A DNA stretch of 64,000 nt from the NCBI GenBank assembly GCA_018269075.1, contig JAFDVJ010000012.1, positions 129,187-193,186 on the forward strand, written 5' to 3'. This document shows positions 1 to 64,000 of the stretch, in pieces. The DNA is from Acidobacteriota bacterium (GTDB taxonomy: Bacteria; Acidobacteriota; Blastocatellia; Pyrinomonadales; Pyrinomonadaceae). The position numbers and the translations under genes are program-made. How positions within the stretch are numbered: position 1 is the stretch's first letter; the number at the start of each line of letters is the position of its first letter. Under the pieces are notes generated by a model. That model did not search any database. It saw only the letters and a program-made list of their open reading frames with translations, and had not been told where the DNA came from.

Positions 1-95
1 TTTCGTGTTTTTAGTGTGTTTAGCGGATCGATTAAAAACCGGCCGCGGGTATAACGCTCATTATTCCAACAAGTTTTGTCACACCCTTTGAGCGG
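1..95. repeat. Partial palindromic repeat element (right half)
   Basis: The window opens inside what looks like the right arm of a dispersed element: a T-rich 9-mer motif (GTGTTTTTAGTG), then a stretch ending CATTATTCCAACAAGTTTTG. A near-identical tail (CATTATTCCAACCAATTTTG) follows the perfect hairpin at 13415-13477. The left arm, if present, lies outside the window. Confidence 0.5.
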
Positions 96-100
96 AGATT

Positions 101-943
101 TTACTGTTTGTTGCGGAGCCGGATCTTCAGTTTTCCGCCGCCGCGGGTGACGGTCAGCGTGCGGCCGGCGGCGGTTTTGTAGAAAACGGTCTCGCCGTTA
201 AGCGGCTCGTCGTCGATCGCCTCGACGACGTCGTTTTCGCGGACGCCGGAGCTTTCGCCGACGCCGTTCGCGGTGATCGATCTGACCGTCCAGCGGCCGT
301 TTTCGAAGGCCGCGTCGATGCCGATCGTCGAAAGCACGTCGCGGACGGTCAGCGGATTCGGCGTTTCGCGGACCTCGACGGTCGGAACCGGTTTCGGCGC
401 CGGATTCGGCTGGAAAACCGGCGTCAGCTTGCTGGCTTTGTCTTCCGAAAGCGGAGCTTCCCGATCCGCGCCGTCGCGCTTGATTTTTCTGACCGGAGTC
501 GCGGCCGGCCGGGTTTGGGCGACTTCCCTTTCCGGCGGTTTCGGCGAATCCTGATCGGTCGGCAGAGAGGCTTTCAGATCCGGCGTTTCCGGCGTTTCGA
601 CGGGCGTCGGGACGGACGCGGCGAAATTGGCGGGCAGCGGACGTTCGGCGGCCGGCGAAGAATTTCCGGCGCTCGCGACGGTCGCATCGTTCGACGTCAG
701 GCGACCGCTGAAAACGAACAGGCCGAGCGCCAGCACGACGGCCAGCGCGGGCAGCGCAAAGCGCAGCGCCCAGCCGAAACGCGGTCGAAAATCCTCCGCC
801 CGCGCGTTCGCGAGGCGGGCCTTCAGCCGCAGATCGAAATCCTTCGGCGCTTCGACTTTTTTCAGGGAACTAAACAGCTCGCGCAGCCGGCGTTCGTCGG
901 CGCTCGGTGTTTCGGTTTCTTGGTTCCGGTTTTCGTCACTCAT
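101..943 (-). CDS. Membrane-anchored anti-sigma-like protein with C-terminal PDZ-like domain
   Basis: 280 aa. A charged cytoplasmic N-terminus of about 60 residues precedes one membrane segment (about 62-82). A long Pro/Thr-rich linker and a C-terminal PDZ-like module (about 200-278, including NGVGESSGVRENDVVEAIDD) follow. The gene starts 2 bp after the stop of the ECF sigma gene at 946-1581, so the two are almost certainly co-transcribed. That pairing, not a recognised zinc-finger motif, is why I call it anti-sigma-like. A PDZ domain on the outer side could bind exposed C-termini of misfolded proteins and pass the signal inward. The role is inferred. Confidence 0.7.
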   Translation of the reverse strand: MSDENRNQETETPSADERRLRELFSSLKKVEAPKDFDLRLKARLANARAEDFRPRFGWALRFALPALAVVLALGLFVFSGRLTSNDATVASAGNSSPAAERPLPANFAASVPTPVETPETPDLKASLPTDQDSPKPPEREVAQTRPAATPVRKIKRDGADREAPLSEDKASKLTPVFQPNPAPKPVPTVEVRETPNPLTVRDVLSTIGIDAAFENGRWTVRSITANGVGESSGVRENDVVEAIDDEPLNGETVFYKTAAGRTLTVTRGGGKLKIRLRNKQ

Positions 944-945
944 TT

Positions 946-1581
946 TCAGTCAAAATACTTTTTCAGCTTTTCGCGCAAAAGCGCGCGGGCGCGGCTGATC
1001 CGCGATTTCGTCGTGCCGAGCCCGAGCCCGAGCACCTGCGCGATCTCATCGTAGCTGAGCTCCTGAATCTCGCGCAGGACGATCGGCGCGCGGTATTTGT
1101 CCGGCAGCGCGGCGATCGCTTTTTCGATCGTCCGGCTGCGCTCCGTATCGATCAGATTCTCGTCGGGCAGAGATTTTTCGTCGGGCGGATGAAATTCCTG
1201 CGTCTCGTTCTCCTCGGTCTGAAAAAAACTCGACAGCGACAGCAGCCGGCGACGGCGTTTGCGGCGGATCTCGCTGATCGCGAGATTCGTCGCGATCCGG
1301 TAAATATAAGTCGAGAACGCGTATTCCGTATGATAACGCTCGATCGCGAAATAGACGCGGACGAACGTTTCCTGCACGAGATCGACCGCTTCCTCGTAGT
1401 CGTCGAGCATCCGGAAAAGATAGTTCGTCAACGGGTTGCGGTAACGTTCGACGATTTCGGCAAAGGCCGTTTCGTCGCCTTTTTTCGTCGCTTCGATCAG
1501 TTGATGGTCGGACCTTTTTTCAACGGACACGGATTTTGCGCGCGCCTCCGTGTTCGTTTTCTCGAATTTGTCCAAAGCCAT
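946..1581 (-). CDS. ECF RNA polymerase sigma factor (RpoE/SigW-like)
   Basis: 211 aa. Region 2 is clear (FAEIVERYRNPLTNYLFRML, then DLVQETFVRVY and FSTYIYRIATNLAISEIRRKRRRR). A short acidic linker leads to region 4 (LPDKYRAPIVLREIQELSYDEIAQVL), whose helix-turn-helix reads GLGTTKSRISRARALLREKL. Length and order are typical of ECF sigma factors. An extra N-terminal stretch of about 20 residues is probably unstructured. It is the first gene of a two-gene unit with the membrane protein downstream, the usual sigma/anti-sigma arrangement. Confidence 0.95.
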   Translation of the reverse strand: MALDKFEKTNTEARAKSVSVEKRSDHQLIEATKKGDETAFAEIVERYRNPLTNYLFRMLDDYEEAVDLVQETFVRVYFAIERYHTEYAFSTYIYRIATNLAISEIRRKRRRRLLSLSSFFQTEENETQEFHPPDEKSLPDENLIDTERSRTIEKAIAALPDKYRAPIVLREIQELSYDEIAQVLGLGLGTTKSRISRARALLREKLKKYFD

Positions 1582-1611
1582 ACACTCATACTTTTTTACA
1601 ACAGAATTTCA

Positions 1612-1657
1612 ATCAAAACAAAAGCCGCCTCACGATACTGAATCACGCGCGGCGGCT
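1612..1657 (-). terminator. Rho-independent terminator
   Basis: On the minus strand a 7-bp GC stem (AGCCGCC/GGCGGCT) closes a loop of about 21 nt and is followed by TTTTGTTTT. It lies just after the stop of the gene at 1684-2292 and ahead of the sigma gene, separating the two units. Confidence 0.55.
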
Positions 1658-1683
1658 GCAAAGGTTGCGAAAGTTTCCGGAAT

Positions 1684-2292
1684 TTATTCGACCGGACGGA
1701 CGGTCAGCACCAGAAACAGCAGCTCGCCGGGTTTCGCCGTCGCGAGACTGCCGACGACGGTCGGCTCGTTTTCGGGCAGGCTGAAGCGCATCGTCGAAAG
1801 ACCGATGCCCTCGTAACTGACGCTCGCCGGCAGCGGTTTGCCGCTTTCGTCGCGGGCGGCGTTAACGAGCGGCACGCGCATCCCGAAGCGAAAGCTTTCG
1901 AACTGCAAAACGTTTTTGCCCTGCGCGTTCACGAGATTCTGAATGCCCTTGAGCGACCATTCGAAAAACGCCGGATAGTTTTTATCGGCCGTCTGCCCGA
2001 AATCGTTGGCGAGACTTTTGTATTCGATGTAGTTGTTGGTGCGCTGCAGAAAACTGTTCATCAGCCGGTAGTCCGAAAAATCGTAACCGGCTTTCAGTTT
2101 TTTGACGATGCCCGCGAGCGCCGGCGGAACCGCGTCGCGGCCGCCGCCGGCGTTCGAAGCGACTATCGTCTGCAAAACGACCTCGTAGCACGGATCGGCC
2201 TTCGGCGGCCGGCTGTCGGTCTGCGCGAAAACGCCGGCGGCGCCGGCGATCAGTAGAAAAATGACGCTGAAAAGAAATTTCGGCTTGGTCAT
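1684..2292 (-). CDS. Secreted hypothetical protein
   Basis: About 202 aa from the start chosen here. It begins MTKPKFLFSVIFLLIAGAAG with a signal-peptide cleavage site near VFAQ. An upstream in-frame ATG adds 12 residues, but AAAGGAG sits correctly before the codon at 2292, so the shorter form is preferred. The mature part has the segment YRLMNSFLQRTNNYIEYKS and a predicted beta-rich C-terminus (GELLFLVLTVRPVE). The repeated-strand look is reminiscent of secretin or pilus-accessory domains, but I cannot assign a family. It sits upstream of the ECF sigma pair, separated by a terminator. Confidence 0.75.
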   Translation of the reverse strand: MTKPKFLFSVIFLLIAGAAGVFAQTDSRPPKADPCYEVVLQTIVASNAGGGRDAVPPALAGIVKKLKAGYDFSDYRLMNSFLQRTNNYIEYKSLANDFGQTADKNYPAFFEWSLKGIQNLVNAQGKNVLQFESFRFGMRVPLVNAARDESGKPLPASVSYEGIGLSTMRFSLPENEPTVVGSLATAKPGELLFLVLTVRPVE

Positions 2293-2374
2293 CGGGTTAA
2301 ACTCCTTTGAAAAGAACTGAATACTCAACGCTTTTCACCGACCAGCCGAAATAAAGTTGCAAATAATTTTTCGC

Positions 2375-3229
2375 TTAACCTTCCTGGAAAAGCTCGGGCT
2401 CGACCTTCTGGCCGAAGGTCGTCGTGCCGATCTCGGATTCCTCGATCTGTTTGTCGTCGGCCCAGAGCACCGAGCGGTACGGGACGAGCGTCCCCTGCGC
2501 GTACCGGTAATCGTAGAATTTGCGGCGGTACTTGACGCCCGCCTCCTCGTATTCGAGCATCATCACGCGGTAGGATTTGAGGCTCACGTAAAAGCGCGTC
2601 TTGCGATTCTGTTTATCGGTCACGTCGAGCAGGAAATACTCGACGCCCATCACCTTGTCGCGGCCGGCGAGCTCGAGCTTCGATTCGTTTTCCTTATACC
2701 GCAGCAGGCCTTCGAGACCGTGCCAGATCTGGTTCTGAAAAGCGCTCGTCGCGTCCTCGCGCGGGGTGAAGACCGAGTCCTTGTAGATGCCGAAAACCTT
2801 GTCGCCGGTGTAGATGAGCGAGAATTTTTCGCCGTTCGGAAACGCCTGATCGACCCGGATCTTCTCCTTGTTCAGATTGTCGCCGCGCAGGATCCAGCGG
2901 TCGTAGTTGACGGTCTCGGCGCGTCCCTTCGCGTCGGTCAGGAAGATTTTCCCGCGCTCGAGCGTCGTCTTACGGATCTGATTGAGATTCTGCCTGCCGA
3001 GAAGCCCGCCGTAGATCAGGATCGTCGATTCCGCGACCTGTTCGGCCGTCAGTTTCGACGGATCGACGACCTGCTGCTTGTTATCGTTTTTTTCTTCCTT
3101 TTTATCGGTCTTCGCCTCTTTTTTATCGGTCTTTCCGCTGGCGTCGGTCTGGTTCTGGGCGAGCGCCGCGGGCGCGCCGACGCCCAGTAAAAGAATGCAT
3201 AAAATGACGTTTCTAAAACTCAAAAACAC
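2375..3229 (-). CDS. Periplasmic LolA-like outer-membrane lipoprotein-sorting family protein
   Basis: 284 aa with a GTG start preceded by AAGGAG. Signal peptide (about 1-25, ending AALAQ), a Lys/Asp-rich linker (about 27-55), then a fold resembling the LolA/LolB-type barrel: GRAETVNYDRWILRGDN, FSLIYTGDKVFGIYKDSVF, VEYFLLDVTDKQNRKTRFYV and a closing LVPYRSVLWADDKQIEESEI. Proteins of this type bind lipids or lipoproteins in the periplasm. There is no lolCDE neighbour to support true lipoprotein sorting, so the call is at superfamily level. Confidence 0.7.
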   Translation of the reverse strand: MFLSFRNVILCILLLGVGAPAALAQNQTDASGKTDKKEAKTDKKEEKNDNKQQVVDPSKLTAEQVAESTILIYGGLLGRQNLNQIRKTTLERGKIFLTDAKGRAETVNYDRWILRGDNLNKEKIRVDQAFPNGEKFSLIYTGDKVFGIYKDSVFTPREDATSAFQNQIWHGLEGLLRYKENESKLELAGRDKVMGVEYFLLDVTDKQNRKTRFYVSLKSYRVMMLEYEEAGVKYRRKFYDYRYAQGTLVPYRSVLWADDKQIEESEIGTTTFGQKVEPELFQEG

Positions 3230-3425
3230 TAAAATTTCTCCTTAAAACTCGTATCGGTTTTGGCAGACTAAATGCGGATTGTACCACAAACCGATCTTTT
3301 CGGCACGACATTCCGCTGATTTTACAAGTAAATTGATGAAAACCGGCCCGAAAAAGATGCACTCCGAATAAAACTTCGCCTCCGCCGATTTTACTTTTCG
3401 CCGTTTACTTTTTACCTTAAAACTG

Positions 3426-3884
3426 ATGCTTCACGTCGCGCTCGTCGAACCCGAGATTCCGCCGAACACCGGCAACATCGCGCGCCTCTGCGCGGCGACC
3501 TTCACCGACCTGCACATCGTCGGCGCGACCGGCTTCCGGATGGACGACCGCACCCTGAAGCGCGCCGGCCTCGATTACTGGAACGAGGTCCGGCTCCATC
3601 GCCACCTCGACATCGAACGGCTTTACGCGGCGCTGCCCGGCGCGCGTTTTCTGTACCTGACGACCAAATCATCGACGCCTTACACCGACTGGGAGTTTCG
3701 CGACGGCGACTGTCTGGTCTTCGGACGCGAGACGCGCGGTCTGCCGGAAGAGCTGCTGCGGGCCAACCGGGAACGCTGCCTGACGATCCCGATGCCGAAC
3801 GAAAACGTCCGCAGCCTGAATCTCGCAAACAGCGTCGGGATCGTCCTTTACGAAGCATTAAGGCAATTAAAATCAGCCGCTTAA
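3426..3884 (+). CDS. trmL: tRNA (cytidine(34)-2'-O)-methyltransferase TrmL
   Basis: 152 aa, the normal length for this small SPOUT methyltransferase. The N-terminus LHVALVEPEIPPNTGNIARL carries the family NTGNIAR signature. The C-terminal knot has LVFGRETRGLP and the SAM-binding segment IPMPNENVRSLNLANSVGIVLYEAL. It methylates the wobble-base ribose of tRNA-Leu isoacceptors using S-adenosylmethionine. It lies alone, divergent from the LolA-like gene, with about 195 bp between them. Confidence 0.95.
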   Translation: MLHVALVEPEIPPNTGNIARLCAATFTDLHIVGATGFRMDDRTLKRAGLDYWNEVRLHRHLDIERLYAALPGARFLYLTTKSSTPYTDWEFRDGDCLVFGRETRGLPEELLRANRERCLTIPMPNENVRSLNLANSVGIVLYEALRQLKSAA

Positions 3885-3998
3885 TTCATTATATTTTTGT
3901 AAAGTTTTGTCAATCGCAGGCATCTTTCCGCGCCTTTCGCACATCTTAAAAACGCAAACGAATTTCGGTATTTTGAAAGTTTGTCGGAGGGAAAAAAG

Positions 3999-4535
3999 AT
4001 GAGATATATTCGTAATTTTTTGATTTTATCATTCGTATTTTTATCGTTTACGGCCTTCGAGGCGAAGGCCCAGACGCCGTCGAACGGGCTCGAGAAAAAG
4101 GTTTTCAAGGAGCTGATCAAACTTCCCTACTACGGCGTTTTCGACCATATCGCTTTTCAGATCGACGGCGACACGGTGACGCTTTACGGCAAGGTCTTCA
4201 ACGCCCGCAACAAGCGTGACGCCGAGCGCTGGGTGAAGGACGTCGACGGCGTCGGCCGCGTCGTCAACCGGATCGAGATTCTGCCGCCGTCGGGCTTCGA
4301 CAACACGATCCGCCGGCAGATCCTCGCGACCTTCACGCGCAACGGCGGCAGCCTTTACCGCTATCTGCAGGAACCGAACCCGGCGATGCGGATCATCGTC
4401 GACAACGGCCGCGTGACGCTCGAAGGCTATGTCTCGAACCGCGGCGACTATAATCTCGCGAACATCCTCGTGAGCGGCGTGAGCGGCGTCTTCGGCGTCG
4501 AAAACAACCTGATCGTCGGCCGCGAAGAACGCTGA
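3999..4535 (+). CDS. Secreted double BON-domain protein
   Basis: 178 aa from the ATG preceded by GGAGGG at 3986-3991; an in-frame TTG upstream is rejected on spacing. A signal peptide (ending EAKAQ) is followed by two BON modules, about 30-100 (VFDHIAFQIDGDTVTLYGKV... VVNRIEIL) and about 100-175 (IIVDNGRVTLEGYVSNRGDY... GVENNLIVG). BON domains bind phospholipid surfaces and occur in OsmY/DolP-type envelope proteins. The gene is monocistronic and ends in a strong terminator. Confidence 0.88.
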   Translation: MRYIRNFLILSFVFLSFTAFEAKAQTPSNGLEKKVFKELIKLPYYGVFDHIAFQIDGDTVTLYGKVFNARNKRDAERWVKDVDGVGRVVNRIEILPPSGFDNTIRRQILATFTRNGGSLYRYLQEPNPAMRIIVDNGRVTLEGYVSNRGDYNLANILVSGVSGVFGVENNLIVGREER

Positions 4536-4560
4536 AACATTCCCCATTCCTTGAATTGAA

Positions 4561-4587
4561 AGACCGGAGCGTTCCGGTCTTTTTTTT
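4561..4587 (+). terminator. Rho-independent terminator after the BON gene
   Basis: An 8-bp stem AGACCGGA/TCCGGTCT with a 4-nt loop is followed directly by an eight-T run. It lies between convergent genes; the kinase stop at 4589 is 2 bp beyond it. Confidence 0.9.
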
Positions 4588-4588
4588 G

Positions 4589-7312
4589 TCAGATTCCGCC
4601 CGCCGGCCGGTCGCGGAGCCGCGCGATCTTCCGTTCCAATTGTTCGGATGCCGAGCCGGCGAAAGAATTTCCGGCGGCCGCCGCCCGGCGGCGATATTCG
4701 AGCGCCTTTTCGTAATCGCCGAGCGCTTCCTTCAAAAACGCGCCGCCGGTCTCGGAAAAGCCGCCGGCGGCCGGTTCGAAGCCGCTCAGCAGATCGGCCC
4801 GGCGCGTCAGGGCGTCGGCCAGACAGTTGAGCAGCGCGCCGTCATCCGGGCTTTTCCGCAGAGAGTTTTCGAGTCGTTCGAGCGCCTCTTTTCGCCACAG
4901 CTCGGCGGCCCGCCGTTTTTCGCCGCGGGCCGCGAAGAAATCGGCGGCCGGGCCCAGAAATTCGGGAATCTGGAGCAGGTCGGCGGCGAAGTTTTCGAAC
5001 TTTTTCAGGTTTTCGAGATACCGCGCGAGTCCCGTTTCGAGCCGTTCGCGGCCGGCCGCCCGGCGGCCGAGCTTATCGAGCGCGATCCCGACGCGCATCG
5101 TGTAGACCGGGATCGCGTAGAAAAAGCTTTTTTGATCGAGATTTTTATTATCGCGGTTCTGCTCCAGCCGTGCGAGACAAAATTCGTACAATCCGAGCGT
5201 TTTCGCCCAATCGCCGCGCGCCCGGTAAACGTCGGCCATCATCCGCCGCACGCGGACCGAATGGTTGAAGGCGAGCGCCTGCGCGGGATCGGCGGCGTAG
5301 GCGCGGTCGGCCAAATCGGCGGCCTCGCCGTAGACCGCCAGCGCCTCGTCGGGACGGTCGAATTTTTCGAGCAGCGCGCCCTTCTGCATCAGGAAAAACG
5401 CGGTCTCCGATTCGCCGTCGGGCGACGCCGGCCGCGCCCGCTGCAAATCGACGGCGCGCTCGATCGACGCCAGGCTCTCGTCGAGCGCGGCCGCGCTTTC
5501 CGCCGTCCGGCCGAGCCCGCCGAGCACTTCGCCGAGGTCGAGATAGTTGTTCGAATTTTCGAAAAACGTCCGCGGATTGTCGGGTTCGAGCTCGTTCAGA
5601 CGGCGGTTCAGACGGCCGTTCGTGCGGTACAGCTCGATGGTCGCCTCCTTGTTTCCCTGCAGCTGGTAAAATTCGAGCAGCGTACCGTGCGTGAGGACCA
5701 GCCTGCGGATCAGGCGCGCGTCGCCGGGCGCGAGCGCGACCGCTCTTTCGTGGAGCCGCCGCGCCTTTTGCAGGTTTTCGAACGCCTTTTCGTAATCGCG
5801 CAGATGCCACGTCCGCGCCCAGCCGAGCTGCTGGTAGGCCGCGCCGAGTTCGCCGAGGAATTCGGCGTCGTCCGTGTCGTCGGCCAGCGAATCGAGCACG
5901 GCCGCCGATTTTTCGATGACTGCCTGCCGGATTTCGAGCCCGTCCGGCAGCGCGCTCAGATTGCGGCTCGTTTCGTCGAGCAGCGAGCCGGCCACGTCGC
6001 GCATCTGCCGCGCCCGGCTTTCGGCCCGCGCCCGCGCCCGGTACGCCGCCGCCGCCTGCCAGACGGCGACGCCCGCCGCCAGCGCAACGACGAGCGCCGC
6101 GAACGTGCCGAGCCGGTGCCGGCGGACGAATTTCGAGAAACGATAGAACACGCCGTCGGCCGTCGCGCCGACCGGCAGCCCCTTCAGGTAGCGGCGAATG
6201 TCGGCGGCGAATTCCGTCACCGTCCGGTACCGGCGCTCGGGCTCCTTGCGGAGCGCCTTGAGGATGATGTTGTCGAGATCGCCCCGGAGGGATTTCGGAT
6301 TTCGGATTTCGGATTTCGGATTGGTTGGCGGCGTTTGGTTGGCGGTTCGTCGGTCGCTGTTCGCGGCGTTTTGGTCGAAAATCGGAGCGGGAGCGCTGAC
6401 GACGGACGAGGGGCGCGGCGGTTCTTCGGTGCGGACGGCGCGGGCGATCTCGTCGTAAGTGCGGCTTTTAGTCTGAAACGGGCGGCGGCCGCTGAGCAGC
6501 TCGTAAAGCACGACGCCGAGACTGTAGATGTCGGCCGAAGTCGTCACCGGCAGACCGTTCAGCTGCTCGGGCGCGGCGTATTCGGGCGTCAGCATCCGGT
6601 TGCGGGTCGCGGTCGCGGTGCCTTCGCCGCCGTCCCGGTCGAGCAGCCGGGCGATCCCGAAATCGAGGAGCTTCGGCGTGCCGTCCGCCGTCACCAGCAG
6701 ATTCGACGGCTTGAGGTCGCGATGGACGACGAGATTGCGGTGCGCGTATTCGACGGCCGCGCAGATTTCGAGAAAAAGCTCGAGCCGGGCGCGGACGCCG
6801 AGCCGGCGTTCCTCGCAAAACCGCGTCAGCGTCACGCCTTCGACGTATTCCATCACGAAAAACGGCCGCCCGTCGGGCGTCGTGCCGCCGTCGAGAAACC
6901 GCGCGATCGACGGATGTTCGAGCCGCGCAAGGATCCGGCGTTCGAGCGCGAAGCGCCGCAGGACCGCGTCCGTGTCCATCCCGCGCTTGACGATCTTGAA
7001 CGCGACCGGCTTTTCGCGATCCGGGCTTTCGGCCCGAAAGACCGTGCCCATCCCGCCCGTTCCGACGATTTCCGCGAGCCGGTAGCCGCCGATCTCGCGG
7101 CCGGCGAGCGACTGCTGATCGAGCCCGAGGCCGACCGGCACGGGCTCGGCGATGAAGTCCGCGGCCTGTTCGTGCGAAGCGACGAGCGCGGCGACTTCGG
7201 ACCGCAGCGCGGCGTCTTTGAGCGCGGCCAGAAAACGCGCGCGGTCGGCCGGCGCGAGCTCGATCGCGCGGTAAAAAAGCTCCTTGATCTTCAGCCACTC
7301 GGCGCTTTGCAT
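4589..7312 (-). CDS. Ser/Thr protein kinase with transmembrane segment and TPR sensor region
   Basis: 907 aa. N-terminal helical region 1-70, kinase domain about 75-380, membrane segment about 403-420, then about 480 residues of TPR-like helices (for example LQKARRLHERAVALAPGDARL). Kinase motifs are intact: glycine loop GTGGMGT, VAFK lysine 106, HRDLKPSN with Asp199, DFG 218-220 and the APE motif near 247-249. The ECF sigma gene 124 bp upstream makes the sigma-kinase pair common in Acidobacteria and Planctomycetes. Residues 331-341 (NPKSEIRNPKS) come from a 7-bp DNA repeat inserted in a kinase-domain linker. Confidence 0.95.
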   Translation of the reverse strand: MQSAEWLKIKELFYRAIELAPADRARFLAALKDAALRSEVAALVASHEQAADFIAEPVPVGLGLDQQSLAGREIGGYRLAEIVGTGGMGTVFRAESPDREKPVAFKIVKRGMDTDAVLRRFALERRILARLEHPSIARFLDGGTTPDGRPFFVMEYVEGVTLTRFCEERRLGVRARLELFLEICAAVEYAHRNLVVHRDLKPSNLLVTADGTPKLLDFGIARLLDRDGGEGTATATRNRMLTPEYAAPEQLNGLPVTTSADIYSLGVVLYELLSGRRPFQTKSRTYDEIARAVRTEEPPRPSSVVSAPAPIFDQNAANSDRRTANQTPPTNPKSEIRNPKSLRGDLDNIILKALRKEPERRYRTVTEFAADIRRYLKGLPVGATADGVFYRFSKFVRRHRLGTFAALVVALAAGVAVWQAAAAYRARARAESRARQMRDVAGSLLDETSRNLSALPDGLEIRQAVIEKSAAVLDSLADDTDDAEFLGELGAAYQQLGWARTWHLRDYEKAFENLQKARRLHERAVALAPGDARLIRRLVLTHGTLLEFYQLQGNKEATIELYRTNGRLNRRLNELEPDNPRTFFENSNNYLDLGEVLGGLGRTAESAAALDESLASIERAVDLQRARPASPDGESETAFFLMQKGALLEKFDRPDEALAVYGEAADLADRAYAADPAQALAFNHSVRVRRMMADVYRARGDWAKTLGLYEFCLARLEQNRDNKNLDQKSFFYAIPVYTMRVGIALDKLGRRAAGRERLETGLARYLENLKKFENFAADLLQIPEFLGPAADFFAARGEKRRAAELWRKEALERLENSLRKSPDDGALLNCLADALTRRADLLSGFEPAAGGFSETGGAFLKEALGDYEKALEYRRRAAAAGNSFAGSASEQLERKIARLRDRPAGGI
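6291..6322. repeat. Heptanucleotide repeat (GGATTTC)n inside a kinase gene
   Basis: About 4.5 units of GGATTTC lie in the coding sequence of the Ser/Thr kinase. Read on the coding strand, the repeat has no stop in any frame and gives the 7-residue period NPKSEIR. The same unit occurs between genes at many other places in the window. Confidence 0.9.
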
Positions 7313-7436
7313 TTTTATTAAAGTTCGGGCGACGACGGAAATTCGGGAAAGCGGGAAGATTGTTCCCGGGCTTTCACGGCTTCTGACGAATCACGCCCCG
7401 CCCATTTTAAACACGCGCAAAACCGCCGGAAATTTT

Positions 7437-7985
7437 TCAGACGCCGTTGATTTTGCGGTACAGCCACGCCCGCGCGAACGTCCATTCGCGAAAGACGCCG
7501 GCCGTCGAGAGCCCGAGCACGGCCGCCGTTTCCTCGAACGTCAGCCCCGCGAAATAACGCAGCTCGACGATCCGCGCCTGCATCTCGTCGCGGGCGGCGA
7601 GCTCGGTCAATGCCAGATCGAGATCGAGCAGCGTTTCGTTCAACTGGACGGGAATCGTCGCGGCGTCGTCGAGCGCGATCTTCAGACCGTCGCGTTTGCG
7701 GGCGCGGCGCTCGCGGGCGTGATCGACCAGAATCCGCCGCATCGCCTGCGCCGCGAGCGCGAAAAACTGGCCGCGGTTCCGCCAGTCGACCGAATGCTGG
7801 CCGGCGAGCTTCAGATAGGCTTCGTGGACGAGCGCGGTCGTCGGCAGCGTCGCCGCGTATTCGTTCTGCAGAAGCCGGTGCGCGACGCGCCGCAGCTCGT
7901 CGTAAACGATCGGCAAAAGCTCGTCCAAAGCGGATTTGCGCCCGTTTTGCCACTCCTGCAAAAGCCGCGTCACGTCTTCCGTCAT
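7437..7985 (-). CDS. ECF sigma factor of the kinase-associated type
   Basis: 182 aa from ATG at 7985 (MTEDVTRLLQEWQNG), the start expected for this subfamily; a TTG 39 bp upstream with GGAAG ahead of it is possible. Region 2 includes LHEAYLKL-like TALVHEAYLKLAGQ and WRNRGQFFALAAQAMRRILVDHARERRA. Region 4 is ELRYFAGLTFEETAAVLGLS followed by TAGVFREWTFARAWLYRKI. This is the ECF subfamily usually encoded beside Ser/Thr kinases, matching the kinase directly downstream. Sigma activity is probably controlled by phosphorylation; that is known for the class only in outline. Confidence 0.93.
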   Translation of the reverse strand: MTEDVTRLLQEWQNGRKSALDELLPIVYDELRRVAHRLLQNEYAATLPTTALVHEAYLKLAGQHSVDWRNRGQFFALAAQAMRRILVDHARERRARKRDGLKIALDDAATIPVQLNETLLDLDLALTELAARDEMQARIVELRYFAGLTFEETAAVLGLSTAGVFREWTFARAWLYRKINGV

Positions 7986-8114
7986 AAAAATCTTTTTTCG
8001 GGGGAACTCGAAAAATTTTAACAAAACTTCCGCGTTTATGTATAGAAGAAAATTTTGACGGCGAAAACCGCGCTCCGAAACATCCGCGCCGGTCTTTCGT
8101 TCGCCGGTTTAGAA

Positions 8115-8987
8115 ATGACTTATATGATTGAATCCATTAAAAAAAGAGCCGCGAGAATCGTGTCGATCGGCCTGTTTCTGAGCATCGCGGCGGCCGCGCA
8201 GACGCTGCCCGAGATGACTTTTCCGAAGATCGACTACACGCCGAAGGTCAGCAAGGGCTGGGTCGGGCAGTATCTGTACGCGATCAAGTTCGACGGCCGG
8301 CAGAGCCTCCGGCCGACCAAGTTCGATTATCTTTACGACGTCAAAATCGAGCGCGTCCACACCGGCTTCGTCGAGCTGACGAGCGAGGTCCGCGGGGCGA
8401 TCCGGACGAACCAGCCCGACAAGAACAACGGCGCGCGCTGGGAATCGTGGATCCCGATCGGGACGAAGATCACGAGCTGGTCGATGCAGGACGAATTCGT
8501 CAAAACCGCGTTCGCCGCGTATCCGAACCTCGGCGTCGCGGCCGTCGACAAATACTCGGCGCTCGTCCAGCTCGAACGAAACATCCGCTACACGACGAAC
8601 GGCGCGTGGGTCCGCGGCCGGACGCATTACTGCGACCTCCAGATCGATCACGCGACGGGCAAATACACGCTCGCCGTGCCGAAGGTCGAGTTCGTGCTCG
8701 AAGGCGAGGACTGGGGCACGCGGATCGGCCCCGACGGCAAGACGGTCGCGCCGTACCGCGAAAAGATCAAGGGCGATCTGACGCATCAGGGCTCGGTCTT
8801 TCTCTCGCCGATCGAATGGGACATTCTCTCCGGCGATTTCGCCGAGGGCCAGCGCGAGATCGTCGTCCGCCGCCGGATTCCGGTCAAATACGCGCCCGAA
8901 CCGTTCGAGGAGCGCGGCAAAAAATACCAGCTGCCGGCGACGACCGGCTTTATCGATTTTTATATGGTGCTGACGCGCGTCGGCTGA
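8115..8987 (+). CDS. Secreted hypothetical protein, upstream of fibre gene
   Basis: About 290 aa with a signal peptide (about 10-30, ending AAAAQ) and a soluble beta-rich mature region. I do not recognise a family. Segments such as FDYLYDVKIERVHTGFVELTSEV, IPIGTKITSWSMQDEFVKTAF and TGFIDFYMVLTRVG suggest repeated strands. ATG codons at 8115 and 8124 are both possible; neither has a clear ribosome site. It ends 9 bp before the fibre gene, so the two probably form one unit and may work together at the cell surface. Confidence 0.75.
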   Translation: MTYMIESIKKRAARIVSIGLFLSIAAAAQTLPEMTFPKIDYTPKVSKGWVGQYLYAIKFDGRQSLRPTKFDYLYDVKIERVHTGFVELTSEVRGAIRTNQPDKNNGARWESWIPIGTKITSWSMQDEFVKTAFAAYPNLGVAAVDKYSALVQLERNIRYTTNGAWVRGRTHYCDLQIDHATGKYTLAVPKVEFVLEGEDWGTRIGPDGKTVAPYREKIKGDLTHQGSVFLSPIEWDILSGDFAEGQREIVVRRRIPVKYAPEPFEERGKKYQLPATTGFIDFYMVLTRVG

Positions 8988-8996
8988 GGAGGAAAT

Positions 8997-10946
8997 ATGA
9001 AGAAACTCGAAACCTGCCTGTTATTTCTGCTGCTCGGCCTTTTTCCGGCCGTCGTCGCGGCGCAGACGACCGCGTTTACCTATCAGGGAAGTTTGAAGGA
9101 AGGCGGCGCGCCGGCGAACGGCAATTACGACTTCGAGTTCCGGCTCTACGACGCTTTGGCGAACGGCAGCCAGATCGGCACGACGCTGCCGCGGCTGAAC
9201 GTGCCGGTCGCGAACGGCGTCTTCACCGTCCAGCTCGATTTCGGCGCGGCGTTTTCGGGCGCGAACCGCTTTCTCGAAATCCGCGTCGGGCCGGCCGGCG
9301 GCAACATCTTCATTATGTCGCCGCGCCAGAGCGTCGCGAGCGCGCCGTATTCGATCAAGAGCCTGACGGCCGCGACGACCGACAACGCGCTCGCGCTCGG
9401 CGGCATTCCGGCCGCTCAATACGTGACGACGACCGGCGGCGGCGCGAACTTCATCCAGAACTCGACCGGGCTGCAGACCGGAAACTTCAACATCAGCGGC
9501 AACGGCACGGCCGGCGGCACGCTTTCGGGGCTCTACGTCAACGCCGGTTTCGGCTATCTGCTCGGCAGCCAGCCGTTTCTCTCCGCGCTCGCGACGAATT
9601 CCTCGTTCGGCACCGAAACCGGCCCGGTCAATCTCGGCGCTTCCAACACCTACGCCGGCTACCGGGCGGGCAATGCGGGAACGTCGAACGCGCTCAACAA
9701 TTCGTTCTTCGGCGCGAACGCGGGCCGCTCGAACACCAACGGTTCGAGCAACTCTTTTTTCGGCGTCGGCAGCGGCGAGCTCAACACGTTCGGCGGCTTC
9801 AACGCGTTTTTCGGAAACACCACGGGCGCGGCCAACACGAACGGCAGCCGGAACACGTTCGCGGGCGTGACGGCGGGCCGCGACAACACGAGCGGCAGCG
9901 ACAACACGTTCGTCGGGATGGCCGCCGGCCAGCGCAACCTGTCGGGCGGCGATAATTCCTTTTTCGGCACGACCGCCGGCGCGTTCAATCAGACCGGCGC
10001 GTTCAATTCCTTCGTCGGGCGCAACGCCGGCGGCGCGAACACGACCGGCAGCAGTAACGCGTTCTTCGGCGCATCGGCCGGCGCGGGCGTCGTCGACGGC
10101 AGCAGCAACACGATGCTCGGCGCTTACGCCAACGGCGCGACCGCGAGCCTCAGCTTCGCGACCGCCGTCGGCTCTTACGCGCAGGCCGGCGCGAACAATT
10201 CGCTCGTCCTCGGCGCGATCGGCGGGACGGGCGGCTGTCAGGCGAACATCGGCTGCGAGACCGTCAAAGTCGGCATCGGCACGACCGCGCCGGCCTTCCG
10301 CCTCGACGTCGCCGACCGCGTCCGGATCAAGCAGAACCCGGCCGACACCGGCGCGAACAATTCCGCCGGGATCTGGTTTTTCCAGAACGGACCGAATACC
10401 GAGCGGGCCTTCGTCGGGATGGAAAACGACGGAAGCGTCGGCCTTTACGGCAACAACGGCGGCGGCTGGAGTCTCGTGATGAACACGCAGACCGGCGTCG
10501 TCAGCGTCCGCAATCTCGGCGCGGCCGGCGCGACGGCGCTCTGCCGCAACGCTTCGAACGAGCTCGCGACCTGCTCGTCGTCGCGGCGCTACAAGACGAA
10601 CATCGAACCTTACGCGCCGGGCCTCGATCTGATCCGCCGCCTGCGTCCGGTCGCGTTCGACTGGCGCGCGAACGATCAGCGCGATTTCGGGCTCGTCGCC
10701 GAGGAAGTCGCCGAGGTCGAGCCGCTGCTGACGATCGAGAACGAAAAGGGCGAGACCGAGGGCGTCAAATACGACCGCGTCGCCGTCGTCGCCGTCAACG
10801 CGATCAACGAACAGCAGGCCGAGATCGAGACGCTGCAGAAGAAGCTCGCCGAACAGACCGAGCTCGTCAAAAAACAGCAGGCCGAGATCGACGCGCTCAA
10901 ACAGTTCGTCTGCACGCAGAACCCGCAGCTCGCGCTTTGCCGGTAA
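8997..10946 (+). CDS. Secreted fibre/trimeric-adhesin-like protein with S74 chaperone domain
   Basis: 649 aa with GGAGGAAAT before the ATG. Signal peptide (ends VVAAQ), an N-terminal domain (TTAFTYQGSLKEGGAPANGN... about 25-130), then a long stretch of about 12-residue Gly/Asn/Phe repeats (NSFFGANAGRSNTNGSSN, NTFAGVTAGRDNTSG; about 215-370) like trimeric autotransporter heads. The C-terminus is a Peptidase_S74 intramolecular chaperone (SSRRYKTNIEPYAPGLDLI... RDFGLVAEEVAE) closed by a coiled coil (about 600-640). S74 domains help trimers fold and then cut themselves off. They are best known from phage tail fibres; no phage genes are nearby. Confidence 0.9.
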   Translation: MKKLETCLLFLLLGLFPAVVAAQTTAFTYQGSLKEGGAPANGNYDFEFRLYDALANGSQIGTTLPRLNVPVANGVFTVQLDFGAAFSGANRFLEIRVGPAGGNIFIMSPRQSVASAPYSIKSLTAATTDNALALGGIPAAQYVTTTGGGANFIQNSTGLQTGNFNISGNGTAGGTLSGLYVNAGFGYLLGSQPFLSALATNSSFGTETGPVNLGASNTYAGYRAGNAGTSNALNNSFFGANAGRSNTNGSSNSFFGVGSGELNTFGGFNAFFGNTTGAANTNGSRNTFAGVTAGRDNTSGSDNTFVGMAAGQRNLSGGDNSFFGTTAGAFNQTGAFNSFVGRNAGGANTTGSSNAFFGASAGAGVVDGSSNTMLGAYANGATASLSFATAVGSYAQAGANNSLVLGAIGGTGGCQANIGCETVKVGIGTTAPAFRLDVADRVRIKQNPADTGANNSAGIWFFQNGPNTERAFVGMENDGSVGLYGNNGGGWSLVMNTQTGVVSVRNLGAAGATALCRNASNELATCSSSRRYKTNIEPYAPGLDLIRRLRPVAFDWRANDQRDFGLVAEEVAEVEPLLTIENEKGETEGVKYDRVAVVAVNAINEQQAEIETLQKKLAEQTELVKKQQAEIDALKQFVCTQNPQLALCR

Positions 10947-11081
10947 GCCGTCGTTCGTCGTTTCAGTTCGTGCAAGGTCGAACCCGAACCCGAAACCTCG
11001 CCGGAAAGCGGCCGGCGGCCTTCCCGCGGCGAGCGGCAAGACCGCCGGAGAAGATGTTTTCGCGCCCGTCACACCGAAAAA

Positions 11082-11234
11082 CGTCCCCGAATGTTCGGGA
11101 ACACTTCCAAAACGTTTGGGAGCGCTCCCGAAGTATTGGGAAGACTTCCAAAACGTTTGGGAGCGCTCCCGAAGTATTGGGAAGACTTCCCAAACCTTCG
11201 GGAAGTCTTCCCAAATGTCCGGGAAGCATTCCGG
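11082..11234. repeat. Seven-unit array of 20/21-bp palindromic repeats upstream of typA
   Basis: Consecutive units start near 11082, 11103, 11123, 11144, 11164, 11185 and 11206. Each is itself an imperfect palindrome of the form CTTCCCAAA-NN-TTCGGGAAG. A 41-bp pair of units (20+21) is repeated exactly, 11103-11143 and 11144-11184. The spacing is two helical turns per unit. A partial eighth unit (CATTCCGG) trails off at 11227. No gene is apparent here. Confidence 0.9.
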
Positions 11235-11258
11235 TTTCCGAAAAAGCTCTCGACCCTC

Positions 11259-11348
11259 GACTCTCCACTCTCCACTCTCCACTCTCCACTCTCCACTCTC
11301 CACTCTCCACTCTCCACTCTCCACTCTCCACTCTCCACTCTCCACTCA
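11259..11348. repeat. Heptanucleotide array (CTCTCCA)x12
   Basis: About twelve almost perfect tandem units of CTCTCCA end 70 bp before the typA start codon. Unlike most arrays in the window it has no facing inverted partner. The unit is stop-free in all six frames. Confidence 0.95.
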
Positions 11349-11417
11349 CTACTCATTTGCCTTTTCCGCGCAAATCGGTCATCATTTTCGTTTGCCTTTC
11401 GGGCAGGATTTACAGCT

Positions 11418-13235
11418 ATGATCACGACAGAAAAAATTCGCAACATCGCCATCATCGCGCACGTCGACCACGGCAAGACGACGCTCGTCGACGCGATGCT
11501 CAAACAATCGCATATTTACCGTGACAACGAAACGGTCGTCGACCGCGTGATGGATTCGATGGATCTCGAGCGCGAGCGCGGGATCACCATTATGGCGAAG
11601 AACACGTCCGTCCGCTACGGCGACTACAAGATCAACATCGTCGACACGCCGGGCCACGCCGATTTCGGCGGCGAGGTCGAGCGCGTCCTCAAGATGGTCG
11701 ACGGCATCGTCCTCCTCGTCGACGCGGCCGAGGGCTGTCTGCCGCAGACGCGTTTCGTTTTGCGGAAGGCGCTCGAACAGAACCTGCCGGCGATCGCGCT
11801 CGTCAACAAGATCGACCGCCAGGACGCGCGGCCCGAAGAGGTCGTCAACGAGATTTACGATCTCTTTATCGACCTCGGCGCGAACGACGAGCAGATCGAG
11901 TTTCCGATCCTCTATTCGATCTCGCGCGACGGGATGGCGAAAAAGAACCTCGAAGACGAATCGAACTCGCTGAAACCGCTCTTCGAGCAGATCGTCGAGA
12001 CGGTTCCCGCGCCGAAAGCGCTGCGCGACGACACGCTCCAATTGCTCGTCGCGAACATCGACTACAATCCGTTCGTCGGCCGGCTCGCGATCGGCCGCAT
12101 CTTTTCGGGCGAGATCGCCAAGAACCAGGAAGTGATCGTCTCGAAACGCGACGGCTCGACGCAGAAGACGCGCGTCAAGGAGCTTTACGTTTTCGAGGGA
12201 CTCGAACGGCAGACGACCGATAAGGCCGGCGTCGGCGAGATCGTCGCGCTCGCCGGTTTCGACGACATCAACATCGGCGAAACGATCACGCTGACCGACA
12301 ATCCGAAGCCGCTCCCGGTGATCGCCGTCGACGAACCGACGATCGCGATGATCTTCGGCGTCAACACCTCGCCGTTCTCGGGCACCGAGGGCAAATACGT
12401 GACCTCGCGGCAGATCAAGGAACGGCTCGACAAAGAGCTTCTCGGCAACGTCGCGCTGCGCGTCGCCGACACCGATTCGGCCGACCAGTTCAAGGTCTCG
12501 GGCCGCGGCGAGCTGCAGCTCTCGATCTTGATCGAAATGATGCGGCGCGAAGGCTACGAGCTGCAGGTTTCGAAACCCGAAGTGATCACGAAAAAAGGTG
12601 AGGACGGCTCGACGCAGGAGCCGATCGAGCTCGTCGTGATCGACGTGCCCGAGGAATTCATCGGCGTCGTCACCGAGGCTTTGGGCCGCCGCAAGGGCCA
12701 GATGACGAAGATGATCAACAACGGCTCGGGCCGCGTCCGGCTCGAATACGACGTGCCGTCGCGCGGGCTGATCGGCTTTCGCGGCGAGTTTCTGACCGAA
12801 ACGAAGGGCACCGGCCTTTTGAACACGATGTTTCTCAGATTCGACCGCTGGCAGGGCGAGATGAAGGGCCGCGGCACGGGCTCGCTTGTCGCCGACCGGA
12901 TGGGCGAGGCGACGACCTACGCGCTTTACGCGCTGCAGGAACGCGGCGTGCTCTTTATCAAGCCGCAGACGAAGGTTTACGAAGGGATGATCATCGGCGA
13001 GAACGCCCGCGCGGTCGATCTCGACGTCAACTCGATCAAGGAGAAGAAGCTGACGAATATGCGCGCCGCGAGCGCCGACGAAGCGATGCGGCTCGTCCCG
13101 GTCAAGGACCTCTCGCTCGAAGAAGCGCTCGAATTCATCGCCGACGACGAGCTTGTCGAAGTCACGCCGAAATCGATCCGCCTCCGCAAACGCGTGCTCA
13201 AGTCGAATGAACGGCCGAAGAAAATAGTCGGTTAA
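11418..13235 (+). CDS. typA: Ribosome-associated GTPase TypA/BipA
   Basis: 605 aa, the usual length. The start [20 protein letters not shown] gives the G1 loop AHVDHGKTT. Further motifs are RERGITI (switch region), [16 protein letters not shown] and [16 protein letters not shown]. The C-terminal domain includes [19 protein letters not shown] and [19 protein letters not shown], diagnostic of TypA rather than EF-G or LepA. It binds the ribosome and aids 50S assembly, especially under stress or cold. The upstream 470 bp holds the palindromic array and the heptamer array, with no gene. Confidence 0.97.
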
Positions 13236-13553
13236 AAGTTCTGAGTTCCGTCTTACGGTCAATAACCTTAAGATAAGTCGAAAGTTGAATTTATTTAATA
13301 GTTTAATAGGCCGCGGATGACACGGATGACGCGGATTTTCACGGATTATTTGTTTTATAGTCGACGACGGAAATTGTTGATAAAGCCGCTGTTCCGTTGC
13401 GTTGGCTGTTTTTTCTTTCCACTAAAAACACCAAAAACACTAAATTATTTCGTGTTTTTGGTGTTTTTAGTGGAAAGTTAAATAACCGTTCGATAGTTTA
13501 ACGATCATTATTCCAACCAATTTTGTCACGAGCGGCCAGAAGATTTTGTCGAT
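13236..13553. repeat. Gene-free spacer with a perfect long hairpin
   Basis: No gene is seen. At 13415-13440 and 13452-13477 there are perfect 26-bp inverted arms (starting CTTTCCACTAAAAACACC) around an 11-nt AT loop. Each arm carries the 9-10-bp motif CACTAAAAA twice. Upstream, 13311-13357 has short direct repeats around CGGATGACACGGATGACGCG. The right flank shares CATTATTCCAAC with the first 95 bases of the window. Confidence 0.85.
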
Positions 13554-13790
13554 TTAATAGAAACAGGTATATTTTACGATCTGCCAGTCGTCGCCGTTTT
13601 TCCGCATTTCCAGAGTAATCGGCGAATCGGCCTGTCCAGAAAAAGTAAGCCTGTTGCCCGTATAATAAAGCGTCGTTTTTTCGGGCGATTCTTCGATATC
13701 GAAGATGTTCCACGATTGTAAAACGTATTTTCTTTCTTCTTCGCACATTCGATCGATCCAGAGCTGTGTCGAACTGACCGTCGCCAGCAT
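13554..13790 (-). CDS. Small hypothetical protein coupled to the sensor kinase
   Basis: 78 aa, [15 protein letters not shown] to WQIVKYTCFY. Its ATG overlaps the stop codon of the histidine kinase (TAATG), which indicates translational coupling. The last half (LTFSGQADSPITLEMRKNGDDWQIV) looks like the closing strands of an NTF2-like or lipoprotein domain, though there is no signal peptide. Function unknown; coupling suggests it belongs to the kinase pathway. Confidence 0.6.
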   Translation of the reverse strand: MLATVSSTQLWIDRMCEEERKYVLQSWNIFDIEESPEKTTLYYTGNRLTFSGQADSPITLEMRKNGDDWQIVKYTCFY

Positions 13791-16700
13791 TATTGAATGA
13801 TGTCGGCGTCGAGGACTTCGCGGACCTTCTGCATCAGCGTGTCGATCGAAAACGGTTTTTGCAGGAAGTTCGCTTCTTCGTTGGTGATGCCGTTGCGGAC
13901 GACCATATCGTCGGTGTAGCCCGATGTGAACAGGACCTTGATCTGCGGCGAGGTTTCGGCCAGCTTCTGCCAGAGCTCGCGGCCGTTCATCTCGGGCATC
14001 ACGACGTCCGTCAGCAGCAGATCGATCCGCAGATCGCCGCGCCGGCAGATGTCGAGCGCCTCTTCGCCGCCCGAAGCCTCGATCACGCGATAACCGCCGG
14101 ATTCGAGTATCTCGCGGCCGAGATTCCTGACCAGTTCCTCGTCTTCGACCAGCAGAATCGTTTCCGCACCGGATTTCGAACGCTCCTCCGCGTCGTCGTC
14201 TCCGGCGTTGTCGTCCGGGATCTCGACGCACGGCAGAAAGATCTTGAACGTCGTGCCTCGGCCGGGCTCGCTGTCGACCGTGATGTAGCCTTCCGACTGT
14301 TTGATGAAGCCGTAGACGGTCGCGAGCCCGAGACCGGTTCCCTTGCCGACGTCCTTGGTCGTGAAAAACGGCTCGAAAAGCTGCCGCAGCGTTTCCTCGC
14401 TCATCCCGACTCCGGTATCGGTCACCGCCAGCATCACGAAATCGCCGGTTCGCTCGCCGCCGTTCTTTTTCGCAAAATCTTCGTCGAAATGGACGTTTTT
14501 CGTCTCGATCGCGAGCGTCCCGCCGTCCGGCATCGCGTCGCGCGCGTTGACGACGAGATTGACGAGCACCTGCGAAAGTTTGGCGGGATCGACCTCGATC
14601 GGTTTGAGGTCCGGATCGAGCACCCTGACAAGCAAAATATTTTCGCCGATCAGCCGCTGGAGCAGGCTGCCGACCTCGGAGACCGTCTGGTTGACGTTGA
14701 GAATCTCGGGCTTGAGGATCTGCTTGCGGCTGAACGCGAGCAGCTGCTGCGTCAGCGCGGCCGAACGCTCGCCGGCCTTTCTGATTTCGGCGACGTTGTG
14801 GCGCAGCGGGTTGGCGTCGTCCATCCGCGCGAGCAGGAGGTCGCTGTAACCGTTGATCGCGGTCAGCATATTGTTGAAATCGTGGGCGATGCCGCCGGCG
14901 AGCCGGCCGACCGATTCGAGCTTCTGGGCCTGCACGAGCTGTTCCTCGCTGTGCCGCAGGGCCTCCTCGGCGGTCTGCCGCGTCAGCTCGGCGCTGACCC
15001 ACTGCGCCATCAGCTTGAGAAATTCCTGATCGCCGCTCGTAAACGGGGTCGGGCGCGGATCCCGGCCCGTAAAGCAGAGCGTCCCGTACTGTTTGCCGGA
15101 AACCTGCACGGGCACGCCGATGAAGACCTCCGATCCGAACAATTTGTAGGCGGAATGCTCCTTCCACTCGCTGACGCCGAGCTCTTCGACGGCGATCATC
15201 TCGTTTCTCGCCAAAACGTACTGGCAAAGCGTTTCGCTCAAATGACAGCTGAAGCCGGGCACCAGCATCCCGTTCCGGGCGGCCGATTCGACGACCCGGT
15301 AAGTCTGCTCCGCGACCTCTCCCAAAAGCGCGTTTTCAAGGCCGAATTCACGCATTCCGAGTTCGAGCAGCCGTCTGATCTTTTCCTTCGGATCGATGTT
15401 CGAATCGGAAACGATCCGGTACAGCTTCCGGAGCCGGGCTTCCGATCTCTCAAGTTCGAGAACGGCTTTTTTATGCTCGGTCACGTCTTCGACCACGCTT
15501 AAGGTCTTGACGACCCGCCCGGCGGCGTCGCGCTCGAAAACGGTTTCGCGGCTGCTGACGACGCGCGTTTCGCCGGCCTTGCTGCGAAAACGCGTTTCGT
15601 AACTCAGAATTTCGCCGTCGCGGGCGCGAAGCAGCCGTTTGTTGAATTCCCAGACCTTCGGCAGATCCTCTTCGGGAATCAGACCGAAGATCTCCTCGTG
15701 CGACATCGCGCACATTTCTTCGGCCGTAAAGCCGAGCAGATGCCGGACGCGGTCGTTGATGTAAAGAATCGTGCCGGCGCGCACGTCCCACAGCACGATG
15801 ATATTCGGGGCGGCGTTGTTGACGGCGGAGATCATCCGCTCGCGCGCGGCCAGCTCCTCTTCGGACTGTTTCTTTTCGGTGATGTCGAGAAACGAGGCGA
15901 ACCCGCAGTTTTTTCCGGCCACGTTCAGATTGGTCGCCGCGACCAGCACGTTTTTGATCGCGCCGGACTTCGTGCGGTGCTTCGTCTCGAACTGGAGCCG
16001 GTTTTCATTGCCGAATATTTTTTTCTCGACCCCGAGCACGTCGGCTTTCGGCATCCCGGCGTCGATGTCGAAGATATTCATCCGGGTGATCTCGTCATAT
16101 GTGTAGCCGAGCATCTCCAAACCGGCCTCGTTGCAGTCGACAATCTTTCCGCCCTCGGCGATGATCATCTTGCCGACCGGCGACCGGTGAAAGAGAACCC
16201 GGAAACGCTCCTCGGATTCGCGGAGCAGCGTTTCGGCTTTTTTCCGTTCGGTGATGTCGACGACCGAGGCGAAAGTGTAATTTTCGCCGTGAATCCGGAT
16301 GCTCGACGTCGCGATGAGCACGTTTTTGATCGCGCCCGATTTCATGCGGTGCTTCGTCTCGAACTGGAGTCTTTTGCCGGGTTCGAGCGACTGCGCCTGC
16401 AGTTCGGCGATCTCTTCTTTCGAAAGATGGTCGTCGAAATCGAAAATCGTCAGTTTTTTGATCTCTTCGAGCGTGTAGCCGAGCATTTCCAGACCGGCCG
16501 GATTGCAGTCGACGACCCGCGAATGCTGATCGACGATCATCGCGCTGATCGCCGACCGTTCGAACAGATCGCGAAAACGCTCTTCGGATTCGCGCACCAT
16601 TTCCTCGGCCTTTTTCCGTTCGGTGATGTCGATCGACATCGCCAGCCCGAAAGTTTCGCCCTTGATCCGGATGCCGGCCGTCGAGACCAGCACGTTGAAG

Positions 16701-17959
16701 ATTTCGCCGGATTTGGCGCGGCTTTTCGTCTCGAACAAAGTCCGGCCCCGCTGTTTGATGACTTTTTCGTCAAGCTGCCCGATGTCATCGGCGGTCAGTG
16801 CTATATCGAAAACGGAAAGATGCATCCCCCGCATCTCCTCGCGAGTGTAGCCGAGCAATTGCGCGCCGACCGTGTTGCAGTCGACCACCGTGCCACCTTC
16901 GCCGATCAGCATCGAGCTGATCGGGGAATGCTCGAAGATCGCGCGAAAACGCTCTTCGGATTCGAGCAGGAGCGTCTCGGCCGTCTTCCGCTCGGTGATG
17001 TCGGTCGCCATATACAGCGAGCCCTGAAACTCGCCGTTGTGGAGGATCGAGTTCGAGGAGATGAGCAGCCAGATCCGCTTGCCGTCGGGGCGCGTAAACG
17101 GGAAATCGAGATACAGCCGGCCGTCCGGCGACCGCAGCGTCGAGTCGTTCATCCGCTGTTTGATGTCCTCGTTGTCGAACAGGTCGAGCAGCGATTTGCC
17201 GAGCACGTCCTCGGGCCGGAAGCCGGTCATCTCGCAGATCTTGGTGTTGACGAGATTGACGCGAAAATCGGCGTCGACCGTCCAGATGCCCTCGTTGGCG
17301 GTTTCGATGAGCTTTTCGTACCGCAGTTTGGCGGCCTCGATCGCGACCTGCATCAAATGCCGCTGCGTCACGTCGCGGGCGATGTTTTCGATGGTCGCGC
17401 GGTGGTCCTTGGTGCTCAGCGGGCGGCTGCTGATTTCGAGAAACGAGGTCCGGCCGTCCTTGCCGACGATCCGCACCTCGTTGATCGACGACGGGTTGTG
17501 CGTGTTCTGCGGGTCGAGCAGATGCGCGACGTAATCGCGGTGTTCGGGAGCGAGAATGTCCGAGAAATTGAGCTTCAGGATCTCCGCGCGCGAATAGCCG
17601 GTAGTTTTCTCGACGGCGCGGTTGGCGGCCGTAAAATTCCCCTGCTCGTCGAGCGTGAAGATGCAGTCGCTGGCGTTTTCGACGAGCTCGTCGTACCGTT
17701 CGAGAGAGGCGATCCGCGCCGTCTCGATCTGGCGGGTTCGCCGGACGCTGTTCCGGATCAGCGCGAACAACATCCCGCCGGTGATGAAAACATAAAACCA
17801 GCCCTTGTAGGTCTGCAGAACGCTCCAGGCTTCCGGGTCCTTGACGAACAGGCCGAGAATTTTATCGGAAAGCAGAATCCAAAGACAGCCCAAAAAAAGG
17901 CAGATCGCGACTATCCTGGCCGGAGTCCATTGCAAGTGCGCTGGAGTTGTCCTTTTCAT
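13790..17959 (-). CDS. Hybrid sensor histidine kinase with six PAS domains, GAF and receiver
   Basis: 1389 aa. Two membrane segments (about 14-32 and 50-66) flank a short outer loop. Six PAS domains follow (about 80-840); the third, fourth and fifth are very alike ([19 protein letters not shown] and variants), pointing to internal duplication. Then a GAF domain (about 860-1005), the H-box GGIAHDFNN with the phospho-acceptor His near 1026, an HATPase domain with DTGVGM and [13 protein letters not shown], and a receiver domain (about 1267-1389) with Asp near 1318 and the conserved KPF lysine. The output partner is not encoded here. The ligand is unknown. Confidence 0.95.
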
Positions 17960-18266
17960 TTTTTTATAAAGGGGCGAAAAAAGGCATTTGTGAAAGTATG
18001 ATTATCAATATTCCTTGATGCCGGCCTTCCCCGAGTTTGTGAATTATTTGGCGAAAAAAAATTTAGGAGGCAACGGTTAAAATTTACCAATAACCGCCGA
18101 TTTACGCAAGAAAAATCGTGCTTCGAGCGGTTTCGACGAACATTTTTCCAGGAAAAATCCCCGGCGCCGAAGGCGAAGCGCCCGCCGGCGCGGTCGGTGC
18201 TTTTCCACTTTTCGTCATTCCCGGGCGCGGACTTTAGTTTTTCGCCCCGGCCGCGCGGCCGCGCCG
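17960..18266. other. Gene-free spacer
   Basis: AT-rich next to the kinase start, then GC-rich. AACGGTTAAAATTTACC and TAATAACCGCC near 18072-18102 could pair weakly. I see no gene, repeat family or clear promoter here. Confidence 0.6.
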
Positions 18267-18306
18267 AAAAAAAACCGTTTCTTCCCGGTCAGAGAAGAAA
18301 CGGTTG
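18267..18306 (-). terminator. Strong Rho-independent terminator
   Basis: On the minus strand, stem AACCGTTTCTTC/GAAGAAACGGTT (12 bp, small loop) is followed by eight T. It lies 110 bp after the stop of the lipoprotein gene at 18417-19358 and would end that minus-strand unit. Confidence 0.9.
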
Positions 18307-18416
18307 AGGACATACCGGTTTCGGATGTCGAAACGGCGTTTTTTTTTCGGAATTGCCGCGGCTTTTCCGCCGACGCGGGCGGAGCGGGTTTTCCGGGACG
18401 CCGGGTTAAAGGAGGA

Positions 18417-19358
18417 TCATTTCATCACCTCGCCGAACGAGACGGCTTTTTCCTTGCCGTCGACGTCGAACTTGATGAAGACGCGGCCGATCTTCGGATC
18501 GACCTTCGTGACCGTGCCTTCCTTGAGCGAGCTGACCCAGACGGCCTTGACCTTGTCGCCCGGCTTGGCCGCCGAGACGAGCGGAAACGGCGTGCAGCGC
18601 GATTTGTCGACGACCGCGATCGAGCCGGCAAAGCCGTTGACGAAGACCTTGTCGCCGGCGACGCGGATGACCTGCGCCGGCTTCTGTTCGGCGCCGTCCT
18701 GAATGGCGACCATCGTTCCGGGATCGAACGGCGCACCGATCTTGACGAACGAGTTCGGCTTGAGCTTTTCGTCCATCTGCCCGATCGTCGTCTTGCCGTC
18801 GCCCGATTTCGCCGGGTTGTCGTACTCGATGTCGAGATAGCGAACGACCGGTTCGGTCGGCGTCGAGGCGTCGGTGACGATCGCGCGGCTCATCCCCGAG
18901 CCCGACTGCCACCACGTCAGCAGGATGTCGCCCGCTTTCGCCGTGCCGCCGGCGGGAATCGCGACGATGTAGCCGTTCGGCACCTTGTTCTTTTTGCCGC
19001 CCGTGAATTCGACCTCGGACAGTTCCTTGTCGGGCGTCACCATTTTGGCCGAATACCAGATCATCGTCACTTTATCGGGGCCTTCGACGTTCGCTTCCTG
19101 CAGCCAGTTGTAGGACGGCACGAGCACGACCTCGCCGGCCTTGGCCGTCGTTTCGACCGCCGGAAAATCCTTGTACGGGAAGGTCGCCTGCATATTCGGA
19201 TCGATCGACGGCGACGTCTGGGCGGCCGGTTTGTTGGCCGCGCTGCCGTTGCCCGCGCCCGAATTCGCGGGCGCGGCGTTGTTCGAAGTCGAAGCCGCCC
19301 CGCCGCAGGCCGCGAGCGTCATCGCCAAAGTCATCAAAAATATTATTTTCTTAGTCAT
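18417..19358 (-). CDS. Lipoprotein of unknown function with SH3/Tudor-like C-terminus
   Basis: 313 aa. Signal peptide with lipobox LAAC (Cys about 18), followed by a low-complexity Ala/Asn/Ser linker to about 55. The mature part has two similar halves: KAGEVVLVPSYNWLQEANVEG and NSFVKIGAPFDPGTMVAIQDGA, and a final segment GDKVKAVWVSSLKEGTVTKVD that resembles small beta-barrel (Tudor/SH3) repeats. Family not recognised. It is the last gene of the minus-strand envelope cluster, upstream of a strong terminator. Confidence 0.75.
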   Translation of the reverse strand: MTKKIIFLMTLAMTLAACGGAASTSNNAAPANSGAGNGSAANKPAAQTSPSIDPNMQATFPYKDFPAVETTAKAGEVVLVPSYNWLQEANVEGPDKVTMIWYSAKMVTPDKELSEVEFTGGKKNKVPNGYIVAIPAGGTAKAGDILLTWWQSGSGMSRAIVTDASTPTEPVVRYLDIEYDNPAKSGDGKTTIGQMDEKLKPNSFVKIGAPFDPGTMVAIQDGAEQKPAQVIRVAGDKVFVNGFAGSIAVVDKSRCTPFPLVSAAKPGDKVKAVWVSSLKEGTVTKVDPKIGRVFIKFDVDGKEKAVSFGEVMK

Positions 19359-19473
19359 TGTTTTTCTTATTATTTCCTCAAAGCAAATGGTTTAAGGGGA
19401 AAACCCATCTGACTGTACCGTTAACTGGCCGGAGAGAGCAAGTAAGGAATTCGTCAAACGGGTTTTCCCGGAG

Positions 19474-19517
19474 CCGTGAATCTCTTAAGCAAACCATTCG
19501 GGGGGGAGATTCACGGG
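19474..19517 (-). terminator. Possible transcription attenuating hairpin
   Basis: Inverted arms CCGTGAATCTC/GAGATTCACGG (11 bp) lie just after the stop of the gene at 19529-20008. There is no long T run, so termination strength is uncertain. Confidence 0.4.
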
Positions 19518-19528
19518 CGAAGCCTTTT

Positions 19529-20008
19529 CTAATTGCGGCGATCGTAATCGATGCCCTTCTGCGTCTGCCCGATCGCCTCGCGGACGAGATCCATCGCCTG
19601 CTCGCGGTAGCCGCCCTTGTCGGCGGTCGCCTTCTGCAGGTTGCCGAGCGCGCTCTCCAGGAAGTTTTTCGCCTGCTGCATATTGTACTGATCGGCGGCC
19701 GCCCGGAAATTGTTTTCGAACGGGTCGACCTCGTTGCGCCGGCGCGGCCGGTCGTTCGGGTTCTGGCGATCGTAGGCGATGCCGTTGTTGACGGCCGTGA
19801 TCGCGCGCGCCACGATATCGAGCGCGTTCTGCCGGTGGCCGCCCTTGTCGGCCGTCGCCTTTTTCAAAAACTGCTGTGCCGTCCGAAGATCGCTGAGCGC
19901 GTTCTGCATAAACTTCTGGTCGGCCCGCGCGGGCAGCGCGAACATCCCCAGACAAATCACCAGACCGAGCGCCGCCGCGCCGATTTTACGCATTTCATTT
20001 CTCATCAT
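19529..20008 (-). CDS. Small periplasmic helical protein with an internal duplication
   Basis: 159 aa with a signal peptide (ends ALPARA). Two copies of a helical hairpin follow, about 35-75 (AQQFLKKATADKGGHRQNAL... ITAVNNGIAYDRQN) and about 110-157 (LGNLQKATADKGGYREQAMD... GQTQKGIDYDRRN). Single- and double-copy proteins with the ATADKGGHR motif are widespread secreted proteins of unknown role. The ATG at 20008 and another five codons in (MRKIGAAALG) are both usable. Confidence 0.8.
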   Translation of the reverse strand: MMRNEMRKIGAAALGLVICLGMFALPARADQKFMQNALSDLRTAQQFLKKATADKGGHRQNALDIVARAITAVNNGIAYDRQNPNDRPRRRNEVDPFENNFRAAADQYNMQQAKNFLESALGNLQKATADKGGYREQAMDLVREAIGQTQKGIDYDRRN

Positions 20009-20025
20009 TCATTCGCTCCTTTTTT

Positions 20026-20622
20026 CTATTTTTTCTTCAACTGGGCGGTAAAACTGCCTTTGATCCGGCCGCCGCCGTCCTGCGTCAGATCGATCTCGCC
20101 GGTCACCGTCTCGGCCGTCGCGGAAACGATCTTGACGGTTCCCTTGGCGTTGTAGGTCAGCGACGTTTCCTCGACTTTGCCGTCCTTGAAGGTCTTGACG
20201 AGGACGTTGCTGACCCGCCCGTATTTATCGTCGACTTTCCCGCCCGAGCTGCTCAGCTCGAAGGTCTTCGCCTTGAGCGGCGTCTCGACCGTGTCGCCCG
20301 AGTCGCCGAAGAGCGTGATCTCGACCGCCGTCTGTTTGTCGTCCGCCGGTTTGGCCGCCGCGTTCGCGTCGTAATCGAAGTCCGTCAGATCGATAAAATA
20401 GCGGACGATCGGCTTCCCGTCGAGCGTGATCGAGACGGGCGTGACGACGCCTTTTTTGATCTCCAGATCCTTCTTGACGTCGGTTTTCGTGTTGAGCGTC
20501 TTGAAGTCCATCGAGAGTTTGCCCGGTCCGGCCGGCGTCGTTCCCGCCGGCCCCGTGCCGGCCCCGCCGCCGCAGGCCGTCAGCAGCACGCCGCTTAAAA
20601 TCAACAGTAAAAATTTTTTCAT
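20026..20622 (-). CDS. Lipoprotein, second gene of an ECF-type operon
   Basis: 198 aa from the ATG at 20622, which has GAGGAGA upstream; a longer form would swallow the ribosome site. Lipobox LLTAC (Cys about 17), Gly/Thr/Pro linker, then a beta-rich domain (ITLDGKPIVRYFIDLTDFDYDAN, GTVKIVSATAETVTGEIDLTQDGGGRIKGSFTAQL). The ATG overlaps the stop of the upstream membrane-protein gene by 4 nt (ATGA), so they are coupled. The promoter-like motif at 20878-20903 drives both. Function unknown; likely an envelope stress or surface component. Confidence 0.8.
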   Translation of the reverse strand: MKKFLLLILSGVLLTACGGGAGTGPAGTTPAGPGKLSMDFKTLNTKTDVKKDLEIKKGVVTPVSITLDGKPIVRYFIDLTDFDYDANAAAKPADDKQTAVEITLFGDSGDTVETPLKAKTFELSSSGGKVDDKYGRVSNVLVKTFKDGKVEETSLTYNAKGTVKIVSATAETVTGEIDLTQDGGGRIKGSFTAQLKKK

Positions 20623-20855
20623 TTTTTTTCTCTCCTCAAAACAAGCCGCAATCCCCATCCGAAGGCGCACAATCCGGCGAGCGTCGTCAGACCGACGATC
20701 GTCCAGAATTTAACGGGCTGTTCGGCCAGATAAATCCGCGTCTGATGGCCCGTCCGCCCGCCGAACGCCGCGCCGGTCAGGACCTGAACGGCGGCGAGCG
20801 CGAAGAGCAGCAGGGCGAGCCCGAAGGCGATTATTTTGGAGCGGAGCGGCTTCAT
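20619..20855 (-). CDS. Small two-span membrane protein
   Basis: 78 aa. Two hydrophobic segments, about 8-29 (IIAFGLALLLFALAAVQVL) and about 49-68, are separated by a polar loop of about 20 residues (GGRTGHQTRIYLAEQP). The N-terminus is basic and the C-terminus ends RREKK, so both ends are probably cytoplasmic. First gene of the operon with the lipoprotein at 20026-20622. The ECF-type motif ends 23 nt before its start codon. Family unknown. Confidence 0.75.
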   Translation of the reverse strand: MKPLRSKIIAFGLALLLFALAAVQVLTGAAFGGRTGHQTRIYLAEQPVKFWTIVGLTTLAGLCAFGWGLRLVLRREKK

Positions 20856-20877
20856 TATTTTCGTTTTTCATAGACAG

Positions 20878-20903
20878 GTGATTTTTTTCGAAAAAACATT
20901 TCA
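20878..20903 (-). promoter_or_regulatory. ECF-type promoter motif, copy 1
   Basis: Minus-strand TGAAATGTTTTT, 11 nt, CAC. The -35-like and -10-like parts are spaced exactly as in four other copies in this cluster. It ends 23 nt before the membrane-protein start codon. Read as an extracytoplasmic-function promoter by spacing; not tested. Confidence 0.75.
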
Positions 20904-20920
20904 GCCGCCGCCCTGTTTTT

Positions 20921-21544
20921 TTATTCGCACTTCATAAAAACGCCGCCGCCGCCGAAACTGTCGACGACCGAAGCCGACCAGCGGCCGCCCGCGTAGGTCT
21001 GCTTGACGATCCATTCCTGCGCCTGACAATAGGGGCGATTCGGGATTTTCAGCAGCGCCCAGCCGCGAATGAAGCGGTTCGTCGGGATGCCGAGCGAGTT
21101 TTTATACATCTTCCAGTCCTGAAAGCTCGATCCGATCTTGAGCACGGTCGCGCCCTTGTAGTAGGCGAGAAATTTCGTCTTCGCCATATTCTGCTCGGTC
21201 GGCCGGCTGAAGGCGGGCTGTTCCCACGCGCGCGACTTGCCGCCCGAATCGATCAGGCCTTTCAGCTCGTCGAGCTTGTCTTCGACCGACGCGCGCCAGT
21301 TCGCCGGAAAGTCCGACGGCTTGGCGTTGATGATCTTGGCGAGCTCGGCCTTCCAGATCTCGGGCTCGAACAGCAGTTTCTGGACGTCGTCCGAAGTGCT
21401 CGTTTTCGGATCGTCGATCGCCCGCTGGATGTCCTTGCGGACGAACATCAGATTGGCGTCGATCTTCGTCTTGATGTCGGCCTGCGCGAACGCGGCCGGC
21501 GCGAAAAGCAACATCGAAAACATCATAACCAGTAATTTTTTCAT
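20921..21544 (-). CDS. Secreted hypothetical protein
   Basis: 207 aa from ATG 21544, with GAGGAG upstream; an earlier in-frame ATG would overlap that site. Signal peptide ends AFAQA. The mature part has a helical N-terminal half (DIKTKIDANLMFVRKDIQRAI, and WKAELAKIINAKPSDFPANW) and a C-terminal half with conserved-looking WALLKIPNRPYCQAQEWIVKQTYAGGRW. Two Cys residues near the end may form a disulfide. Family not recognised. It lies 17 bp from the stop of the membrane-protein operon motif region and may be transcribed with the delta-60 gene upstream (37 bp gap). Confidence 0.75.
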   Translation of the reverse strand: MKKLLVMMFSMLLFAPAAFAQADIKTKIDANLMFVRKDIQRAIDDPKTSTSDDVQKLLFEPEIWKAELAKIINAKPSDFPANWRASVEDKLDELKGLIDSGGKSRAWEQPAFSRPTEQNMAKTKFLAYYKGATVLKIGSSFQDWKMYKNSLGIPTNRFIRGWALLKIPNRPYCQAQEWIVKQTYAGGRWSASVVDSFGGGGVFMKCE

Positions 21545-21581
21545 CGTTTTTTTCTCCTCAAGCAATTATTGATACTGACTT

Positions 21582-23690
21582 TTACGGGATGAACACCGAC
21601 GGCAGCGGCGTGTCGCCGCCCGCCCCGAAACCGACGATCGAAACGCCGGCCGTCGTCCGGTTTAAGAACCAGGTACTCGTCGCCGGCCGGAAGACGGCCG
21701 TGTCGGTTTTGCCGTCGCCGTCGTAGTCGGCCGGCACGGGCGTGTCGCCCGAAGTGCCGAACGGGAACGAAAAGAAGCTCGAATCCTCGCTTCTCAAGAT
21801 GAACCAGACGCCGCTCGACGGACGGAAGAACGCGACGTCGGCCTTGCCGTCGCCGGTATAGTCGCCCGGCACCGGTTTGTCCGTCGAAAGCCCGAATTGA
21901 AGCGCGGCCGTCTGGCCGGTCGAGCTGCGCGAATACCACCATTCGCCGACCGAAGGCCGGAAAATCGCGATGTCGGCTTTATGATCGCCGTCGTAATCGG
22001 CCGGCACGGGTTTGTCGCCCGTCGCCCCGAAAGTCGCGATCGTCGTGCCGCCGTCGCTCGACCGCGAAATAAACCACGTCACCGTCGAAGGCCGGAAAAC
22101 GGCCGGATCGGTTTTGCCGTCGCCGTCATAGTCGGCCGGCACCGGAACGTCGCCCGAAGTGCCGAACGGGAACGAAAAGAAACTGCCGTCTTCCGAGCGG
22201 AGAACGAACCAGAAACCGGTCGGCGCCCGGAAAAAAGCGATGTCCGCTTTGCCGTCGCCGGTGAAATCGCCGGGGACGAGCTTGTCGCCCGAAGTCCCGA
22301 ACTGCGCGGCGAGCACCTGATTGTCGCTGGAACGCGAATACCACCATTCGCCGACCGGCGGCCGAAAGATGCCGACCTCGGAGCTGTCGTCGCCGTCGAA
22401 ATCGAACGGGATGTTGAACGTCCGCAGATGATAGCGCGCGACGCCGACGATGCTCGATCCGGTGTTGGCCGAGCCCACGACCAGCAATTTTCCGTCGGCC
22501 TGCAGAACGCCTTCGCTGGAAAGGTCGCTGTTCGCCGCAAAATCGGTGATGACGCGCCCGTCGCCGTCGAAGCTCGGGTCGAGTACGCCGTCCGCCGTGT
22601 AGCGCACGAGCGCAAAATCGACCGTGCCGTTCTGATCGGTCTGGCCGAGCACGACGATCCGCCCGTCGGCCTGCAGAACGACGTCGCTCACGCTATCGGA
22701 GCTCGTCCCGTTGAAATTGGTCGAGACCTTGCCGTTCGTCCCGAAGCCGTTCAGATTGAGCGCGCCGGTCGCGAGATACCGGACGCAGGCAAAGTCCGAG
22801 CTGGTCGTCGGGGTCGAGGTCGTACCGCAGACGACGACGCGCCCGTCGGCCTGCACCGCGACGCCCGCCGCCTGATCGTTATTGACCGCAAAATCGGTCG
22901 TGACGATGCCGTCGCCGTCCCAGTTGGTATCGAGCGAGCCGTTCGTGTTGAGCCGGACGACGCCGAAATCGGTGTTCGTGCCGGGCGTCGCCGAACCGAC
23001 GATGACGATCTTTTCGTTTTGCTGGAGCGCCGCCGCCCACATCAGATCGTTGTTCGGCGTGACCGAGACGATCACTTTGCCGTCGGTATCGAACGAGGTG
23101 TCGAGCGAGCCGTTCGTGTTGAGCCGGGCGGCCGCGTAATCCTGCCCGGCGGAAATCGTGCGCCCCGCCAGCACGTATTTGCCGTCGCTCTGAATCAGAA
23201 TGTTCATCGCCGATTCGATGGTCAGCGAACCGAAATCGACCGTCGCCTTGCCGTCGCCGTCAAAGGTCGTATCGAGCGAGCCGTTCGGATTGTAGCGGGC
23301 GATGGCGAAATCCTGGCCGGTCGCGGCGAGATTCGCGCTGCCCGACACGAGGATCTTGCCGTCTGCGAGGATCTCGACCGACATGGCGTCGTCGGGCCCG
23401 AGCGCGAAATCGGTCGTCACTTTGCCGTCGCCGTCGAAGGTCGTATCGAGCGAGCCGTTCGGATTGAGCCGCGCGACGAAAAAATCGAAGTTGGATTGGC
23501 CGACGACGACGATCTTGCCGTCGGGCTGGACGGCGATGCCGCGGCCGAGCGAAGAACTGCCGTTCGAGACCGTGACGCGGCCGTCGGCGTCGAACAATTT
23601 ATCGAGACTGCCCGCGACCGACGCGCGGATTATCAAGGGAAAGACAAATAAAACTGCGAGCAGCGCGGTCATTGATCCAATTTTCAGCAT
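21582..23690 (-). CDS. Secreted delta-60 repeat and FG-GAP repeat protein (paralogue 1)
   Basis: 702 aa from the ATG with AAGGAGAAG upstream. Signal peptide (ends ASVAG), then delta-60 repeats (about 25-430; units such as VQPDGKIVVVGQSNFDFFVARLNPNGSLDTTFDGDG), then VCBS/FG-GAP-like units (about 435-700; DYDGDGKTDPAVFRPSTVTW and similar), ending LPSVFIP. Both repeat types build beta-propellers; the Asp-rich DxDGDGxxD loops probably bind calcium. Probably a surface or secreted protein. Two tandem ECF-type motifs lie upstream, 39 and 72 nt from the start. Paralogue of 24084-26189. Confidence 0.92.
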   Translation of the reverse strand: MLKIGSMTALLAVLFVFPLIIRASVAGSLDKLFDADGRVTVSNGSSSLGRGIAVQPDGKIVVVGQSNFDFFVARLNPNGSLDTTFDGDGKVTTDFALGPDDAMSVEILADGKILVSGSANLAATGQDFAIARYNPNGSLDTTFDGDGKATVDFGSLTIESAMNILIQSDGKYVLAGRTISAGQDYAAARLNTNGSLDTSFDTDGKVIVSVTPNNDLMWAAALQQNEKIVIVGSATPGTNTDFGVVRLNTNGSLDTNWDGDGIVTTDFAVNNDQAAGVAVQADGRVVVCGTTSTPTTSSDFACVRYLATGALNLNGFGTNGKVSTNFNGTSSDSVSDVVLQADGRIVVLGQTDQNGTVDFALVRYTADGVLDPSFDGDGRVITDFAANSDLSSEGVLQADGKLLVVGSANTGSSIVGVARYHLRTFNIPFDFDGDDSSEVGIFRPPVGEWWYSRSSDNQVLAAQFGTSGDKLVPGDFTGDGKADIAFFRAPTGFWFVLRSEDGSFFSFPFGTSGDVPVPADYDGDGKTDPAVFRPSTVTWFISRSSDGGTTIATFGATGDKPVPADYDGDHKADIAIFRPSVGEWWYSRSSTGQTAALQFGLSTDKPVPGDYTGDGKADVAFFRPSSGVWFILRSEDSSFFSFPFGTSGDTPVPADYDGDGKTDTAVFRPATSTWFLNRTTAGVSIVGFGAGGDTPLPSVFIP

Positions 23691-23728
23691 TTCGAGACTT
23701 CTCCTTTTATTTCCTTCTTTGTCTATTT

Positions 23729-23754
23729 GTGCAGATCGGCGAAAAAACATTTCA
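23729..23754 (-). promoter_or_regulatory. ECF-type promoter motif, copy 2 (proximal)
   Basis: TGAAATGTTTTT-N11-CAC on the minus strand, followed by AAATAGA. The motif ends 39 nt before the start codon of the delta-60 gene. Confidence 0.8.
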
Positions 23755-23761
23755 CCGAAGA

Positions 23762-23787
23762 GTGCCGAAAGCCGAAAAAACATTTCA
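23762..23787 (-). promoter_or_regulatory. ECF-type promoter motif, copy 3 (distal, tandem)
   Basis: Same motif and spacing, 33 bp upstream of copy 2. CAC is followed by TCTTCGG, the least A/T-rich -10 region of the set, so it may be weaker or a duplication remnant. Confidence 0.65.
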
Positions 23788-23793
23788 CACGCC

Positions 23794-23828
23794 GAAAAAC
23801 AAGGCCGAAAGCGCTGAAACTTTCGACC
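23794..23828 (-). terminator. Rho-independent terminator
   Basis: Minus-strand stem GGTCGAAAG/CTTTCGGCC with an 8-nt loop is followed by TTGTTTTT. It lies 45 bp after the carboxypeptidase-regulatory-like fragment and just upstream of the tandem promoter motifs. The stem sequence resembles the terminator at 26262-26293. Confidence 0.8.
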
Positions 23829-23872
23829 TTTTACTTTTTACTTTTTACTGACAGCCCCGCGTCCCTTTTATC

Positions 23873-24076
23873 TCAGGGCAAAGCGAAGAAATCCAGATCC
23901 TCAAGCTGAGCGGTGACCGAAACGACCTGCGGGTTGAATCGACAGCTTTTCGAGTTCACCGCGATGATATAATTTTCCCCCGTCGCCACTTCATTAAATC
24001 GGTAATATCCGAACGACGAAGTCCGCGTCGTCCGGCGATTGCCGCTCGCACCGGTCAACGTCGCCGAAGCGTTCAT
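23873..24076 (-). pseudogene. Fragment of a carboxypeptidase regulatory-like domain
   Basis: 67 aa beginning MNASATLTGASGNRRTTRTS and ending LEDLDFFALP. It matches only the second part of a CarboxypepD_reg-type beta-sandwich (SSFGYYRFNEVATGENYIIAV... FNPQVVSVTAQL). The opening strands (the usual GRVTD-type start) are missing and there is no signal peptide. The ATG is 7 bp after the stop of the delta-60 paralogue at 24084-26189, so it could still be translated by coupling. Most likely what remains of a domain once fused to a neighbour. Confidence 0.6.
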
Positions 24077-24083
24077 TGAGCGC

Positions 24084-26189
24084 TCACGGAACGAACGCCG
24101 TCGGAATCGCCGTGTCGGTCGATGCGCCGAAGCTGACGATCGACACGCCGGCCGTCGTCTGGTTCAGATACCACGTGCTCGCCGCCGCGCGAAAAACGGC
24201 CGAATCGGTCTTCCCGTCGCCGTCGTAATCGGCCGCGACGGCCGTGTCGCCGGCCGCGCCGAACGGGAACGAGAAGTAGCTGCCGTCTTCCGAGCGCTGC
24301 ACATACCAGACGCCGGTCGACGGGCGAAAGACGGCGATGTCGGCCTTGCCGTCGCCGGTGTAATCGCCCTGCACCGGTTTATCGGTGCCGACGCCGAAGC
24401 GGTAGACGCGGAAGTCGCCGTCCGACGAGCGCAGATACCACCACGAGCCGTCCGACGGCCGGAAGATCGCGACATCCGCCTTGCCGTCGCCGTCGTAATC
24501 GGCCGCGACCGGTTTGTCCTCGCTCGAACCGAACCCGACGATCGAAGTCGCGTTGTCCGACGAGCGCGAGATATACCACGTACCGGCCGAAGCGCGGTAA
24601 ACGGCCGGATCGGTTTTGCCGTCGCCGTCGTAATCGGCCGGCGCGGGCACGTCGCCGCTCGCGCCGAACGGGAACGAGAAGAACGAGCCGTCTTCCGAGC
24701 GCAGGACATACCAGAAGCCGGAAGCGGGACGGAAGAACGCGATGTCCGATTTGCCGTCGCCGGTGTAATCGCCCGGCGTGATCTTGTCGGTCGAAGCGCC
24801 GAACTGCGCGGCGAGCACCTGATTGTTCGACGAGCGCGAATACCACCACTCGCCGACGGACGGGCGGAAGATGCCGACGTCCGTTTTGTCGTCGCCGTCG
24901 AAATCGAACGGCGTGTTGACGACGTGCGGGTTGAAACGCAGCAGCGCGGCGCGGACGATGCCGCTGCTCGCGGAGCCGCCGACGACGATCCGGCCGTCCG
25001 CCTGCAGCGCGACGGCGCGGCCGATGTCGGCGCTGCCGACGTTGATGTCGGCCGACACTTTGCCGTCCGTGTCGAACGAGGTGTCGAGCGAGCCGTCGGA
25101 ATTGAAGCGCACGACCGCCGCGTCTAATCCGCCGACCGGCGCTGCCGCGCCGGCGACGACGAGCTTTCCGTCCGGCTGGACGGCGATGTCGTAAGCCTGA
25201 TCGTTGGTGCCGGTCGAGACCGAGGCCGTCGCCTTGCCGTCCGTGTCGAAGCTCAGATTGAGCGCGCCGTTGGTGTTGTAGCGCGCGCAGCCGAAATCGC
25301 GTTCGGTTGCCGACTGGCCGGCCGCCCCGCAGACGACGCTCCGGCCGTCGGGCTGGATCGTGATCGCGTTGGCGACATCGTCGGAACCGTTAAAATCGGT
25401 CGTGACGATGCCGTCCGTGTCGAAATTCGTGTCGAGCGCGCCGGTCCCGAGCAGCCGCACGAGACAGAAATCGCCGTTCGACGAGCCGGCGAGGATGATC
25501 CGGTCGTTGGCCTGGATCGCCGCCGCATTGAGAGTGTCGACGCCGTTCGTGACCGCGACCGTGACCTTGCCGTCCGTGTCGAACGAGGTGTCGAGCGTGC
25601 CGTCGAGATTGTAGCGGGCGGCCGCGTAATCGACGTCGGTGGTCGTGCCGAGCGCGCGGCCCGCGACCACGTATTTGCTGTCGCTCTGAACCAGAATCTC
25701 GTAAGCCGCTTCAATCGTCCGCTGGCCGAAATCGGTCGTCACCTTGCCGTCCGTGTCGAAGTTCGTGTCGAGCGCGCCGGCCGGCGTGTAGCGGGCGATC
25801 GCGAAATCCATCCCGGTGCCCGAAACGCTCGCCGAACCGGCGACGAGGATCCGGCCGTTCGGCTGGATCTTCACCGCATAAGCGGTGTCGACGCCGCCGC
25901 CGAAATCGGTCAACACTTTGCCGTCGCCGTCGAAGGTCGTATCGTAGGAGCCGTCCGGATTGAGGCGAACGACCAGAAAATCGTCGTCCATCCAGCCGAC
26001 GGCGACGATCTTGCCGTCGGGCTGGACCGCGACGTCGTAAATAATCGAAACCGTCGTGCCCGGGATCAGAATCTTGCCGTCCCCGTCGAAGCGTTTATCG
26101 AGGCTTCCGGAAAGCGCCGCCAGCCCGGCGACGGGAAAAAACAACAGGAGCGCAAACACCGCGGCGAACAATCTTTTTTCCAGCTTCAT
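24084..26189 (-). CDS. Secreted delta-60 repeat and FG-GAP repeat protein (paralogue 2)
   Basis: 701 aa with GGGAG ahead of the ATG. Signal peptide (ends AGLAA), delta-60 units about 25-430 (QPDGKIVAVGWMDDDFLVVRLNPDGSYDTTFDGDG), FG-GAP-like units about 435-698 with repeated DYDGDGKAD(V/I)AIFRPS loops, end IPTAFVP. Architecture and length match the neighbour at 21582-23690, so this is a tandem duplication that has diverged. Its ECF-type motif ends 39 nt before the start codon, the same leader length as the paralogue. Role unknown; likely a cell-surface propeller protein. Confidence 0.92.
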   Translation of the reverse strand: MKLEKRLFAAVFALLLFFPVAGLAALSGSLDKRFDGDGKILIPGTTVSIIYDVAVQPDGKIVAVGWMDDDFLVVRLNPDGSYDTTFDGDGKVLTDFGGGVDTAYAVKIQPNGRILVAGSASVSGTGMDFAIARYTPAGALDTNFDTDGKVTTDFGQRTIEAAYEILVQSDSKYVVAGRALGTTTDVDYAAARYNLDGTLDTSFDTDGKVTVAVTNGVDTLNAAAIQANDRIILAGSSNGDFCLVRLLGTGALDTNFDTDGIVTTDFNGSDDVANAITIQPDGRSVVCGAAGQSATERDFGCARYNTNGALNLSFDTDGKATASVSTGTNDQAYDIAVQPDGKLVVAGAAAPVGGLDAAVVRFNSDGSLDTSFDTDGKVSADINVGSADIGRAVALQADGRIVVGGSASSGIVRAALLRFNPHVVNTPFDFDGDDKTDVGIFRPSVGEWWYSRSSNNQVLAAQFGASTDKITPGDYTGDGKSDIAFFRPASGFWYVLRSEDGSFFSFPFGASGDVPAPADYDGDGKTDPAVYRASAGTWYISRSSDNATSIVGFGSSEDKPVAADYDGDGKADVAIFRPSDGSWWYLRSSDGDFRVYRFGVGTDKPVQGDYTGDGKADIAVFRPSTGVWYVQRSEDGSYFSFPFGAAGDTAVAADYDGDGKTDSAVFRAAASTWYLNQTTAGVSIVSFGASTDTAIPTAFVP

Positions 26190-26227
26190 CTTTTATTTCT
26201 CCCAAAAAAACCGAATTTCGCTGATTA

Positions 26228-26253
26228 GTGATGAATTGCGAAAAAACATTTCA
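26228..26253 (-). promoter_or_regulatory. ECF-type promoter motif, copy 4
   Basis: TGAAATGTTTTT-N11-CAC then TAATCAG, 39 nt before the second delta-60 gene. The CACTAA -10-like sequence is shared with copy 5. Confidence 0.8.
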
Positions 26254-26261
26254 CGCGCACG

Positions 26262-26293
26262 AAAAAAAGGCCGAAAGCCGGGGCTTTCGACCA
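26262..26293 (-). terminator. Rho-independent terminator after the anti-sigma gene
   Basis: Minus-strand stem GGTCGAAAGCC/GGCTTTCGGCC with loop of about 2-4 nt is followed by seven T. It isolates the anti-sigma gene from the delta-60 gene, which then has its own promoter motif. Confidence 0.9.
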
Positions 26294-26318
26294 TTTATTT
26301 TCGAGCTTCGGGCGTTGA

Positions 26319-27302
26319 TTACTGACGGGTCACGCGGAACTGGAAATCGGCGGCCGACTCTTCCCCGCCGGCGGCGTTGAAACCGTAAACCTTGACGAAG
26401 TAATCGCCTTTTTTGAGTTTGGCGGCCGGGAAGAAAACGCCGAGCCGCGAGTTGCGGGCGTTGATCTTGCCGCTTCGATAGATCGTCCGGCCGTCGGCGT
26501 CGACGAGCTCCGCACGGTAGGTTTTGTAATCCTGGCTTTCGAGATGGAGCTCGAAATTCGCGCCGGTCGTTTCGTTCGTCAGCTTCAGCTCGCTCGTCCT
26601 GCCTTCGCCGCGAATCGTCGGGGCGAAGAGCGCGAGCGTCGCCGTCACCGCGCGCGGCGGCGTTTCCTTCGGCACCGGTTTATTGATGTTTTCGGCGTTG
26701 ACGTTGGCGGGCGGGCGGCTCGCTTCGTTCCGGTTCGGCGCGGCGTTGACGACGGTTTCGTTCGCCGGGCCGGCGCCGTTTTCGTTTTTAACGGGCGTCG
26801 GCGTCGGCGCGACGGGCGTCGGCGTGGCGTGTTTGACGATCTCGCCGCCGCCGCCGCGGTTTCCGCCGATCAGGAACCAGAGCCCGAAAACGAGCAGGAT
26901 GAGCAGCGCGGCGAAACCGGCGCCGAAGGCGAGCGACGGTCTTTTAAATAATCCGGCGAGCAGATTCCAGACGGAATTCTCCGCCGTCACCGGCTCAGTT
27001 TTTTTTACGGCCGGCCGGTTTTCGGCGATCAGCCGGTCAATCATCTCGCGGGTGAACGCGACCCGGCGGCGGCGCGTTTCGGTCGTCAGGAAACTTCGTT
27101 CGAACTTCGTTTTTTCGGCCGGCGAGAGCGTTTCGCGGACATAGGCCTCGATCAGCTCGTCCTCGACGACGCCGAGCTCTTCGAACAGGCCGGAGTCTTC
27201 CGCGATGAATCTGTCCTCGAACGCGGACCTCTCCTCTTCGGCCATCTCCCCGAGCAAAAAGCGGCGAATTTCCTTTTCGTTTTTGAATGTTTCCTGAGTC
27301 AC
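26319..27302 (-). CDS. Single-pass anti-sigma-factor-like protein with periplasmic beta domain
   Basis: 327 aa, GTG start with AGGGG upstream. The cytoplasmic part (1-120) begins EIRRFLLGEMAEEERSAFED, like the N-termini of acidobacterial anti-sigma proteins. There is one membrane segment (about 126-147), a Pro/Asn-rich outer linker (150-215) and a C-terminal Ig-like beta domain (about 220-327, ending AADFQFRVTRQ). The ECF sigma gene is directly upstream. The gene has its own ECF-type motif 23 nt before the start, which suggests a negative feedback loop. Likely holds the sigma factor until the outer domain is disturbed or cut; inference from topology and context. Confidence 0.85.
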   Translation of the reverse strand: MTQETFKNEKEIRRFLLGEMAEEERSAFEDRFIAEDSGLFEELGVVEDELIEAYVRETLSPAEKTKFERSFLTTETRRRRVAFTREMIDRLIAENRPAVKKTEPVTAENSVWNLLAGLFKRPSLAFGAGFAALLILLVFGLWFLIGGNRGGGGEIVKHATPTPVAPTPTPVKNENGAGPANETVVNAAPNRNEASRPPANVNAENINKPVPKETPPRAVTATLALFAPTIRGEGRTSELKLTNETTGANFELHLESQDYKTYRAELVDADGRTIYRSGKINARNSRLGVFFPAAKLKKGDYFVKVYGFNAAGGEESAADFQFRVTRQ

Positions 27303-27324
27303 TTTTCCCCTTTCTCTAATTTTA

Positions 27325-27350
27325 GTGACGAAATCGTCAAAAACATTTCA
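27325..27350 (-). promoter_or_regulatory. ECF-type promoter motif, copy 5
   Basis: TGAAATGTTTTT-N11-CAC then TAAAATT, 23 nt before the anti-sigma GTG. This copy lacks the TCG that follows the T run in the others, but total spacing is unchanged. Confidence 0.75.
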
Positions 27351-27357
27351 CTCCTCT

Positions 27358-27526
27358 TTGAGTGGAGAGTGGAGAGTGGAGAGTGGAGAGTCCGATTGAC
27401 TTATTTCCTTTGAGCGGAGAGTGGAGAGTCCGATTGATTTATTTCCTTTGACTCTACACTCTCCACTCTCCACTCTCCACTCTTTACTCTCCACTCTCCA
27501 CTCTCTACTCTCCACTCCCGTTGCAG
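27358..27526. repeat. Facing inverted heptamer arrays (GAGTGGA/CTCTCCA)
   Basis: About six units of GGAGAGT-type repeat face about ten units of CTCTCCA-type repeat. In the middle a 24-bp stretch (TCCGATTGA...TTTCCTTTGA) is duplicated. The array overlaps the 3' end of the sigma gene, whose stop TAG is formed from repeat sequence. Confidence 0.9.
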
Positions 27527-28089
27527 CAGTCGCGGACGCAGCCTTCGAGTCTGCTTTTCAGGCGGCAGACGCGGATGCGCAGCGTGTTGAGCGAAACGGC
27601 GAGGCTTTCGGCGAGCCGTTTGCGCGTCGCGATCATCGTCCGCTCGTCGGTGTCGTAGTACGCGATCAGCAGCCGCCGTGTTTCGGCGTCGAACGTGCCG
27701 AGACATTTTTCGAGACACGTGAACCGCCGGTCGCCGGCGGCGTCCGGTTCGGCCGTTTCGCGGGCGGCGATCCCGGCGGCGGCCGGATTTTCGTCGATCG
27801 ATTCGGCGAAAACCGCCGGATTCCGGCGCGATTCCTTGAAGACGAAGCGCGCGACCGTCGCCGCGTAGGCCGTCACGTTCTGAATCTCTTCGCCCTCGCC
27901 GATCTTTTTCAGGAGGCGGTCGAAGACCGTGTCGGCCAGCTCTTCCGGCGTCTCGCAGCCGCGCCACTCGAAAAATCTGACGAGCCGCGCGCGCAGCGCT
28001 TCGTAGCTCGCGCCGGCCGCCTCGCGATCCGAAGCGTCGAGCAGGGCCAGAAGTTTTTCGAAACTGTTCTGCGAAACGGAATCTGCCAC
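27505..28089 (-). CDS. ECF-like sigma factor of the CHAT/anti-sigma cluster
   Basis: 194 aa, GTG start. Region 2-like segment (about 15-85: EALRARLVRFFEWRGCETPEELADTVFDRLL, then VTAYAATVARFVFKESRR) and region 4 (about 125-185: FDAETRRLLIAYYDTDERTMIATRKRLAESL, SLNTLRIRVCRLKSRLEGCV). It is more divergent than the other two sigma factors here. The last codons (NGSGE, stop) are read from the heptamer array, so the original C-terminus may have been changed. It is followed by the anti-sigma gene and preceded by the CHAT gene on the same strand. Confidence 0.85.
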   Translation of the reverse strand: MADSVSQNSFEKLLALLDASDREAAGASYEALRARLVRFFEWRGCETPEELADTVFDRLLKKIGEGEEIQNVTAYAATVARFVFKESRRNPAVFAESIDENPAAAGIAARETAEPDAAGDRRFTCLEKCLGTFDAETRRLLIAYYDTDERTMIATRKRLAESLAVSLNTLRIRVCRLKSRLEGCVRDCCNGSGE

Positions 28090-28111
28090 TTTTATCGTTT
28101 AAACTCAAGAA

Positions 28112-28268
28112 CAGTTTAGAATTAAGAATTAAAAATTAAAAATTAAAAATTAAAAATCTGAAAGAATCCCGTTAAAAAAAAAGGAGCCGTCTCGACGGTC
28201 TCCCAATTTTTATTATTTTTAATTTTTAATTTTTAATTTTTAATTCTTAATTCTTAATTCTTAATTCC
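28112..28268. repeat. Facing inverted heptamer arrays (TTAAAAA/TTTTTAA)
   Basis: Arrays based on AATTAAA/TTAAAAA (28112-28157) face TTTTTAA/TTCTTAA arrays (28208-28266). They flank the terminator of the CHAT gene. Another unit sequence, same 7-bp period and facing layout as elsewhere. Confidence 0.9.
28173..28204 (-). terminator. Rho-independent terminator after the CHAT gene
   Basis: Minus-strand GGAGACCGTC/GACGGCTCC stem with one bulge and GA loop, followed by nine T. It separates the CHAT gene from the sigma gene, so the two may be transcribed separately. Confidence 0.8.
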
Positions 28269-28273
28269 CCGGT

Positions 28274-31105
28274 TTATTTCCATTCGCCCTGAATCGTGAA
28301 GCCGGCCCAGAAATACGGCGCGCGGAAACGCGGGATCTGCCGGATTTCGGTCTGGGCGGCGCGGAGCGCGGCCGCCGGCGCGAGTTTTTTCTGGAGCAGG
28401 TTTCGATAGAAGATCTTCATAAACTCGGCCGTCGCGGCGTCGTCGACCTTCCACAAACTCGACACGATCCGTTTCGCGCCGGCGTAGAGAAAGCCGCGCG
28501 TGAGCCCGATCAGGCCCTCGCCGCGAACGTCCTTGCCGAGCGCCGTCTGACAGGCCGAAAGCACGACCAACTCGCTGTTGAGATTGAGATTATAGATCTG
28601 ATTGAGCCGCAGAAACCCGTCCCGCGGGCGGCCGTCGCGATCGAAGAGCGAGAGCACGAGGCCGGAGAATTCGGGCCGCGAAGTGTCGAGCAGGCCGTGC
28701 GTCGCGAAATGCAGAATGCGGTATTTGCCGAGATTCCGGTCGGTCACGTTTTCGCGGCTCGCATCGAAATCGACGTTCAGATCGACCTCCGTTTTCGGCA
28801 CGAACGCCGAGATGTTGCGGGCTTCGACGCGCGACGAGAGCAGGCGCGGAAAGCCGCCGTTCAGATCGAAATCGCGCAGCACGCGGCCGAATTCCGAACC
28901 CTTTTCCGATGGATTGACGTTTTTCGCGACCGCCGCGACCCGCGCGTCGTTCGCGTCGAAAACCGCGTCGGCAAAGATCGCGAGCGTTTTTTCGGGCGTT
29001 TTGGCGGCCGCCGCGTCGCGCCGGATCTCGGCCAGCACGTTCGCCGACGGCAGCACGACGAGCTCGCTGCCGGCGACCGCGTCGAGCGCGGCGAACGGGA
29101 TGAACTGCAGAATTCCGTCGGCGACGATCGCCGCGCGCCGGTTTTTGAGTTTTTCGGCGACCGGCGCGAGCAGCACCGCGTCGAGCGCCTTCGCGAGCTC
29201 GCCGGTCTTCGCCGCGTCCGCGCTGTTGTGCCTGACGACCGCTTCGTAAAAGGCCTTGGCTTTGGTTTCGATCTCGCGGCGCGGCGGCAGGACGAAAAGC
29301 TCGGTCGAATCCTTCGTCACCAGCCACAGAAACGAGCGCGCCGTGCCGAGCTTGTATTCGAGCAGCACGGTGTCGCCGCCGAGCAGATTTCCGACGTCTT
29401 TGGCCGAGAGCGCGGCGGTCTGCCGGAGATCGGCGTAACGCGGGCTTTCGAGCCGGATTTTGGCCTGCAGATTGTCGAACTCGGTCGTCAGCGAAGTGAT
29501 CTCGTCGGTCAGTCTGGAAATCTGTTCGGGCGTCGATTTGCCGCTCAAAAGCTGCGTTCGCTGGCGGTATTTCGCGTTCAGCGCGTCGAGCAGATCGGCC
29601 TCGCGCTCGACCAGTTTTTCGTCGACGCCCTGCCTGACGTTGACGCGCGCTTCCTGCAGCAGCTCGACGAGGCTCCGCGAGCGCGCGCGTTCGCTGATCT
29701 CGAACGCGAGCCCGGCGTCGGCGGCGAGCTTCGATTTCTCGAACCGCGCGACGAGCAGCTCGGTGTAGAGCTCGTAAAACTCCTGAACGGTCGAAAAATA
29801 CGCGGTCCGCAGCTCGGGGCTGACGAGCTCGCCGCGCACCTGTTCGATGATCCGCAGACCGCGTTCGATGTTGTCGATCGCCTTCGGCAGATTGCCGTTT
29901 TCCCGCTCGGCGAGCGCGAGCCAGTAAAGCGAATCGGCCTCGCCGCGCCGGTCGCCGAGCTGCGCCGTGAGCGCGTTCGTCCGCGTGAAATAATCGACGG
30001 CCTTCATTTTATCGCCCGATTCCCAAAAGGCCCGGCCGAGATTCCGCAGACTGACGGCCTCGCCCGCCCGGTCGCCGTTCGTCTGGCGCAGAACCAGTCC
30101 CTGCTGGAAAAAATCGATGCTTTTCGCGTAATCGCCGAACTCCAGATAAACGTGGCCGAGATTGTTGAGCGACGTCGCCTCGCCGCGCTGGTCCTTGACC
30201 TCGCGCCGGAGGACGAGCGACTGTTCGAAATACTCCTGCGCCTTCGGCAGATTTTTGAGCAGCAGGTGCGACATCCCGAGATTGTTGAGATTGATCGCCT
30301 CGCCGCGCCGGTTTTTCGTTTCGCGCTGCAGATTCAGGGCCTGATTGAGATAAAAAACCGCCGTTTCGTATTCGCCGAGAATGTTGTAGTTGACGGCCAG
30401 ATTATTGAGCGCCGTGCCCTCGTACTGGCGGCTGCCGATCTCGCGCGCGAGCGCCAGTCCCTGCAGATAATAGTTCAGATCGTTTTGAATCTCGCCGAGC
30501 TGTTCGTAAAGCAGGCCGATCGACAGCAGCCCGATCGTTTCCCAGATCTTGTCCTTTTTGATCTTCGAGAGCGCGATGATCTCGCGAAATTTTTCGAGCG
30601 CCTGGCGGCGGCTCTCGCGCGTCGCCTTCTGGCGCAGCGGAACCGTTTCGTTGGCGAGCTTCGTGATCCGCACGGCCGCCTCGTTGATCGCCGCGTCCTC
30701 GGGCACGGTCGGCCGAATCTCGGCCAGTTTGACGACGTAGCGGCCGGCCGCCGCGCGCGGGTCGGCGGGCGAGATCTCGACGCGGTAATCGCCGGCGTCG
30801 GCGGCCGTCACGAGCATCAGATCGCTGCCCTGCAGACCGCTCGGGCTTTCGGTCTCGATGAACCGCTCGCCCGACGGGCGAAGGGCGGCCAGCGAAACGT
30901 CGACGCCGCGCTGTTCGACCTCGATCCGCGCCGTCTGGCCGGCGCCGATCGTCACCGTGAAGGCGTGCGTCTCGCCGCCCTTGATCTCGCGTTCGACCGG
31001 CTGGTTCAATTCGAGCCGCGGCGCGTCCTGCGCGAAGCCGGCGAGCGCCGCGCCGAGCAACAGAAAAAAAGAGACAAAGGCTTTCGGAAAAAATCGGTTC
31101 GGCAT
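28274..31105 (-). CDS. Secreted TPR-CHAT (caspase-like) protein
   Basis: 943 aa. Signal peptide (ends GFAQ), an N-terminal pre-peptidase-like beta domain (about 28-130), about eight TPR units (about 165-440; GTALNNLAVNYNILGEYETA and repeats), a helical linker, and a CHAT domain (about 600-943). The cysteine-peptidase dyad is present: His near 803 in ILHFATHGLLD and Cys near 852 in VVLSACQTALG. CHAT domains belong to clan CD with caspases and separase. Export puts the catalytic domain outside the cytoplasm, where it could reach the outer part of the anti-sigma protein encoded two genes downstream. Substrate unknown. Confidence 0.93.
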   Translation of the reverse strand: MPNRFFPKAFVSFFLLLGAALAGFAQDAPRLELNQPVEREIKGGETHAFTVTIGAGQTARIEVEQRGVDVSLAALRPSGERFIETESPSGLQGSDLMLVTAADAGDYRVEISPADPRAAAGRYVVKLAEIRPTVPEDAAINEAAVRITKLANETVPLRQKATRESRRQALEKFREIIALSKIKKDKIWETIGLLSIGLLYEQLGEIQNDLNYYLQGLALAREIGSRQYEGTALNNLAVNYNILGEYETAVFYLNQALNLQRETKNRRGEAINLNNLGMSHLLLKNLPKAQEYFEQSLVLRREVKDQRGEATSLNNLGHVYLEFGDYAKSIDFFQQGLVLRQTNGDRAGEAVSLRNLGRAFWESGDKMKAVDYFTRTNALTAQLGDRRGEADSLYWLALAERENGNLPKAIDNIERGLRIIEQVRGELVSPELRTAYFSTVQEFYELYTELLVARFEKSKLAADAGLAFEISERARSRSLVELLQEARVNVRQGVDEKLVEREADLLDALNAKYRQRTQLLSGKSTPEQISRLTDEITSLTTEFDNLQAKIRLESPRYADLRQTAALSAKDVGNLLGGDTVLLEYKLGTARSFLWLVTKDSTELFVLPPRREIETKAKAFYEAVVRHNSADAAKTGELAKALDAVLLAPVAEKLKNRRAAIVADGILQFIPFAALDAVAGSELVVLPSANVLAEIRRDAAAAKTPEKTLAIFADAVFDANDARVAAVAKNVNPSEKGSEFGRVLRDFDLNGGFPRLLSSRVEARNISAFVPKTEVDLNVDFDASRENVTDRNLGKYRILHFATHGLLDTSRPEFSGLVLSLFDRDGRPRDGFLRLNQIYNLNLNSELVVLSACQTALGKDVRGEGLIGLTRGFLYAGAKRIVSSLWKVDDAATAEFMKIFYRNLLQKKLAPAAALRAAQTEIRQIPRFRAPYFWAGFTIQGEWK

Positions 31106-31139
31106 ATTTATTTCAAGATTTTAACATTGCTGTCAAGGG

Positions 31140-31171
31140 ATTTCGGATTTCGGATTTCGGATTTCGGATTT
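31140..31171. repeat. Heptanucleotide array (GGATTTC)n
   Basis: About four units upstream of the CHAT gene, single orientation, directly after TTGACAG on the other strand. Confidence 0.85.
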
Positions 31172-31233
31172 TGTTGGCGGCGGCGCGGCGGCGTTATAAT
31201 CTGAAGGTGCTTTATATCAAGGAGGGTTAGTCA

Positions 31234-31701
31234 ATGAAAATCTTTTCACGTCTTTTGCTCCCGCTTATCGGGCTTTGTTTTTTTTCCGGCTGCAGCGTCA
31301 GCGTCAATCAGGCGAACGGCAATTCCGCGCCGCCGGTCAACAGCAAAACGCCGCCGGCCGCGACGCCGGCCGCGACCGGCGCCGGCGCGCGGTGGAGCGT
31401 CGTCGTCTGCACGTCGCGCGCGAAAACGGTGACGCTGGCGGCCGGGCCGGCGGCCAACGACAGCGAGGTTTTCGCGACCTGGAAAGCCGGTTCGGCGCAG
31501 CGCGTCTTCGATCTGCCGGCGCGCGTCCAGAACCTGACGCAAATCTATTTCAAGGCGAGCGGCTCGGAGAAAAATCAGGTCGAAACCTGCGTGCTCTACG
31601 ACGGCAAGCCGAAAAAACGCGTCGAATTCGACGATCAGGAAGACGACGTCGTGAGCGCGACCGACACCGACGAAACTGACCGATGCCGCTGCGTCAACTG
31701 A
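31234..31701 (+). CDS. Small lipoprotein of unknown function
   Basis: 155 aa with AAGGAGGGT before the ATG. Signal peptide and lipobox FSGC (Cys about 20), Asn/Pro/Ala-rich linker to about 50, then a compact domain with Cys residues in VVVCTSR and VETCVLYDG that could pair. An acidic tail (DDQEDDVVSATDTDETD) and final CRCVN follow. No family recognised. It stands alone, divergent from the CHAT gene. Confidence 0.75.
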   Translation: MKIFSRLLLPLIGLCFFSGCSVSVNQANGNSAPPVNSKTPPAATPAATGAGARWSVVVCTSRAKTVTLAAGPAANDSEVFATWKAGSAQRVFDLPARVQNLTQIYFKASGSEKNQVETCVLYDGKPKKRVEFDDQEDDVVSATDTDETDRCRCVN

Positions 31702-31845
31702 CCGGGCAGCGGCCGAAAAATCTCGAAAATCAGGACTTGCGGTAATTCTCGGGCGGCCGTTATGTAACGCGGCCGACAGTCGAAAATCATTGCAATCGGG
31801 CAAACTTAAAACTTATACTTTTTAAATCCCCTTGATTATCAGACG

Positions 31846-32862
31846 ATGATGAAGATTATTACGAGCCTGTTCTGCGGTCTGCTCCTCTTGCTTCCGGCCG
31901 CCGTCCGGGCGCAGTCGGAGAAGAATTTCGTCAGCGTGCCGGTCAGCGTCAGCGACCGCGAAGGGCGCTACATCGCCGGTCTGAAGAAGGAGAATTTCCG
32001 GATCATTCTCGACGGCCGCGAGCAGAAGATCTCGTTTTTCGCGCGCGAGGACGAGCCGATCAACGTCGCGCTCGTGCTCGACACGAGCGAGAGCACGAAG
32101 GGCGTGCTCGACAAGATCCGCGACGCCGCCGGGGATTTCGTCGACCTGCTCAACGAGAACGACAAATGCCTGATCGCGACGTTCGACTCGAAGGTCAAGG
32201 TGCTCGGCGGCTTCACGGCCGATCATCGCGCGCTCAAAAAATCGCTCGACAAGATTGAAAGCGACGAGCGCGAAGGGACGGTCGTCTTCAACGCCGTCGC
32301 GCAATTGGTGCGCGACGAATTCCCGAAAACCGACGGCCGCAAGGTGATCGTCCTGCTCTCGGACGGCAAGGATTTCGGAAGCTCGATCACGAAAAAGGAA
32401 TTGCTGGACGGCCTCGAGGAATCCGACGTGATGATCTACCCGATCTTTTATCAAACCGGGCGGACAACGGTCGACGCGAACGGCCGGGTTAAGAACGAAC
32501 CGCCGCCGAAAAAGGAAAAAAAGCCGAAAAAGCCGAAGGGCTATATGATCCAGATCGGCCAGCCGCAAGACGCGGGCGCGACCGATGATTATAAACTTGC
32601 CGAAGAGCTCGCGAGCCGCGAGGCGGTCGGCGTCCTGCGCGGGATGTCCGACACGACGGCCGGCCGTTTTTATATGAGCGATGCGCCGAATCTCGGCCGC
32701 GTCTTCAGGCAGATCGCGACCGAGCTGCGCCAGCAGTACCGGCTCGGCTTCGACTCGAAGACGCCGCTGACGGACGCGGCGCTCGGCGAGATCATCGTCA
32801 AGGTCGACCGCGCCGACGCGGTCGTCCACGCGCGCGGCCGCTACCGGGCGAAGAAATTGTGA
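31846..32862 (+). CDS. Secreted VWFA-domain protein, acidobacterial type
   Basis: 338 aa. Signal peptide (ends AVRAQ), a short FVSVPVSVSDREGRYIAGLKKE entry segment typical of VWFA-related acidobacterial proteins, then a VWA domain with a metal-site motif in VALVLDTSEST and VVFNAVAQLV. A Lys/Pro-rich insertion (about 215-235) interrupts the fold. The end QYRLGFDSKTPLTDAALGEI is a usual feature. Such proteins are secreted and probably bind partners through a divalent cation. First gene of a group with 32876-33424 and 33534-34826. Confidence 0.9.
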   Translation: MMKIITSLFCGLLLLLPAAVRAQSEKNFVSVPVSVSDREGRYIAGLKKENFRIILDGREQKISFFAREDEPINVALVLDTSESTKGVLDKIRDAAGDFVDLLNENDKCLIATFDSKVKVLGGFTADHRALKKSLDKIESDEREGTVVFNAVAQLVRDEFPKTDGRKVIVLLSDGKDFGSSITKKELLDGLEESDVMIYPIFYQTGRTTVDANGRVKNEPPPKKEKKPKKPKGYMIQIGQPQDAGATDDYKLAEELASREAVGVLRGMSDTTAGRFYMSDAPNLGRVFRQIATELRQQYRLGFDSKTPLTDAALGEIIVKVDRADAVVHARGRYRAKKL

Positions 32863-32875
32863 GGATTTTTTGAAA

Positions 32876-33424
32876 ATGAAGAGATTTTTTCTACTGCCCT
32901 TTGCATTGCTGTTTTTATCCGGCGCGGCGGCGGCGCAGGACTGGAACTGGCGCGTCGTCAGCGCGCGCGACGGCTCGTGGCGCGTCAACGCGCCCGGCCC
33001 GCTGACGCCCGACAAGGAAGCCGAAGCGCTCGCCAGCAAAAAAGGCAGCTATTCCTACAACGATTTTTACGGCTATTTCGGCGTCGTCTACCGCGACGCC
33101 AAAGAAAGCGTCTGGACGCTCAAGCCCGATCACAGCCGGCATTATAAAAAGGTCCGCGACGATTTCATCAAGGCGAGCCGGGGCGAGCTTCTGAGCGAGG
33201 AAAAATTCGCCAGCGGCGACGTCGCCGGCCGCAACGTGCGGATCAAAATCCCGGTCGGGCAGATGACCGATTTCGAGGGCAAATCGATCACGAAATACCG
33301 GATCGAGCGGCTCCGGATGTTCTTCGTCGGCAACCGTTTCTACCTGCTCGTCGCCGTTCTGCCGGCCGACATCGTCGACACGCCGAACGTCGACAAGTTT
33401 TTCGATTCGTTTTCGGCCAATTGA
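32876..33424 (+). CDS. Secreted hypothetical protein between two VWFA genes
   Basis: 182 aa from ATG 32876. A TTG two codons upstream has better spacing to GAGGA and is a real alternative. Signal peptide ends AAAAQ. The mature protein has WRVVSARDGSWRVNAPGPLTP and IERLRMFFVGNRFYLLVAVLPADIVD, resembling small proteins that follow VWA or sensor genes. It begins 13 bp after the VWFA gene, so co-transcription is likely. Family not assigned. Confidence 0.75.
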   Translation: MKRFFLLPFALLFLSGAAAAQDWNWRVVSARDGSWRVNAPGPLTPDKEAEALASKKGSYSYNDFYGYFGVVYRDAKESVWTLKPDHSRHYKKVRDDFIKASRGELLSEEKFASGDVAGRNVRIKIPVGQMTDFEGKSITKYRIERLRMFFVGNRFYLLVAVLPADIVDTPNVDKFFDSFSAN

Positions 33425-33432
33425 GAATTTTC

Positions 33433-33521
33433 GTTTTGAGTTCCGCCTTCAGACGGCCTTTCGTTTTTAATAAAACTCGAAGACGGTGCAGCGCCGGCCG
33501 CCTGAAGGCGGAACTCAAAAC
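33433..33521. repeat. Palindromic element with 20-bp perfect arms
   Basis: Arms 33433-33452 and 33502-33521 (GTTTTGAGTTCCGCCTTCAG and its complement) are perfect. The central 49 bp are not paired. Related single arms (GAGTTCCGTCTTA) occur at 13243-13256 and 36660-36675. It separates two co-directional genes and could act as a weak terminator. Confidence 0.85.
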
Positions 33522-33533
33522 TTCGATTTCGTT

Positions 33534-34826
33534 ATGAGACTTAAATATTTTCCGATCGTCTTCCTGTCGGCTTTCGTGTTCGCGCCGGCCGTTTTCGCCC
33601 AGAAACAGGCCGAGATCGTCGTCCTGTCGACTTATCTGCGAAAAGAACCCGATTACAAGTCGGAAAAGCTCCGGACGCTGGAAAAAGGCGCGCGGGTCGC
33701 GTTCGAGAAGGGCCGCAAGGTGACCGGCTGGACTTACGTTTCGACCGACGGCGGCGCGCTCAAGGGCTGGATTCTCGATATCACGTTCAAAGCGGTCGCC
33801 GCGAACGAAACCGCCGCCGTCAAACCCATCAGCACGCCGCCGAACCCGCCGGCGGCCGCGAAAACGGCCGCCGATCCGCCGAATCCGTCGCCGAATCCGT
33901 CGCCGACGCCCGCGGCGGACGCGCCGCCCGAAAACGACAGCGAGGTGCTCCAGATCGAGACCGAGGAAGTCTCGCTCAACGTCCGCGTCGTCAACGCCGC
34001 CAACCGGCCGGTCGGCAATCTCAGGGAATCGGCGTTCAGAGTCTTCGAAGACGGCGTCCTCCAGCCGGTGACGTCGGTTTCGACCGCCGAAGTGCCGGTC
34101 TTCAACGCGCTCGTCATCGACAATTCGCGCTCGCTCCGGACGCAGCTCTCGAAAGTCATCGAAGCCGGCAAGATCATCACCGCCGCGAACAAGCCGCTGG
34201 ACGAATCGACCGTCGTCCGCTTCGTCAGCTCCGACAAGATCGAGGTCGTCCAGAACTTCACGTCGAAAAAAGCGCTCGTCGACAACGCGCTCGACAACCT
34301 CTTCGTCGAGGGCGGGCAGACGGCGATCGTCGACGCCGTCTACCGGACGGCCGAGATGATCGAAAAATACCAGAACTCGCAGAAAAAGGAAGACATCAAG
34401 CTGCGCGCGCTGATCCTCGTCACCGACGGCGACGACCGCGGCAGCCGGACGGACGAAAAACAGCTGTTCGAGCTGCTTCGAAATTCCTACGTGCAGATCT
34501 ACGCGATCGGCTTTACCGACGGTCTGAGCGACGCGAAAGACACGGAAACCGGCGTCAGCCGCCGCGAAAAGGCGCGCGCGTTTCTGACGCGGCTCGCCGC
34601 GGAAACCGGCGGCAAGGTCTATTTTCCCGAATCGCCCGACGCGCTCGCGAAGATCGCGGCCGAGATTTCCGGCGAGCTGCGGACGCAGTACGTCGTCTCG
34701 TACGCGCCGACCAACAACGCGCGCGACGGCGGTTTCCGGCAGATCAGGGTCGAAGTGACCGACGGCGCGGCCGGCGAAAAGCGGACGGCGATCACGCGAA
34801 CGGGCCGGAACGCGGGGAAGCCGTGA
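33534..34826 (+). CDS. Secreted SH3b plus VWFA protein
   Basis: 430 aa from ATG 33534 (MRLKYFPIVFLSAFVFAPAV); an in-frame codon upstream lies inside the palindrome and is rejected. Signal peptide, SH3b-like domain (about 25-90: VVLSTYLRKEPDYKSEKLRTLEKG... GGALKGWIL), Pro-rich linker with NPSPNPSPTP (about 100-130), then an acidobacterial VWFA domain (about 140-430) with FNALVIDNSRSLR and VEGGQTAIVDAVYR. The SH3b module may anchor it to peptidoglycan. Third gene in the VWFA group. Confidence 0.88.
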   Translation: MRLKYFPIVFLSAFVFAPAVFAQKQAEIVVLSTYLRKEPDYKSEKLRTLEKGARVAFEKGRKVTGWTYVSTDGGALKGWILDITFKAVAANETAAVKPISTPPNPPAAAKTAADPPNPSPNPSPTPAADAPPENDSEVLQIETEEVSLNVRVVNAANRPVGNLRESAFRVFEDGVLQPVTSVSTAEVPVFNALVIDNSRSLRTQLSKVIEAGKIITAANKPLDESTVVRFVSSDKIEVVQNFTSKKALVDNALDNLFVEGGQTAIVDAVYRTAEMIEKYQNSQKKEDIKLRALILVTDGDDRGSRTDEKQLFELLRNSYVQIYAIGFTDGLSDAKDTETGVSRREKARAFLTRLAAETGGKVYFPESPDALAKIAAEISGELRTQYVVSYAPTNNARDGGFRQIRVEVTDGAAGEKRTAITRTGRNAGKP

Positions 34827-35305
34827 GCGGCGACGAGGAGGTTCGGGAAGAGGAGAAGGGGAGAAGGGGAGAAGGGGAGAAGAGGAGAAGGGGTGAAGGG
34901 GAGAAAGGGAGAAGAGGAGAAAAGACGGGTTGTGATCGGGGTTGTCAGGCACTTCGAACTTCTTCGCGGTTGATGATGATCGGCGACGGTTTTTATGAAA
35001 TCGGCGGGAAAGCCGTGAAAATCGGGAACTGTAAAAGTAATTGCGTAATCGAAGGAAAAAGCCGCGATAGCCGCGCGTCAAACCGGTTCGGGTGTCAAAC
35101 GGCGCGGTTCATTCGGTAAATGAAAAGACCGGCCGGCGAATGGTTGTTTTCGATCCACGAAATACACTAAAAACACTAAAAAGAAACGAATATAAATTTA
35201 GTGTTTTTGGTGTTTTTGGTGGATCGATAAACAATTGTTCGCGATTGTGAAAGTTCTGATCAAACGGCTATTTCGGCCCCGGATTCGAAAACCTCTTATC
35301 CGTCG
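34827..35305. repeat. Gene-free region: purine octamer repeat and palindromic element
   Basis: 34853-34925 is a strongly purine-only run with unit GGGAGAAG (about nine copies). 35150-35225 is an imperfect palindrome with CACTAAAAA motifs whose left flank (CCGGCCGGCGAATGGTTG at about 35128) matches the left flank in the elements at 47064 and 53921, so it is a decayed copy of that family. No gene seen. Confidence 0.8.
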
Positions 35306-35977
35306 TCAGCGTTTGCGGAACGACGCCATTTGGTCGGCGAGCCGCGTCGTTTCGGGCAGACGGTATTTGGGCGCGCAGCGGAGGACGTAATCGATCGCCG
35401 TCGCGAGGCCGATCCGGTGGCCGACCGAGACGTAAACCGGCTGGACGCCGGCGCGCGTCCGCAGGGCGACGCCGACTTCCTCGCCGCGGTGCATCAGCGG
35501 CGCGAAGCTGCCGCGCGTTTCGCCGAGGTCTTCGAACTTCCCGACGAGCAGCGATTTCGCGACGCCGACGGCCGGGACGCCGGCGAGCAGGCCGATGTGA
35601 CAGGCGACGCCGAAGCGGCGCGGGTGCGCGATGCCCTGCCCGTCGCAGAGGATCAGGTCGGGCGCGGCCGCGAGCTTTTCGAGCGCCCTGAGCGCGGCCG
35701 GCGCTTCGCGAAACGAAAGCAGCCCGGGCACGTACGGGAACGACACGGGCATTATCGATTCGGCCGATTCGACGAGTTCGAGCCCGGGAAATTTGAGGAC
35801 GACGACGACCGCGCGGCAGCGGTTCGTTTCGGGGTTGTAGCCGAGATCGATCCCGGCGACCGTTTCGACCGGTTTGTCGAAGCGGTCCTCGCGGATCACC
35901 TCGAAGGCGAGCTGTTTCTGGAGCTCGATCGCGGCCTGCGGCGACAGATTCCATTCGTGAAGCGGCGTGATTTTCAT
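35306..35977 (-). CDS. nfi: Endonuclease V
   Basis: 223 aa, typical length. Active-site segments are complete: AGIDLGYN (Asp44), VPGLLSFREAP (Glu91) and LILCDGQGIAHPRRFG (Asp112). The enzyme nicks DNA or RNA near deaminated adenine (inosine) using Mg2+. The gene is single; the stretch downstream holds repeat elements, and the M15-like peptidase gene upstream is on the same strand 86 bp away. Confidence 0.96.
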   Translation of the reverse strand: MKITPLHEWNLSPQAAIELQKQLAFEVIREDRFDKPVETVAGIDLGYNPETNRCRAVVVVLKFPGLELVESAESIMPVSFPYVPGLLSFREAPAALRALEKLAAAPDLILCDGQGIAHPRRFGVACHIGLLAGVPAVGVAKSLLVGKFEDLGETRGSFAPLMHRGEEVGVALRTRAGVQPVYVSVGHRIGLATAIDYVLRCAPKYRLPETTRLADQMASFRKR

Positions 35978-36062
35978 ATCTATCGATTTAACCAGACAAG
36001 CGAAAAGGAGGACAAGCCGCCTTCAATCTTTTTCCGCCGGTTTCGAACGCCCGTCCGCCGTT

Positions 36063-36506
36063 TCAGCGCGCCGGGACCGCAATCAGCGGCAGATCGATGT
36101 CGCGGTTCTTGCTGCCGCCGACGTTCGACGAGGTCGTGCCTTCGCGCATAAATTTGACCGTTCCCCATTCGCCGGTCGAGCCGAGCCGCGCGACGTGGAT
36201 GTGCGGGCCGGTCGTGTTGGTGTGGATGCCGTGCCAGATCACCTCGTAATTGTTCCCCGACGCGAAAAAAGCCGACGCGAAGACCTTCAGATACATATAA
36301 ACCGTCCCGTCGTCGTAACCCGACACGTGAAAATCGGCCGCCCGGTTTTTCAGGTGCATACTGGTCGGCGAGCCGCCCGGCGGCACGTAATTGCGGTCGC
36401 CGGAGGTGACGTTGACGTCGGCCTCGAAAAAATCGCAGATCGCCTGCAGCACGTTTTTGATCTCGGTGTCGGAAACGGTTTTCCCGTTGAAATTAATTGT
36501 CGCCAT
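36063..36506 (-). CDS. M15-type zinc peptidase (D,D-carboxypeptidase-like)
   Basis: 147 aa, no signal peptide. It has the zinc-site layout of peptidase family M15A: SMHLKNRAADFHV gives His51 and Asp58, and GPHIHVAR gives His102 and His104; SGDRN precedes them. These enzymes trim peptidoglycan stem peptides or act as endolysins. The lack of a signal peptide suggests export by another route or a phage/toxin origin; no such genes adjoin it. Confidence 0.85.
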   Translation of the reverse strand: MATINFNGKTVSDTEIKNVLQAICDFFEADVNVTSGDRNYVPPGGSPTSMHLKNRAADFHVSGYDDGTVYMYLKVFASAFFASGNNYEVIWHGIHTNTTGPHIHVARLGSTGEWGTVKFMREGTTSSNVGGSKNRDIDLPLIAVPAR

Positions 36507-36670
36507 TGTTCTTTCTCATCCTCTGTTTTTTTTATAATCGTGGGGCACGGCGGCCCGCTTACAGAGCATTCAGACGACGGCGAAATTCAAAAAGTCGAAC
36601 TAATTGCCGATTTTTTTCGAAAATAATTTTATTGTAAGTTGTTGCGCAAAAAGAGGTTTGGAATTCCGTC

Positions 36671-36847
36671 TTAAGACGGTTCGGCGGTTTCCGAAGGCAG
36701 TTCCGGATCGTCTTCGGGATCGTTTTCGGGATCGTTTTCGGGATCGTAAACCTCGTAGCCGCAGGCGTCGTCGTAGTAATAGCCGGACGCCGGTTCGGCG
36801 GGCGTTTCGGCGGTTTCCTTTTCAGAATCGGGCGGATTTTCGGGCAT
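36671..36847 (-). CDS. Small acidic protein with DPEN repeats
   Basis: 58 aa, MPENPPDSEKETAETPAEP then SGYYYDDACGYEVYDPEND, ending SETAEPS. A 12-bp DNA repeat (GATCCCGAAAAC) encodes DPEN two and a half times. The YYYDDACGYEVYDP core looks conserved, with aromatic residues embedded in acid. The reading is supported by base composition like its neighbours and by the in-frame 12-bp repeat. It is too short for most gene finders. Function unknown. Confidence 0.65.
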   Translation of the reverse strand: MPENPPDSEKETAETPAEPASGYYYDDACGYEVYDPENDPENDPEDDPELPSETAEPS

Positions 36848-36861
36848 CGCTTATTTGGTCT

Positions 36862-36957
36862 TCGGTCTTTGGTCTCTGGTCTTTGAAAAATCGACAATCA
36901 AAAATCAAAGGTCAAAGATCAAAGATCAAAGACCAAAGACCAAAGACCAAAGCCCCG
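36862..36957. repeat. Facing inverted heptamer arrays (GGTCTTT/AAAGACC)
   Basis: Four units of (T)GGTCTTT-type sequence face eight units of AAAGACC/AAAGATC-type sequence across a short AT spacer. It lies between the small acidic protein gene and the P4-type phosphatase gene (divergent). Confidence 0.9.
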
Positions 36958-37022
36958 AAATTCATTTTACCCGTCATTTACTTTATAATCGAATCAATTT
37001 CTTTTGACCGAACCGTAATTTT

Positions 37023-37865
37023 ATGAAATCGAAAAAATATCTGTTGACCATCGGACTCGTCGCCGCGTCGGTCGTTTCGACTTATTTCGTGACCGTCTCG
37101 ACGACCGCGCAGCAGGGCGCGATGCAGACGCAGGCGTCGGCCGACACCGAATACCAGATCGGCGCGATCCTCTTTATGCAGAAGGCCGCCGAATACCGCG
37201 CGCTCTGTTTTCAGGCTTTCAACTGGGCGCAGCGGACGCTCGACGACGACGACAAATCGAAGAAAAAGCTGCCGAAAGCCGAGCGCAAGATGCCGCGCGC
37301 GGTCGTCGTCGACATCGACGAGACGATGCTCGACAACTCGCCCGCGCAGGCCTACGGCGCGCTCAACCGGCTGCCGTTCGAGCTCAAGCGCTGGTACGAA
37401 TGGGGCGATATGCGCAAGGCCAAAGCGATTCCGGGCGCGGTCGATTTCGCCGTCTACGCCAAATCGCGGGGCGTCCGCATCTTTTACGTCTCGAACCGCG
37501 ACGAGGTCCAGAAACAGGCGACGATCGACAACCTGAAGACGGCCGGTTTTCCGGACATTTCCGACGAGAACGTCGTTTTGCGGCAAAAGGAATCGAGCAA
37601 GGAAGCGCGCCGCCAGGCGATCGCCGCCAAATACCGGATCGTCATCCTGATGGGCGACAATCTCAACGACCTGTCGAACGTCTACGAGCAGAAATCGGTC
37701 GCCGACCGCTTCGCCGAGGTCGACAAGGCGAAGGCGCTTTACGGCAACAAATTCATCGTCCTCCCGAACGCGATGTACGGCGAATGGGAATCGGCGATCT
37801 ACCGCGACGACAAGAACAAGCGGACGCCGACCGAAAAACGCGCCGGCGCGCTCGAACTGCCGTAA
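37023..37865 (+). CDS. Secreted acid phosphatase / 5'-nucleotidase, lipoprotein e(P4)-like
   Basis: 280 aa. N-terminal hydrophobic signal (about 5-28) without a clear lipobox cysteine, so it may be anchored or released. HAD-type class B-like motif DIDETMLDN (nucleophile Asp and acid Asp), YVSNRDEVQKQATIDNL (motif II Ser/Asn) and ILMGDNLNDLS (motif IV). The segment LFMQKAAEYRALCFQAFNWAQRTL is typical of the e(P4) group, which hydrolyses nucleoside monophosphates outside the cytoplasm for uptake. Confidence 0.92.
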   Translation: MKSKKYLLTIGLVAASVVSTYFVTVSTTAQQGAMQTQASADTEYQIGAILFMQKAAEYRALCFQAFNWAQRTLDDDDKSKKKLPKAERKMPRAVVVDIDETMLDNSPAQAYGALNRLPFELKRWYEWGDMRKAKAIPGAVDFAVYAKSRGVRIFYVSNRDEVQKQATIDNLKTAGFPDISDENVVLRQKESSKEARRQAIAAKYRIVILMGDNLNDLSNVYEQKSVADRFAEVDKAKALYGNKFIVLPNAMYGEWESAIYRDDKNKRTPTEKRAGALELP

Positions 37866-37960
37866 GATCAAAAATGGCTCGTGATTAGTAGTTCGTTGAA
37901 TTAAAGTGCGTGACGAAACCTGCCGGAACGATAAGCGTTACTCGGCGAACGCTTGTTTAT

Positions 37961-38023
37961 CCGCCCGCTAAAAACACGAAAACACACGAAATAATTTAGT
38001 ATTTTTGGTGTTTTTAGTGGACG
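37961..38023. repeat. Palindromic 9-mer element
   Basis: Imperfect inverted arms carry CTAAAAACACGAAAACAC and GTATTTTTGGTGTTTTTAG. The flank CGGCGAACGCTTGTTTATCC resembles that of the copies at 35150 and 47176. It lies 84 bp upstream of the S9 peptidase gene. Confidence 0.75.
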
Positions 38024-38106
38024 GAAAAAACAGCGAACGCGACCGAAATCGCCGCTTTTTGAAATCAGTTCTGTCCGGTTTTCAAAAACCAATCCGTTCG
38101 TCAATT

Positions 38107-40848
38107 ATGGTTTCCAGAACTTTTCGATTCCTTTTGCTCTCGCTCGTATTGTTTTCGGCCGTCTTCGCGCAGACGCTGACCGTCAAAGACATTATGCGCG
38201 AGCCGTCGGTCGCCGGGATGCGGCCCGAAGCCGAACGTCTTTCGCCCGACGGCCGGTTCGTCGTCTACGCGTGGAGCGCCGAAGGCCGCGAGCCGCGCGA
38301 TCTCTACATCGTCAACGCCGACGGCTCGAACGCGCGGATCCTGGTCAGCGCCGAACGGAATTTCGAGCCGCGCGCGACGCCGCCCGAATCGAAGCTCGAC
38401 TACGGCCTGACGGTCCGCGACGATTTTCAGAAGGCCCGCGAAAAAAACCTCGGCGGCGTCGATATTTCGCCCGATTCGAAGCGGATTTTGTTTTTGCAGA
38501 ACACGGACATCTACGTGCTCGATCTTGAAGACAAAGCGGTTTTGACCGATGAGGAAAAAGCGAAGACCGCCGACTACTGGCGGCGATACGAGGAGCAAAT
38601 CGTCCGGCGCGCGAATCTGATTCCCAACCTGATCGAAACTCTCAAAACGGCCGGCGTGATCGAAAAAGAGATTTTCGACAAGCTGGCCGGAATCCGTTCG
38701 AAATTGCTCAACGCGATCAACGAAAAGCCGGCGGACGACGGTCAATCCGCCGCCCGAAAAGACTGGATTCTCCAGACCGACAGCGAATTCGCGGCCGGGG
38801 TAGAAAGGTTAAGGAATCTCCGGACAAACTACCCGTCGCTCCGCTCGAATGCAAGCTACTCGAATCTCCTGGACGAGCTTCAGGGAATCGAAAACCGGCT
38901 GGCCGTCGCAAAAATCGACTACGACCGAATCGCGAAGGAATCTCCGACGATCAAACCGCGCCGCATCACGCGGACGGCAGGCGTCGAAGCGGGCGCGCGG
39001 TGGCTGACGAACGACGCGATTCTCTATTCGTCGAACGGCAATTATTTCGTGCTGAACCTCCGCGAAACGGCGCTCGTGCAGATCACGAAGGAGGCGAACC
39101 CGGCAGCGTTCGTCTCCGTTTTCAACGTCGCGCCGACGAGGGACGGAAAACTGATCGCCTACGTCGTGAGCGACGGCTCGAAGCAGCGCGCGCTGTTCGT
39201 GCCGAACTACCTCGACGAATTCGTCCAGACCCCGACGACGCGGCGCGGCTTTACCGAGCAGAAGCTGTTCGTCACGCCGGCCGACGGAAGTCTTGAAAAG
39301 CCCTATGAAATCAAACTCCCGAAAGCGGAGGGCGCGGGCTATCTGCGGAGCGTCAAATGGGCCGCCGACAACGCCTCGCTCGTCGTCGACCGCGTCGATC
39401 AGGACCTCAAGCGCCGCCAGCTTTTTTACGTCTATCTCGCCGGCAGCAAGGCCGAAAAGACGATCCTCGTGACCGAGGAACGCGACGCGAAATGGATCGC
39501 GCCGCTCTCGCGGATCGTCGAGCCGCACCCGGCGGACAGGACGAAGATTCTGTTCGCGTCCGAGCGCGACGGCTACAATCATCTCTATCTCGCGACGCTC
39601 GAGCGCGCCGCGCCGGAGCCGAACCCGTCGGGCGAGATTCGTCAGGAAGTGCCGGGCGACGCCGGATTTACCGGCAAGATCGAGACGAAACAGCTGACGC
39701 AGGGCGCGTTCGAAATCGACTGGGCGAAATGGATGTCGCGACAGAACGCGTTCGTCTATTCGTCGACCGAGACCGGCACCGCGACGCGCGATTTCTACGT
39801 CGGCACGGAAACCGGCTCGCGGCCGTTTTTCAGCGGCGAGAAAGGGATGAAAACGAGCCCGCAGCTCTCCGACGCGGCGCCGGCGGACGACGTGCTGCTC
39901 TACGAATTTTCGAAATGGAACCGGCCGACCGAGCTTTACACTTTTCAGGAATGCGCCAACTGCGACGCGATCCGCGCGCCGCGCAAACTGACCGCTTCGG
40001 CGCCCGACGCCTTTCTGCAGACGAACTGGAGCGCGCCGAAGTTCGTCGACATCCCGGCGCGCGACGGAAAAATCATCAAGGCGAAGATCTACCTGCCGGA
40101 AGATTTCAATAAGGTTAAGGACAAGCCGAAGGGCAAGACGAAGGACGAGCCGTGGTTTCCGATGGTCGTCTTCGTCCACGGCGCGGGCTATCTGCAGAAC
40201 ACGATCGACGGCTGGAACAATTACTACCGCGAATTTATGTTCAACGAGCTGCTCGTGCAGAAAGGCTACGTCGTGCTCGACATCGATTATCGCGGTTCGG
40301 CCGGCTACGGCCGCGACTGGCGGACCGACGTTTACGATTTTCTCGGCGGCAGGGATTACGAGGACCATCTCGACGCGATCGACTTTATGGTCAAGAACTA
40401 TCGCGTCGATCCGAAAAAGATCGGCGCTTACGGCGGCTCTTACGGCGGCTTTATGGCCGAGATGCTCGCGTTTCGAACCGACAAGATCGCTTGCGCGGCG
40501 GCGCTCCGGCCGGTCGCCGACTGGAAGAACTATTTCGCTTCGTCGCCCGTCTACACGGCCGAGCGGCTCGGCTTTCCCGAAAAGAACGTCGAAGCTTACA
40601 AGCGCTCGTCGCCGATCGCCTACGCCGGAGGGCTCGACAAACCGCTGCTGATCCTGCACGGGCTCGTCGACGACAACGTCCCCGCGCAGGACTCGATGCA
40701 GCTGATCGAAAAACTGATCCGGCTCGAAAAGACCGATCATTTCGAAGCGATGATCTACCCGTCGGAGAATCACGGTTTTACGCGGCCGTCGAGCTGGACC
40801 GACGAATACACGCGAATCCTGAACTTTTTCGACAAACATCTGAAATAA
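38107..40848 (+). CDS. S9-family serine peptidase (prolyl oligopeptidase/DPP-IV-like)
   Basis: 913 aa from ATG 38107 (MVSRTFRFLLLSLVLFSAVF), which gives a proper signal peptide. N-terminal beta-propeller region (about 30-640; repeated DGRFVVYAWS and ILFLQNTDIYVLD blades) with an extra helical insertion (about 160-270). C-terminal alpha/beta-hydrolase (about 650-913) with catalytic Ser near 778 (GGSYGGF), Asp near 856 (HGLVDDNVP) and His near 889 (SENHGFT). A secreted peptidase that removes short N-terminal peptides. It sits 4 bp before the LD-carboxypeptidase gene, so they are probably co-transcribed. Confidence 0.95.
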   Translation: MVSRTFRFLLLSLVLFSAVFAQTLTVKDIMREPSVAGMRPEAERLSPDGRFVVYAWSAEGREPRDLYIVNADGSNARILVSAERNFEPRATPPESKLDYGLTVRDDFQKAREKNLGGVDISPDSKRILFLQNTDIYVLDLEDKAVLTDEEKAKTADYWRRYEEQIVRRANLIPNLIETLKTAGVIEKEIFDKLAGIRSKLLNAINEKPADDGQSAARKDWILQTDSEFAAGVERLRNLRTNYPSLRSNASYSNLLDELQGIENRLAVAKIDYDRIAKESPTIKPRRITRTAGVEAGARWLTNDAILYSSNGNYFVLNLRETALVQITKEANPAAFVSVFNVAPTRDGKLIAYVVSDGSKQRALFVPNYLDEFVQTPTTRRGFTEQKLFVTPADGSLEKPYEIKLPKAEGAGYLRSVKWAADNASLVVDRVDQDLKRRQLFYVYLAGSKAEKTILVTEERDAKWIAPLSRIVEPHPADRTKILFASERDGYNHLYLATLERAAPEPNPSGEIRQEVPGDAGFTGKIETKQLTQGAFEIDWAKWMSRQNAFVYSSTETGTATRDFYVGTETGSRPFFSGEKGMKTSPQLSDAAPADDVLLYEFSKWNRPTELYTFQECANCDAIRAPRKLTASAPDAFLQTNWSAPKFVDIPARDGKIIKAKIYLPEDFNKVKDKPKGKTKDEPWFPMVVFVHGAGYLQNTIDGWNNYYREFMFNELLVQKGYVVLDIDYRGSAGYGRDWRTDVYDFLGGRDYEDHLDAIDFMVKNYRVDPKKIGAYGGSYGGFMAEMLAFRTDKIACAAALRPVADWKNYFASSPVYTAERLGFPEKNVEAYKRSSPIAYAGGLDKPLLILHGLVDDNVPAQDSMQLIEKLIRLEKTDHFEAMIYPSENHGFTRPSSWTDEYTRILNFFDKHLK

Positions 40849-40852
40849 AACT

Positions 40853-41893
40853 ATGAAAAGACGCGAACTGTTAACGACCCTGCTGGCGTTTCCCTTTCTG
40901 GCGCAGGCCTTTTTCGGCAAGACCCGCAATGCTCTCGCCGGCGGTAAAAAACTTATCAAGCCGAAACGCCTCGCGGCGGGCGCGACCGTCGGCGTGATCG
41001 CGCCGGCGAGCGCGCCCGCGCCGGAAGATTTCGATAAGGCGCTCAAGAATCTCGCCGAGCTCGGCTTTCAGACGAAGGTCGGCAAATACGCCCGCGGCCG
41101 CAACGGCTTTCTTTCGGGAACGGACAAAGAACGGCTCGAAGACCTGCACTGGGCTTTTTCCGACAAATCGATCGACGCCGTCTGGTGCGTCCGCGGCGGC
41201 TACGGCGTTTCGCGAATTCTCCCGAACGTCGATTTCGAGCTGATCCGCAAAAACCCGAAGGTCTTTATCGGCTACTCGGACATCACGGCGCTCCACGTCG
41301 CGATCTCGCAAAACTGCGGATTGGTGACGTTTCACGGCCCGGTCGCCGCGTCGACCTATTCCGATTACCCGAAAAAACACGTTCTCAATGTGCTGACGAA
41401 CCCGACCGCGCCGTACAAAGTCGAGCTTTCGCCCGACAATCAGGCGAAATCGTCGAATCTTTACAAGACCGAGACGATCGTCAAAGGCAAGGCGCGCGGG
41501 CGGCTCGTCGGCGGCAATCTGAGCCTGCTCGCGGCGCTCGCCGGGACGCCTTTCGGCCTGCGCGACGTGAAGGGCAAGATCCTCTTTACCGAGGACGTCG
41601 GCGAACAGCCGTACCGGCTCGACCGGATGTTCACGCAGCTCCGGCAGAGCGTCGATCTGAAAAGCCTCGCGGGCATCGCGCTCGGCGTTTTCGAAGACTG
41701 CAACCCCAAGGATCCGGCCTCGCAGACGGTCATCGAGGTGATCCGCGACCGGCTCGGCGATCTCGGCGTCCCGGTCGTTTACGGCCTCTCGTTCGGCCAT
41801 ATCCGCGATCAGTTCACGCTGCCGGTCGGGATCGAAGCCGAGCTCGACGCCGACGCCGCGACGCTCACTTTTCTCGAAACCGGAGTCGTCTGA
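40853..41893 (+). CDS. LD-carboxypeptidase (peptidase S66)
   Basis: 346 aa. N-terminus MKRRELLTTLLAFPFLAQAF is an export signal. Family motifs: VGVIAPASAP, VWCVRGGYGVSRIL, GYSDITALH (nucleophile Ser), LFTEDVGEQPYRLDRM (Glu) and YGLSFGHIRDQFTLPVG (His). S66 enzymes cut the L,D bond in murein tetrapeptides during peptidoglycan recycling. Together with the S9 peptidase upstream it forms a small exported-peptidase operon. Confidence 0.95.
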   Translation: MKRRELLTTLLAFPFLAQAFFGKTRNALAGGKKLIKPKRLAAGATVGVIAPASAPAPEDFDKALKNLAELGFQTKVGKYARGRNGFLSGTDKERLEDLHWAFSDKSIDAVWCVRGGYGVSRILPNVDFELIRKNPKVFIGYSDITALHVAISQNCGLVTFHGPVAASTYSDYPKKHVLNVLTNPTAPYKVELSPDNQAKSSNLYKTETIVKGKARGRLVGGNLSLLAALAGTPFGLRDVKGKILFTEDVGEQPYRLDRMFTQLRQSVDLKSLAGIALGVFEDCNPKDPASQTVIEVIRDRLGDLGVPVVYGLSFGHIRDQFTLPVGIEAELDADAATLTFLETGVV

Positions 41894-41935
41894 AATCCGC
41901 CGGCCCGGCCGCCGGTAAAGTTATGGAGAGATTGA

Positions 41936-42064
41936 GGGAGAGAGTCTTGAGTCTTGAGTCTTGAGTCTGCATTCCCGGACGCGCGCGCTTCACACGGAAG
42001 CGGATTCGGCCGAATCGTCGCGCCTGCGTCCGGCTCAAGACTTCAGACTCAAGACTCAAGACTG
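41936..42064. repeat. Facing inverted heptamer arrays (GAGTCTT/AAGACTC)
   Basis: Four units of GAGTCTT face four of AAGACTC/CAGACTC around a 70-bp centre with no clear structure. No gene lies between 41893 and 42148. Confidence 0.9.
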
Positions 42065-42147
42065 AGGCATTACCGGGCGACGTTGAAATAATCTGGAAAC
42101 CCGCCGATAATGATTATTTGAACCAGATAAACGAGCTTTTATAAATA

Positions 42148-43110
42148 ATGAGAATATTGATTACCGGCGGTGCGGGCTTTATCGGCTCGCACCTGTGCGA
42201 AAGACTGCTGAACGAGGGCCACGAAGTCATCTGCCTCGATAACTTTTTTACCGGCCGCAAGGAGAATATCCTGCATCTGATGGACAATCACCTGTTCGAG
42301 GTGATCCGTCACGACGTCACCGAGCCGATCCTGCTCGAAGTCGATCAGATCTACAATCTGGCCTGCCCGGCTTCGCCCGTCCATTACCAGTACAACCCGG
42401 TCAAAACCGTCAAGACGAGCGTGATGGGCGCGATCAATATGCTCGGGATGGCGAAACGCGTCCGGGCGCGGATCTTTCAGGCCTCGACCTCGGAAGTCTA
42501 CGGCGATCCCGAGATTCATCCGCAGACCGAAGACTACTGGGGCAACGTCAACCCGATCGGGCTGCGCTCGTGTTACGACGAGTCGAAACGAGTCGCCGAA
42601 ACGCTCTTTATGGATTATCGCCGGCAGAACAACGTCGATACGCGGATCGTGCGGATCTTCAACACTTACGGGCCGAAGATGCTCGAGAACGACGGGCGCG
42701 TCGTCTCGAATTTCATCGTTCAGGCGCTGCGGGGCGAGGAGTTGACGATCTACGGGACGGGCGAGCAGACGCGGTCGTTCTGCTACGTCGACGATCTGGT
42801 CGAGGGCTTTATCCGGCTGATGAACGCCGAAGCGGATGACATTCATCTGCCGGTGAACATCGGGAATCCGGGCGAATTCACGATGAACGAGCTCGCGCAG
42901 GAGGTCGCCAAGGCGATCGGGCGCGAGATCAAGGTAAGATATCTGCCGCTGCCGCAGGACGACCCGAAACAGCGGCAGCCGAACATCGACCGGGCGAAAC
43001 GGCTGCTCGGCTGGGAGCCGACGATCCCGCTCGCCGAAGGCTTGAAAAAAACCGTCGCTTATTTTGCAGAAAGGATCAAAACGTCGGACAATAGAACGGC
43101 GAAAGTCTAG
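42148..43110 (+). CDS. uxs: UDP-glucuronate decarboxylase-like extended SDR
   Basis: 320 aa. Rossmann start [23 protein letters not shown]-binding; active-site segments [20 protein letters not shown] and [14 protein letters not shown] give the Tyr and Lys. The run [19 protein letters not shown] and [11 protein letters not shown] are characteristic of UDP-xylose synthases, which turn UDP-glucuronate into UDP-xylose. Likely supplies nucleotide sugars for surface polysaccharide, together with the epimerase downstream (127 bp, separated by heptamer arrays). Confidence 0.92.
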
Positions 43111-43112
43111 GG

Positions 43113-43222
43113 CGATTTCGGATTTCGGATTTCGGATTTCGGATTGTCCGGAACGGGAAAATTCCGTCGTCGACGAAGACTGAAGACTAAAGACTAAAGA
43201 CTAAAGACTAAAGACTAAAAGC
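43113..43222. repeat. Two unrelated heptamer arrays: (GGATTTC)n and (GACTAAA)n
   Basis: About four units of GGATTTC (43116-43145) and about six units of GACTAAA (43177-43219) occupy most of the spacer between the two epimerase genes. Both have 7-bp period but unrelated sequence; here neither has a clear facing partner. Confidence 0.9.
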
Positions 43223-43237
43223 AGTCATACGAGAACA

Positions 43238-44224
43238 ATGAAAATTTTAATTACGGGCGGCGCGGGCTTTGTCGGGTCGCATCTGGCCGACAAGCTGCAC
43301 GCCGACGGACACGACATCACGATCATCGACAATCTTTCGACCGGACGTTATTCGAACGTCGAGCATCTCGAGGGCCAGGAACGCTTCCGGCTGATCATCG
43401 ACACGGTGTTAAATGCGCGGCTGATGGAAGAGCTGATCCGCGAATCGGACCGCGTCTTCCATATGGCGAGCGCGGTCGGCGTGCGGCTCATTATGGAGCG
43501 GCCGGTCGAGACGATCGAGACGATCTTTCGCGGCACGGACGTCGTGCTCGGCTTCTGCGCGCGCTATCGCAAGCGCGTGCTGATTCCCTCGACCTCGGAA
43601 GTCTACGGCAAGGGCACGAGCGTCCCGTTTCGCGAGGACGACGACATTCTCAAGGGTTCGACGTCGAAACATCGCTGGGCGTACGCCTGCGCGAAGGAGC
43701 TCGACGAATTTCTCGCGCTCGCGCACTGGAAGGAATCGCGTCTGCCGGTCGTCGTCGTCCGGCTGTTCAACACGGTCGGCCCGCGCCAGACCGGACAGTA
43801 CGGGATGGTCGTCCCGCGCTTCGTCAAGGCGGCTTTAAAGAACGAGCCGATCCCCGTCCACGGCGACGGCAGCCAGTCGCGCTGCTTCGGTCACGTGCTC
43901 GACGTCGTCGAAGCGCTGCCGAAGCTGCTCGAAACGCCGGCCTGTTTCGGACAGGTCATCAACATCGGCAACGCGCAGGAGATCACCATCAAGGCGCTCG
44001 CCGAAAAGGCGATCGAGATGACCGGCAGCCGCAGCGAGGTCCACCTGATTCCCTACGAAGAAGCCTACGGCGAAGGGTTCGAGGATATGCAGCGGCGCGT
44101 GCCGTCCATCGACAAGGCGAAAAAATTGATCGGCTTCCAGCCAACCCGTTCGCTCGAAAACATCATCAATGATGTGGCGAGCGAGTTTCGCCGGGAGCTC
44201 AAGGCCGAAATGGCCAACGCCTGA
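43238..44224 (+). CDS. NAD-dependent nucleotide-sugar epimerase/dehydratase
   Basis: 328 aa extended SDR. Start [20 protein letters not shown], active-site region STSEVYGKGTSVPFRED, KHRWAYACAKELDEF (Tyr and Lys) and VVRLFNTVGPRQTGQYGMVV. The last motif is typical of UDP-glucose 4-epimerase-like and UDP-apiose/GDP-sugar enzymes; I cannot decide the exact substrate. Next to the UDP-xylose-synthase-like gene it probably works in the same glycan pathway. The C-terminal binding region FEDMQRRVPSIDKAKKLIGF is complete. Confidence 0.9.
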   Translation: MKILITGGAGFVGSHLADKLHADGHDITIIDNLSTGRYSNVEHLEGQERFRLIIDTVLNARLMEELIRESDRVFHMASAVGVRLIMERPVETIETIFRGTDVVLGFCARYRKRVLIPSTSEVYGKGTSVPFREDDDILKGSTSKHRWAYACAKELDEFLALAHWKESRLPVVVVRLFNTVGPRQTGQYGMVVPRFVKAALKNEPIPVHGDGSQSRCFGHVLDVVEALPKLLETPACFGQVINIGNAQEITIKALAEKAIEMTGSRSEVHLIPYEEAYGEGFEDMQRRVPSIDKAKKLIGFQPTRSLENIINDVASEFRRELKAEMANA

Positions 44225-44230
44225 TGATTT

Positions 44231-44866
44231 ATGAAAGCCTTCCGAACGATCGTCTTTTTTATCAGTATAATCTCGCTTTTCGCCGTCGCCGCGTCCGCGC
44301 AGGAAACCGGCGGCGCGAAGGGCAAGGTCCGCAGTATGAAGGGCGACGCGCTCGCCGGCGCGACCGTCACGGCGCGGCTCGACGGTAAGGACATCAAATC
44401 CGTCAAGACCGACGCGAAGGGTGTTTTCGAGCTCGGCGGGCTCGCCCCCGGCGTCTACAACTTCGTCTTCGACAAGAACGGCTACGATCTCGGCGTCAAA
44501 TACAACGTCGAGATCAAAAAGAAATCGGTCGTCGACCTCGGCGACAATCTCCGGCTCGCTCCCGATAAGGGTTCGCTCGTGATCATCAACGGCAGCGTCT
44601 TCAATCAGGACGGCCGCAGCGTGACCGGGGCCGAGATCAAGGTCGAAAAGCTGCTTGCCGACGGTTCGACGAAAAAAGTCGGCAGCGGCTACACGAGCTC
44701 GAGCGGCGAATTCACGATGCGTCAGCCCGAAGCCGCGGCCACGTTTCGCGTCACCGCTTCGCTTCGCGGCGTCAGCGCGTCAAAGGAAATAAAAGTCGAC
44801 AGCGCCGGCATCTACCGCGTCGCGCTGACGCTCGAGCTTCCGAAAGAAGGACGGGAAAAAAACTGA
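44231..44866 (+). CDS. Secreted protein with two carboxypeptidase-regulatory-like domains
   Basis: 211 aa. Signal peptide (ends ASAQE). Two beta-sandwich modules: about 30-115 (GKVRSMKGDALAGATVTARL... FELGGLAPGVYNFVF) and about 120-208 (GSVFNQDGRSVTGAEIKVE... GEFTMRQPEAA). These domains act as binding or spacer modules in secreted and TonB-linked proteins. It starts 6 bp after the epimerase, so likely the same operon. Its stop TGA is the first three bases of the adjacent GGATTTC array (TGATTTCGG). Confidence 0.88.
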   Translation: MKAFRTIVFFISIISLFAVAASAQETGGAKGKVRSMKGDALAGATVTARLDGKDIKSVKTDAKGVFELGGLAPGVYNFVFDKNGYDLGVKYNVEIKKKSVVDLGDNLRLAPDKGSLVIINGSVFNQDGRSVTGAEIKVEKLLADGSTKKVGSGYTSSSGEFTMRQPEAAATFRVTASLRGVSASKEIKVDSAGIYRVALTLELPKEGREKN

Positions 44867-45117
44867 TTTCGGAATTCGGATTTCGGATTTCGGATTTCGG
44901 ATTGTTCGCGGAGTAAGGCGATCGTTTTCAGACGACACGTCCCGAAAGAAAATCAGCAGCCGAAACCACAAAATCAAGCGTCCTGCCCGAATATTCACAT
45001 TCCGGCAGGACGCTTTTGTTTATCGATCTTTTATTCTCTCTTCCCAAACCCTCGATTTCGCCGTCGAATTTCCCAAAACCGACAATCCGAAATCCGAAAT
45101 CCGAAATCCGAAATCAG
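44866..45117. repeat. Facing heptamer arrays spanning a convergent gene pair
   Basis: (GGATTTC)n at 44866-44905 and its complement at 45080-45117 lie at the very ends of two convergent genes. Each array begins with TGATTTCGG, so each supplies the stop codon of its neighbour gene. A terminator hairpin lies between. Confidence 0.92.
44976..45019. terminator. Bidirectional terminator
   Basis: Stem AAGCGTCCTGCC/GGCAGGACGCTT with a loop of about 16 nt and T run on the plus strand. It serves the convergent genes at 44231-44866 and 45114-45548. Confidence 0.85.
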
Positions 45118-45548
45118 TTTATCGTTTCGGAGATCGGCTCGGCCGGCGTGAGCGGTTCCATATTGGTGACGTCGGTGACGATCAGCGGGAATTCCTCGCA
45201 GAGCCGCGCGTCGGCGAGCGTCTGCACCCAGTAGGTGCCGGCCGCCGGGAAGACGACGTTGACGAAGAACGAGACGTTGTCGGTAAAGCCGCCCGGCGCG
45301 AGCTCGATCTGCGTCGGCTGCGACGTGACGACCAGATTCGTGCGGTTCGGCGACAAAATGCGGACCTCGGTCTGGTGATTGCCCGCGCCGCGCCAGTGGT
45401 TGACGACCGCGAACTTGATCAGCGAGATCGGCAGTTTTTCGACCATAATGTTCTGAAAGATCCCCATCAGCGAGATCTTGTTGCCCATCTCGATGCGGAC
45501 GTCGTCGCACAACAGCGTGTAAATGAGTTCCAAATTCTGATTCGTCAT
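45114..45548 (-). CDS. Hypothetical cytoplasmic beta protein
   Basis: 144 aa without signal peptide. It starts MTNQNLELIYTLLCDDVRIE and has SLMGIFQNIMVEKLPISLIKFAVVNHW, a pattern found in a small uncharacterised bacterial family (the DUF6941 type, recalled from memory). Beta-rich, ending MEPLTPAEPISETIN. The TGA stop belongs to the adjacent repeat array. Function unknown. Confidence 0.75.
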   Translation of the reverse strand: MTNQNLELIYTLLCDDVRIEMGNKISLMGIFQNIMVEKLPISLIKFAVVNHWRGAGNHQTEVRILSPNRTNLVVTSQPTQIELAPGGFTDNVSFFVNVVFPAAGTYWVQTLADARLCEEFPLIVTDVTNMEPLTPAEPISETIN

Positions 45549-45701
45549 AATCGCATTCCCTCAACGCCCGAAACCGAAGCACCGCGGCGAACCGGGCCGG
45601 CGCACGACCGGCAGGCTTTTCCTTTTTTCCGCCGCGCCGCCGAAGCCCCGAAAAATTTCTCGTTTCCAATAGAAAGTCCGATTCGGCGCGGTTTTTCAGT
45701 T

Positions 45702-46589
45702 TTATATCGCGCCGTGTTTTTTGAACCAGTCCTGCAGTTTGCTCCACGCGTCCTCGCTCGCTTCCCGGTTGTAGCCCGGGCGATAGTCGGCGTGAAAGCC
45801 GTGACCGGCGTTCGGATAGACGACGATCTCGCTTTTCGATTTGCCCTTTTTCAGCTCGTCGCGCATCCGCTGGACCGAATCGAGCGGGATGCCCTGGTCC
45901 TGGCCGCCGTAAAATCCGATCACCGGCACTTTCAGATCCTTCGCGACGTCGAGCGGCATCGTCGGCTGGACCGGGTTTTTCGTCTGCTTGTCGAGATACA
46001 TCAGCCGGCCGTACCACGCCGCGCCGGCGTCGACCTGCGGGTTGTGGGCGGCGTAGAGCCAGACGATCCGGCCGCCCCAGCAAAAGCCGGTGATCGAGAG
46101 CTTTTTCGTCTTGCCGTTGTTCTTTTTCGCCCATTCGACGGTCGCGTCGAGATCGGACATCGCCTGCGTGTCGGGAATCTTCGAAAAGATGTCGCGCTGC
46201 AGCTCGCGAATCTCCTTGATCGTCTTGACGTCGCCCTGCCGCGCGTAGAGCGCCGGCGCGATCGCCAGATAGCCGAGCTTGGCGAACCGCCGGGCGACGT
46301 CCTGAATCCATTCGTGGACGCCGAAGATCTCGTGAACCACCAGCACGACCGGAAAGTCCTTGCCCTTCGTGTCGGGCATCGCGCGATAGGCCGGGATTTC
46401 GCCGTCGGCAACCGGAATCTTGACTTCGCCCTCGACGAGTCCCTTGTTGTCGGTCGTGATCTTCGTCTGCGCGGCGATCGGTTCGACGGCGGCCGCGAAG
46501 ACGCCGGCCGCGAAGATCGACGTCGCGAAGAATTCGCGGCGGTCGAGCCGCGGCGCGGACGGATTTGAATCGCTGATATCCTGAAACAT
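45702..46589 (-). CDS. Dienelactone hydrolase family protein, Tat-exported
   Basis: 295 aa. N-terminal twin-arginine signal ([20 protein letters not shown]). Alpha/beta-hydrolase of the DLH type with catalytic Cys in [12 protein letters not shown], Asp in [11 protein letters not shown] and His in [17 protein letters not shown] enzymes open lactone rings in chlorocatechol breakdown, but many secreted members have other, unknown substrates. No catabolic neighbours. Confidence 0.92.
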
Positions 46590-46661
46590 TTTTTCCCCCT
46601 CTTCTGGTTTTTCTTAAATTTTTACTTTTCCCGGCCCGTTGGTCAAGGATATAATAGGATT

Positions 46662-46777
46662 TTAGATTTCGGATTTCGGATTTCGGATTTTTTCCGGCGC
46701 GCATTGAGCTGTTTTCGATGAAGCAGATCTGTCGTTTCAAAAAATCCGAAATCCGAAATCCGAAATCCGAAATCGTT
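46662..46777. repeat. Facing heptamer arrays (GGATTTC)n/(GAAATCC)n upstream of a small membrane gene
   Basis: Four units at 46664-46690 face five at 46744-46774, around a 50-bp centre. The right array abuts the start codon at 46778, so any leader transcript from upstream would form a long hairpin ending at the start. Confidence 0.9.
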
Positions 46778-47047
46778 ATGCTTGTTTACGGTTTAATCTG
46801 TCTTTCGCTGAGTCTGGCGGGCGTCGCGGGGCTGCAGTTTTTTTATCTGGCGTATCTCGAACGCGTCGACCGTTCGCGGAAAAACCGGGTCCGCGAGCTC
46901 GAACAGCACTGCAAATATCTGGCCGGCCGTCTCCGCGACGCCGAACGGCAGATCACCGAACAAACCGACTTCATCGAGGCCATCTACGAGGAATTCGACA
47001 CCGAGGACGAAGAGGAAATCTGGGCCGACGTGATCGAAGAACGATAG
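46778..47047 (+). CDS. Small membrane protein with coiled coil
   Basis: 89 aa from ATG 46778; a longer reading would start inside the repeat array. One membrane helix (about 3-27: LICLSLSLAGVAGLQFFYLAYL) and a charged coiled coil (about 30-65: RVRELEQHCKYLAGRLRDAERQI) with an acidic tail (EEFDTEDEEEIWADVIEER). Unknown function; similar small anchored coiled-coil proteins are common in Acidobacteria. Confidence 0.8.
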   Translation: MLVYGLICLSLSLAGVAGLQFFYLAYLERVDRSRKNRVRELEQHCKYLAGRLRDAERQITEQTDFIEAIYEEFDTEDEEEIWADVIEER

Positions 47048-47063
47048 GATTCAAAATATTTTC

Positions 47064-47343
47064 CAGAACTGTTCGGCACGTGCTCAAACGCGCTTTTAAT
47101 GATGTTTGAGACAAACCGCCGCCAAATTTGCCGGTAAATGAAAAGCCCGGCCGGCGAGCGGTTGTTTTTCGGTCCACGAAAGACACTAAAAACACTAAAA
47201 AAACACGAAGGAAATTTAGTGTTTTCGGTGTTTTTGGTGGATCAAAACCGGCTCTTCGCCGTGCTGACGAATCAAATTCAATCGAAAAACGCGGTTCACG
47301 AACGAATCGCCGGTCCGGTCAATTACCGTGCCGAACAACTCTG
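47064..47343. mobile_element. 280-bp palindromic MITE-like element, copy A
   Basis: Ends CAGAACTGTTCGGCACG and CGTGCCGAACAACTCTG are inverted repeats. The interior is a nested palindrome: GGCGAGCGGTTG/AACCGGCTCTTCGCC arms, then CACTAAAAA/TTTTGGTGT 9-mer arrays at the tip. Flanks AATATTTTC and CGTATTTTC match at 7 of 9 positions, as a target-site duplication would. No transposase inside. Same element as 53921-54200. Confidence 0.88.
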
Positions 47344-47360
47344 CGTATTTTCACGCTTTT

Positions 47361-47530
47361 TCAGGAAACCCGGAGCCCCACGGTCCGGTCGATCTTCCAC
47401 CTTCCTTCGATTTTGTAAAGGATCACGAACTCTCCTTTGCCGCAGAGATCGCCGCCGCTGTGGGATACGCTGACGAGCGCCCTGTTTTTTTCCCGGTTGA
47501 AGCCGACCGCCGAAAAAGTTCGGAAGCCTG
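47361..47530 (-). pseudogene. C-terminal remnant of an unknown gene
   Basis: Reading the minus strand gives about 55 residues, FRTFSAVGFNREKNRALVSV then SHSGGDLCGKGEFVILYK and GRWKIDRTVGLRVS, stop. The G-F-N-R-x-K-x-x-A-L-V and C-G-x-G-x-F-x-x-L-x-x-x-x-G-x-W-K pattern is that of the last strands of a small secreted-protein family. Upstream in frame is a stop, so the front is lost. MITE copy A lies 17 bp after its stop. Confidence 0.6.
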
Positions 47531-47589
47531 TTCGTTAGGGACTGTAAAATAGATCGTGTAAACAAAGATCGTCCGGTCTCGAAAAAAAG

Positions 47590-47763
47590 CGGCGACAGCC
47601 GCGCTCTGTCAGTAGCGTCGGCGATAGCCGATGCACCGTCCGCCGGCCGTGCTCCTGCATTTCAAATCGTTCGACAACAAGGTTTTAATCTTCCCGGAAA
47701 GTTACACCGATGCAGCGGTGCATCGGCTGCCGCCGACGCTACTGACCTCGGGCGGCTGTCGCC
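47590..47763. repeat. Palindromic element with about 48-bp arms
   Basis: Arms 47590-47638 and 47716-47763 share GGCGACAGCCGC... CAGTAGCGTCGGCGATAGCC... GATGCACCG with few mismatches. The centre is 77 bp. It probably inserted at the broken gene just described. No coding content. Confidence 0.85.
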
Positions 47764-47774
47764 TCAAAAAGCAT

Positions 47775-48092
47775 CGATTAATTTTTTTCTTTACTTTTTT
47801 TTCGAACGGCGCTATGATCTCTTTCAATTTCGAATCGAATGGCCGCGAAACCCTTTGGTTGACTGCGTTTCAGGCGATTCGAAGGCGTGTGAGATTTGAT
47901 TGCGGGGCCGCGCGTCGAGCGGCGGAAAGACGGAATTGAATTTTGCGGGCTTCCCCAAACGATTAAGGATTCCCGGCCTCTTTTCCCGACCTTCCGGCGC
48001 TTTGCGCAAAGACTTCGAATTCGAATTTTAGGCATTGAAATGTGAGCGTCGCGGCTTCGAAAGTTATTTTCAAAGCCCGCATTGCCCGGACG
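47775..48092. other. Gene-free stretch
   Basis: Moderate GC, no convincing coding frame, no inverted repeats beyond short ones. It leads into the 21-bp repeat region. Confidence 0.5.
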
Positions 48093-48094
48093 AT

Positions 48095-48340
48095 CGTTCG
48101 AAAAACAATCGTCCGGGTTTGAAAACCGGCGAACGAAACTTGAAAAGTAATCGGGCAAGTTTAAAAAGCGGCGAACGAAGCTTGAAAAGTAACGAACGTA
48201 ACTTTAAAAATAATCGAGCAGGATCGAAACGCACCGAACGAACCCCGAAAACCAATCGAGCAGGATCGAAACGCGATCGCAAGGGATCGAAACGCAATCG
48301 CGAGGGTTTGAAACGCAATCGACGCAGTTTGGCGCAAAGC
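48095..48340. repeat. Degenerate 21-bp minisatellite, about eleven units
   Basis: Units such as AAAAGTAATCGGGCAAGTTT, AAACGCAATCGCGAGGGTTT and AAAAGCGGCGAACGAAGCTT recur every 20-22 bp. Because 21 is divisible by 3, a frame stays open across the array on each strand, giving 7-residue repeats (plus strand around S-N-R-A-S-L-K, minus strand around R-F-D-P-A-R-L). No ribosome site or homology supports a protein, so I list it as a repeat. Confidence 0.8.
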
Positions 48341-48515
48341 ATTTCACTTTATGAAAATTGTTGTCAGGTCGTAAGAGTTAAATTTTTCTTGTGAAAACTT
48401 AACTTCCCAAGTCCCCTAAACAGTTTTGCTAAAGACGTTTGTTAATTCACGGGTGAGGAATTAACGCATCGATTAGTTAAAAACTAAAAAGCAGGAAGAG
48501 GACAATTTATAAATT

Positions 48516-48890
48516 ATGTCACGACAAAGAAAATCGATTCCGAAAGAAGTGCAGGCCGCCCAGCAGCGGGCGGCGGGGATGATCTCGGTCGATCCGCGGC
48601 TCGATTTCGGCAGCGGCGTTTCGGTTGAAACGCTCGAAGCCGCGATCGAATCGCTGATCGGCGAGATCAACGAATACAACACGGCGGTGGCGCTGCTCGA
48701 CCAGCGGGCCGACACGATCAAAGCCAGGACGCGGCAGCTTCGCTCGCTGACCTCGCGCGCCCTCAAAGGCGCCGAGCTCCGCTACGACAAAGAGAGCGTC
48801 GAATACGCGATGATCGGCGGCACGCGCCCCTCGGAGCGCAAACACTCCGCCCGCAAACCCGAAGGAGGCGGCGACGAACCGATGAAGTAA
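48516..48890 (+). CDS. Hypothetical coiled-coil protein
   Basis: 124 aa, cytoplasmic, with AGGAAGAGG upstream at 48494-48502. A central helical region (about 38-85: VETLEAAIESLIGEINEYNT... LDQRADTIKARTRQLRSLT) is predicted coiled coil. The tail is basic and Gly-rich (RPSERKHSARKPEGGGDEP). No known family. Base composition is like the core genes, in contrast to the AT-rich island that begins just after it. Confidence 0.75.
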   Translation: MSRQRKSIPKEVQAAQQRAAGMISVDPRLDFGSGVSVETLEAAIESLIGEINEYNTAVALLDQRADTIKARTRQLRSLTSRALKGAELRYDKESVEYAMIGGTRPSERKHSARKPEGGGDEPMK

Positions 48891-48923
48891 ACCGCGTCTG
48901 ACGACAACAATTCATTTATTCCG

Positions 48924-48981
48924 GCGAAGCGTGGGGTTGAACGCCCGGCACGTCTCGCCCGTTTAATTTTTGGGGGATTTT
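48924..48981. repeat. 58-bp direct repeat, left copy (possible island boundary)
   Basis: Starts GCGAAGCGTGGGGTTGAACG and ends TTTTTGGGGGATTTT. It matches 51320-51377 with one mismatch. The pair brackets the AT-rich phzF island. Confidence 0.85.
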
Positions 48982-49175
48982 GAAAACGTTCGTTTGTGAA
49001 AAATTTGCTAGCGCGCAGTATCGTGCTTTTGATTTGAAGAAATTCAGGACGGTCCAAAAACTCCGCGATCCGATTTTGGACACCGATTTCAACTTACTTT
49101 CAAAGATTTTTATTGATAGTGCAGGGCTTTCCGAAAAAAATTTTCAGACCGATAAAAACGGCGAAGCCGTTCGGA

Positions 49176-49571
49176 GAAAATAGCCGGACGTGAAACCATC
49201 AGTATCTACACATTTTTGAGAATTTGTTTTTCTGCGGCTCCGCCGCCCGATGTGCGGACGGGCTGTGCCCGTCCGGCGCACGTCACTCTGGATTTCGGCG
49301 AAAGGCTGCGCCTTGAGCCGCGCCGCGCGAGGCCGAGCCTCGCCATTTTAACGGAAAGCCGTCCCGGCGAGGCGAAGCCATCGCCGCACATCGGGCGGCC
49401 GAGCCGCGGAAAAGCAAGCCTTTTGACTTGTGTAGATACTAATGGTGAAACGTCTGGAAACGGGTCAGGAATTTATCCGCATTGAAGATGCGGAAAGATG
49501 TGGTTCTGGTGCGTCTTCAACGCACGAAATCCGTTCACACCTAACCAGACGTTTCACGTCCGGCTATTTTC
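49176..49571. mobile_element. Non-coding inverted-repeat element built of nested hairpins
   Basis: Perfect 21-bp terminal inverted repeats (GAAAATAGCCGGACGTGAAAC at 49176-49196; complement 49551-49571). Inside, GCCGCCCGATGTGCGG (49242-49257) pairs perfectly with 49384-49399. Between these arms sit consecutive small hairpins with 3-nt loops: 49256-49274, 49302-49314, 49327-49343, 49365-49386. Hairpins 49234-49246 and 49395-49408 flank them. A second inner pair AGTATCTACACA/TGTGTAGATACT lies outside the GC part. Cloverleaf-like; no coding frame. Confidence 0.85.
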
Positions 49572-49572
49572 C

Positions 49573-49893
49573 TGGCCGCGTCTGCCGACGCTTAAAACCT
49601 TTTTAACTGACGTTTTGTTTCAGCGATTTATGGTAGATTTCGACGTTCCGTCGTCTTTGATAAATTGTGGTCATCCGGTCAAAATCAAATCGCCAACGCT
49701 AATCGTGATGGGCGAATTCGATAAAGCTGCTACATTTCCCGTTGCCGAATGGCTGCTAAAATCATTAAAACAATCTCCTACGAGACGTTTAGAGATAATC
49801 GGACACGGTAGCCATGTAATCCAATACGAAACTGAACGCACGGAACTCTATCGCGTGCTAACGGCTTTCTTAAAAGAGGGAACTAAACCATAA
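49573..49893 (+). pseudogene. C-terminal fragment of an alpha/beta-hydrolase
   Basis: About 106 residues ending in KSPTLIVMGEFDKAATFPV and LEIIGHGSHVIQYETERTEL, the final Asp and His segments of an alpha/beta hydrolase. The nucleophile half is missing; the hairpin element directly upstream took its place. AT-rich relative to the genome background, like phzF. Confidence 0.75.
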
Positions 49894-49926
49894 TTGTAGA
49901 GAAAATAATCGATTTCTTTACATTCC

Positions 49927-50086
49927 TGCTCAGTGAAAGTCACGCAAGATGTCCGCGAATTCGCTGAAAAGCAAAACATCGAGGAAGAAAAAGCTCTGGC
50001 AGTCGGAATGGCGGAGAAGGCAAAAGGAGTTTGTTGCGACGGGTGGAGAGATTTATCAAGGGAATAACAATAAGGAAACTTTATGA
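49927..50086 (+). pseudogene. thiC 3' remnant with frameshift
   Basis: Translation gives CSVKVTQDVREFAEKQNIEE then EKALAVGMAEKAK, which matches the C-terminus of phosphomethylpyrimidine synthase ThiC (normally ...FCSMKITQDVR...). A one-base insertion near 50022 shifts the rest: EFVATGGEIYQG in the other frame. The front of the gene, including most of the radical-SAM core, is absent. Confidence 0.75.
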
Positions 50087-50199
50087 ATATTACGACAAAT
50101 TATCTTATTGTTCCGGGACTTGGAAATTCAGGCACCGAACACTGGCAAACTTTTTTTGAAAAAAGCGGTGGCAATTTTCAAAGAATAAATCAAACTTAA
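50083..50199 (+). pseudogene. N-terminal fragment of an RBBP9/YdeN-type serine hydrolase
   Basis: 38 codons, MNITTNYLIVPGLGNSGTEH then WQTFFEKSGGNFQRINQT, stop. This is the opening of a small alpha/beta hydrolase of the RBBP9/YdeN family. The nucleophile and everything after it are missing. Its ATG overlaps the TGA of the shifted thiC frame. Confidence 0.7.
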
Positions 50200-50233
50200 G
50201 AGCGGAGCTGAAATAGGAAAATTCGGTATCAGT

Positions 50234-51142
50234 ATGTCAGTTATTAAAACAAGAGAAACGCTAAATTATTGTGTGTTGGATGTCTTCACGAATGAAAATT
50301 ATAAAGGAAATCCGTTAGCCGTTGTGTTTACCAATGGTAACTTGGAATTAGAACAATATAAAAATATTGCTAAAGAATTCGGCTATTCGGAAACGTCTTT
50401 TATTTATTATTCTAAGATTCAAAAGGCTCTAAATATTCGCTCCTTTACTCCTATCGGGGTTGAGGTTGGCGGAGCGGGACATAATTTGCTGGGTGCTGTT
50501 TGTCTGGCAATCTTAAAAGAAATGGAAATTTTTCAAGAACAGAAAGCGAATCCGTTTGTAATCATGAAAGAAAATCCAATTCCGGTTTTTGCCGATACTG
50601 ATAGCCCGACCCACTTGCCTGTGGTGAAAATGTTACAAAAATCCGCAGTTATTGGCAACGTCGTCCCGGCTGAATTTGTTGCCAACGCACTCGGGCTGAC
50701 GATTGATGATTTAGATGTAAAAATTTTTCCACCTACGATTGTGCAAACGGAGGTTTCCCACCTAATGATTCCGATTAGTAATTTGGAAAAATTAAACAGT
50801 ATTAAGCCGGATAATAAACTTCTTACAGAAATTTCAAAGGAATATCTGTTCGAGGGTTTTTACTGCTTTGCTTTTACAGGTGAAGAGGATGGAGCCTTTG
50901 TTCAATCCCGATTTTTTAACCCGCTCATCGGCATTGATGAAGACGCTGCTACCGGAACCGCTGCCGGACCACTTGCTGGAATTTTATCCAATAAACAATT
51001 AATTCAACTAAATAAGGATTATCAGATATTACAAGGTGTCAAACTAAATCAACCTTCTTTAATACAAGTGATGGTCAAGGAAAACAATATACTGGTTGGC
51101 GGCTCTTCTGTTATCACGATGGAAGGAAAAATATATTTATAG
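50234..51142 (+). CDS. PhzF-family isomerase
   Basis: 302 aa, full length. PhzF-like fold with the catalytic Glu in KEFGYSETSFIY and the paired motifs NPLAVVF, TPIGVEVGGAGHNLLGAV and GIDEDAATGTAAGPLAGIL. PhzF itself isomerises a phenazine precursor, but most family members have unknown substrates and no phenazine genes are nearby. Codon use and base composition are AT-rich (many TTA, AAA, ATT), unlike neighbours outside the island, so it was probably acquired. Confidence 0.92.
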   Translation: MSVIKTRETLNYCVLDVFTNENYKGNPLAVVFTNGNLELEQYKNIAKEFGYSETSFIYYSKIQKALNIRSFTPIGVEVGGAGHNLLGAVCLAILKEMEIFQEQKANPFVIMKENPIPVFADTDSPTHLPVVKMLQKSAVIGNVVPAEFVANALGLTIDDLDVKIFPPTIVQTEVSHLMIPISNLEKLNSIKPDNKLLTEISKEYLFEGFYCFAFTGEEDGAFVQSRFFNPLIGIDEDAATGTAAGPLAGILSNKQLIQLNKDYQILQGVKLNQPSLIQVMVKENNILVGGSSVITMEGKIYL

Positions 51143-51187
51143 AAAAGTGAGACCGAGATTTTGAAACCAAAATTGTAACAATCCATT

Positions 51188-51286
51188 TTGGCAGACGGAA
51201 TGGCTGAGAAGGCGAAGGAATTTGTTGATAAAGGAAGCGAGATTTATCAATGCAATTTGCCCGAAGAGGCGAAGGAGCATCATTAA
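51188..51286 (+). pseudogene. Second thiC 3' remnant
   Basis: 33 codons, ADGMAEKAKEFVDKGSEIYQ then CNLPEEAKEHH, stop: the last residues of ThiC in one open frame. With the first remnant at 49927-50086 it brackets the hydrolase fragment and phzF. The repeat DNA that follows (51290 onward) probably lay after the original thiC. Confidence 0.7.
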
Positions 51287-51319
51287 AAACGGCCGCGAAG
51301 CGTGGGGTTAAAAACGGCC

Positions 51320-51377
51320 GCGAAGCGTGGGGTTGAACGCCCGGCACGTCTCGCCGGTTTAATTTTTGGGGGATTTT
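51320..51377. repeat. 58-bp direct repeat, right copy (possible island boundary)
   Basis: One mismatch to 48924-48981. A further partial tandem copy (AACGGCCGCGAAGCGTGGGG) lies just upstream at 51289-51310. Confidence 0.85.
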
Positions 51378-51443
51378 ATAAAGGGGCCTAAACGTAAAAA
51401 GCCCGTAAAATCAAGATTTGCTGCAAAAAATGTATTTATATGA

Positions 51444-51628
51444 AGGGCTCTTGCAAAGTCCCGAAACGTAACCGGATCAGGAAATTAAAGGCTTGAAATC
51501 TGTCAGTTATGATCTATCATCTTTAATCTATTCCGAAGGTTCGGCCGGTCCTGCTTCGGAATAGATGATAGATCATAGATCATAACTGATAGATAAATAC
51601 CCAATCTCGCGACTTTGCAAAGACCCTG
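51444..51628. mobile_element. 185-bp MITE-like element with 10-bp target duplication
   Basis: Imperfect terminal repeats AGGGCTCTTGCAAAGTC and GACTTTGCAAAGACCCT, flanked by identical ATTTATATGA at 51434-51443 and 51629-51638. The interior holds facing arrays around TATCATCTTTAATCTATTCC and GGAATAGATGATAGATCATA. No gene inside. Confidence 0.8.
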
Positions 51629-51719
51629 ATTTATATGAATAGTTGCGACTACTTACTTAGAGCGATTCAAGAATGGATCGAAGGTTTTGAGTCTCGCCTT
51701 CAGGCCAATGACATTAGGT

Positions 51720-51905
51720 TAATCTGAGTCCTGAGTCGGAAGTCTTGAGTCTTAAGTCCGTTTTCGAATTCGCCGGTTTTCAGTTTCAGACAAAGATTTT
51801 GTCGAAAATAACGCCCGGAGGACGAAATCGAAAGCGCTGCCAAATGACTTAAGACTTAAGACTCAAGACTTCAGACTTTATTTTTTCAACTCAGGACTCA
51901 GATTA
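51720..51905. repeat. Facing heptamer arrays (GAGTCTT/AAGACTT type)
   Basis: AATCTGAGTCCTGAGTC and AAGTCTTGAGTCTTAAGTC (51721-51759) face GACTTAAGACTTAAGACTC and AACTCAGGACTCAGATT (51846-51905). The outermost 17 bp also pair. No gene. Confidence 0.85.
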
Positions 51906-51967
51906 AGTTAAGACTTTCTCCCCCGCTATTGCAATTCGTCCGGCAACGGTGGCAGAATATCGCGTAA

Positions 51968-52384
51968 ATGGCGGACGCGGGCTGTTATCAGCTGCTGATC
52001 GAGATTAAAAAAGACATCGCCGTAAGCGTCGGCGCGCTCGGCGTTTGTCGTTTCGAGCGGGGCTTTTACGTCTACACCGGGAGCGCGATGAAGAATCTCG
52101 AAAAGCGCGTCGCGCGGCATCGCCGGAAGGAGAAAAAACTGCGCTGGCACATCGATTACCTGCTCGCGCACCCGGCCGTCGAGGTCAAAGACGTCGCGGT
52201 TCATCTCTCGGAAGACAAAGAGGAATGTCTCTACAATCAAAAACTGATCGCCGCCGGCGCGACCGCGCCCGTCCGCGGCTTCGGCTCGTCCGATTGCCGC
52301 GCGTGCGAAGCGCACCTATTGCGATTTCGGATTTCGGATTGCGGATTGTGGATTTCGGATTTCGGATTGGTCTTCTCGATGTAA
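51968..52384 (+). CDS. GIY-YIG-related DUF123 protein
   Basis: 138 aa as read. The core (about 4-115) matches the DUF123 branch of the GIY-YIG superfamily: YQLLIEIKKDIAVSVGALGV, GFYVYTGSAMKNLEKRVARH, KLRWHIDYLLAHPAVEV and GFGSSDCRACEAHLLRF. These small proteins occur alone or fused to endonuclease III and probably act on DNA. The last about 18 residues (ISDCGLWISDFGLVFSM) are read from the GGATTTC array, so the real C-terminus is eroded. Confidence 0.88.
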   Translation: MADAGCYQLLIEIKKDIAVSVGALGVCRFERGFYVYTGSAMKNLEKRVARHRRKEKKLRWHIDYLLAHPAVEVKDVAVHLSEDKEECLYNQKLIAAGATAPVRGFGSSDCRACEAHLLRFRISDCGLWISDFGLVFSM

Positions 52385-52456
52385 CCTGTTCGGTTAAATC
52401 TGAAGCCTCCGCATCCGAACCAATCCGCAATCCGCAATCCGCAATCCGCAATCCGA
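52323..52456. repeat. Heptamer palindrome with conserved 63-bp core, copy 1
   Basis: (GGATTTC)n on the left, (CCGCAAT)n on the right. The 63-bp core 52364-52426 (begins GGATTGGTCTTCTCGATG, ends CCGAACCAATCC) is identical to 53108-53170. Confidence 0.95.
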
Positions 52457-52530
52457 TATTTCTCCTTCGGCAAAAAACTTTCGCGTTTTTCGTTCCTATT
52501 GATAGTTATTTAACAAGGAGTTTTTTACTT

Positions 52531-53082
52531 ATGATCAGACTGAGACAACCGTCTCTGGTGCTGCATTCGTGCGACGTGCCGGGGTATAAATATGAAATGT
52601 GGAAATCGTGGACGATGCCGCGCGGGGCGTCGGCGAGCGATGTCGTTTACTGGATCAACTGGGCGATCGACCATTCGCCCGAAATGGAGCTGCACAACGT
52701 CGTCATCAACTGTCACGGCTCGCCGGGCGGTCTGCACGTCGGCGGCTGCGGGCCGGGCGGGCGCGCGATCTACGCCGGCGATCTCGGCGTTTTCAAGAAC
52801 GTCCGTTCGGGCTCGCTCGGGACGATCTACATCGTCGCCTGCGAGGTTTCGCAGACCGACGGCAAGACGAAGTTCGGCACGAACTTCTGCTCGCAACTGG
52901 CCGTCAACGCCGGCTGCTTCGTGGTCGCGGCCGACAAGATCCAGTCGGTCGATTTCTGGTTCGAAAACTTTCGCCACCCGTTCGGCGCGATCGACGATTA
53001 CGAAGGCAACGTCACCGAATTCGGCCCCTCCGGCAGTATGCAGCCCTGGAACCCCGCCGACGCGACCGGACTAGCAAATTGA
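52531..53082 (+). CDS. Caspase-fold-like small protein
   Basis: 183 aa, ATG 52531 with AAGGAG 10 bp upstream. Two segments resemble the catalytic pair of clan CD peptidases: NVVINCHGSPGGLHVGG (His) and TIYIVACEVSQTDGKTKF (Cys), with the usual spacing of about 50 residues and a following GTNFCSQLAVNAGCFVVAA. No signal peptide. The C-terminus (GSMQPWNPADATGLAN) ends at TGA formed by the next repeat element. Substrate and role unknown; I hold the fold call as a hypothesis. Confidence 0.7.
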   Translation: MIRLRQPSLVLHSCDVPGYKYEMWKSWTMPRGASASDVVYWINWAIDHSPEMELHNVVINCHGSPGGLHVGGCGPGGRAIYAGDLGVFKNVRSGSLGTIYIVACEVSQTDGKTKFGTNFCSQLAVNAGCFVVAADKIQSVDFWFENFRHPFGAIDDYEGNVTEFGPSGSMQPWNPADATGLAN

Positions 53083-53206
53083 TTTCGGATTGCGGATTTC
53101 GGATTTCGGATTGGTCTTCTCGATGTAACCTGTTCGGTTAAATCTGAAGCCTCCGCATCCGAACCAATCCGAAATCCGAAATCCGAAATCCGAAATCCGA
53201 AATCAC
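53080..53206. repeat. Heptamer palindrome with conserved 63-bp core, copy 2
   Basis: Sits exactly between two convergent genes; TGATTTCGG at each end provides both stop codons. Core 53108-53170 is identical to copy 1; the flanking unit arrays differ in number and in GGATTTC/GGATTGC variants. Confidence 0.95.
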
Positions 53207-53625
53207 TCTGGTTCTTTCAGGGTTTTGTCTTTGCGGCAGACCGAAAGCGGGCGGGCGTAGGCGCTTTTGACGACTTCGACCTGATTGGTTTCGGAATTGA
53301 ACCGGCCCTTGAAGCAGGCGCAGCCGTAGCCGTAATCGCCGTTGGTTTTGACCCATTCGGTCTTTTTGAAGGGCGGCGGATAGTCGCCTTCGGCCTGAAA
53401 GCCGCCCTGCGTGCCGATGATCCACTCGCCGTCCTTATCGTCGAGCCAGAAATTGCCGGGCGTCGGGTTCGAAAACCAGCCGCAGCGCGTTTGATCGGGG
53501 ATAGTCAGGGCGGTAAACGCGGCGGCGGCCGTCGTTTCCTCGAACGAACGGTTCGCGACCGACGCGACCGCCAGAGGGATTCCGCAGATAATCGTAATCG
53601 CCAGAAGCGTTAAATTTTTTTTCAT
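53203..53625 (-). CDS. Secreted DUF4087 protein
   Basis: 140 aa. Signal peptide (about 1-22), then RCGWFSNPTPGNFWLDDKDG, EWIIGTQGGFQAEGDYPPPF and VKTNGDYGYGCACFKGRF, matching the DUF4087 pattern with three conserved Cys. Domain function unknown; proteins are small and exported. Stop codon comes from the adjacent repeat. Confidence 0.88.
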   Translation of the reverse strand: MKKNLTLLAITIICGIPLAVASVANRSFEETTAAAAFTALTIPDQTRCGWFSNPTPGNFWLDDKDGEWIIGTQGGFQAEGDYPPPFKKTEWVKTNGDYGYGCACFKGRFNSETNQVEVVKSAYARPLSVCRKDKTLKEPE

Positions 53626-53911
53626 AGATTCGCCTATACGAAGGACCCAAACAAGAATAAAGTCCCTGAAACCAACGACAATCCGGCAATGACAAAACTC
53701 CCCCGCGTTTTATCAAACGTCGATTTCAGTTGGTTGGGTAGATTTTTACTATCTTTTGACTGGTAGTGTACCTTTTTTCTGCGATCTTGAAAAGCGAAGA
53801 TTATTATTTAAAGCAGATTTGCGATCGATGTCCGGCGGGCTGTCAGCCGGCCGAATAAGTTTGCGGGCGTGAAGCCGCGCGACCGAACAAAAAATCTTTC
53901 GCGCGGTTCCC
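53626..53911. other. Gene-free stretch before MITE copy B
   Basis: No convincing gene. AAGCAGATTT at 53811-53820 is complementary to AAATCTGCT at 54214-54222, so MITE copy B may sit inside an older palindrome. GCCGGCGG-type short hairpins lie at 53829-53850. Confidence 0.5.
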
Positions 53912-53920
53912 GTAAATTTA

Positions 53921-54200
53921 CAGAACTGTTCGGCACGTGCTCAAACGCAGTTTTTATGATTTTTGAGACAAACCGCCGCGAAATTTGCCGGGAACTGAAA
54001 AGCCCGGCCGGCGAGCGGCTGTTTTTCGGTCCACGAAACACACTAAAAACACTAAAAAAACACGAATGATATTTAGTGTTTTTGGTATTTTTGGTGGATA
54101 AAAACCGGCTGTTCGCCGGACTGACGGATCAAATTCAATCGAAAAACGCAACTCACGAACGACTCGCCGTTTCGGTCAATTACCGTGCCGAACAACTCTG
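53921..54200. mobile_element. 280-bp palindromic MITE-like element, copy B
   Basis: Same ends (CAGAACTGTTCGGCACG / CGTGCCGAACAACTCTG) and nested layout as 47064-47343, same length. Flanked by identical GTAAATTTA at 53912-53920 and 54201-54209. That 9-mer is nearly self-complementary, so part of the match could also be read as an extension of the inverted ends. Confidence 0.9.
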
Positions 54201-54222
54201 GTAAATTTAACTAAAATCTGCT

Positions 54223-54546
54223 CTAGTCGTGAAAAGTGACGATCGTCGCGCCCCAGCTTCCGGAGAACTCGTCGGCGGTTTTGAAGGATCTGACGAAGGG
54301 CGTGTTTTCGAGCACCTTGCGGACGGCCTCGCGCTGGACGCCGATGCCCTTGCCGTGAATGATGCGGACCAGCTTAAAGCCTTTTTTGCGCGCCTCTTCG
54401 AGATAGGCGATCGTCACCGCCTTGACGTCGCGCGGCGCAAACGCGTGGAGATCGATCGAATCGGTGATCTCGAGCTCGATCGGCTCGTCGATTTCGGATT
54501 GCGGATTGCGGATTTCGGATTGGTTTTCCCGATCGATATCGTTCAT
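54223..54546 (-). CDS. Smr-domain protein with repeat-derived N-terminus
   Basis: 107 aa. Smr domain (about 28-107) with DLHAFAPRDVKAVTIAYLEE and VRIIHGKGIGVQREAVRKVL, the usual DLH and HGKG motifs. Stand-alone Smr domains bind or cut structured nucleic acid, often in ribosome or recombination control. Residues 7-21 (ENQSEIRNPQSEIDE region) are translated from the GGATTTC-type array, and the ATG lies in the core of repeat copy 3, so the start is supplied by the element. Confidence 0.88.
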   Translation of the reverse strand: MNDIDRENQSEIRNPQSEIDEPIELEITDSIDLHAFAPRDVKAVTIAYLEEARKKGFKLVRIIHGKGIGVQREAVRKVLENTPFVRSFKTADEFSGSWGATIVTFHD

Positions 54547-54592
54547 TTTGTTTAAGCCTCCATATTCAAACTAATCCGAAATCATTGCTGTT
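54487..54592. repeat. Heptamer palindrome, divergent copy 3
   Basis: Left arm (GGATTTC/GGATTGC)n inside the Smr gene, core 54527-54577 starting GGATTGG and ending CTAATCC, with TTTAAGCCTCC in place of GAAGCCTCC. Related to copies 1 and 2 but diverged and 12 bp shorter. Right arm is reduced to one unit. Confidence 0.8.
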
Positions 54593-54651
54593 AAAAGTAA
54601 TTCGACGACAGCTGGTTGTCGTGACCGCTGAAAAGCAGCACTGAAGCTTCT

Positions 54652-54789
54652 TGACTGGAGCGCCGGCATCCTTGCCGGCCTGAGCGCGAAAGCGCGAAAA
54701 TGCTTTTCATCATCGAGCAGCGTCGAGGATTTGCAACGTTCGACACCGCTCGCGCGGCGTTGCGGGCAAGGATGCCCGCGCTCCAGTCA
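54652..54789. repeat. Palindromic REP-like element
   Basis: Arms TGACTGGAGCGCCGGCATCC (54652-54671 and on) and GGATGCCCGCGCTCCAGTCA (54770-54789) with a 100-bp centre. Both arms contain the common bacterial motif GGCAAGGATGCC-like. A (GAAATCC)n array follows at 54836-54867, next to the stop of the next gene. Confidence 0.85.
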
Positions 54790-54870
54790 GCAAATTCCTG
54801 TTTTCCTTTAGAAGTCGATCTTTTTAACAGTAATGATCCGAAATCCGAAATCCGAAATCCGAAATCGCCC

Positions 54871-56022
54871 TCATTTTCCTTCTTTCGTTTCGTAGTTCGC
54901 CATATCGTCGGGGAGTTTTAACTTATAGCGGACCTTGTCGAACGAGACGACGAAGTTTTTGTCCTCGATCGCGCCGGTGTTTTTGTTGCGCAGGCGGAGC
55001 GTGAACGTGCGGCTGTCGCCGGTGCCCTGCATCTTCATCGGGAGCTTGCCCCAGACCTCGCCGATCAGCGGGTAGATGCGGTAGTGCGACTGGTCGTATT
55101 TGTCGTAACCCAAAAGCAGCACGCCGTCGAAATCGGGTTCTTCGCCGTTGAACGGCTTCGATTCGTTGGTCCGCGAAAGGATCACCCAGCTGCTCGGTTT
55201 CGAGGCGGCTTTCGGATCGTCCTTGATCGAGGTGTCGACGCCGTCGATGCGCTGCCAGGTGACGAATTTCTTGTTGTTCTGCTGGTAGAAAACGATGTCG
55301 GTCGGCACCTGCAGCTCGACCTGCCGGCCGAAGATCCAGCCCGACGGCGCGGGCGAGACCGACGGATCGATCCGCACCTTGTACCAGATGTCGTATTTAT
55401 CGTCCATCTTGTCGGGCTCGTCCTCGGTCTTGGCGGCCTCGATGTCCTTATCCTTGTCCTTGCTCTTCGTCTTCGCGTTTTTCGGGTCCTTGTCGTTGTC
55501 GTCGGTGTCGTCCTGCGCCTTCGGGACGTATTTCCAGGTGATGATCTCGAAGGTCGAGCCGTTGTCGAGCTTGACGAGCACGTTGTCGTCGCGCTGTTCG
55601 GGCGTCAGCCGGAGATTGGTCTTGTTGCGGAGCAGACCGTTGGCCTGCGGCTGGGCGTCCTTGTCTTCCTCGGCGAGTTTTTTCGATTTTTCGAGCACGT
55701 CGCCGGTGATGATGTTCTGGGCCTCGATCCAGCCTTCGGTCTGGTCTTCGTCGTGGGCGCGGACGCGATACCAGATCGCCTTTTCGAAATCGACCTGATC
55801 GAGCACGTCGAGCTGGTCGCCGCGCTTGACTTCGAGCAGGTCGGACGCGACGACGGCGTATGAAGTGCGGATGTTGGCCTTTTTGGCGATGACCGTGCCG
55901 GTGCCGGTCAGGCCGGCGACCGAGACGATGTTGTTGTAAAGATTGCCGAGCAGGCCGCAGCCGCCCGAGAACAGACAGATCGTTAAGATAAACGACAGGA
56001 ATAAGACTTTCTTTAAATTCAT
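54871..56022 (-). CDS. Lipoprotein with tandem SH3-like domains
   Basis: 383 aa. Lipobox FSGGC (Cys about 22). First bacterial SH3-like domain about 40-105 (TGTVIAKKANIRTSYAVVAS... WYRVRAHDEDQTEGWIEAQN), second about 125-240 (NLRLTPEQRDDNVLVKLDNG, interrupted by a Lys/Asp-rich insertion, ending SGWIFGRQVELQV), then a beta domain (about 255-375). A cell-wall-binding outer-membrane lipoprotein is the likely role. Start overlaps the stop of the M61-like gene by 4 bp (ATGA): same operon. Confidence 0.85.
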   Translation of the reverse strand: MNLKKVLFLSFILTICLFSGGCGLLGNLYNNIVSVAGLTGTGTVIAKKANIRTSYAVVASDLLEVKRGDQLDVLDQVDFEKAIWYRVRAHDEDQTEGWIEAQNIITGDVLEKSKKLAEEDKDAQPQANGLLRNKTNLRLTPEQRDDNVLVKLDNGSTFEIITWKYVPKAQDDTDDNDKDPKNAKTKSKDKDKDIEAAKTEDEPDKMDDKYDIWYKVRIDPSVSPAPSGWIFGRQVELQVPTDIVFYQQNNKKFVTWQRIDGVDTSIKDDPKAASKPSSWVILSRTNESKPFNGEEPDFDGVLLLGYDKYDQSHYRIYPLIGEVWGKLPMKMQGTGDSRTFTLRLRNKNTGAIEDKNFVVSFDKVRYKLKLPDDMANYETKEGK

Positions 56023-57500
56023 TTCGATGATTCCGAGATTTTTCGCCAGTTATTATAACCCAACTTGTCCAATAAATCCTTTTGGCGGCCGTTCAAATCG
56101 GCTTTGACCGTCAATTTTGTCGTAAAATTTTCCGTCTTCGATTCGATGCCGGCCGGCTCGAGATCGGTTTGCCACGCGATGTCGGCGGCGCCCTTGACGT
56201 ATTTCTCGACGATCGTCCGAAGCTCCTGATGCGCCGCGAATTCGCCGAGAATCGCGGCGCTGCCGTCCGGCCGGACGGTCGAAACGCGGTATTTCCGGTA
56301 AATCTCGCCGAGCAGATCGGCAAGCGCGGTTTTGCCCTTCGATTTTCCGAGAAGCGCGACGTCGATCAGAAAGGCGACGAGCATCCCGCGCGCGTAAACC
56401 TGCGTGTTGGCGCCGTTCCAGCGGTTTTTCGCGGCCTCGACGAGCGGAAGCCGCTGTGTCTGAAACTGGTCGACCGAATGCGCGCGGCCGAGCGTGTCGA
56501 GAAAATCGTCGAAGCGGATCCGGTTCATCGCGACCGCCGCGCGGAGCGAAGCGTAGAGCGCGAAGCCCTCGTAAAACCAGTCGTAGCTGCCGGCGAGCGC
56601 GACGCCGTTCGGAAACCATAAATGAAAGATCTCGTGGCGCAGCTGTTCGTGCAGGCGCTGGACCGACTGGGTGATGAAATCCATTTCCGAGGACAGGATC
56701 GTGACGCTCGCGCCGCGCGTTTCGGCTTCCCAGCGGCCGGTTTTGACGCCCGGCGGAAACTTGCCGAGGAAAACCAGCGCGGCGTCGAACGAGCGGCCGC
56801 CGAACATTTTTTCGTAAAAGCCGGCGATCTCGCGCGTCATCCGCGCCGCCTCGTCGCCCGTGACCTGCCATTCGCCGGCGGCGACGAGCCGGATCCGCGC
56901 GTTGCCGGCGGTCGCGATCTCGGTTTCGCGCAGTTTCGCGCCGACGTAAATGACGGCCTTTTCGAGATTTGCGATCTCGAAGACATTTTCGCCCGCGTTT
57001 TTTTCGAGCGTCGCGGCGCGCCATTCGGGCGGGAGCTCGAGCGCGAGCCGGGCGGTCGTTTTTTCGGCGAATTCGGGCAGCAGGTCGGCGGTCATCAAAA
57101 TTCCGCGGTCGCCGGCGAGAGAGGAAACGTGGGCCGCCGCCGACGGCGTTTTCGAAGCGTCGAGTGTGATTTTATAGCGCCACGAGCGAAACGGCTTTTC
57201 GGCCAGATATTCGCCGTCGACGAGTTTTTTCACGGCGATCGGCCGGTCGTTTTCGTCGCGCAGCTCGACACCGGAAAGCCGCGCTCCGAGCGCGTCGAAA
57301 CCGGCGTAAGATTTTAAAAAGGAAAAGTTTGTAACGTTTTGCGCGCTCGTTCCGTCTAACATTCGGCCTTCGACAAAAGCGTCCGTTCCGACAATCCTGA
57401 GCTTTGCTTCGAGCGTCTGCGCGCGCGCCGAGACGGCCGCCGCCAGACTCAGCCCGATCAGCAGCGCGGCGCGGGAAATAGTTTTGAAAGCTTTTGACAT
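56019..57500 (-). CDS. Secreted M61-like metallopeptidase
   Basis: 493 aa. Signal peptide (ends ARAQT), N-terminal beta domain (about 30-200) and a peptidase domain with HExxH at 289-293 (LRHEIFHLWFPNG) and the third ligand Glu311 (DWFYEGFALYASL). This is the glycyl aminopeptidase M61/gluzincin layout. Probably processes peptides in the periplasm. Translationally coupled to the SH3-type lipoprotein gene downstream. Confidence 0.88.
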   Translation of the reverse strand: MSKAFKTISRAALLIGLSLAAAVSARAQTLEAKLRIVGTDAFVEGRMLDGTSAQNVTNFSFLKSYAGFDALGARLSGVELRDENDRPIAVKKLVDGEYLAEKPFRSWRYKITLDASKTPSAAAHVSSLAGDRGILMTADLLPEFAEKTTARLALELPPEWRAATLEKNAGENVFEIANLEKAVIYVGAKLRETEIATAGNARIRLVAAGEWQVTGDEAARMTREIAGFYEKMFGGRSFDAALVFLGKFPPGVKTGRWEAETRGASVTILSSEMDFITQSVQRLHEQLRHEIFHLWFPNGVALAGSYDWFYEGFALYASLRAAVAMNRIRFDDFLDTLGRAHSVDQFQTQRLPLVEAAKNRWNGANTQVYARGMLVAFLIDVALLGKSKGKTALADLLGEIYRKYRVSTVRPDGSAAILGEFAAHQELRTIVEKYVKGAADIAWQTDLEPAGIESKTENFTTKLTVKADLNGRQKDLLDKLGYNNWRKISESSK

Positions 57501-57608
57501 CGAATAAAATGCGGAACTAAAATAAAAGTTTGGTCGTAAGCGTTTTTGAATCTCCGGACTTAAAGAATAAAAAATTTTATGAGTCTTATCAAAGTAGTCA
57601 TCTATACT

Positions 57609-57731
57609 TTAGCTTTTTTGTTGAGCCTTTTGTTTTTCGGACGCTTCTTTTTCTAAGCGCGTGATGACACGACTCAAAAAAACTCTGGCGGCTGTATCGA
57701 TTGGAGAGAACGGCGTGTTCTCGGATGACAT
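57609..57731 (-). CDS. Possible 40-residue peptide
   Basis: MSSENTPFSPIDTAARVFLS then RVITRLEKEASEKQKAQQKS. Amphipathic helix followed by a Lys/Gln/Glu tail. No strong ribosome site (TCGGCAA upstream). It fills the gap between the M61-like gene and purH. Listed because composition looks coding; weak evidence. Confidence 0.45.
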   Translation of the reverse strand: MSSENTPFSPIDTAARVFLSRVITRLEKEASEKQKAQQKS

Positions 57732-57781
57732 TTGCCGAAATTTATAGCAGCGGAAGCGGTCGAAATCGGCCGCTTTTTTAT

Positions 57782-57846
57782 TTTCGATCTTTGGTCTTTG
57801 ATCTTTGGTCTTCGGCTTGATTTCAAAGATCAAAGACCGAAGACCG
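57782..57846. repeat. Facing heptamer arrays (GATCTTT/AAAGATC) before purH
   Basis: GATCTTTGGTCTTTGATCTT and TCAAAGATCAAAGACCGAAG face each other with a short centre, ending 25 bp before the purH ATG. It would form a stem in a purH leader. Confidence 0.9.
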
Positions 57847-57870
57847 GTTTTCAACAAAATCTGTAACATT

Positions 57871-59523
57871 ATGAACGAACTAAGAAAAATCAAACGCGCC
57901 CTGATCAGCGTTTCGGACAAAACGGGCATTCTCGAATTCGCGCGCGCGCTCGGCGGATTCGGCGTCGAGATCGTTTCGACCGGCGGCACCGCGCGCAGCC
58001 TGCGCGAAGCGGGCCTCGCGGTCACCGAGGTCGCCGAGATCACCGGCTTTCCGGAGATGATGGACGGCCGCGTGAAAACGCTGCACCCGAAGATTCACGG
58101 CGCTTTTCTCGCCCTGCGCGACAACCCGGAACACGTCGGCTCGATGCGCGAACACGGCATCGAGCCGATCGATCTCGTCGTCGTCAATCTCTACCCGTTT
58201 CAGGAGACGATCGCCAAGGAAGGCGTGACGCTCGAAGAAGCGGTCGAAAACATCGACATCGGCGGTCCGGCGATGATCCGTTCGGCCTCGAAAAACTGGC
58301 GCGACGTCGCCGTCGTGACCGACGCGCGGCTCTACGACGGAGTTTTGGACGAGCTGACGGAAACCGGCGGCAGCCTGAGCCTCGAAACGCGGCGGCGGCT
58401 CGCCGCGCTCGCCTATACGCGGACGGCCGCCTACGATCTGGCGATCTCGTCGTATCTCGCGGATCAGTTAACGGACGACGACCAGGAATTTCTCGAGGAA
58501 TTCAACCCGCTCGAAAATCTGCTGATCATCGAAACGGACGAAATCTTCGAGGAAGCGGACGAGGAAGACGCGGACGCGATGCCGGAATTCGACGCGCTCG
58601 ATCTCGAAAAGGCCGCCGATCTGCGCTACGGCGAAAACCCGCACCAGAAAGCGGCGCTCTACACCTCGGACGAACAGGGCGGCATCGCGCGGGCCGAACA
58701 GCTTCACGGCAAGGAGATGTCGTTCAACAACTACGTCGACGCCGAAGCGGCCTGGAATCTCGTCCAGGATTTCGACGGGCTCGCCGTCGCGATCATCAAG
58801 CACACGAACCCGTCGGGCGTCGGCACGGGCGCGACGAATCTCGAAGCCTATCGACGCGCGCTCTCGACCGATCCGGTGTCGGCCTTCGGCGGCATCGTCG
58901 CCCTGAACCGCCGGGTCGACGCGGAAACGGCGGCCGCGATCAACGAGGTCTTCACGGAAGTCGTCGTCGCGCCGGATTTCGAGCCGGACGCGCTCGAGCT
59001 GTTCAAACGCAAGAAAAATCTGCGCGTGCTCCGCGTCGCGCCGGCGCTCAACGAAAACCCGTTCGAATACAAACAGATTTCCGGCGGTTTTCTCGTCCAG
59101 TCGAAGGACCTCTACCGCGTCACGGAAAGCGATCTGAAGTTCGTCACCGAGAGAAAACCGACCGCGGCCGAGCTCGGCGCGCTGCTGCTCGCGTGGAAAG
59201 TCTGCAAGCACGTCAAATCGAACGCGATCGTCTTTGCCGACGAACACCGGACGATCGGCGTCGGCGCGGGCCAGATGAACCGCGTCGATTCGGTCCGGAT
59301 CGCGGCGATGCGCGCCGAAAGATTCGGGCTGCCGCTCGCGAATTCGGTCGTCGCCTCGGACGCGTTTTTCCCGTTCCGCGACAACGTCGACGAAGCGGCC
59401 GGCTACGGCGTTTCGGCGATCATCCAGCCGGGCGGTTCGATCAAGGACGCGGAGTCGATCGAGGCGGCCAACGAGCATAAAATCGCGATGGTTTTTACCG
59501 GTTTCCGGCACTTCAAACATTAA
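57871..59523 (+). CDS. purH: Bifunctional AICAR formyltransferase / IMP cyclohydrolase
   Basis: 550 aa. MGS-like IMP cyclohydrolase domain 1-190 (LISVSDKTGILEFARAL, STGGTARSL, GRVKTLHPKIHG), AICAR transformylase domain 250-550 (LRYGENPHQKAALY, IKHTNPSGVGTG, ASDAFFPFRDNVDEAAGYG, QPGGSIKD). It completes purine synthesis from AICAR to IMP. Residues about 203-246 are an acidic insertion (EADEEDADAM) between the domains, longer than in common homologues. ATG 57871 is chosen by alignment to other PurH starts. Confidence 0.97.
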   Translation: MNELRKIKRALISVSDKTGILEFARALGGFGVEIVSTGGTARSLREAGLAVTEVAEITGFPEMMDGRVKTLHPKIHGAFLALRDNPEHVGSMREHGIEPIDLVVVNLYPFQETIAKEGVTLEEAVENIDIGGPAMIRSASKNWRDVAVVTDARLYDGVLDELTETGGSLSLETRRRLAALAYTRTAAYDLAISSYLADQLTDDDQEFLEEFNPLENLLIIETDEIFEEADEEDADAMPEFDALDLEKAADLRYGENPHQKAALYTSDEQGGIARAEQLHGKEMSFNNYVDAEAAWNLVQDFDGLAVAIIKHTNPSGVGTGATNLEAYRRALSTDPVSAFGGIVALNRRVDAETAAAINEVFTEVVVAPDFEPDALELFKRKKNLRVLRVAPALNENPFEYKQISGGFLVQSKDLYRVTESDLKFVTERKPTAAELGALLLAWKVCKHVKSNAIVFADEHRTIGVGAGQMNRVDSVRIAAMRAERFGLPLANSVVASDAFFPFRDNVDEAAGYGVSAIIQPGGSIKDAESIEAANEHKIAMVFTGFRHFKH

Positions 59524-59602
59524 TTTTCGCTTTTTTTAAAAAAAAGCTTGACTTTTATAAATACTTAAAGTAAAACTTAAGCTATTACAGGTTGACTTAA
59601 GG

Positions 59603-59645
59603 AACGCTCGAAGGTTGTTAAAACCAAACCTTCCGGCGTTTTTTT
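59603..59645 (+). terminator. Rho-independent terminator after purH
   Basis: Stem AACGCTCGAAGGTT/AACCTTCCGGCGTT followed by a T run. It lies between convergent purH and comEC. Confidence 0.85.
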
Positions 59646-59650
59646 GTTTT

Positions 59651-62365
59651 TCACGGTAAAAACCGGTTTAGCACGAGATCGTTTCCGCCGGTCGAGACGG
59701 AAATCGTCCCGCGCTCGCCGGTCGTCAGAATTTTCGCGCCGGCCGCCTGCCAGCGCTCGACGATTTCCCGGTGCGGATGTCCGAACTGCGACGTCCGGCC
59801 GACCGACACGATCGCGTAGACGGCCCGCGTCGCGGCGACGAAATCGGCCGTCGAAGACGTCCGCGAACCGTGATGCGCGACCTTGACGACGTCGGCCCGC
59901 AGAAAATCCGGATTCGCCAGCAAAAGCCGCTCGGTTCCCTTTTCGATATCGCCCGTCAGCAGAAATCTCTTCGCCCCGAAAAGAACCCGCAGAACGACCG
60001 AATGATCGTTGTCCGCATCGGCGGTCGCCGAATCGTCGGCTTCGGGATACAAGACCTCGACGCGCGCCGCGCCGAAATCGAGGACGTCGCCGCGTTTGAC
60101 GACGACCGCTTCGATCCGACGGCGTCGCAGGACTTCGGCGAGCGCGGCGAAATCGGCGTCCGTCTCCGGCGTCCGGCCGAAAAAGGCGGCGCGTACCCGA
60201 AAATTCTTCGCGACGTCCGTCAGGCCCTGAATATGATCGGCGTCGGCGTGCGTCGCGAGGAGGTAGTCGATCCGCGAATAGCCTTTTTCCCAGAGAAACC
60301 GCGAGACGACCGTTTCGCCGATCGTCGCCGCGTCGGGCTCGAACAATTCCGGCTCCGCGCCGTCGCGTTGGACGTACTGCCGGCCGTAATTCGGCCGCCC
60401 GCCGCCGTCGACGAGCAGCGTTTCGCCGTTCGGAAACGTCACGAGCGCGGCGTCGCCCTGCCCGACGTCGAGAAAATCGATATGCAGCCGCCCATCCGGC
60501 GCGGGCGCGCTGAACGGGTGAAAGACGACGAGCGCGGCCAGCAGCAGAAACGCCGCCGCCGCGCCGCGAACCCGGAATTTCCGGCTTTTGTGATCGAGAT
60601 CGAACGGTCGCCAGCGGTTGACGGCGATCGTCAGAATCAGGACCGCCGCGAAATACAGCACGTAAATCGACCGCCACGGGCCGGTGTAGGCCGGCACGCG
60701 AAAGCCCGCCAGGTCGTTTTCGACGAAAACGCGCGGCACCGCGAGCAGCAGCCAGTTGAGCGCCTCGGTCAGTTTGACGAGCGGCAGCGCCGCCTGTTCG
60801 CTGACCGCGGCGAGGGCGAGCGCGATGACGGCCGCGAAGCTTTCGAGCGCGATGAAAAAGCCGACCCACAGATTGAGCAGGACCGAGGCGATCGAAACGC
60901 GGTGAAAGAACAGCACGCCGAGCGGCAAAAGCCAGGCCTGAACGATCAGCGAAACGAGAATTCCCTCGAAAAGATACCGGACGACGCCCTGCCCGCCCCG
61001 CGCTTCGAGAATTTTCAGATACGGCGATTTGAACAGGTTCGCCGACCAGATCTGGCGGCCGGATTCGATCCGCCACGCGGCCTCGCGCCAGTAAAGCATC
61101 TCGCAGAATCTCTTCAGCGGAACCGGCACGTTCGGCGGGAAGGGCGTCTCGGCCGACGGCTGCCATTCGCCGATCGCGCGCAGCTTTTCGACGAGCGGAA
61201 AAGCGCCGGCGACGATCGCCAGCACGCTCAGCAGGGTCAGTTGAAACGACTGCGAAAAAAGATCTTCGGGCCGCCAGACGAGCAGGAGCAGCGAGCAGAG
61301 CCCGACCGCATTGAGAAGCGACGCGCGGCGGTAAACGACCTGCGAAAACAGCACGCCGGTGAACATTATTGCCGCCCGGACGACCGGCACTTCGGCCCCG
61401 ACGGCGATCGAATAGGCCCATAAAAACCCGGCCGCGACGACGAACTGCCAGAACCTTCGACGCGTAAAAACCCGCACAAGCAGCAGCGCCAGACCGCCGA
61501 TAAACGTGATGTGGAGGCCCGAGATGACGAGCACGTGAAAAGTGCCGTCGTCGCGAAAAAGCTCGGCCGTCGGCTTGTCGAGAAAATATTTGTCGCCGAG
61601 CAGCGACGCGATCATAATGCCGGCCGTCGCGACGCCGAATCTTGAGCGAAAACCGTCGATCAGCGTTTTGCGCCAGTCGGAAAGCAGGCGGACCGGCGAA
61701 AAGCCGCGCGGGTCGGCGAGCTTTTCGACGTTCGCCGGACTTTTGACGACCGCCGTCGCGTCGATGCCCTGTCCGTCGAGCAGCTCTTTTTTCGAGACGA
61801 CGCCCGGATTGAGAAAGGCGTCTTCGCGCCGGAGACCGCAGGCGACGCGGATCCGGGCGCCGCCGCGCAGCTCGAGATTCCGGAATTCGTCGGCGGTCGG
61901 CTCGCTCGAAAGCTCGGCGAACAGCCGGACCGTGCCCGAGACTTTCCGCTCGACGCCGCCGGCAGTCAGTTTTTCGGCGTCCAGCAAGAGAAAAAAGCCG
62001 CCGGCGGCGCTTTCCGTTTCGCCGCGGACGACGCCTTCGACCTCGACCGGCTCGCCGGATTTGAGGCGGTTTTCATCGTAGATCCGTCTGATCCGGTCGT
62101 CCCGAACGGGCTGATTTCCGGTCTGAAAGCAGAACGTGCCGGCCGCGAAAAAGGCGAGCAGCAAAAACAGCGGGGCGGATTTTTTCCGGATGAAGACGAG
62201 CGCCGAAGCGGCGCCGAGCGCGGAAACCGCCGGCGCGATCCGCCAGTCGGTCGGAAGCTGCGCGCCGGCCACAACGCCGGCCGCAAAGGCGGCCGCCAGC
62301 CAGAAAAGCGGGTGGAGCGAAATTGTCGGGGAAGCGCTTTCCCCGCGTGAGGTTCGTTTGTCCAT
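59651..62365 (-). CDS. comEC: DNA internalisation competence protein ComEC/Rec2
   Basis: 904 aa. Hydrophobic N-terminal segments, a DUF4131-like soluble domain, the ComEC membrane domain (about 220-560; FHVLVISGLHITFIGGLALL) and a C-terminal metallo-beta-lactamase domain (about 635-904) with HADADH (LLATHADADHIQGLT) and VDVGQGDA-like FLDVGQGDAALVTF. The metal-binding motif is intact, so it may be active as a nuclease in DNA uptake. No other competence genes in the window. Confidence 0.95.
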   Translation of the reverse strand: MDKRTSRGESASPTISLHPLFWLAAAFAAGVVAGAQLPTDWRIAPAVSALGAASALVFIRKKSAPLFLLLAFFAAGTFCFQTGNQPVRDDRIRRIYDENRLKSGEPVEVEGVVRGETESAAGGFFLLLDAEKLTAGGVERKVSGTVRLFAELSSEPTADEFRNLELRGGARIRVACGLRREDAFLNPGVVSKKELLDGQGIDATAVVKSPANVEKLADPRGFSPVRLLSDWRKTLIDGFRSRFGVATAGIMIASLLGDKYFLDKPTAELFRDDGTFHVLVISGLHITFIGGLALLLVRVFTRRRFWQFVVAAGFLWAYSIAVGAEVPVVRAAIMFTGVLFSQVVYRRASLLNAVGLCSLLLLVWRPEDLFSQSFQLTLLSVLAIVAGAFPLVEKLRAIGEWQPSAETPFPPNVPVPLKRFCEMLYWREAAWRIESGRQIWSANLFKSPYLKILEARGGQGVVRYLFEGILVSLIVQAWLLPLGVLFFHRVSIASVLLNLWVGFFIALESFAAVIALALAAVSEQAALPLVKLTEALNWLLLAVPRVFVENDLAGFRVPAYTGPWRSIYVLYFAAVLILTIAVNRWRPFDLDHKSRKFRVRGAAAAFLLLAALVVFHPFSAPAPDGRLHIDFLDVGQGDAALVTFPNGETLLVDGGGRPNYGRQYVQRDGAEPELFEPDAATIGETVVSRFLWEKGYSRIDYLLATHADADHIQGLTDVAKNFRVRAAFFGRTPETDADFAALAEVLRRRRIEAVVVKRGDVLDFGAARVEVLYPEADDSATADADNDHSVVLRVLFGAKRFLLTGDIEKGTERLLLANPDFLRADVVKVAHHGSRTSSTADFVAATRAVYAIVSVGRTSQFGHPHREIVERWQAAGAKILTTGERGTISVSTGGNDLVLNRFLP

Positions 62366-62742
62366 AGCAGATATTTTTGGTGAAGTTTCTTCTGCCTTGA
62401 TTTTTTATTTTTCGGAACCGACGGCCGTCGAAACCGGCCGCATTCCGATCGCGCGGGCCGGCGTTTCAGGCGTCGGAATTTTACCGGTAATCAGCGTTTT
62501 CGGAGCGTTTCCGGATCGATTTTGACGGCGGTGCGGCCGTTTTTTCGACTTTTTCAGCGGTAAAATTCGCCTTTTAAGGTTTCGTCCCGTGATCAGCGAA
62601 CAAAAAGTCCTCGATCACTAAAGCTAATGGATTAATAAGCAAACGATAAATGTTGAAATAACGTGAGTTAATAATCCTCTTTCGATTTTGCATTAATTAT
62701 GTGCAAAATGCTAAAAGTTCATTAAATTGCAACATTTAGCTA
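62366..62742. other. Divergent-side spacer with AT-rich segment
   Basis: No gene. 62366-62580 is of average GC; 62600-62740 is strongly AT-rich with many ATTAAT/TTAATA words, next to the DnaA-box cluster. This is the spacer between comEC (minus) and ftsK (minus). Confidence 0.75.
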
Positions 62743-62801
62743 TGTGGAAAAGCAGTTTTCCACAGGTTTTTCCACCGTTTTCTGTGGAAAACTGTGGAAA
62801 A
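62743..62801. other. Cluster of five DnaA-box-like sites
   Basis: Sites: TGTGGAAAA 62743-62751, TTTTCCACA 62756-62764, TTTTCCACC 62768-62776, TGTGGAAAA 62783-62791 and 62793-62801. Four match TTTTCCACA exactly, allowed by the general consensus TTWTNCACA; one differs at the last base. Spacing of 10 and 12 bp places neighbours on the same helix face. An AT-rich stretch adjoins. Could be an origin of replication or a DnaA-titration/regulation site. Confidence 0.7.
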
Positions 62802-62812
62802 CTTTCGAGCCG

Positions 62813-64000
62813 TCAGTTGTTCATTTCTTCCATCTCCTGCAAATCCTCGTAAGCCTTTTGCAGAATGGGCCGCGCGCGCGTGCTGCCGTCCATTTCGCCG
62901 ATGTAGCCCTCGCGAACCATCGCGTCGAGAATGGCGGCGGCGCGGCCGTATCCGATCCGCAGATGACGCTGCAAAAGCGAGGTCGAGGCGCGCTTGGCGC
63001 TGACGACGCTGCGGACGGCGTCCCAGAAAAGCGGATCCTTACGGCCCGGCAGATCGCCCGAATCGTCGAGTTCTTCCTCGGTCTTCGTGATCGTCGTGTC
63101 GTATTCGGGATTGCCCTGCGATTTGATGTGCTCGACGATCTTGTGAATCTCTTTTTCGTCGACGAACGCGCCGTGGACGCGGATCAGGTTCGACGTCGCC
63201 GGCGGCAGAAACAGCATATCGCCCTTGCCGAGCAGGCTTTCCGCGCCGTTCGAATCGATGATCGTCCGCGAGTCGACCTTCGACGAAACGCGGAACGAGA
63301 TGCGCGACGGGAAATTCGCCTTGATCAGGCCGGTGATGACGTCGACCGACGGCCGCTGCGTCGCGAGCACGAGGTGAATGCCGACGGCGCGCGCCATCTG
63401 CGCGAGCCGCGTGATCGATTCCTCGACCTCCTTGCCGGCGATCATCATCAGATCGGCGAGTTCGTCGATGATGATCACGATGTACGGCAGCTTTTTCCAC
63501 GGCTCGCCGTTGTCATCGAACTGTTCGACCTCGTTGCGGCGCTTGACCTCGGCGTTGTAGCCGTCGATGTTGCGGACGCCCCAGCCGGCGAGATCGCGGT
63601 AGCGGAGCTCCATCTGCGAGACCGCCCATTTGAGCGCGACCGACGCCCGTTTCGGGTCCTTGATGATCGGCGTCGCGAGATGCGGAATATCGGCGTAAAT
63701 CCCGAGCTCGACCTGTTTCGGGTCGACCATGATGAACTTCACCTCGTCGGGCTTCGCCTTGTAAAGAACCGAGATGATGAGCGAGTTGACGCCGACCGAT
63801 TTGCCGGTGCCGGTCGCGCCGGCGATCAATAAATGCGGCATCTTCGTCAGATCGGCGACGTAGTTCAGCCCGTCGATGCTCTTGCCGAGCGCGATCGTCA
63901 GGAGCGACGGCGATTCCTTGAACTTCTTCGATTCGACGACCTCGCGCAGGTGAATGACCTCGCGCTCGCGGTTCGGGACCTCGATGCCGACGAAGGCCTT
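62813..64000 (-). CDS. ftsK: DNA translocase FtsK (3' part, cut by window end)
   Basis: The last 396 codons of an FtsK/SpoIIIE translocase; the front runs off the window. Walker A GATGTGKSVGVNS and Walker B IVIIIDELADLMM are present, with the gamma winged-helix domain at the end (DPLFWDAVRSVVSAKRASTS, LQRHLRIGYGRAAAILDAM). It pumps DNA through the septum and sets off XerCD recombination at dif. The stop codon is 12 bp from the DnaA-box cluster. Confidence 0.96.
   Translation of the reverse strand, partial: KAFVGIEVPNREREVIHLREVVESKKFKESPSLLTIALGKSIDGLNYVADLTKMPHLLIAGATGTGKSVGVNSLIISVLYKAKPDEVKFIMVDPKQVELGIYADIPHLATPIIKDPKRASVALKWAVSQMELRYRDLAGWGVRNIDGYNAEVKRRNEVEQFDDNGEPWKKLPYIVIIIDELADLMMIAGKEVEESITRLAQMARAVGIHLVLATQRPSVDVITGLIKANFPSRISFRVSSKVDSRTIIDSNGAESLLGKGDMLFLPPATSNLIRVHGAFVDEKEIHKIVEHIKSQGNPEYDTTITKTEEELDDSGDLPGRKDPLFWDAVRSVVSAKRASTSLLQRHLRIGYGRAAAILDAMVREGYIGEMDGSTRARPILQKAYEDLQEMEEMNN

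Follow-up and report, generated by a model that had tools for sequence, protein, structure and literature searches.

A 64,000-nucleotide stretch of DNA from an Acidobacteriota bacterium (the window) carries a bipartite, promoter-like motif in five copies around genes for a CHAT protein, a sigma factor and an anti-sigma factor. The locus raises the question of which protein reads this motif and which genes are controlled through it. The motif, its position, its conservation, its covariation with the sigma factor and its conserved targets are established by computation. Very probably the motif is a promoter recognized by the ECF-type sigma factor encoded next to it, which would drive the anti-sigma gene and genes for exported proteins with negative feedback only, and we infer that RNA polymerase starts at the motif. 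Sigma region 4 would read the first half (TGAAATGTTTT) as the -35 element, and sigma region 2 the second half (TTTCGTCAC-like) as the -10 element. Freed sigma factor would transcribe its own membrane-anchored anti-sigma factor together with exported-protein genes (delta-60/FG-GAP propeller-like proteins, a small membrane protein and lipoproteins), most of them in the cluster and a few unlinked. The circuit would thus produce a self-limiting pulse with negative feedback, and release of the sigma factor would be controlled by the CHAT protein, exported or, in some relatives, fused to the anti-sigma factor.

Motif copies in the window and in the genome

The window was scanned for exact matches to TGAAATGTTTTT-N11-CAC. 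The five copies of the preliminary description were recovered at its coordinates, all on the minus strand (Table 1), and its second claim, that the window holds no further exact copy, agreed with the scan. In 100 dinucleotide shuffles of the window the exact motif occurred 0 times. The gaps between CAC and start codon were 22, 38, 71, 38 and 22 bases, equal to the previously given 23, 39, 72, 39 and 23 nt, which include the first base of the codon. Open reading frames and domain profile searches also confirmed the downstream genes as named before: anti-sigma factor, two delta-60/FG-GAP proteins and membrane protein/lipoprotein. With up to 2 mismatches, the 12-mer matched 12 times in the window (5 exact, 7 with 2 mismatches, 0 with 1; shuffle mean 5.8).

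Table 1. Motif copies and genes of the locus. Positions refer to the window; ranks and bits were obtained with a matrix trained on relatives without the window.
Feature	Position	Strand	Basis or score
Motif copy 1, candidate anti-sigma gene promoter (TGAAATGTTTTTGACGATTTCGTCAC)	27325..27350	-	Rank 1 in window, 30.8 bits
Motif copy 2, candidate promoter of first delta-60/FG-GAP gene	26228..26253	-	Rank 3, 26.3 bits; terminator-like hairpin just upstream
Motif copy 3, distal in tandem pair before second delta-60/FG-GAP gene	23762..23787	-	Rank 2, 26.7 bits
Motif copy 4, proximal in tandem pair	23729..23754	-	Rank 7, 19.7 bits
Motif copy 5, candidate promoter of small membrane protein/lipoprotein genes	20878..20903	-	Rank 12, 14.8 bits
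TPR-CHAT caspase-like protein, 943 aa	28274..31105	-	Pfam CHAT 3.5e-64
ECF-type sigma factor, 194 aa	27505..28089	-	TIGR02989 9.6e-11, TIGR02937 9.7e-6, both under curated cut-off
Anti-sigma factor, 327 aa	26319..27302	-	Position after sigma gene, alignment, predicted model
Exported delta-60 repeat/FG-GAP protein, predicted target	24084..26189	-	Domain profile matches, motif upstream
Second delta-60/FG-GAP protein, 60% identical to first, predicted target	21582..23690	-	Domain profile matches, homology
Exported protein after second delta-60 gene, probably same transcript	20921..21544	-	Homologues direct predicted targets in L173, G025
Small membrane protein, 78 aa, predicted target	20619..20855	-	55% identical homologue predicted target in G025
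Lipoprotein, start overlaps end of small membrane protein gene	20026..20622	-	ORF position, homologue in G025
Lipoprotein further downstream	18417..19358	-	59% identical homologue in G025 cluster; regulon membership by synteny only

The relatives-only matrix placed its three best positions in the window at 27323, 23760 and 26226, and the remaining two copies came 7th and 12th, with scores below the best of 30 simulated sequences (21.8). Copy 5 is thus low-ranking, yet a near-identical copy is carried by the homologue of its downstream gene in G025 (a different genus of the same family). Matrix false positives included an AT-rich stretch, CGAAATAATTTAGTRTTTTTGGTGTTTT, which was found near-identical at 13425-13452, 37987-38014 and 54063-54090 of the window, the third one partial. 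Terminator-like hairpins were located upstream of two of the candidate promoters (26292-26269 and 23830-23801), with no excess of terminator-like sites overall (13 vs 14.6 in shuffles).

The genome of origin (G000) is a 7.4 Mb draft, 86% complete. One additional exact copy was found genome-wide, on contig C7, 24 nt ahead of a small lipoprotein gene. The bare 12-mer occurred nine times, six times with N11-CAC, once with N10-CAC (39 nt ahead of an exported-protein gene) and twice apparently unrelated. Chance and scattered repeats were rejected as explanations, given the absence from shuffles and the few exact copies in the genome. Up to 2 mismatches gave 24 genome matches, and the reversed pattern 10, which marks most weak matches as noise; one mismatch in five genomes gave 114 vs 60. 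Regulon members were therefore not drawn from the one- and two-mismatch genome searches. A looser pattern, YGAAAYGTTTT-N12-CAC, added a candidate on contig C75, 107 nt ahead of a lipoprotein gene, and a one-mismatch copy on C122 lies 56 nt ahead of an exported-protein gene; both are perhaps unlinked regulon members. Most predicted regulon members lie in the cluster; with unlinked ones on contigs C7 and C112, the regulon is not wholly local.

ECF promoters are bipartite, with an AAC-like -35 and a CGT-like -10 element. Here, the first half of the motif contains TGAAAT, not AAC, and CGTCAC is present in two of the six exact genome copies.

The sigma factor and recovery of the motif from relatives

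ECF (group IV) sigma factors have only the sigma2 and sigma4 domains, joined by a short linker. The window sigma scored 25.3 bits against TIGR02937 (cut-off 42.9), and a Pfam profile search gave no match to a sigma domain. Its predicted model (pLDDT 76.9, pTM 0.42) had sigma factors as best PDB matches, with named ECF sigmas in rows 2-6, at a best E of only 0.0099 and a TM of about 0.3-0.4.

Sigma homologues were detected in 42 of the 60 genomes of related bacteria that were searched; the relatives go under the names of uncultured Acidobacteria, Blastocatellia or Pyrinomonadaceae. The motif gives this sigma family a predicted promoter and regulon; a studied example in its bacterial group was not found in the literature searched. 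Besides the window's own, 80 loci out of 135 sigma matches were fetched, mostly the best-scoring ones. Six of these were dropped from EM and cross-validation, since the gap was too short for the motif, leaving 74. Gaps were trimmed before the coding start of the anti-sigma gene; untrimmed, EM returned that coding signal rather than the promoter.

EM motif discovery on the 74 sigma/anti-sigma gaps, with the window left out and no seed from it, returned the same bipartite motif, TGAAATGtTTTngnnntTTTnGCCAnTa. It was assigned in 53 of 74 loci, of which L059 was a wrong placement with the true copy beyond the stretch used. The log-likelihood was 366 (364 with as many seeds as in the shuffled runs), vs about 80-84 for three shuffled sets and 114-137 for three random-stretch sets. 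In 5-fold cross-validation, 39/74 held-out loci were detected at p<=0.01 and 48/74 at p<=0.05; 26/74 missed the latter threshold. Twelve loci were added later. Nine were scanned and six were new, L170, L171, L172, L177, L178 and L179 being apparent duplicates of G-handle loci and not independent. In 6/6 further scanned loci outside the training set the motif was present in the sigma/anti-sigma gap, ranking 1, 1, 3, 4, 2 and 1 among the positions of its own locus (L173-L176, L180 and L181, respectively). Taken over all loci, with training loci reused in the figure, the motif followed the sigma gene at p<=0.01 in 40/81.

In 19 of the 53 assigned loci the motif starts with the sigma stop codon. 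TGA followed by AA was found at 26/51 sigma stops vs 13/151 other ORFs; the putative -35 element thus often begins with the stop codon itself. With the stop codon cut off, EM joined the -10 half to a ribosome-site-like sequence and did not return the -35 half.

Covariation between motif and sigma factor was measured in 47 loci. The distance in sigma region 2 correlated with that of the -10 half at r 0.295 and with the -35 half at 0.158; for region 4 the values were 0.286 with the -35 half and 0.048 with the -10 half. The crossing statistic, for which the -10 stretch had been narrowed after the first covariation run, was D=0.375 (47 loci; permutation p=0.001; bootstrap 95% 0.10-0.61). At three score thresholds, permutation p was 0.001-0.002 and the bootstrap fractions <=0 were 0.000, 0.003 and 0.020. 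Part of the covariation is plain relatedness, as sigma distance shows a correlation with flanking DNA too (r 0.21 vs 0.31 for the motif). The crossed pattern is what a sigma factor reading the motif would predict.

The link of the motif to the adjacent sigma factor, made earlier from proximity, is supported by the relatives-only EM, the six further loci, the crossed covariation and the homologous targets in other genera. A competing explanation, which we consider improbable, is that another DNA-binding regulator or another sigma factor of the same genome uses the motif and controls the cluster by chance. Four more members of the same sigma family are encoded in this genome and their promoters may be alike, and unlinked motif copies exist; against this, in other genera and families the motif keeps to the gap behind genes of this sigma family, and each half varies with its own one of the two DNA-reading sigma regions, a pattern not expected from an independent activator.

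Still a good deal less probable is common descent of the copies, an upstream region having been duplicated along with the delta-60 genes and no regulator being shared. The two delta-60 genes are paralogues with 60% identity, and local duplication could account for the tandem pair, yet the same motif precedes unrelated genes (anti-sigma factor, membrane protein and C7 lipoprotein), and the spacer bases vary among the copies whereas both halves are preserved. Least credible is an action in RNA, as a leader element or translation signal. The motif does always lie shortly before a start codon; ribosome-site-like sequences, however, follow it as separate elements, in many relatives it shares bases with the sigma stop codon, and its halves covary with the sigma regions.

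Predicted targets and a proposed feedback circuit

On the minus strand the gene order is CHAT, sigma, anti-sigma, delta-60, delta-60, the gene at 20921, membrane protein and lipoprotein. Several predicted targets are conserved in another genus. In G025 the order is sigma, motif, anti-sigma, motif, a 385-aa exported protein, motif and small membrane protein, followed by homologues of the window genes at 20026 and 18417; the C-terminal part of the 385-aa protein matches the product of window gene 20921. A homologue of the latter (46%) has its own motif copy in L173. In L176 a 1-base motif variant accompanies a 1045-aa protein with a C-terminal part like the delta-60/FG-GAP proteins, and C112 of the own genome encodes a distant homologue (27%) of the 385-aa G025 target. 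The tandem pair before the delta-60 gene was also present in G001 (same genus), 32 bp apart, and its proximal copy precedes the start codon by 39 nt. Both strict copies in G016 precede weak or short ORFs, and one of the four strict sites in G001 (L136) has no ORF behind it.

An N-terminal score >1.8 was obtained for 19/22 target genes vs 42/82 background genes of the same loci, with L136 and L151 (no ORF) and L169 (short doubtful ORF) left out of the 22. This enrichment of exported proteins was treated as weak because of that background and because the start chooser favoured hydrophobic starts.

Two further arrangements were noted. Two species (window 23729-23787 and L055 2911-2968) have a motif pair, spaced 32-33 bp, ahead of a delta-60 gene, and L175 carries four motif copies in 5.2 kb after the sigma gene (6638-11801), heading genes other than those of the window.

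An anti-sigma-like domain was detected in 78/81 loci. The window protein consists of a helical N-terminal domain, one membrane segment and a predicted beta-sandwich C-terminal domain. Class I anti-sigma domains have a four-helix N-terminal fold that clamps the sigma factor, and zinc-binding anti-sigma factors (ZAS) carry an HxxxCxxC motif. N-terminal helices were predicted in the model of the window protein; the HxxxCxxC motif was found in 0/78 of the domains. The best 50 PDB matches listed for the model contained no anti-sigma domain and consisted of matches to the beta-sandwich part or of unrelated chains. The N-terminal domain presumably inhibits the sigma factor.

The negative feedback proposed in the preliminary description is supported as a promoter arrangement, with the motif before the anti-sigma gene. 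Positive autoregulation is usual for ECF sigmas, not obligatory. No motif excess was found before sigma genes (2/80 at p<=0.01 and 7/80 at p<=0.05, about chance) or before CHAT genes (1/30 and 5/30 at the same thresholds, also about chance), so positive autoregulation finds no support and a self-limiting pulse with negative feedback is suggested. The sigma factor appears to drive its own inhibitor and targets and not itself, which would be a simple case of control by negative feedback only.

The CHAT protein and known systems

The window CHAT protein has an N-terminal hydrophobic segment like a signal peptide, and catalytic His and Cys are present. A CHAT-like match was obtained in 70/81 loci, with TPR-CHAT <=4 kb from the sigma gene in 66/81. 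Within 6 kb and on the same strand, CHAT was upstream in 33 loci, downstream in 15, fused to the anti-sigma domain in 11 and lacking in 22. The own genome (7.4 Mb) yielded 13 CHAT matches in total, and each of its five sigma homologues lies <=2.9 kb from a CHAT domain on the same contig. A strong N-terminal hydrophobic stretch was found in 37/59 complete neighbouring CHAT frames. A PDB search with the CHAT protein had TPR chains among the best 60 of 65 matches. A reading as a defence system was rejected, PADLOC having given only a TPR model for this protein.

The fusion proteins (~1200 aa) are encoded right after the sigma gene in L099, L102, L080, L100, L109, L111, L115, L116, L122, L126 and L127, the first two from the own genome. 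In these proteins the anti-sigma domain (E 1e-22 to 1e-31) is immediately followed by a membrane segment, with TPR and CHAT further along (Pfam on three). By alignment, catalytic His and Cys are present in 59/59 neighbouring CHAT domains, 11 fusions included; a loss of His from fused CHATs, suggested by a pattern search (42/63 with it), was rejected as a fault of the pattern. The gap held no convincing motif copy in 8/11 fusion loci (best <11 bits vs 12-14 for L080, L102 and L126), so the fused branch may use another promoter.

Proximity in 66/81 and fusion in 11/81 loci suggest CHAT-controlled release of the sigma factor by putative cleavage, and we infer that the anti-sigma factor is under the control of CHAT, acting from the outer face of the membrane. 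We propose tentatively, and with more doubt than confidence, that a TPR-CHAT protease, exported or anchored in the membrane, responds to an envelope signal by cutting the anti-sigma factor (in trans if separate, in cis if fused), freeing an ECF sigma that re-makes its inhibitor. Such a system would be widespread in Blastocatellia-like Acidobacteriota and a CRISPR-less, outer-side counterpart of Craspase-Csx30-sigma. The fusion would tie bacterial caspase-like proteins to sigma release outside CRISPR. Among the matches listed, no report of a CHAT/anti-sigma fusion was found in the open-access literature. Novelty rests on the CHAT-linked and fused anti-sigma factors; the regulon alone is of the known ECF sigma/anti-sigma type.

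As in RpoE-RseA and SigW-RsiW, the sigma gene is followed by a gene for a membrane-anchored anti-sigma factor and the predicted regulon comprises exported proteins. Unlike in these systems, the predicted promoter lies between the sigma and anti-sigma genes and not before sigma, HxxxCxxC is absent, a CHAT gene or fusion is present and the sigma factor has four conserved cysteines. The putative -35 element TGAAATGTTTT resembles the SigW -35 box as given in an excerpt of PMC8103513, ATTGAAACCTTT.

Control of a sigma factor by a CHAT protease is known from type III-E CRISPR, and CHAT beside ECF sigmas has been noted, according to passages of PMC10028731 and PMC8999054, respectively. In the former, TPR-CHAT Csx29 cleaves Csx30, the inhibitor of an ECF-like sigma. 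This Craspase system (Csx29, Csx30 and CASP-sigma) shares TPR-CHAT, a sigma inhibitor (putative here), an ECF-type sigma and sigma sites in the locus (predicted here) with the cluster described here (passages of PMC10028731). Type III-E Craspase is characterized by Cas7-11 and a CRISPR array. In the present cluster, by contrast, TPR-CHAT is apparently exported or anchored in the membrane, where the putative inhibitor is located as well. The window sigma scored 19.8 bits against the type III-E sigma model (cut-off 100). ECF54 sigmas have CHAT-domain proteins in their genetic context, with proposed control by proteolysis, and are described in the passages concerned as lacking an anti-sigma factor, with an example from Geodermatophilus (PMC8999054). 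CHAT near sigma is a likeness to this group as portrayed there; the anti-sigma factor present here, sometimes fused to CHAT, argues against membership.

Two CxxxC pairs of the window sigma (C125/C129 and C184/C188) are kept in 90-98% of 81 homologues, and a metal or redox site at these four cysteines is possible. CorE (ECF238) likewise has cysteines near the sigma2-sigma4 linker and at the C-terminus (PMC8999054, in part); unlike in CorE as characterized there (CXC), the spacing here is CxxxC, a long C-terminal extension is absent and an anti-sigma factor is present. The sigma gene is flanked by heptamer tandem repeats, GAGTGGA/ACTCTCC and AATTAAA/AATTTTT (window 27360-27517 and 28120-28266), whose opposite-strand versions adjoin each other. 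Similar short tandem repeats occur in the gaps of relatives, e.g. L056 and L099.

Follow-up and report, generated by a model that had tools for sequence, protein, structure and literature searches.

An inverted-repeat element with a mirrored, REPIN-like hairpin array nested in an IS200/REP-type element of an Acidobacteriota genome

The window, i.e. the whole stretch of 64,000 nucleotides analysed here (contig JAFDVJ010000012.1 of an Acidobacteriota assembly, positions 129,187 to 193,186), contains at its positions 49176-49571 a cloverleaf of nested hairpins, which consists of two nested mobile elements of different origin. An initial annotation made from the sequence had treated it as a single element; the two parts have separate copies. 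We are highly confident that an outer IS200/REP element was hit by a MITE with IS4-like ends whose cargo is a RAYT-associated, REPIN-like array. Throughout, G000 designates the genome from which the window derives (own genome), other G numbers the genomes of relatives, C contigs and L loci. The overall geometry described initially was recovered, namely perfect 21-bp ends (49176-49196 and 49551-49571) and a 16-bp long-range stem (49242-49257 with 49384-49399), the latter within 34-nt arms (49224-49257 and 49384-49417) that are 91% complementary. A 29-nt pair (49184-49212 and 49429-49457) corresponds to the end repeat of the inner element plus the target duplication. Compared with 100 dinucleotide shuffles per strand, the fold reached z scores of -15.0 and -12.9 for the two strands, well under the shuffled controls, which rules out chance; since the nested terminal repeats supply part of this score, the score alone is no evidence of RNA.

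Own-genome matches to the structure fell into two distinct sets, one for the inner and one for the outer part. Query positions 97-346 (window 49196-49445) gave about a dozen matches, the best with 84-96% identity, plus weaker ones, and with these relatives of the inner 248 bp the element is not the isolated single copy that the initial annotation had allowed for. The remaining query matched one own-genome place (G000:C121), at which the outer part is uninterrupted, and uninterrupted outer ends were also present in several congeners. In the window the 248-bp block divides the intact outer end GAAAATAGCCGGACGTGAAACGTCTGG into ...GACGTGAAAC and GTGAAACGTCTGG..., and comparison of the intact end at C121 with the split end indicates that GTGAAAC was duplicated by insertion: one copy (49190-49196) lies at the tip of the outer REP hairpin and the other, an exact 7-bp copy, follows the block (49445-49451). 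Judged by the sequences, the inner element (49197-49444), a 248-bp MITE with a mirrored REPIN-like core and own-genome copies 84-96% identical over the 248 bp, inserted itself into the loop of the left REP hairpin of the outer element. The 248-bp unit with its terminal inverted repeats (TIRs) and the 7-bp duplication argue for a DDE transposase rather than for transposition as single-stranded DNA. A single-stranded stage, as proposed initially, agrees with the REP/RAYT and IS200 links described below, but not with the way in which the 248-bp inner unit moves.

The TIRs of the inner element were identified by an end search and are shared with elements of relatives (CATCAGTATCTACACA on the left, 49197-49212, + strand; CATTAGTATCTACACA on the right, 49429-49444, - strand); the untruncated ones among the best own-genome copies terminate in CATTAGTATCTACACA or a slight variant of it. 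In G029, ends of this type bound 1.38-1.39-kb copies with a DDE transposase, and at G029:C3 a 1,388-bp element encoding an uninterrupted 427-aa DDE protein carries CATTGGTATCTACACA at each end. The inner element therefore has its TIRs in common with an autonomous transposase-coding element, as an IS4-like MITE should. The 427-aa protein scored above the cutoff for Pfam DDE_Tnp_1, and its nearest NCBIfam profile was IS4_3, at 97.8 bits below the cutoff of 160. An autonomous copy with CATTAGTATC ends was not found in the own genome, where the TIR search gave only copies of this element; as the assembly is 86% complete, the autonomous parent may be missing or lost.

The target-site duplication likewise expected of an IS4-like MITE was GTGAAAC in the window and 7-10 bp long elsewhere, and a recognisable 7-bp duplication was seen in only three of the seven own-genome two-ended insertions (L001 exact, L003 with one mismatch, L002 with two). 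Insertion targets were rebuilt by joining the flanks of the elements. The rebuilt target in G029 was a perfect palindrome with the insertion at its tip and a 10-bp duplication, and insertions at hairpin tips were also found in G010 (target CCAGCCGTTTGACGGCTGG, 9-bp duplication) and G037 (8-bp duplication). Target hairpin strength was above that of random sites for 13 sites (p=9e-7) and for the seven own-genome sites alone (p=0.0016), both values being optimistic as some of the 13 targets are related; 24 IS701-type sites in G010, used as a control, were indistinguishable from random (p=0.48). This hairpin-tip preference of the shell hints at recognition of cruciforms or palindromes by a DDE transposase. 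The right flanks of two inner copies (L004 and L007) have a repeat in common (CGCCCGGGGYTTTAC...GATGGCTGAATA), which is probably another interspersed repeat family serving as target.

Following a reading in PMC3733652, the TIRs could instead be the halves of target palindromes hit by RAYT-inserted REPINs. For A. variabilis and H. neapolitanus, REP dimers have been reported within palindromes (PMC3733652), and a RAYT insertion into a MITE may even have been the first origin of the composite, but we regard this reading as quite improbable for the element in the window: the direct 7-bp duplications are external to the TIRs, DDE elements that encode a transposase have the same end sequences, the repeated unit is the whole 248 bp including the TIRs, and of uninterrupted CATTAGTATC palindromes without a core the own genome contains none.

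The core is also found in another shell. G010 harbours it inside unrelated IS701-type CTCACCTTACGCRG ends with exact 7-bp duplications, and the same ends enclose there another hairpin core that is unrelated to the first (CCACGCGATTTATCGCGTGG among others, ~287 bp; L141-L170); counting both core types, exact 7-bp duplications were found in 10 of the 19 listed CTCACCTTACGCRG-ended elements of this genome, which has ~260 matches to the CTCACCTTACGCRG end vs 39 in the control. CTCACCTTACGCRG ends also hold a transposase gene, decayed in G010 and intact in G008 (duplication TAAGTAA; NCBIfam IS701_2, 339 bits vs 250), and an IS701-type transposase was not found in the own genome. CATTNGT ends carry three other hairpin cores in G037 (L234, L235, L242) and G010 (L238), as arrays of 209-348 bp inserted at hairpin tips. 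With one core in two shells and one shell with several cores, shells and cores are separable modules, and the bacterial class appears to hold captures by two or more TIR types. Among the own-genome copies, those with TIRs show the highest identity (84-96%) and those without clear TIRs (L015, L016, L017) reach 75-79%, so the recent own-genome copies would have arisen via the DDE route.

Across the family the core follows a mirrored plan of hairpin a (GCGGC-TNN-GCCGC), the tag CYGATGTG, hairpin b (9-bp stem, TNN loop) and hairpin c, followed by c'-b'-a'. On the + strand of the window, hairpin a (GCGGC-TCC-GCCGC, 49234-49246; covariance model match of 68.4 bits) is joined by the linker CCGATGTG (49247-49254), near-invariant at alignment columns 14-21 and occupying the GTAG position of known REPs, to hairpin b (CGGACGGGC-TGT-GCCCGTCCG, 49255-49275; alignment and covariance model), after which comes hairpin c (AAGGC-TGC-GCCTT, 49302-49314; read from the sequence, with an equivalent hairpin in relatives). 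The - strand carries hairpin c' (GCGAGGC-CGA-GCCTCGC, 49327-49343; sequence and relatives), hairpin b' with a one-base bulge and a sequence unlike b (49365-49386; covariance model match of 53.3 bits), the second copy of the linker CCGATGTG (49387-49394; alignment and covariance model) and hairpin a' (GCGGC-TCG-GCCGC on this strand, 49395-49407; covariance model). The four hairpins with 3-nt loops seen initially are thus b, c, c' and b', and a and a' are two further outer hairpins of the cloverleaf.

Among 35 distinct half-elements, 97.8% of the cells were paired, and double-sided changes amounted to 50 cells vs 12.4 in shuffles, none of 500 shuffles reaching 50. The covariation called for in the initial annotation is therefore there, as strong compensatory changes across copies. 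The loops and the middle of the core vary, and the linker beside the hairpin is constant. In 25 of 31 elements the left and right b hairpins had at least four differences, and b pairing was 98% for the local and 74% for the long-range partner in a test whose halves had been pre-filtered for fair hairpins; the exceptions to local pairing in the unfiltered list of halves were mostly bulged or shifted stems. Since the b hairpins on the two sides often differ, it is the local hairpin that is maintained. The long-range stem was consequently rejected as a conserved structure of the cloverleaf: b and b' differ, yet each keeps its own pairing.

The hairpins a-b-c ... c'-b'-a' also enclose a 180-aa gene in the own genome (G000:C88), and its orthologues in two relatives (G001:C209 and G021:C154) are enclosed by the same hairpins. 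With the NCBIfam profile REP_Tyr_transpos the G000, G001 and G021 proteins scored 94.7, 83.6 and 87.5 bits (cutoff 80), and the HUH motif MPDHYHL is conserved in all three, which bears out the REP/RAYT kinship suspected initially. The RAYT gave one match only in the own genome, and the sequence flanking it is common to G000 and G021; its closest relatives in named genomes were in Acidobacteria and Pyrinomonadaceae assemblies. The core thus has several of the properties of a REPIN mobilised by a RAYT, i.e. a single-copy and vertically kept RAYT, a cognate gene flanked by the same repeats, and inverted hairpin pairs in multiple dispersed copies. The GTAG (GTGG) tag at the hairpin foot is absent, the invariant tag being GATGTG; as tags other than GT[AG]G have been reported for some TnpA_REP classes (PMC6006769), we call the core REPIN-like. 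At L120 (G019:C162), at least four tandem GTGATGTG-tagged hairpins adjoin a RAYT gene.

A covariance model of the half-element was searched over 40 genomes and matched 35 times in the own genome, 133 times in G010, at least 150 times in G012, 110 times in G036 and not at all in many others. A RAYT match (E<1e-20) was obtained in 12 of the 40 genomes. Two or more model matches were present in all 12 genomes with RAYT vs 5 of the 28 others (Fisher p=1.1e-6, kinship ignored). Core elements occur without a RAYT in G003, G007, G008 and G033, for which loss or horizontal entry must be invoked. A plain MITE with incidental internal palindromes and no link to RAYT would be compatible with the TIRs, the target-site duplication and the copy number taken alone; it is very unlikely in view of core hairpins and linker that flank the RAYT gene and track RAYT over the 40 genomes, stems that vary by compensation, and a core that occurs without these TIRs too (L015, L016).

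The very stable fold and the covariation would also be expected of a structured small RNA gene spread by a transposon. We give this explanation a slim chance, because no Rfam family was recognised (at E up to 1, two sub-threshold chance matches only), the two-fold symmetry of the core fits DNA recognised at both ends, the loops and the middle vary while the linker adjacent to the hairpin is constant, and left and right hairpins differ freely. The retron-like nature considered initially found no counterpart in the region: by inspection, no reverse transcriptase was seen among ORFs of 80 aa or more within 45000-54000, and the retron RNA families gave no match in 48000-51000.

The outer element (about 49156-49592) is of the non-autonomous IS200/REP type, has an empty-site paralogue at G000:C121 and copies in G001, G002, G003 and G018, and measures ~182 bp once the insertion and the extra 7 bp of the duplication are subtracted. 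Its limits were set at the flanking hairpins, i.e. hairpin A on the left (AACGGC-GAA-GCCGTT, 49156-49170, read from the sequence; paralogues have a hairpin there too) and another at about 49578-49591. The left end up to the insertion point (49176-49196, + strand) forms with 49452-49457 an end repeat whose perfect complement is the right end repeat (49545-49571, - strand), so that the outer repeat is 27 bp long, not 21, once the inner insertion is removed. The outer end hairpin CCGGACGTGAAACGTCTGG is preceded by GATAG in the window and by GTAG in relatives, and the outer copies in relatives share a hairpin CCRGACGTGAAACGTCTGG with GATAG/GTAG before it and another hairpin outside.

In one relative (G003:C59) the outer ends enclose a 167-aa gene, the product of which passes the NCBIfam cutoff for IS200/IS605 transposases (60.9 vs 55) and stays below that for RAYTs (15.9 vs 80). 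IS200/IS605 TnpA genes with outer ends were also found in G001, G002, G015 and G027, in keeping with the IS200-like kinship proposed initially, and these arrangements identify the copy in the window as non-autonomous. From the family of this enzyme, the outer element would be mobilised as single-stranded DNA by a Y1/HUH TnpA. In the own genome a TnpA with outer ends was not found; three relatives of the outer TnpA are present there (44-48% identity), and at C130, the one such locus examined, the outer ends are absent. At L216 (G027:C135), outer REP arrays surround an IS200-like TnpA gene, seven in the same orientation before it and several inverted after it. The chance that 49176-49571 is one composite moving whole by single-strand transposition, to which its perfect outer 21-bp ends would be suited, is practically nil given the empty outer paralogue at C121, which refutes it, the separate copies and distributions of the two parts, the inner part's own target-site duplication and the lack of a second composite copy in the genome.

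Downstream of the outer element lies a hydrolase-like C-terminal fragment (49612-49890) with weak, sub-cutoff family matches. It belongs to a 131-aa ORF (49498-49893, + strand), probably a gene remnant, in which the final 93 aa are similar to the C-terminal part of an alpha/beta hydrolase. The initial view that the front of a hydrolase gene had been replaced receives only partial support from this fragment 3' of the element, as the gene was in no congener: the search for an intact hydrolase gene as empty site gave the own fragment and one weak match in G013 only, and no unoccupied site for the outer element turned up among the congeners. Elsewhere in the surroundings, a degenerate 21-bp tandem repeat (also readable as 63 bp) overlaps a 119-aa open frame at 48119-48327, and intergenic 7-bp tandem repeats of the AATCCGA/GATTTCG type occur at several places within 44865-54866.

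REPINs and RAYTs are already known (PMC3116915), as are REPtrons and TIRtrons (PMC3733652). With the REPIN/REPtron systems and their RAYTs (PMC3116915, PMC6006769, PMC8266576) the core shares the inverted pair of conserved hairpins, dispersed copies, compensatory changes and a single-copy RAYT flanked by the core's own hairpins; it differs in having three hairpins per side instead of one, the tag CYGATGTG instead of GTAG, a length of 160-250 bp and its location inside elements with TIRs and target-site duplications. The outer element resembles IS200/IS605 derivatives in its hairpin ends around a Y1 TnpA (which in G003 passed the NCBIfam cutoff), but its ends, with several hairpins and a GTAG-tagged REP, are closer to a REPtron. 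REP dimers regularly surrounded by a second inverted repeat were described by Di Nocera in 2013, without a mechanism, and Acidobacteria are among the hosts of TIR-flanked RAYT-like genes, the TIRtrons (PMC3733652). That work interpreted the outer palindrome as either a target or a RAYT-related TIR, whereas here a direct duplication lies outside the palindrome and the palindrome belongs to DDE transposons. IS elements targeting REPs are known as well, including ISRm22 of the IS4 family (PMC1525189); like it, the present IS4-related element enters REP sequences, but the inserted elements carry REP-type arrays, and they enter at a hairpin tip, duplicating 7-10 bp. In the open-licence papers searched, we found no account of TIR elements that duplicate their target and carry REPIN arrays.

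The history we propose for the inner element has three steps. The RAYT would first have made and spread the array via single-stranded DNA, as its association with RAYT and the covariation suggest; purified TnpA_REP acts on REPs as single-stranded DNA (PMC8266576). DDE-type ends would then have enclosed and captured the array, which in this form would have produced the recent copies in its own genome. A class-wide partnership, in which RAYT-made arrays repeatedly become the cargo of TIR elements and one TIR type homes to REP tips, is a tentative extension that we hold possible but rather doubtful. If it were true, hairpins would breed insertion sites and insertions would spread hairpins, which could also account for REP dimers inside palindromes in unrelated bacteria.

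Nested or captured elements of this kind offer a concrete explanation for the palindromes around REP dimers. In most accounts REPINs stay within their genome and depend on a single domesticated RAYT. The TIR shell with its 7-bp duplications provides a second, RAYT-independent way for them to multiply and possibly to move, and the nesting joins two mobile-DNA systems that are usually treated separately.

What the first reader, a model, noticed from the sequence alone, without database searches (positions are those of the whole stretch)
52364..54577. Heptamer palindromes with a conserved, unrelated core: a distinct element family
Copies at 52323-52456 and 53080-53206 share an identical 63-bp core (52364-52426 and 53108-53170) although their flanking arrays differ in unit number and variants. 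A third copy at 54487-54592 is diverged. An identical core with changing arms indicates recent copying of the whole element and fast turnover of the arms. The centre contains GAAGCCTCC and an inner GGTTCGG/CCGAACC pairing.
Basis: seen in the sequence. Interest (0 to 1): 0.7.

Follow-up and report, generated by a model that had tools for sequence, protein, structure and literature searches.

The report
Gene-less heptamer-armed intervening-sequence elements
These palindromes with seven-base repeat arms look like gene-less copies of a widespread bacterial element whose full versions carry the small "23S rRNA intervening sequence protein" gene between the same kind of arms, which would explain the heptamer repeats long seen in many bacteria.

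Summary
Two hairpin elements (52323-52453 and 53081-53204) share an identical 63-bp centre. Related centres occur at three further loci of the same genome, so this is a dispersed family and not one local duplication. The "third copy" is doubtful.

The arms are not free-running satellites. Of 140 GATTTCG arms in 840 kb, 100 are exactly 32 bp, that is, five GATT motifs spaced by 3 nt. Arms sit within a few bases of stop or start codons, and orthologous empty sites exist in relatives.

What they are: all eight PF05635 loci (23S rRNA intervening-sequence protein, IVP/S23p, a four-helix bundle) in this genome have short tandem arrays at their edges. Among 107 IVP genes from about 20 phyla, 55 have same-period inverted arrays on both sides, against 0 of 198 control positions. 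Gene-less palindromes and IVP genes share the same arm unit within one genome. Coxiella's 23S rRNA IVS also carries heptamers near its end (PMC4990558).

I conclude that the window elements are gene-less members of IVP/IVS-type mobile elements. How they move is unsolved: most IVP-rich relatives lack a detectable reverse transcriptase, and Y1 transposase genes are not associated. A link between five motifs and the pentameric IVP is suggestive but untested.

The parts
52323..52368 (+). copy 1, left arm: 6.5 heptamers (GATTNNG type), 46 bp
52369..52421 (+). copy 1, core (53 nt between the arms; inside the identical 63-bp stretch 52364-52426)
52422..52453 (+). copy 1, right arm: inverted, AATC(CGCAATC)x4, exactly 32 bp, five motifs
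53081..53112 (+). copy 2, left arm: exactly 32 bp, five GATT motifs
53113..53165 (+). copy 2, core identical to copy 1
53166..53204 (+). copy 2, right arm: inverted, 39 bp, six motifs
54490..54521 (+). third element, left arm, 32 bp; lies inside the 5' end of the minus-strand gene to its left
54522..54572 (+). third element, centre; only marginally similar to copies 1/2 and contains the start codon of the neighbouring gene
54573..54583 (+). third element, first part of right arm
54836..54866 (+). third element, right arm resumed after an unrelated insert (54584-54835)
44863..45115 (+). same arm family around a native terminator between convergent genes; G002 has no element here, G001 and G003 have other arm sequences
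46658..46774 (+). gene-less element of the same arm family with another core
43114..43219 (+). GATTTCG arm paired with an AAAGACT arm; empty site in G001 (18 bp between stop and start)

Best explanation
The palindromes are gene-less (non-autonomous) members of a very common class of small mobile elements: IVP elements, kin of the 23S rRNA intervening sequences (IVS). A full element is [32-bp arm of about 4.5 heptamers] - gene for a PF05635 four-helix-bundle protein - [inverted arm]. The gene-less form keeps the arms around a 35-90 nt core. Shown here: arm anatomy, dispersal, predicted hairpins, location at gene ends, empty sites, and association of the same arm architecture with IVP genes across phyla. 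Inferred: (1) in transcripts the arms form a long double-stranded stem that RNase III cuts, as in 23S IVSs, which makes insertion at gene junctions nearly neutral; (2) the IVP pentamer recognises the five regularly spaced motifs of an arm, one per subunit, which would explain fixed motif number and spacing but free sequence; (3) IVP acts in trans to spread gene-less copies with host enzymes not identified here. Steps 1-3 are untested.
For: All 8 PF05635 loci in the own genome have period-7 or period-8 arrays at their edges, each with its own unit; clean both-sided inversion in most, not in L188. Over 107 IVP genes (genome contigs set from about 20 phyla plus class set): array on 155/214 sides (127 with period 7) against 40/396 shifted-control sides (11 with period 7); same-period inverted pairs 55/107 against 0/198, and 2-6/107 when pairs are mismatched; Y1-transposase loci 0/20 sides. 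Ten of ten plasmid IVP genes in cyanobacteria and Riemerella show it (arrays weak in some). Gene-less and gene-bearing copies share arms: the GAGTCGA arms of the G000 IVP gene L183 recur at 11 places in 840 kb; in G109 a gene-less palindrome and an IVP gene with the same AATCGTA-type arms sit in neighbouring junctions of one ribosomal-protein operon. Empty sites: G114 has arm-IVP-arm where G109 has a 6-bp spacer; window 43114-43219 is absent in G001. Five motifs per arm in 102/130 GATT arms and 44/67 AGTC arms; IVP solved structures 2gsc and 2rld have 5 chains each, homopentamer per PMC4990558. The Coxiella IVS encodes S23p, has a 28-bp terminal stem cut by RNase III, and carries tandem heptamers GACAGAT (PMC4990558).
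Against: No IVP gene with clean GATTTCG arms on both sides was found in G000: L188 has mixed GATTTCG/GATGTCG arms with one side in direct orientation, and the assembly is 86% complete. Five motifs fit GATT and AGTC arms, but GAGT arms are split between four (24) and five (21), and period-9 arrays do not follow the rule. CoaBC-linker inserts are in frame (29 of 30 lengths are multiples of 3), so those copies must be translated and cannot rely on RNase III removal. No target-site duplication or integrase is identified. Not every IVP gene passed the array thresholds (62/107 had arrays on both sides).
Confidence: 0.75

Rival explanations
1. The arms are ordinary long simple-sequence repeats made by polymerase slippage, with 7 nt favoured by the polymerase; pairing and gene ends are by-products, and IVP genes merely land in arrays.
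For: Heptamers are over-represented in many bacteria and slippage was proposed for this (discussed in PMC4692102 and PMC4679880). Arm lengths are quantised in units of 7.
Against: Length is sharply peaked at 32 bp, 100/140, instead of spread; one unit sequence recurs at 152 places in 840 kb; close arms are mainly inverted (63 inverted, 9 direct); arms and gene are absent together at empty sites.
Confidence: 0.08
2. The palindromes are REP/BIME-type elements moved by a Y1 (RAYT) transposase.
For: G000 has 10 Y1 genes; REP elements are palindromic and extragenic.
Against: Several Y1 genes have their own different inverted repeats next to them (such as GGAGCGCGGGCATC) and 0 of 20 Y1 flanks has a tandem array in the test.
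Confidence: 0.04
3. They are MITEs of an undetected DDE transposon, and IVP is only a passenger.
For: Short, gene-less, terminal inverted repeats, many copies, empty sites.
Against: No target-site duplication seen at copies 1 and 2; many unrelated arm sequences keep the same 7-nt spacing and length; IVP is the recurrent gene between such arms across phyla.
Confidence: 0.08
4. IVP elements move by reverse transcription using a resident RT, as Avd does with the RT of diversity-generating retroelements.
For: PF05635 is weakly related to bAvd (PF22296 E=5.6e-4); the hairpin RNA could be a template (inference); G000 has one RT.
Against: 21 of 30 genomes tested have no RVT_1 match, among them G114 (17 IVP matches), G016 (13), G116 (10) and G005 (9).
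Confidence: 0.1

Closest known systems
23S rRNA intervening sequences (IVS) with the S23p/IVP ORF, e.g. Coxiella burnetii (PMC4990558)
   Same: Terminal inverted repeats forming a ~28-32-bp stem; PF05635-type protein in gene-bearing copies; tandem heptamers near the end (GACAGAT in Coxiella); sporadic presence; parasitic character.
   Different: Here copies lie between protein genes or in protein linkers, in tens to hundreds, mostly gene-less, with many arm sequences; RNase III cleavage not shown here.
GGGAATC / GGGGA(C/T)T heptamer repeats of Xanthomonas and Nostoc (PMC4692102)
   Same: Heptamers, most often four units, many in inverted pairs, near gene ends, dispersed; unexplained there.
   Different: Treated there as simple repeats and G-quadruplex formers; no element boundary or protein linked. 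Xanthomonas has an IVP (XCC0516, PDB 2gsc), but its arms were not examined here.
TAACTGA heptamer repeats of Beggiatoaceae (PMC4679880)
   Same: Heptamer arrays directly upstream of start codons.
   Different: Mostly direct repeats, one indirect; proposed translational role.
REP/BIME elements with RAYT transposases
   Same: Palindromic, extragenic, many copies.
   Different: No Y1 association of the heptamer arms.
Rickettsia palindromic elements (from memory)
   Same: Palindromes inserted in frame in protein genes, like the CoaBC linker inserts.
   Different: No heptamer arms recalled; not tested here.

Membership tests
IVP/IVS elements (PF05635) | terminal inverted repeats able to form a long stem | tested here: met
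   fold z -9.9 and -11.0
IVP/IVS elements (PF05635) | PF05635 gene between the arms | tested here: not met
   no IVP gene in the window copies; they are claimed as gene-less relatives by shared architecture. Gene-bearing relatives with such arms are in the same genome
IVP/IVS elements (PF05635) | arms built of short tandem repeats as in IVP-flanking arrays | tested here: met
IVP/IVS elements (PF05635) | same arm unit in gene-bearing and gene-less copies of one genome | tested here: inconclusive
   met for GAGTCGA (L183, 11 places) and in G109; for GATTTCG only a mixed-arm IVP gene L188
IVP/IVS elements (PF05635) | cleavage by RNase III | not testable with these tools
   needs RNA work
23S rRNA IVS in the strict sense | insertion in an rRNA gene | tested here: not met
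   window copies lie between or in protein genes
REP/BIME with RAYT | copies next to a Y1 transposase gene | tested here: not met
MITE of a DDE transposon | target-site duplication | tested here: inconclusive
   none seen at copies 1 and 2; relatives too diverged to define exact target
MITE of a DDE transposon | transposase with matching ends in the genome | not tested
   only Y1, RVT_1 and PF05635 were searched
heptamer simple-sequence repeats | free variation in unit number from slippage | tested here: not met
   100/140 arms exactly 32 bp

The most novel reading that the evidence does not exclude
IVP elements are a major, overlooked class of bacterial mobile DNA without its own transposase or reverse transcriptase, in which a ring-shaped pentamer reads five evenly spaced motifs in each arm, in the way TRAP reads its repeats. 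The element and its gene-less copies would account for most heptamer repeats in cyanobacteria, xanthomonads, Acidobacteriota and others.
Probability: 0.3. Interest if true: 0.92.

Novelty: new variant of a known kind. Interest (0 to 1): 0.8.

Why it matters
Heptamer repeats have been reported as over-represented in many bacterial genomes without an explanation, and the role of the 23S rRNA intervening-sequence protein is unknown. If arms and protein belong to one mobile element, both puzzles merge, and a large fraction of intergenic DNA and of in-frame protein linkers in environmental bacteria gets an origin. It also makes a direct test possible: does IVP bind its own arm, and does it need five motifs?

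Tried and rejected
(1) Local segmental duplication: rejected, flanks differ and the core is dispersed. (2) Y1/RAYT drive: rejected. (3) A resident reverse transcriptase as a general requirement: disfavoured, 21 of 30 genomes have none. (4) Target-site duplication: looked for in flanks and in nested arms (5-bp spacers such as GACAT, GAAAT, GGTAT); no consistent duplication, one AAAT/AAAT case at L072. (5) A five-motif rule for every period: holds for period 7 only. (6) Finding's core in relatives: no hit in 59 other genomes. (7) Exact HC-prefixed 32-bp GATTTCG arms in the class: 171 in G000, at most 1 elsewhere, so that arm form is a G000 amplification. (9) Literature searches for a link between IVP genes and heptamer arms found none beyond the Coxiella IVS paper; subscription papers were not searchable.

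Full report
Observation. The window is part of contig C33 of a 7.4-Mb, 86%-complete genome, G000. Copies 1 and 2 carry an identical 63-bp centre and long inverted heptamer arms. Both fold far better than shuffled sequence. Flanks differ. Related centres lie on C22, C149 and C136, each also between heptamer arms. A pattern search for arm-core-arm found about 18 elements with several core types in the genome.

Anatomy. I took 840 kb of the genome. Period 7 dominates: 230 arrays against 6 of period 6, 13 of period 8 and 36 of period 9 (period 14 is the double of 7). Half of the arrays are GATTTCG; others are GAGTGGA, AGTCTT(A/G), GAGTCGA, AATTTTT and GGTCTTT. Of 99 neighbouring pairs 63 are inverted, most often 46-57 nt apart. 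Arms have sharp ends: 100 of 140 GATTNCG arms are exactly 32 bp, the rest mostly 18, 25 or 39. In motif terms this is GATT-(NNN-GATT)x4: five motifs in 102 of 130 arms; the AGTC family has five in 44 of 67, and the GAGT family four or five.

Location. Within 60 bp of the outer edge of an arm there is a stop codon of a gene running towards it in 58 cases, against 6 on the inner side, and many outer edges end 3 bases before an ATG. My gene models are crude ORF picks, so single distances are approximate. Orthologous junctions in the same genus show the insertion: the element at 43114-43219 is absent in G001, where stop and start are 18 bp apart; at 44863-45115, G002 has no element while G001 and G003 have other arm sequences around their own spacer; at 54490, G002 has a 9-bp spacer. 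In the third element the left arm interrupts the 5' end of a gene (MNDIDREN-QSEIRNPQSEI-DEPIELEI against MSDVESDN-PFS-EPVELEI in G001, read from the sequences), so its centre may be native sequence; its similarity to copies 1/2 is marginal.

A hot spot. In genus g9, the linker between the two domains of what I read as CoaBC (by its conserved motifs) holds a different palindromic insert in nearly every one of 30 species. Many have heptamer or octamer arms, and 29 of 30 lengths are multiples of 3.

The protein. Comparing two collinear genomes of about 89.5% identity (G109 and G114) I met an insertion in G114 of about 600 bp that has heptamer-type arms on both sides and one ORF between them; G109 has a 6-bp spacer there. 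The ORF is PF05635, 23S rRNA-intervening sequence protein (E=4.6e-35). In G000 itself PF05635 has 9 matches at 8 loci, and all have tandem arrays of period 7 or 8 at their edges, each locus with its own unit. One locus, L188, has arrays in direct orientation, so not all are clean inverted pairs. I then took 80 IVP loci from named genomes of about 20 phyla and 30 from the class. Arrays were found on 155 of 214 sides against 40 of 396 control sides, and same-period inverted pairs in 55 of 107 against 0 of 198. Plasmid IVP genes of Nostoc, Calothrix, Trichormus, Geminocystis, Pseudanabaena, Leptolyngbya and Riemerella show the same, weakly in some.

Gene-less and gene-bearing copies belong together. 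In G000 the arms of IVP locus L183 (GAGTCGA) recur at 11 places in the 840-kb sample. In G109 a gene-less palindrome and an IVP gene with the same AATCGTA/AATAGTG arms occupy adjacent junctions of what looks like the rpsL-rpsG-fusA operon; in G114 the second junction holds a gene-less element with other, octamer arms. The window's GATTTCG family has only a partial counterpart (L188), which is the weakest link.

Known context. The Coxiella 23S rRNA IVS encodes S23p, ends in a 28-bp stem cut by RNase III, and has tandem heptamers GACAGAT (PMC4990558). Xanthomonas heptamers GGGAATC occur mostly as four units and often as inverted pairs near ORFs (PMC4692102), and Xanthomonas has an IVP of known pentameric structure (2gsc, PMC4990558). 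I found no paper joining the two observations, in an open-access library only.

Mechanism. Most likely: transcribed arms form a stem that is an RNase III substrate, and the pentameric IVP reads the five motifs of an arm and helps copies to spread in trans. The first part rests on analogy with 23S IVSs; the second on number matching alone. In-frame linker copies cannot depend on RNA removal. A reverse transcriptase is not generally needed (21 of 30 genomes without RVT_1), and Y1 transposases are not linked. How the DNA is inserted remains open.

Noticed in passing
window 54584-54835: Unrelated ~250-bp insert splitting the third element's right arm; ends TGCTGTTAAAA / TTTTTAACAGTAATG and contains GGAGCGCCGGCATCC...GGATGCCCGCGCTCC, resembling the repeats beside the Y1 gene in L027.
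   Followed up: partly
window 13420, 35156-35221, 47175, 54032-54100: Another palindromic family with nonamer (CACTAAAAA) arms, TCCACGAAACACACTAAAAA...TTTTTGGTGGA.
   Followed up: no
window 11247-11347, 27360-27517, 28111-28267, 36854-36952, 41942-42063: Heptamer arrays of other unit sequences, three of them (27360, 28111, 41942) as inverted pairs around cores; 11247 is an unusually long run of 14 units.
   Followed up: partly
window 34847-34921: Octamer array (GAAGGGGA type), 75 bp; octamer arms (GAGAAGAG type) also flank IVP locus L187.
   Followed up: partly
L140-L169 (genus g9): The linker of an apparent CoaBC gene is a hot spot where nearly every species carries a different in-frame palindromic insert, including non-heptamer repeats such as CCCCTCCTTACGAAGGAGGGG.
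   Followed up: partly
L027, L029, L030, L032: Y1 (RAYT-like) genes, each with its own distinct inverted repeat nearby (GGAGCGCGGGCATC, GTCAGTAGCGTCGGCGACAG, TCAGTACAGCGAGC, GTTCTGAGTTCCGCC).
   Followed up: partly
L317 (Pseudanabaena plasmid): IVP gene between cas6 and cas4 with very long direct heptamer arrays (about 100 bp each side).
   Followed up: no
L072 13087-13130; L044 6359-6550; L054 1866-1930: Stacked arms separated by exactly 5 bp (GAAAT, GACAT, GGTAT, CAACT); origin unexplained.
   Followed up: partly

Follow-up and report, generated by a model that had tools for sequence, protein, structure and literature searches.

Of the systems described so far, the E. coli elements DARS1 and DARS2, two DnaA-reactivating sequences by which the replication initiator DnaA is recharged, come closest to the locus analyzed here. 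DARS1, situated between bioD and uvrB, comprises 101 bp (PMC5742627) and requires the flank beside its last DnaA box, box III (PMC4585315). In the published DARS model, DnaA is bound to boxes I and II, interacts head to head and releases ADP (PMC8682772). The DnaA consensus is given as TTWTNCACA (PMC4585315). Published conservation of DARS1/DARS2-like sites was found for Proteobacteria only, and B. subtilis lacks such sites according to the literature.

The window, i.e. the whole stretch of 64,000 nucleotides that was analyzed, corresponds to positions 129187-193186 of contig C33 in a 7.4-Mb, 169-contig MAG from the Pyrinomonadaceae (Acidobacteriota), the closest named relatives being Pyrinomonadaceae and gp4 Acidobacteria. 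Near its end, a spacer (62366-62812) is bounded by the start of comEC (62365) and the stop of ftsK (62813), both on the minus strand. The spacer and its borders comprise the following features:

59651-62365, minus strand: comEC, open, 904 aa (TIGR00361, 250 bits, above the cut-off)
62422-62666, minus strand: comEA relic (pseudogene) with in-frame stop and deletions (tblastn E = 8e-8 against ComEA of relative G003)
62686-62694, plus strand: TTTTGCATT, right half of the second dyad after a 5-nt spacer; the inverted repeat beats all 500 shuffles
62687-62791, minus strand: conserved element of about 105 bp, positions 1-104 of model R1 (match G000:C33:191873-191977:-, E 2.5e-20; alignment A2)
62700-62708, minus strand: TTTTGCACA, left half of the second dyad, fitting the DnaA consensus
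62709-62713, minus strand: TAGCA, the same in all 37 class copies aligned in A2, for which the collecting pattern required TAGCA
62726-62738, minus strand: weak IHF-like site at the best-scoring fixed offset over the alignment, suggestive only
62743-62751, minus strand: extra perfect DnaA box, TTTTCCACA, present only in some relatives (box scan, relatives)
62756-62764, plus strand: DnaA box III, TTTTCCACA, same direction as box II, 12 nt further (box scan, geometry)
62768-62776, plus strand: DnaA box II, TTTTCCACC, one mismatch, inverted to box I (box scan, geometry)
62783-62791, minus strand: DnaA box I, TTTTCCACA (box scan, alignment)
62793-62801, minus strand: extra perfect DnaA box, TTTTCCACA, upstream of box I, common to the close relatives G001 and G003
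62813-64000, minus strand: 3' part of ftsK, running out of the window (PF01580 and PF09397)

TTTTCCACA is, judging from its seven occurrences between dnaA and dnaN, the DnaA box of this organism. The preliminary description of the locus had reported four perfect boxes and one near-perfect box within 59 bp, next to AT-rich DNA in a non-coding spacer between ftsK and comEC. All five boxes are indeed accommodated in 59 bp (62743-62801), far above chance expectation, as 60 first-order Markov sequences, each as long as the window, contained at most two boxes per 59 bp versus the five observed. The AT-rich DNA beside them is likewise present (71% A+T over 62600-62740). The position between ftsK and comEC is correct, but the spacer is not purely non-coding as it includes the comEA relic. 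A search of this genome for ComEA did not yield any match. The pseudogene is followed by an open comEC, and the same-genus relatives G001 and G003 have an intact comEA.

Copies of the element were gathered in the class with spacings left free, the distance between box II and the motif being allowed a 30-nt range. Thirty-seven copies were aligned (A2) and a sequence-only model, R1, was built from the alignment. Read 5' to 3', the element starts with box I (TTTTCCACA), followed after 5 nt (6 nt here) by the inverted box II and after another 3 nt by box III. Beyond box III there is a variable stretch with an invariant AA, then ACTTyTAGCATTTTGCACA, 5 nt and TGCAA. The overall layout is thus I>, <II (+14/15 nt), <III (+12 nt) and, 57-60 nt from box III, a second inverted pair, GACTTyTAGCATTTTGCACA-N5-TGCAA. 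The order >,<,< at +14/+12 applies to 40 of 57 elements; the I-II spacing is 15 nt in this genome, versus 14 nt in E. coli DARS and the majority of relatives. The distance from box III to TTGCA amounts to 57-60 nt in each of the 57 copies, with variable sequence in between. At a spacer of 5 nt, the same as that between boxes I and II, the inverted repeat of the dyad scored 4.2 matches out of 7 for the class copies, the shuffle maximum being 2.5. Outside the class, where copies were found by R1, which was trained on the class copies and favors their geometry, the values were 3.7 and 2.9. The IHF-like match has its maximum at a single constant offset and is weak (6/9 on average). A structured small RNA was also considered and rejected, since no Rfam match reached the gathering score for the element and conservation ends after the dyad.

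The core geometry is identical to that of both E. coli elements. In strain MG1655, the boxes of DARS1 lie at 813107(>), 813121(<) and 813133(<) and those of DARS2 at 2969135(>), 2969149(<) and 2969161(<), i.e. at +14/+12 in either case. This comparison was made after the element anatomy had been set and covered 300 kb of MG1655, in which both DARS, oriC, dnaA, nrdAB and the datA region were included. With one mismatch or none allowed in each box, no >,<,< triple with spacings of 9-24 turned up apart from DARS1 and DARS2. In 1.19 Mb of acidobacterial DNA, no further +14/+12 triple was encountered, the organism's own dnaA region featuring a 13/12 triple. Triples of perfect boxes across the phylum mostly have a shorter I-II spacing, and at least some of these sit at dnaA in Chloracidobacterium-like genomes. 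Among the E. coli stretches tried, R1 matched best to DARS1 (12.3 bits, core only). DARS1 and the acidobacterial element have in common the I> <II <III order at +14/+12, an intergenic location outside of oriC, a total length of about 100 bp and a region beyond box III, required in DARS1 and conserved in the acidobacterial element. They differ in that the E. coli boxes are less perfect, the I-II distance is 15 in the copy at hand and DARS1 lacks a dyad of the acidobacterial type at 57-60 nt from box III. In the DARS1 flank, a TTGCAC occurs 47 nt from where box III starts, 11 nt nearer than the acidobacterial dyad, and may be due to chance. DARS2 (rppH-mutH intergenic region) resembles the element in its core and in continuing past box III into additional sequence that is bound by bending proteins. 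However, it is 455 bp long and its IHF and Fis sites are defined, whereas the acidobacterial element is shorter and carries the weak IHF-like site and the dyad. As in a DARS, boxes I and II are opposed, box III is oriented as box II, the spacing is fixed (15/12 in the copy at hand) and the site is chromosomal, intergenic and apart from oriC. Its box III-side flank consists of the conserved fixed-distance dyad and the weak IHF-like match, not of the E. coli sites.

The preliminary description had proposed to check for conservation of the cluster next to ftsK in relatives. This holds in part: at least one recognizable part of it lies downstream of ftsK in about 20 of 30 relatives, mostly fixed-order boxes with the TTTTGCACA motif further on, while in others the element is located away from ftsK. 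GACTTyTAGCATTTTGCA is present in 14 of 60 relatives, once in each. In G010, G018, G020 and G024 the motif is found away from ftsK, ahead of a gene for a small helix-hairpin-helix lipoprotein, which is ComEA (TIGR00426 above the cut-off). Some R1 match at E<=0.01 exists in 150 of 162 genomes of the class Blastocatellia, including weak, box-only matches at dnaA. Matches at E<=1e-9 occur, by our count, in about 108 of the 162 and are usually single; eight of these genomes list two full-length copies. Of the 396 genomes sampled from the phylum, 76 have a match at E<=1e-7. Many of these lie outside the class and most matches extend over the full length; the full-length matches stem from many other acidobacterial families with differing neighbors and in either orientation. 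The class appears to include genomes that look like Chloracidobacterium (two-replicon assemblies); these and one genus of family f7 did not give a match at the strong threshold. Genome G212 from another acidobacterial family contains three copies at unrelated loci (L341, L342, L343); their boxes II and III are almost the same, and the dyad takes the variant form TTGAACA.

In the Pyrinomonadaceae (f1) the arrangement is ftsK>, element>, comEA>. Nine genomes of families f2 and f6 (G037, G041, G044, G045, G048, G049, G052, G056, G057) have the element 3' of ftsK in opposite orientation, with comEA elsewhere. An ftsK-specific element is rejected, as it is missing beside ftsK in several genomes and present elsewhere, and specificity for comEA holds within f1 and fails outside. 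A search of FtsK loci of other phyla gave one weak match (L101, E 0.038), which we treat as chance. The independence of the element from neighboring genes argues for a site acting by itself.

We tentatively propose that the element of about 105 bp is a DARS-like DnaA-control element, a quite conceivable assignment that falls short of being probable. The resemblance is one of geometry, and membership in the DARS family is not claimed. The proposal is based on the box order and spacing (+14/+12 in most elements as in DARS1 and DARS2), on DARS1 as the best R1 match in the E. coli stretches tried, on the size close to that of DARS1 with its required box III-side flank, on the constant distance between box III and TTGCA together with a real second dyad, on full-length, usually single copies in many families with varied neighbors and both orientations, and on an intact element (E 2.5e-20) next to a dead comEA in the present genome. 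DnaA would bind to boxes I and II head to head, with a third DnaA on box III. The flanking dyad (TTTTGCACA-N5-TGTGCAAAA-like) at its fixed distance, probably brought in by a DNA bend, would complete a complex that may stimulate DnaA to replace its ADP by ATP, and this exchange might help to determine when initiation takes place at the dnaA-dnaN origin, a separate site. Several points count against a DARS. The I-II spacing in the copy at hand is 15 and not 14, the IHF-like site is weak and, in a manner fitting a promoter, the element accompanies comEA in 30 of 31 Pyrinomonadaceae. No Hda protein above the cut-off was detected in 30 relatives, such that the E. coli cycle making ADP-DnaA is not obviously present. 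Among the few assemblies that allow the comparison, the distance to the origin does not seem to be kept: the element is 229 kb from dnaA in G072 and 49% of the chromosome away from it in G264 (L338, C1:1136912), the sole single-contig genome with a match, albeit a weak one (E 8e-8).

The preliminary description had instead seen a candidate replication origin, be it the chromosomal oriC or a second one, and had named GC skew and the location of dnaA as checks. A dense group of DnaA boxes adjoining AT-rich DNA is indeed what an oriC offers. However, an even larger cluster is present on another contig, C93, in a dnaA-[10 boxes]-dnaN arrangement (seven TTTTCCACA, one TTATCCACA, two TTTTCCACT), which is the canonical oriC of this organism. 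One end of C93 is 13.5 kb away from this dnaA-dnaN spacer, and 131 kb separate the boxes of the window from the closer C33 end, which puts at least 144 kb between the two. They share the same 9-mer box and inverted neighbors, but the dnaA-dnaN locus has more boxes and same-order triples at other spacings (13/12 and others), and it did not give a full-length match to the element model. Along the 323 kb of C33 the GC skew is a weak, one-way drift without a turn at the boxes. In G076, which has long contigs, mean values from sampled 20-kb stretches change sign at dnaA (about -0.06 to the left, about +0.02 to the right) and remain at about -0.03 on either side of the homologous element. Furthermore, the element is placed very differently among genomes and its AT-rich flanks are inconstant among relatives. 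On account of the dnaA-dnaN box cluster and the GC skew we reject an origin at this site as extremely improbable; dense DnaA boxes beside AT-rich DNA need not mean an origin.

A DnaA-controlled promoter had been named as a second option, and conservation of the element argues well for a DnaA-binding site. DnaA on boxes I-III, possibly assisted by another regulator bound to the dyad, would then control the adjacent gene, i.e. the comEA-comEC competence operon in Pyrinomonadaceae and the adjoining gene in other families, and DNA uptake would be coupled to replication status. DnaA also acts as a transcription factor (PMC11317965). Among the 31 f1 genomes having both, 30 carry the element directly upstream of comEA and in the same strand, and it stays by comEA when ftsK is elsewhere (G010, G012, G017, G020, G023, G024). 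We nevertheless consider a promoter unlikely on the whole, while it is a live rival for the Pyrinomonadaceae. The arrangement in f2 and f6 and unrelated neighbors in f4, f7, f8 and other classes point away from it. In addition, the element persists in the present genome, where comEA is dead, and in G021, which did not give a ComEA match, G019 has ftsK and comEA together and the element on another contig, and inspection of the sequence downstream of the dyad did not reveal a recognizable -10 in a constant position. In the other families, none of the 12 comEA-bearing genomes with the element shows the association with comEA. A literature search for DnaA boxes with comEA returned nothing relevant. 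Still less probable is titration or inactivation of DnaA, by which the site would hold DnaA or promote ATP hydrolysis and so delay initiation. Several consensus boxes outside of oriC would suit this function: B. subtilis has intergenic clusters of consensus boxes outside oriC, which delay initiation according to PMC13220808 (citing Okumura 2012), and E. coli datA is likewise a non-origin DnaA-box locus. The B. subtilis clusters are described as several per genome, limiting initiation. Three to five boxes at one site per genome are, however, weak for titration. The fixed I/II/III spacing with a distant dyad rather indicates a specific complex, and a triple of this order and spacing was not found in a 50-kb MG1655 stretch with the datA region (glyY-queG).

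Returning to a DARS-like element, it is possible, if doubtful, that Acidobacteriota have a true DARS system that is phylum-wide, mostly single-copy, built on the proteobacterial core geometry with a second DnaA-like dyad of its own and operated in hosts without recognizable Hda. DnaA nucleotide exchange on chromosomal sites would then be older than, or independent of, the proteobacterial system. With a conserved element of such core geometry throughout the Acidobacteriota, one could test how the DnaA ATP/ADP switch evolved, and the element would offer a compact single-copy target for studying this switch where no Hda is recognizable.

Some further observations concern other parts of the genome. 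A DnaA-like protein at 119.4 kb of C33 was considered as Hda and rejected; the gene (about 119.2-120.0 kb, L005:9964-10776, 9 kb outside the window) encodes an ATPase that resembles helicase loaders of the DnaC/DnaI type and whose N-terminus putatively binds zinc. Within the window, G+C drops to 0.45-0.52 between 46000 and 54000, compared with 0.55-0.64 in the rest. Pairs of TTTTCCACA boxes on C22 and C132 apparently reside within genes. Three TTTTCCACA boxes in direct orientation at G000:C112:43483-43526 (L030:9984-10027) possibly represent another DnaA site.
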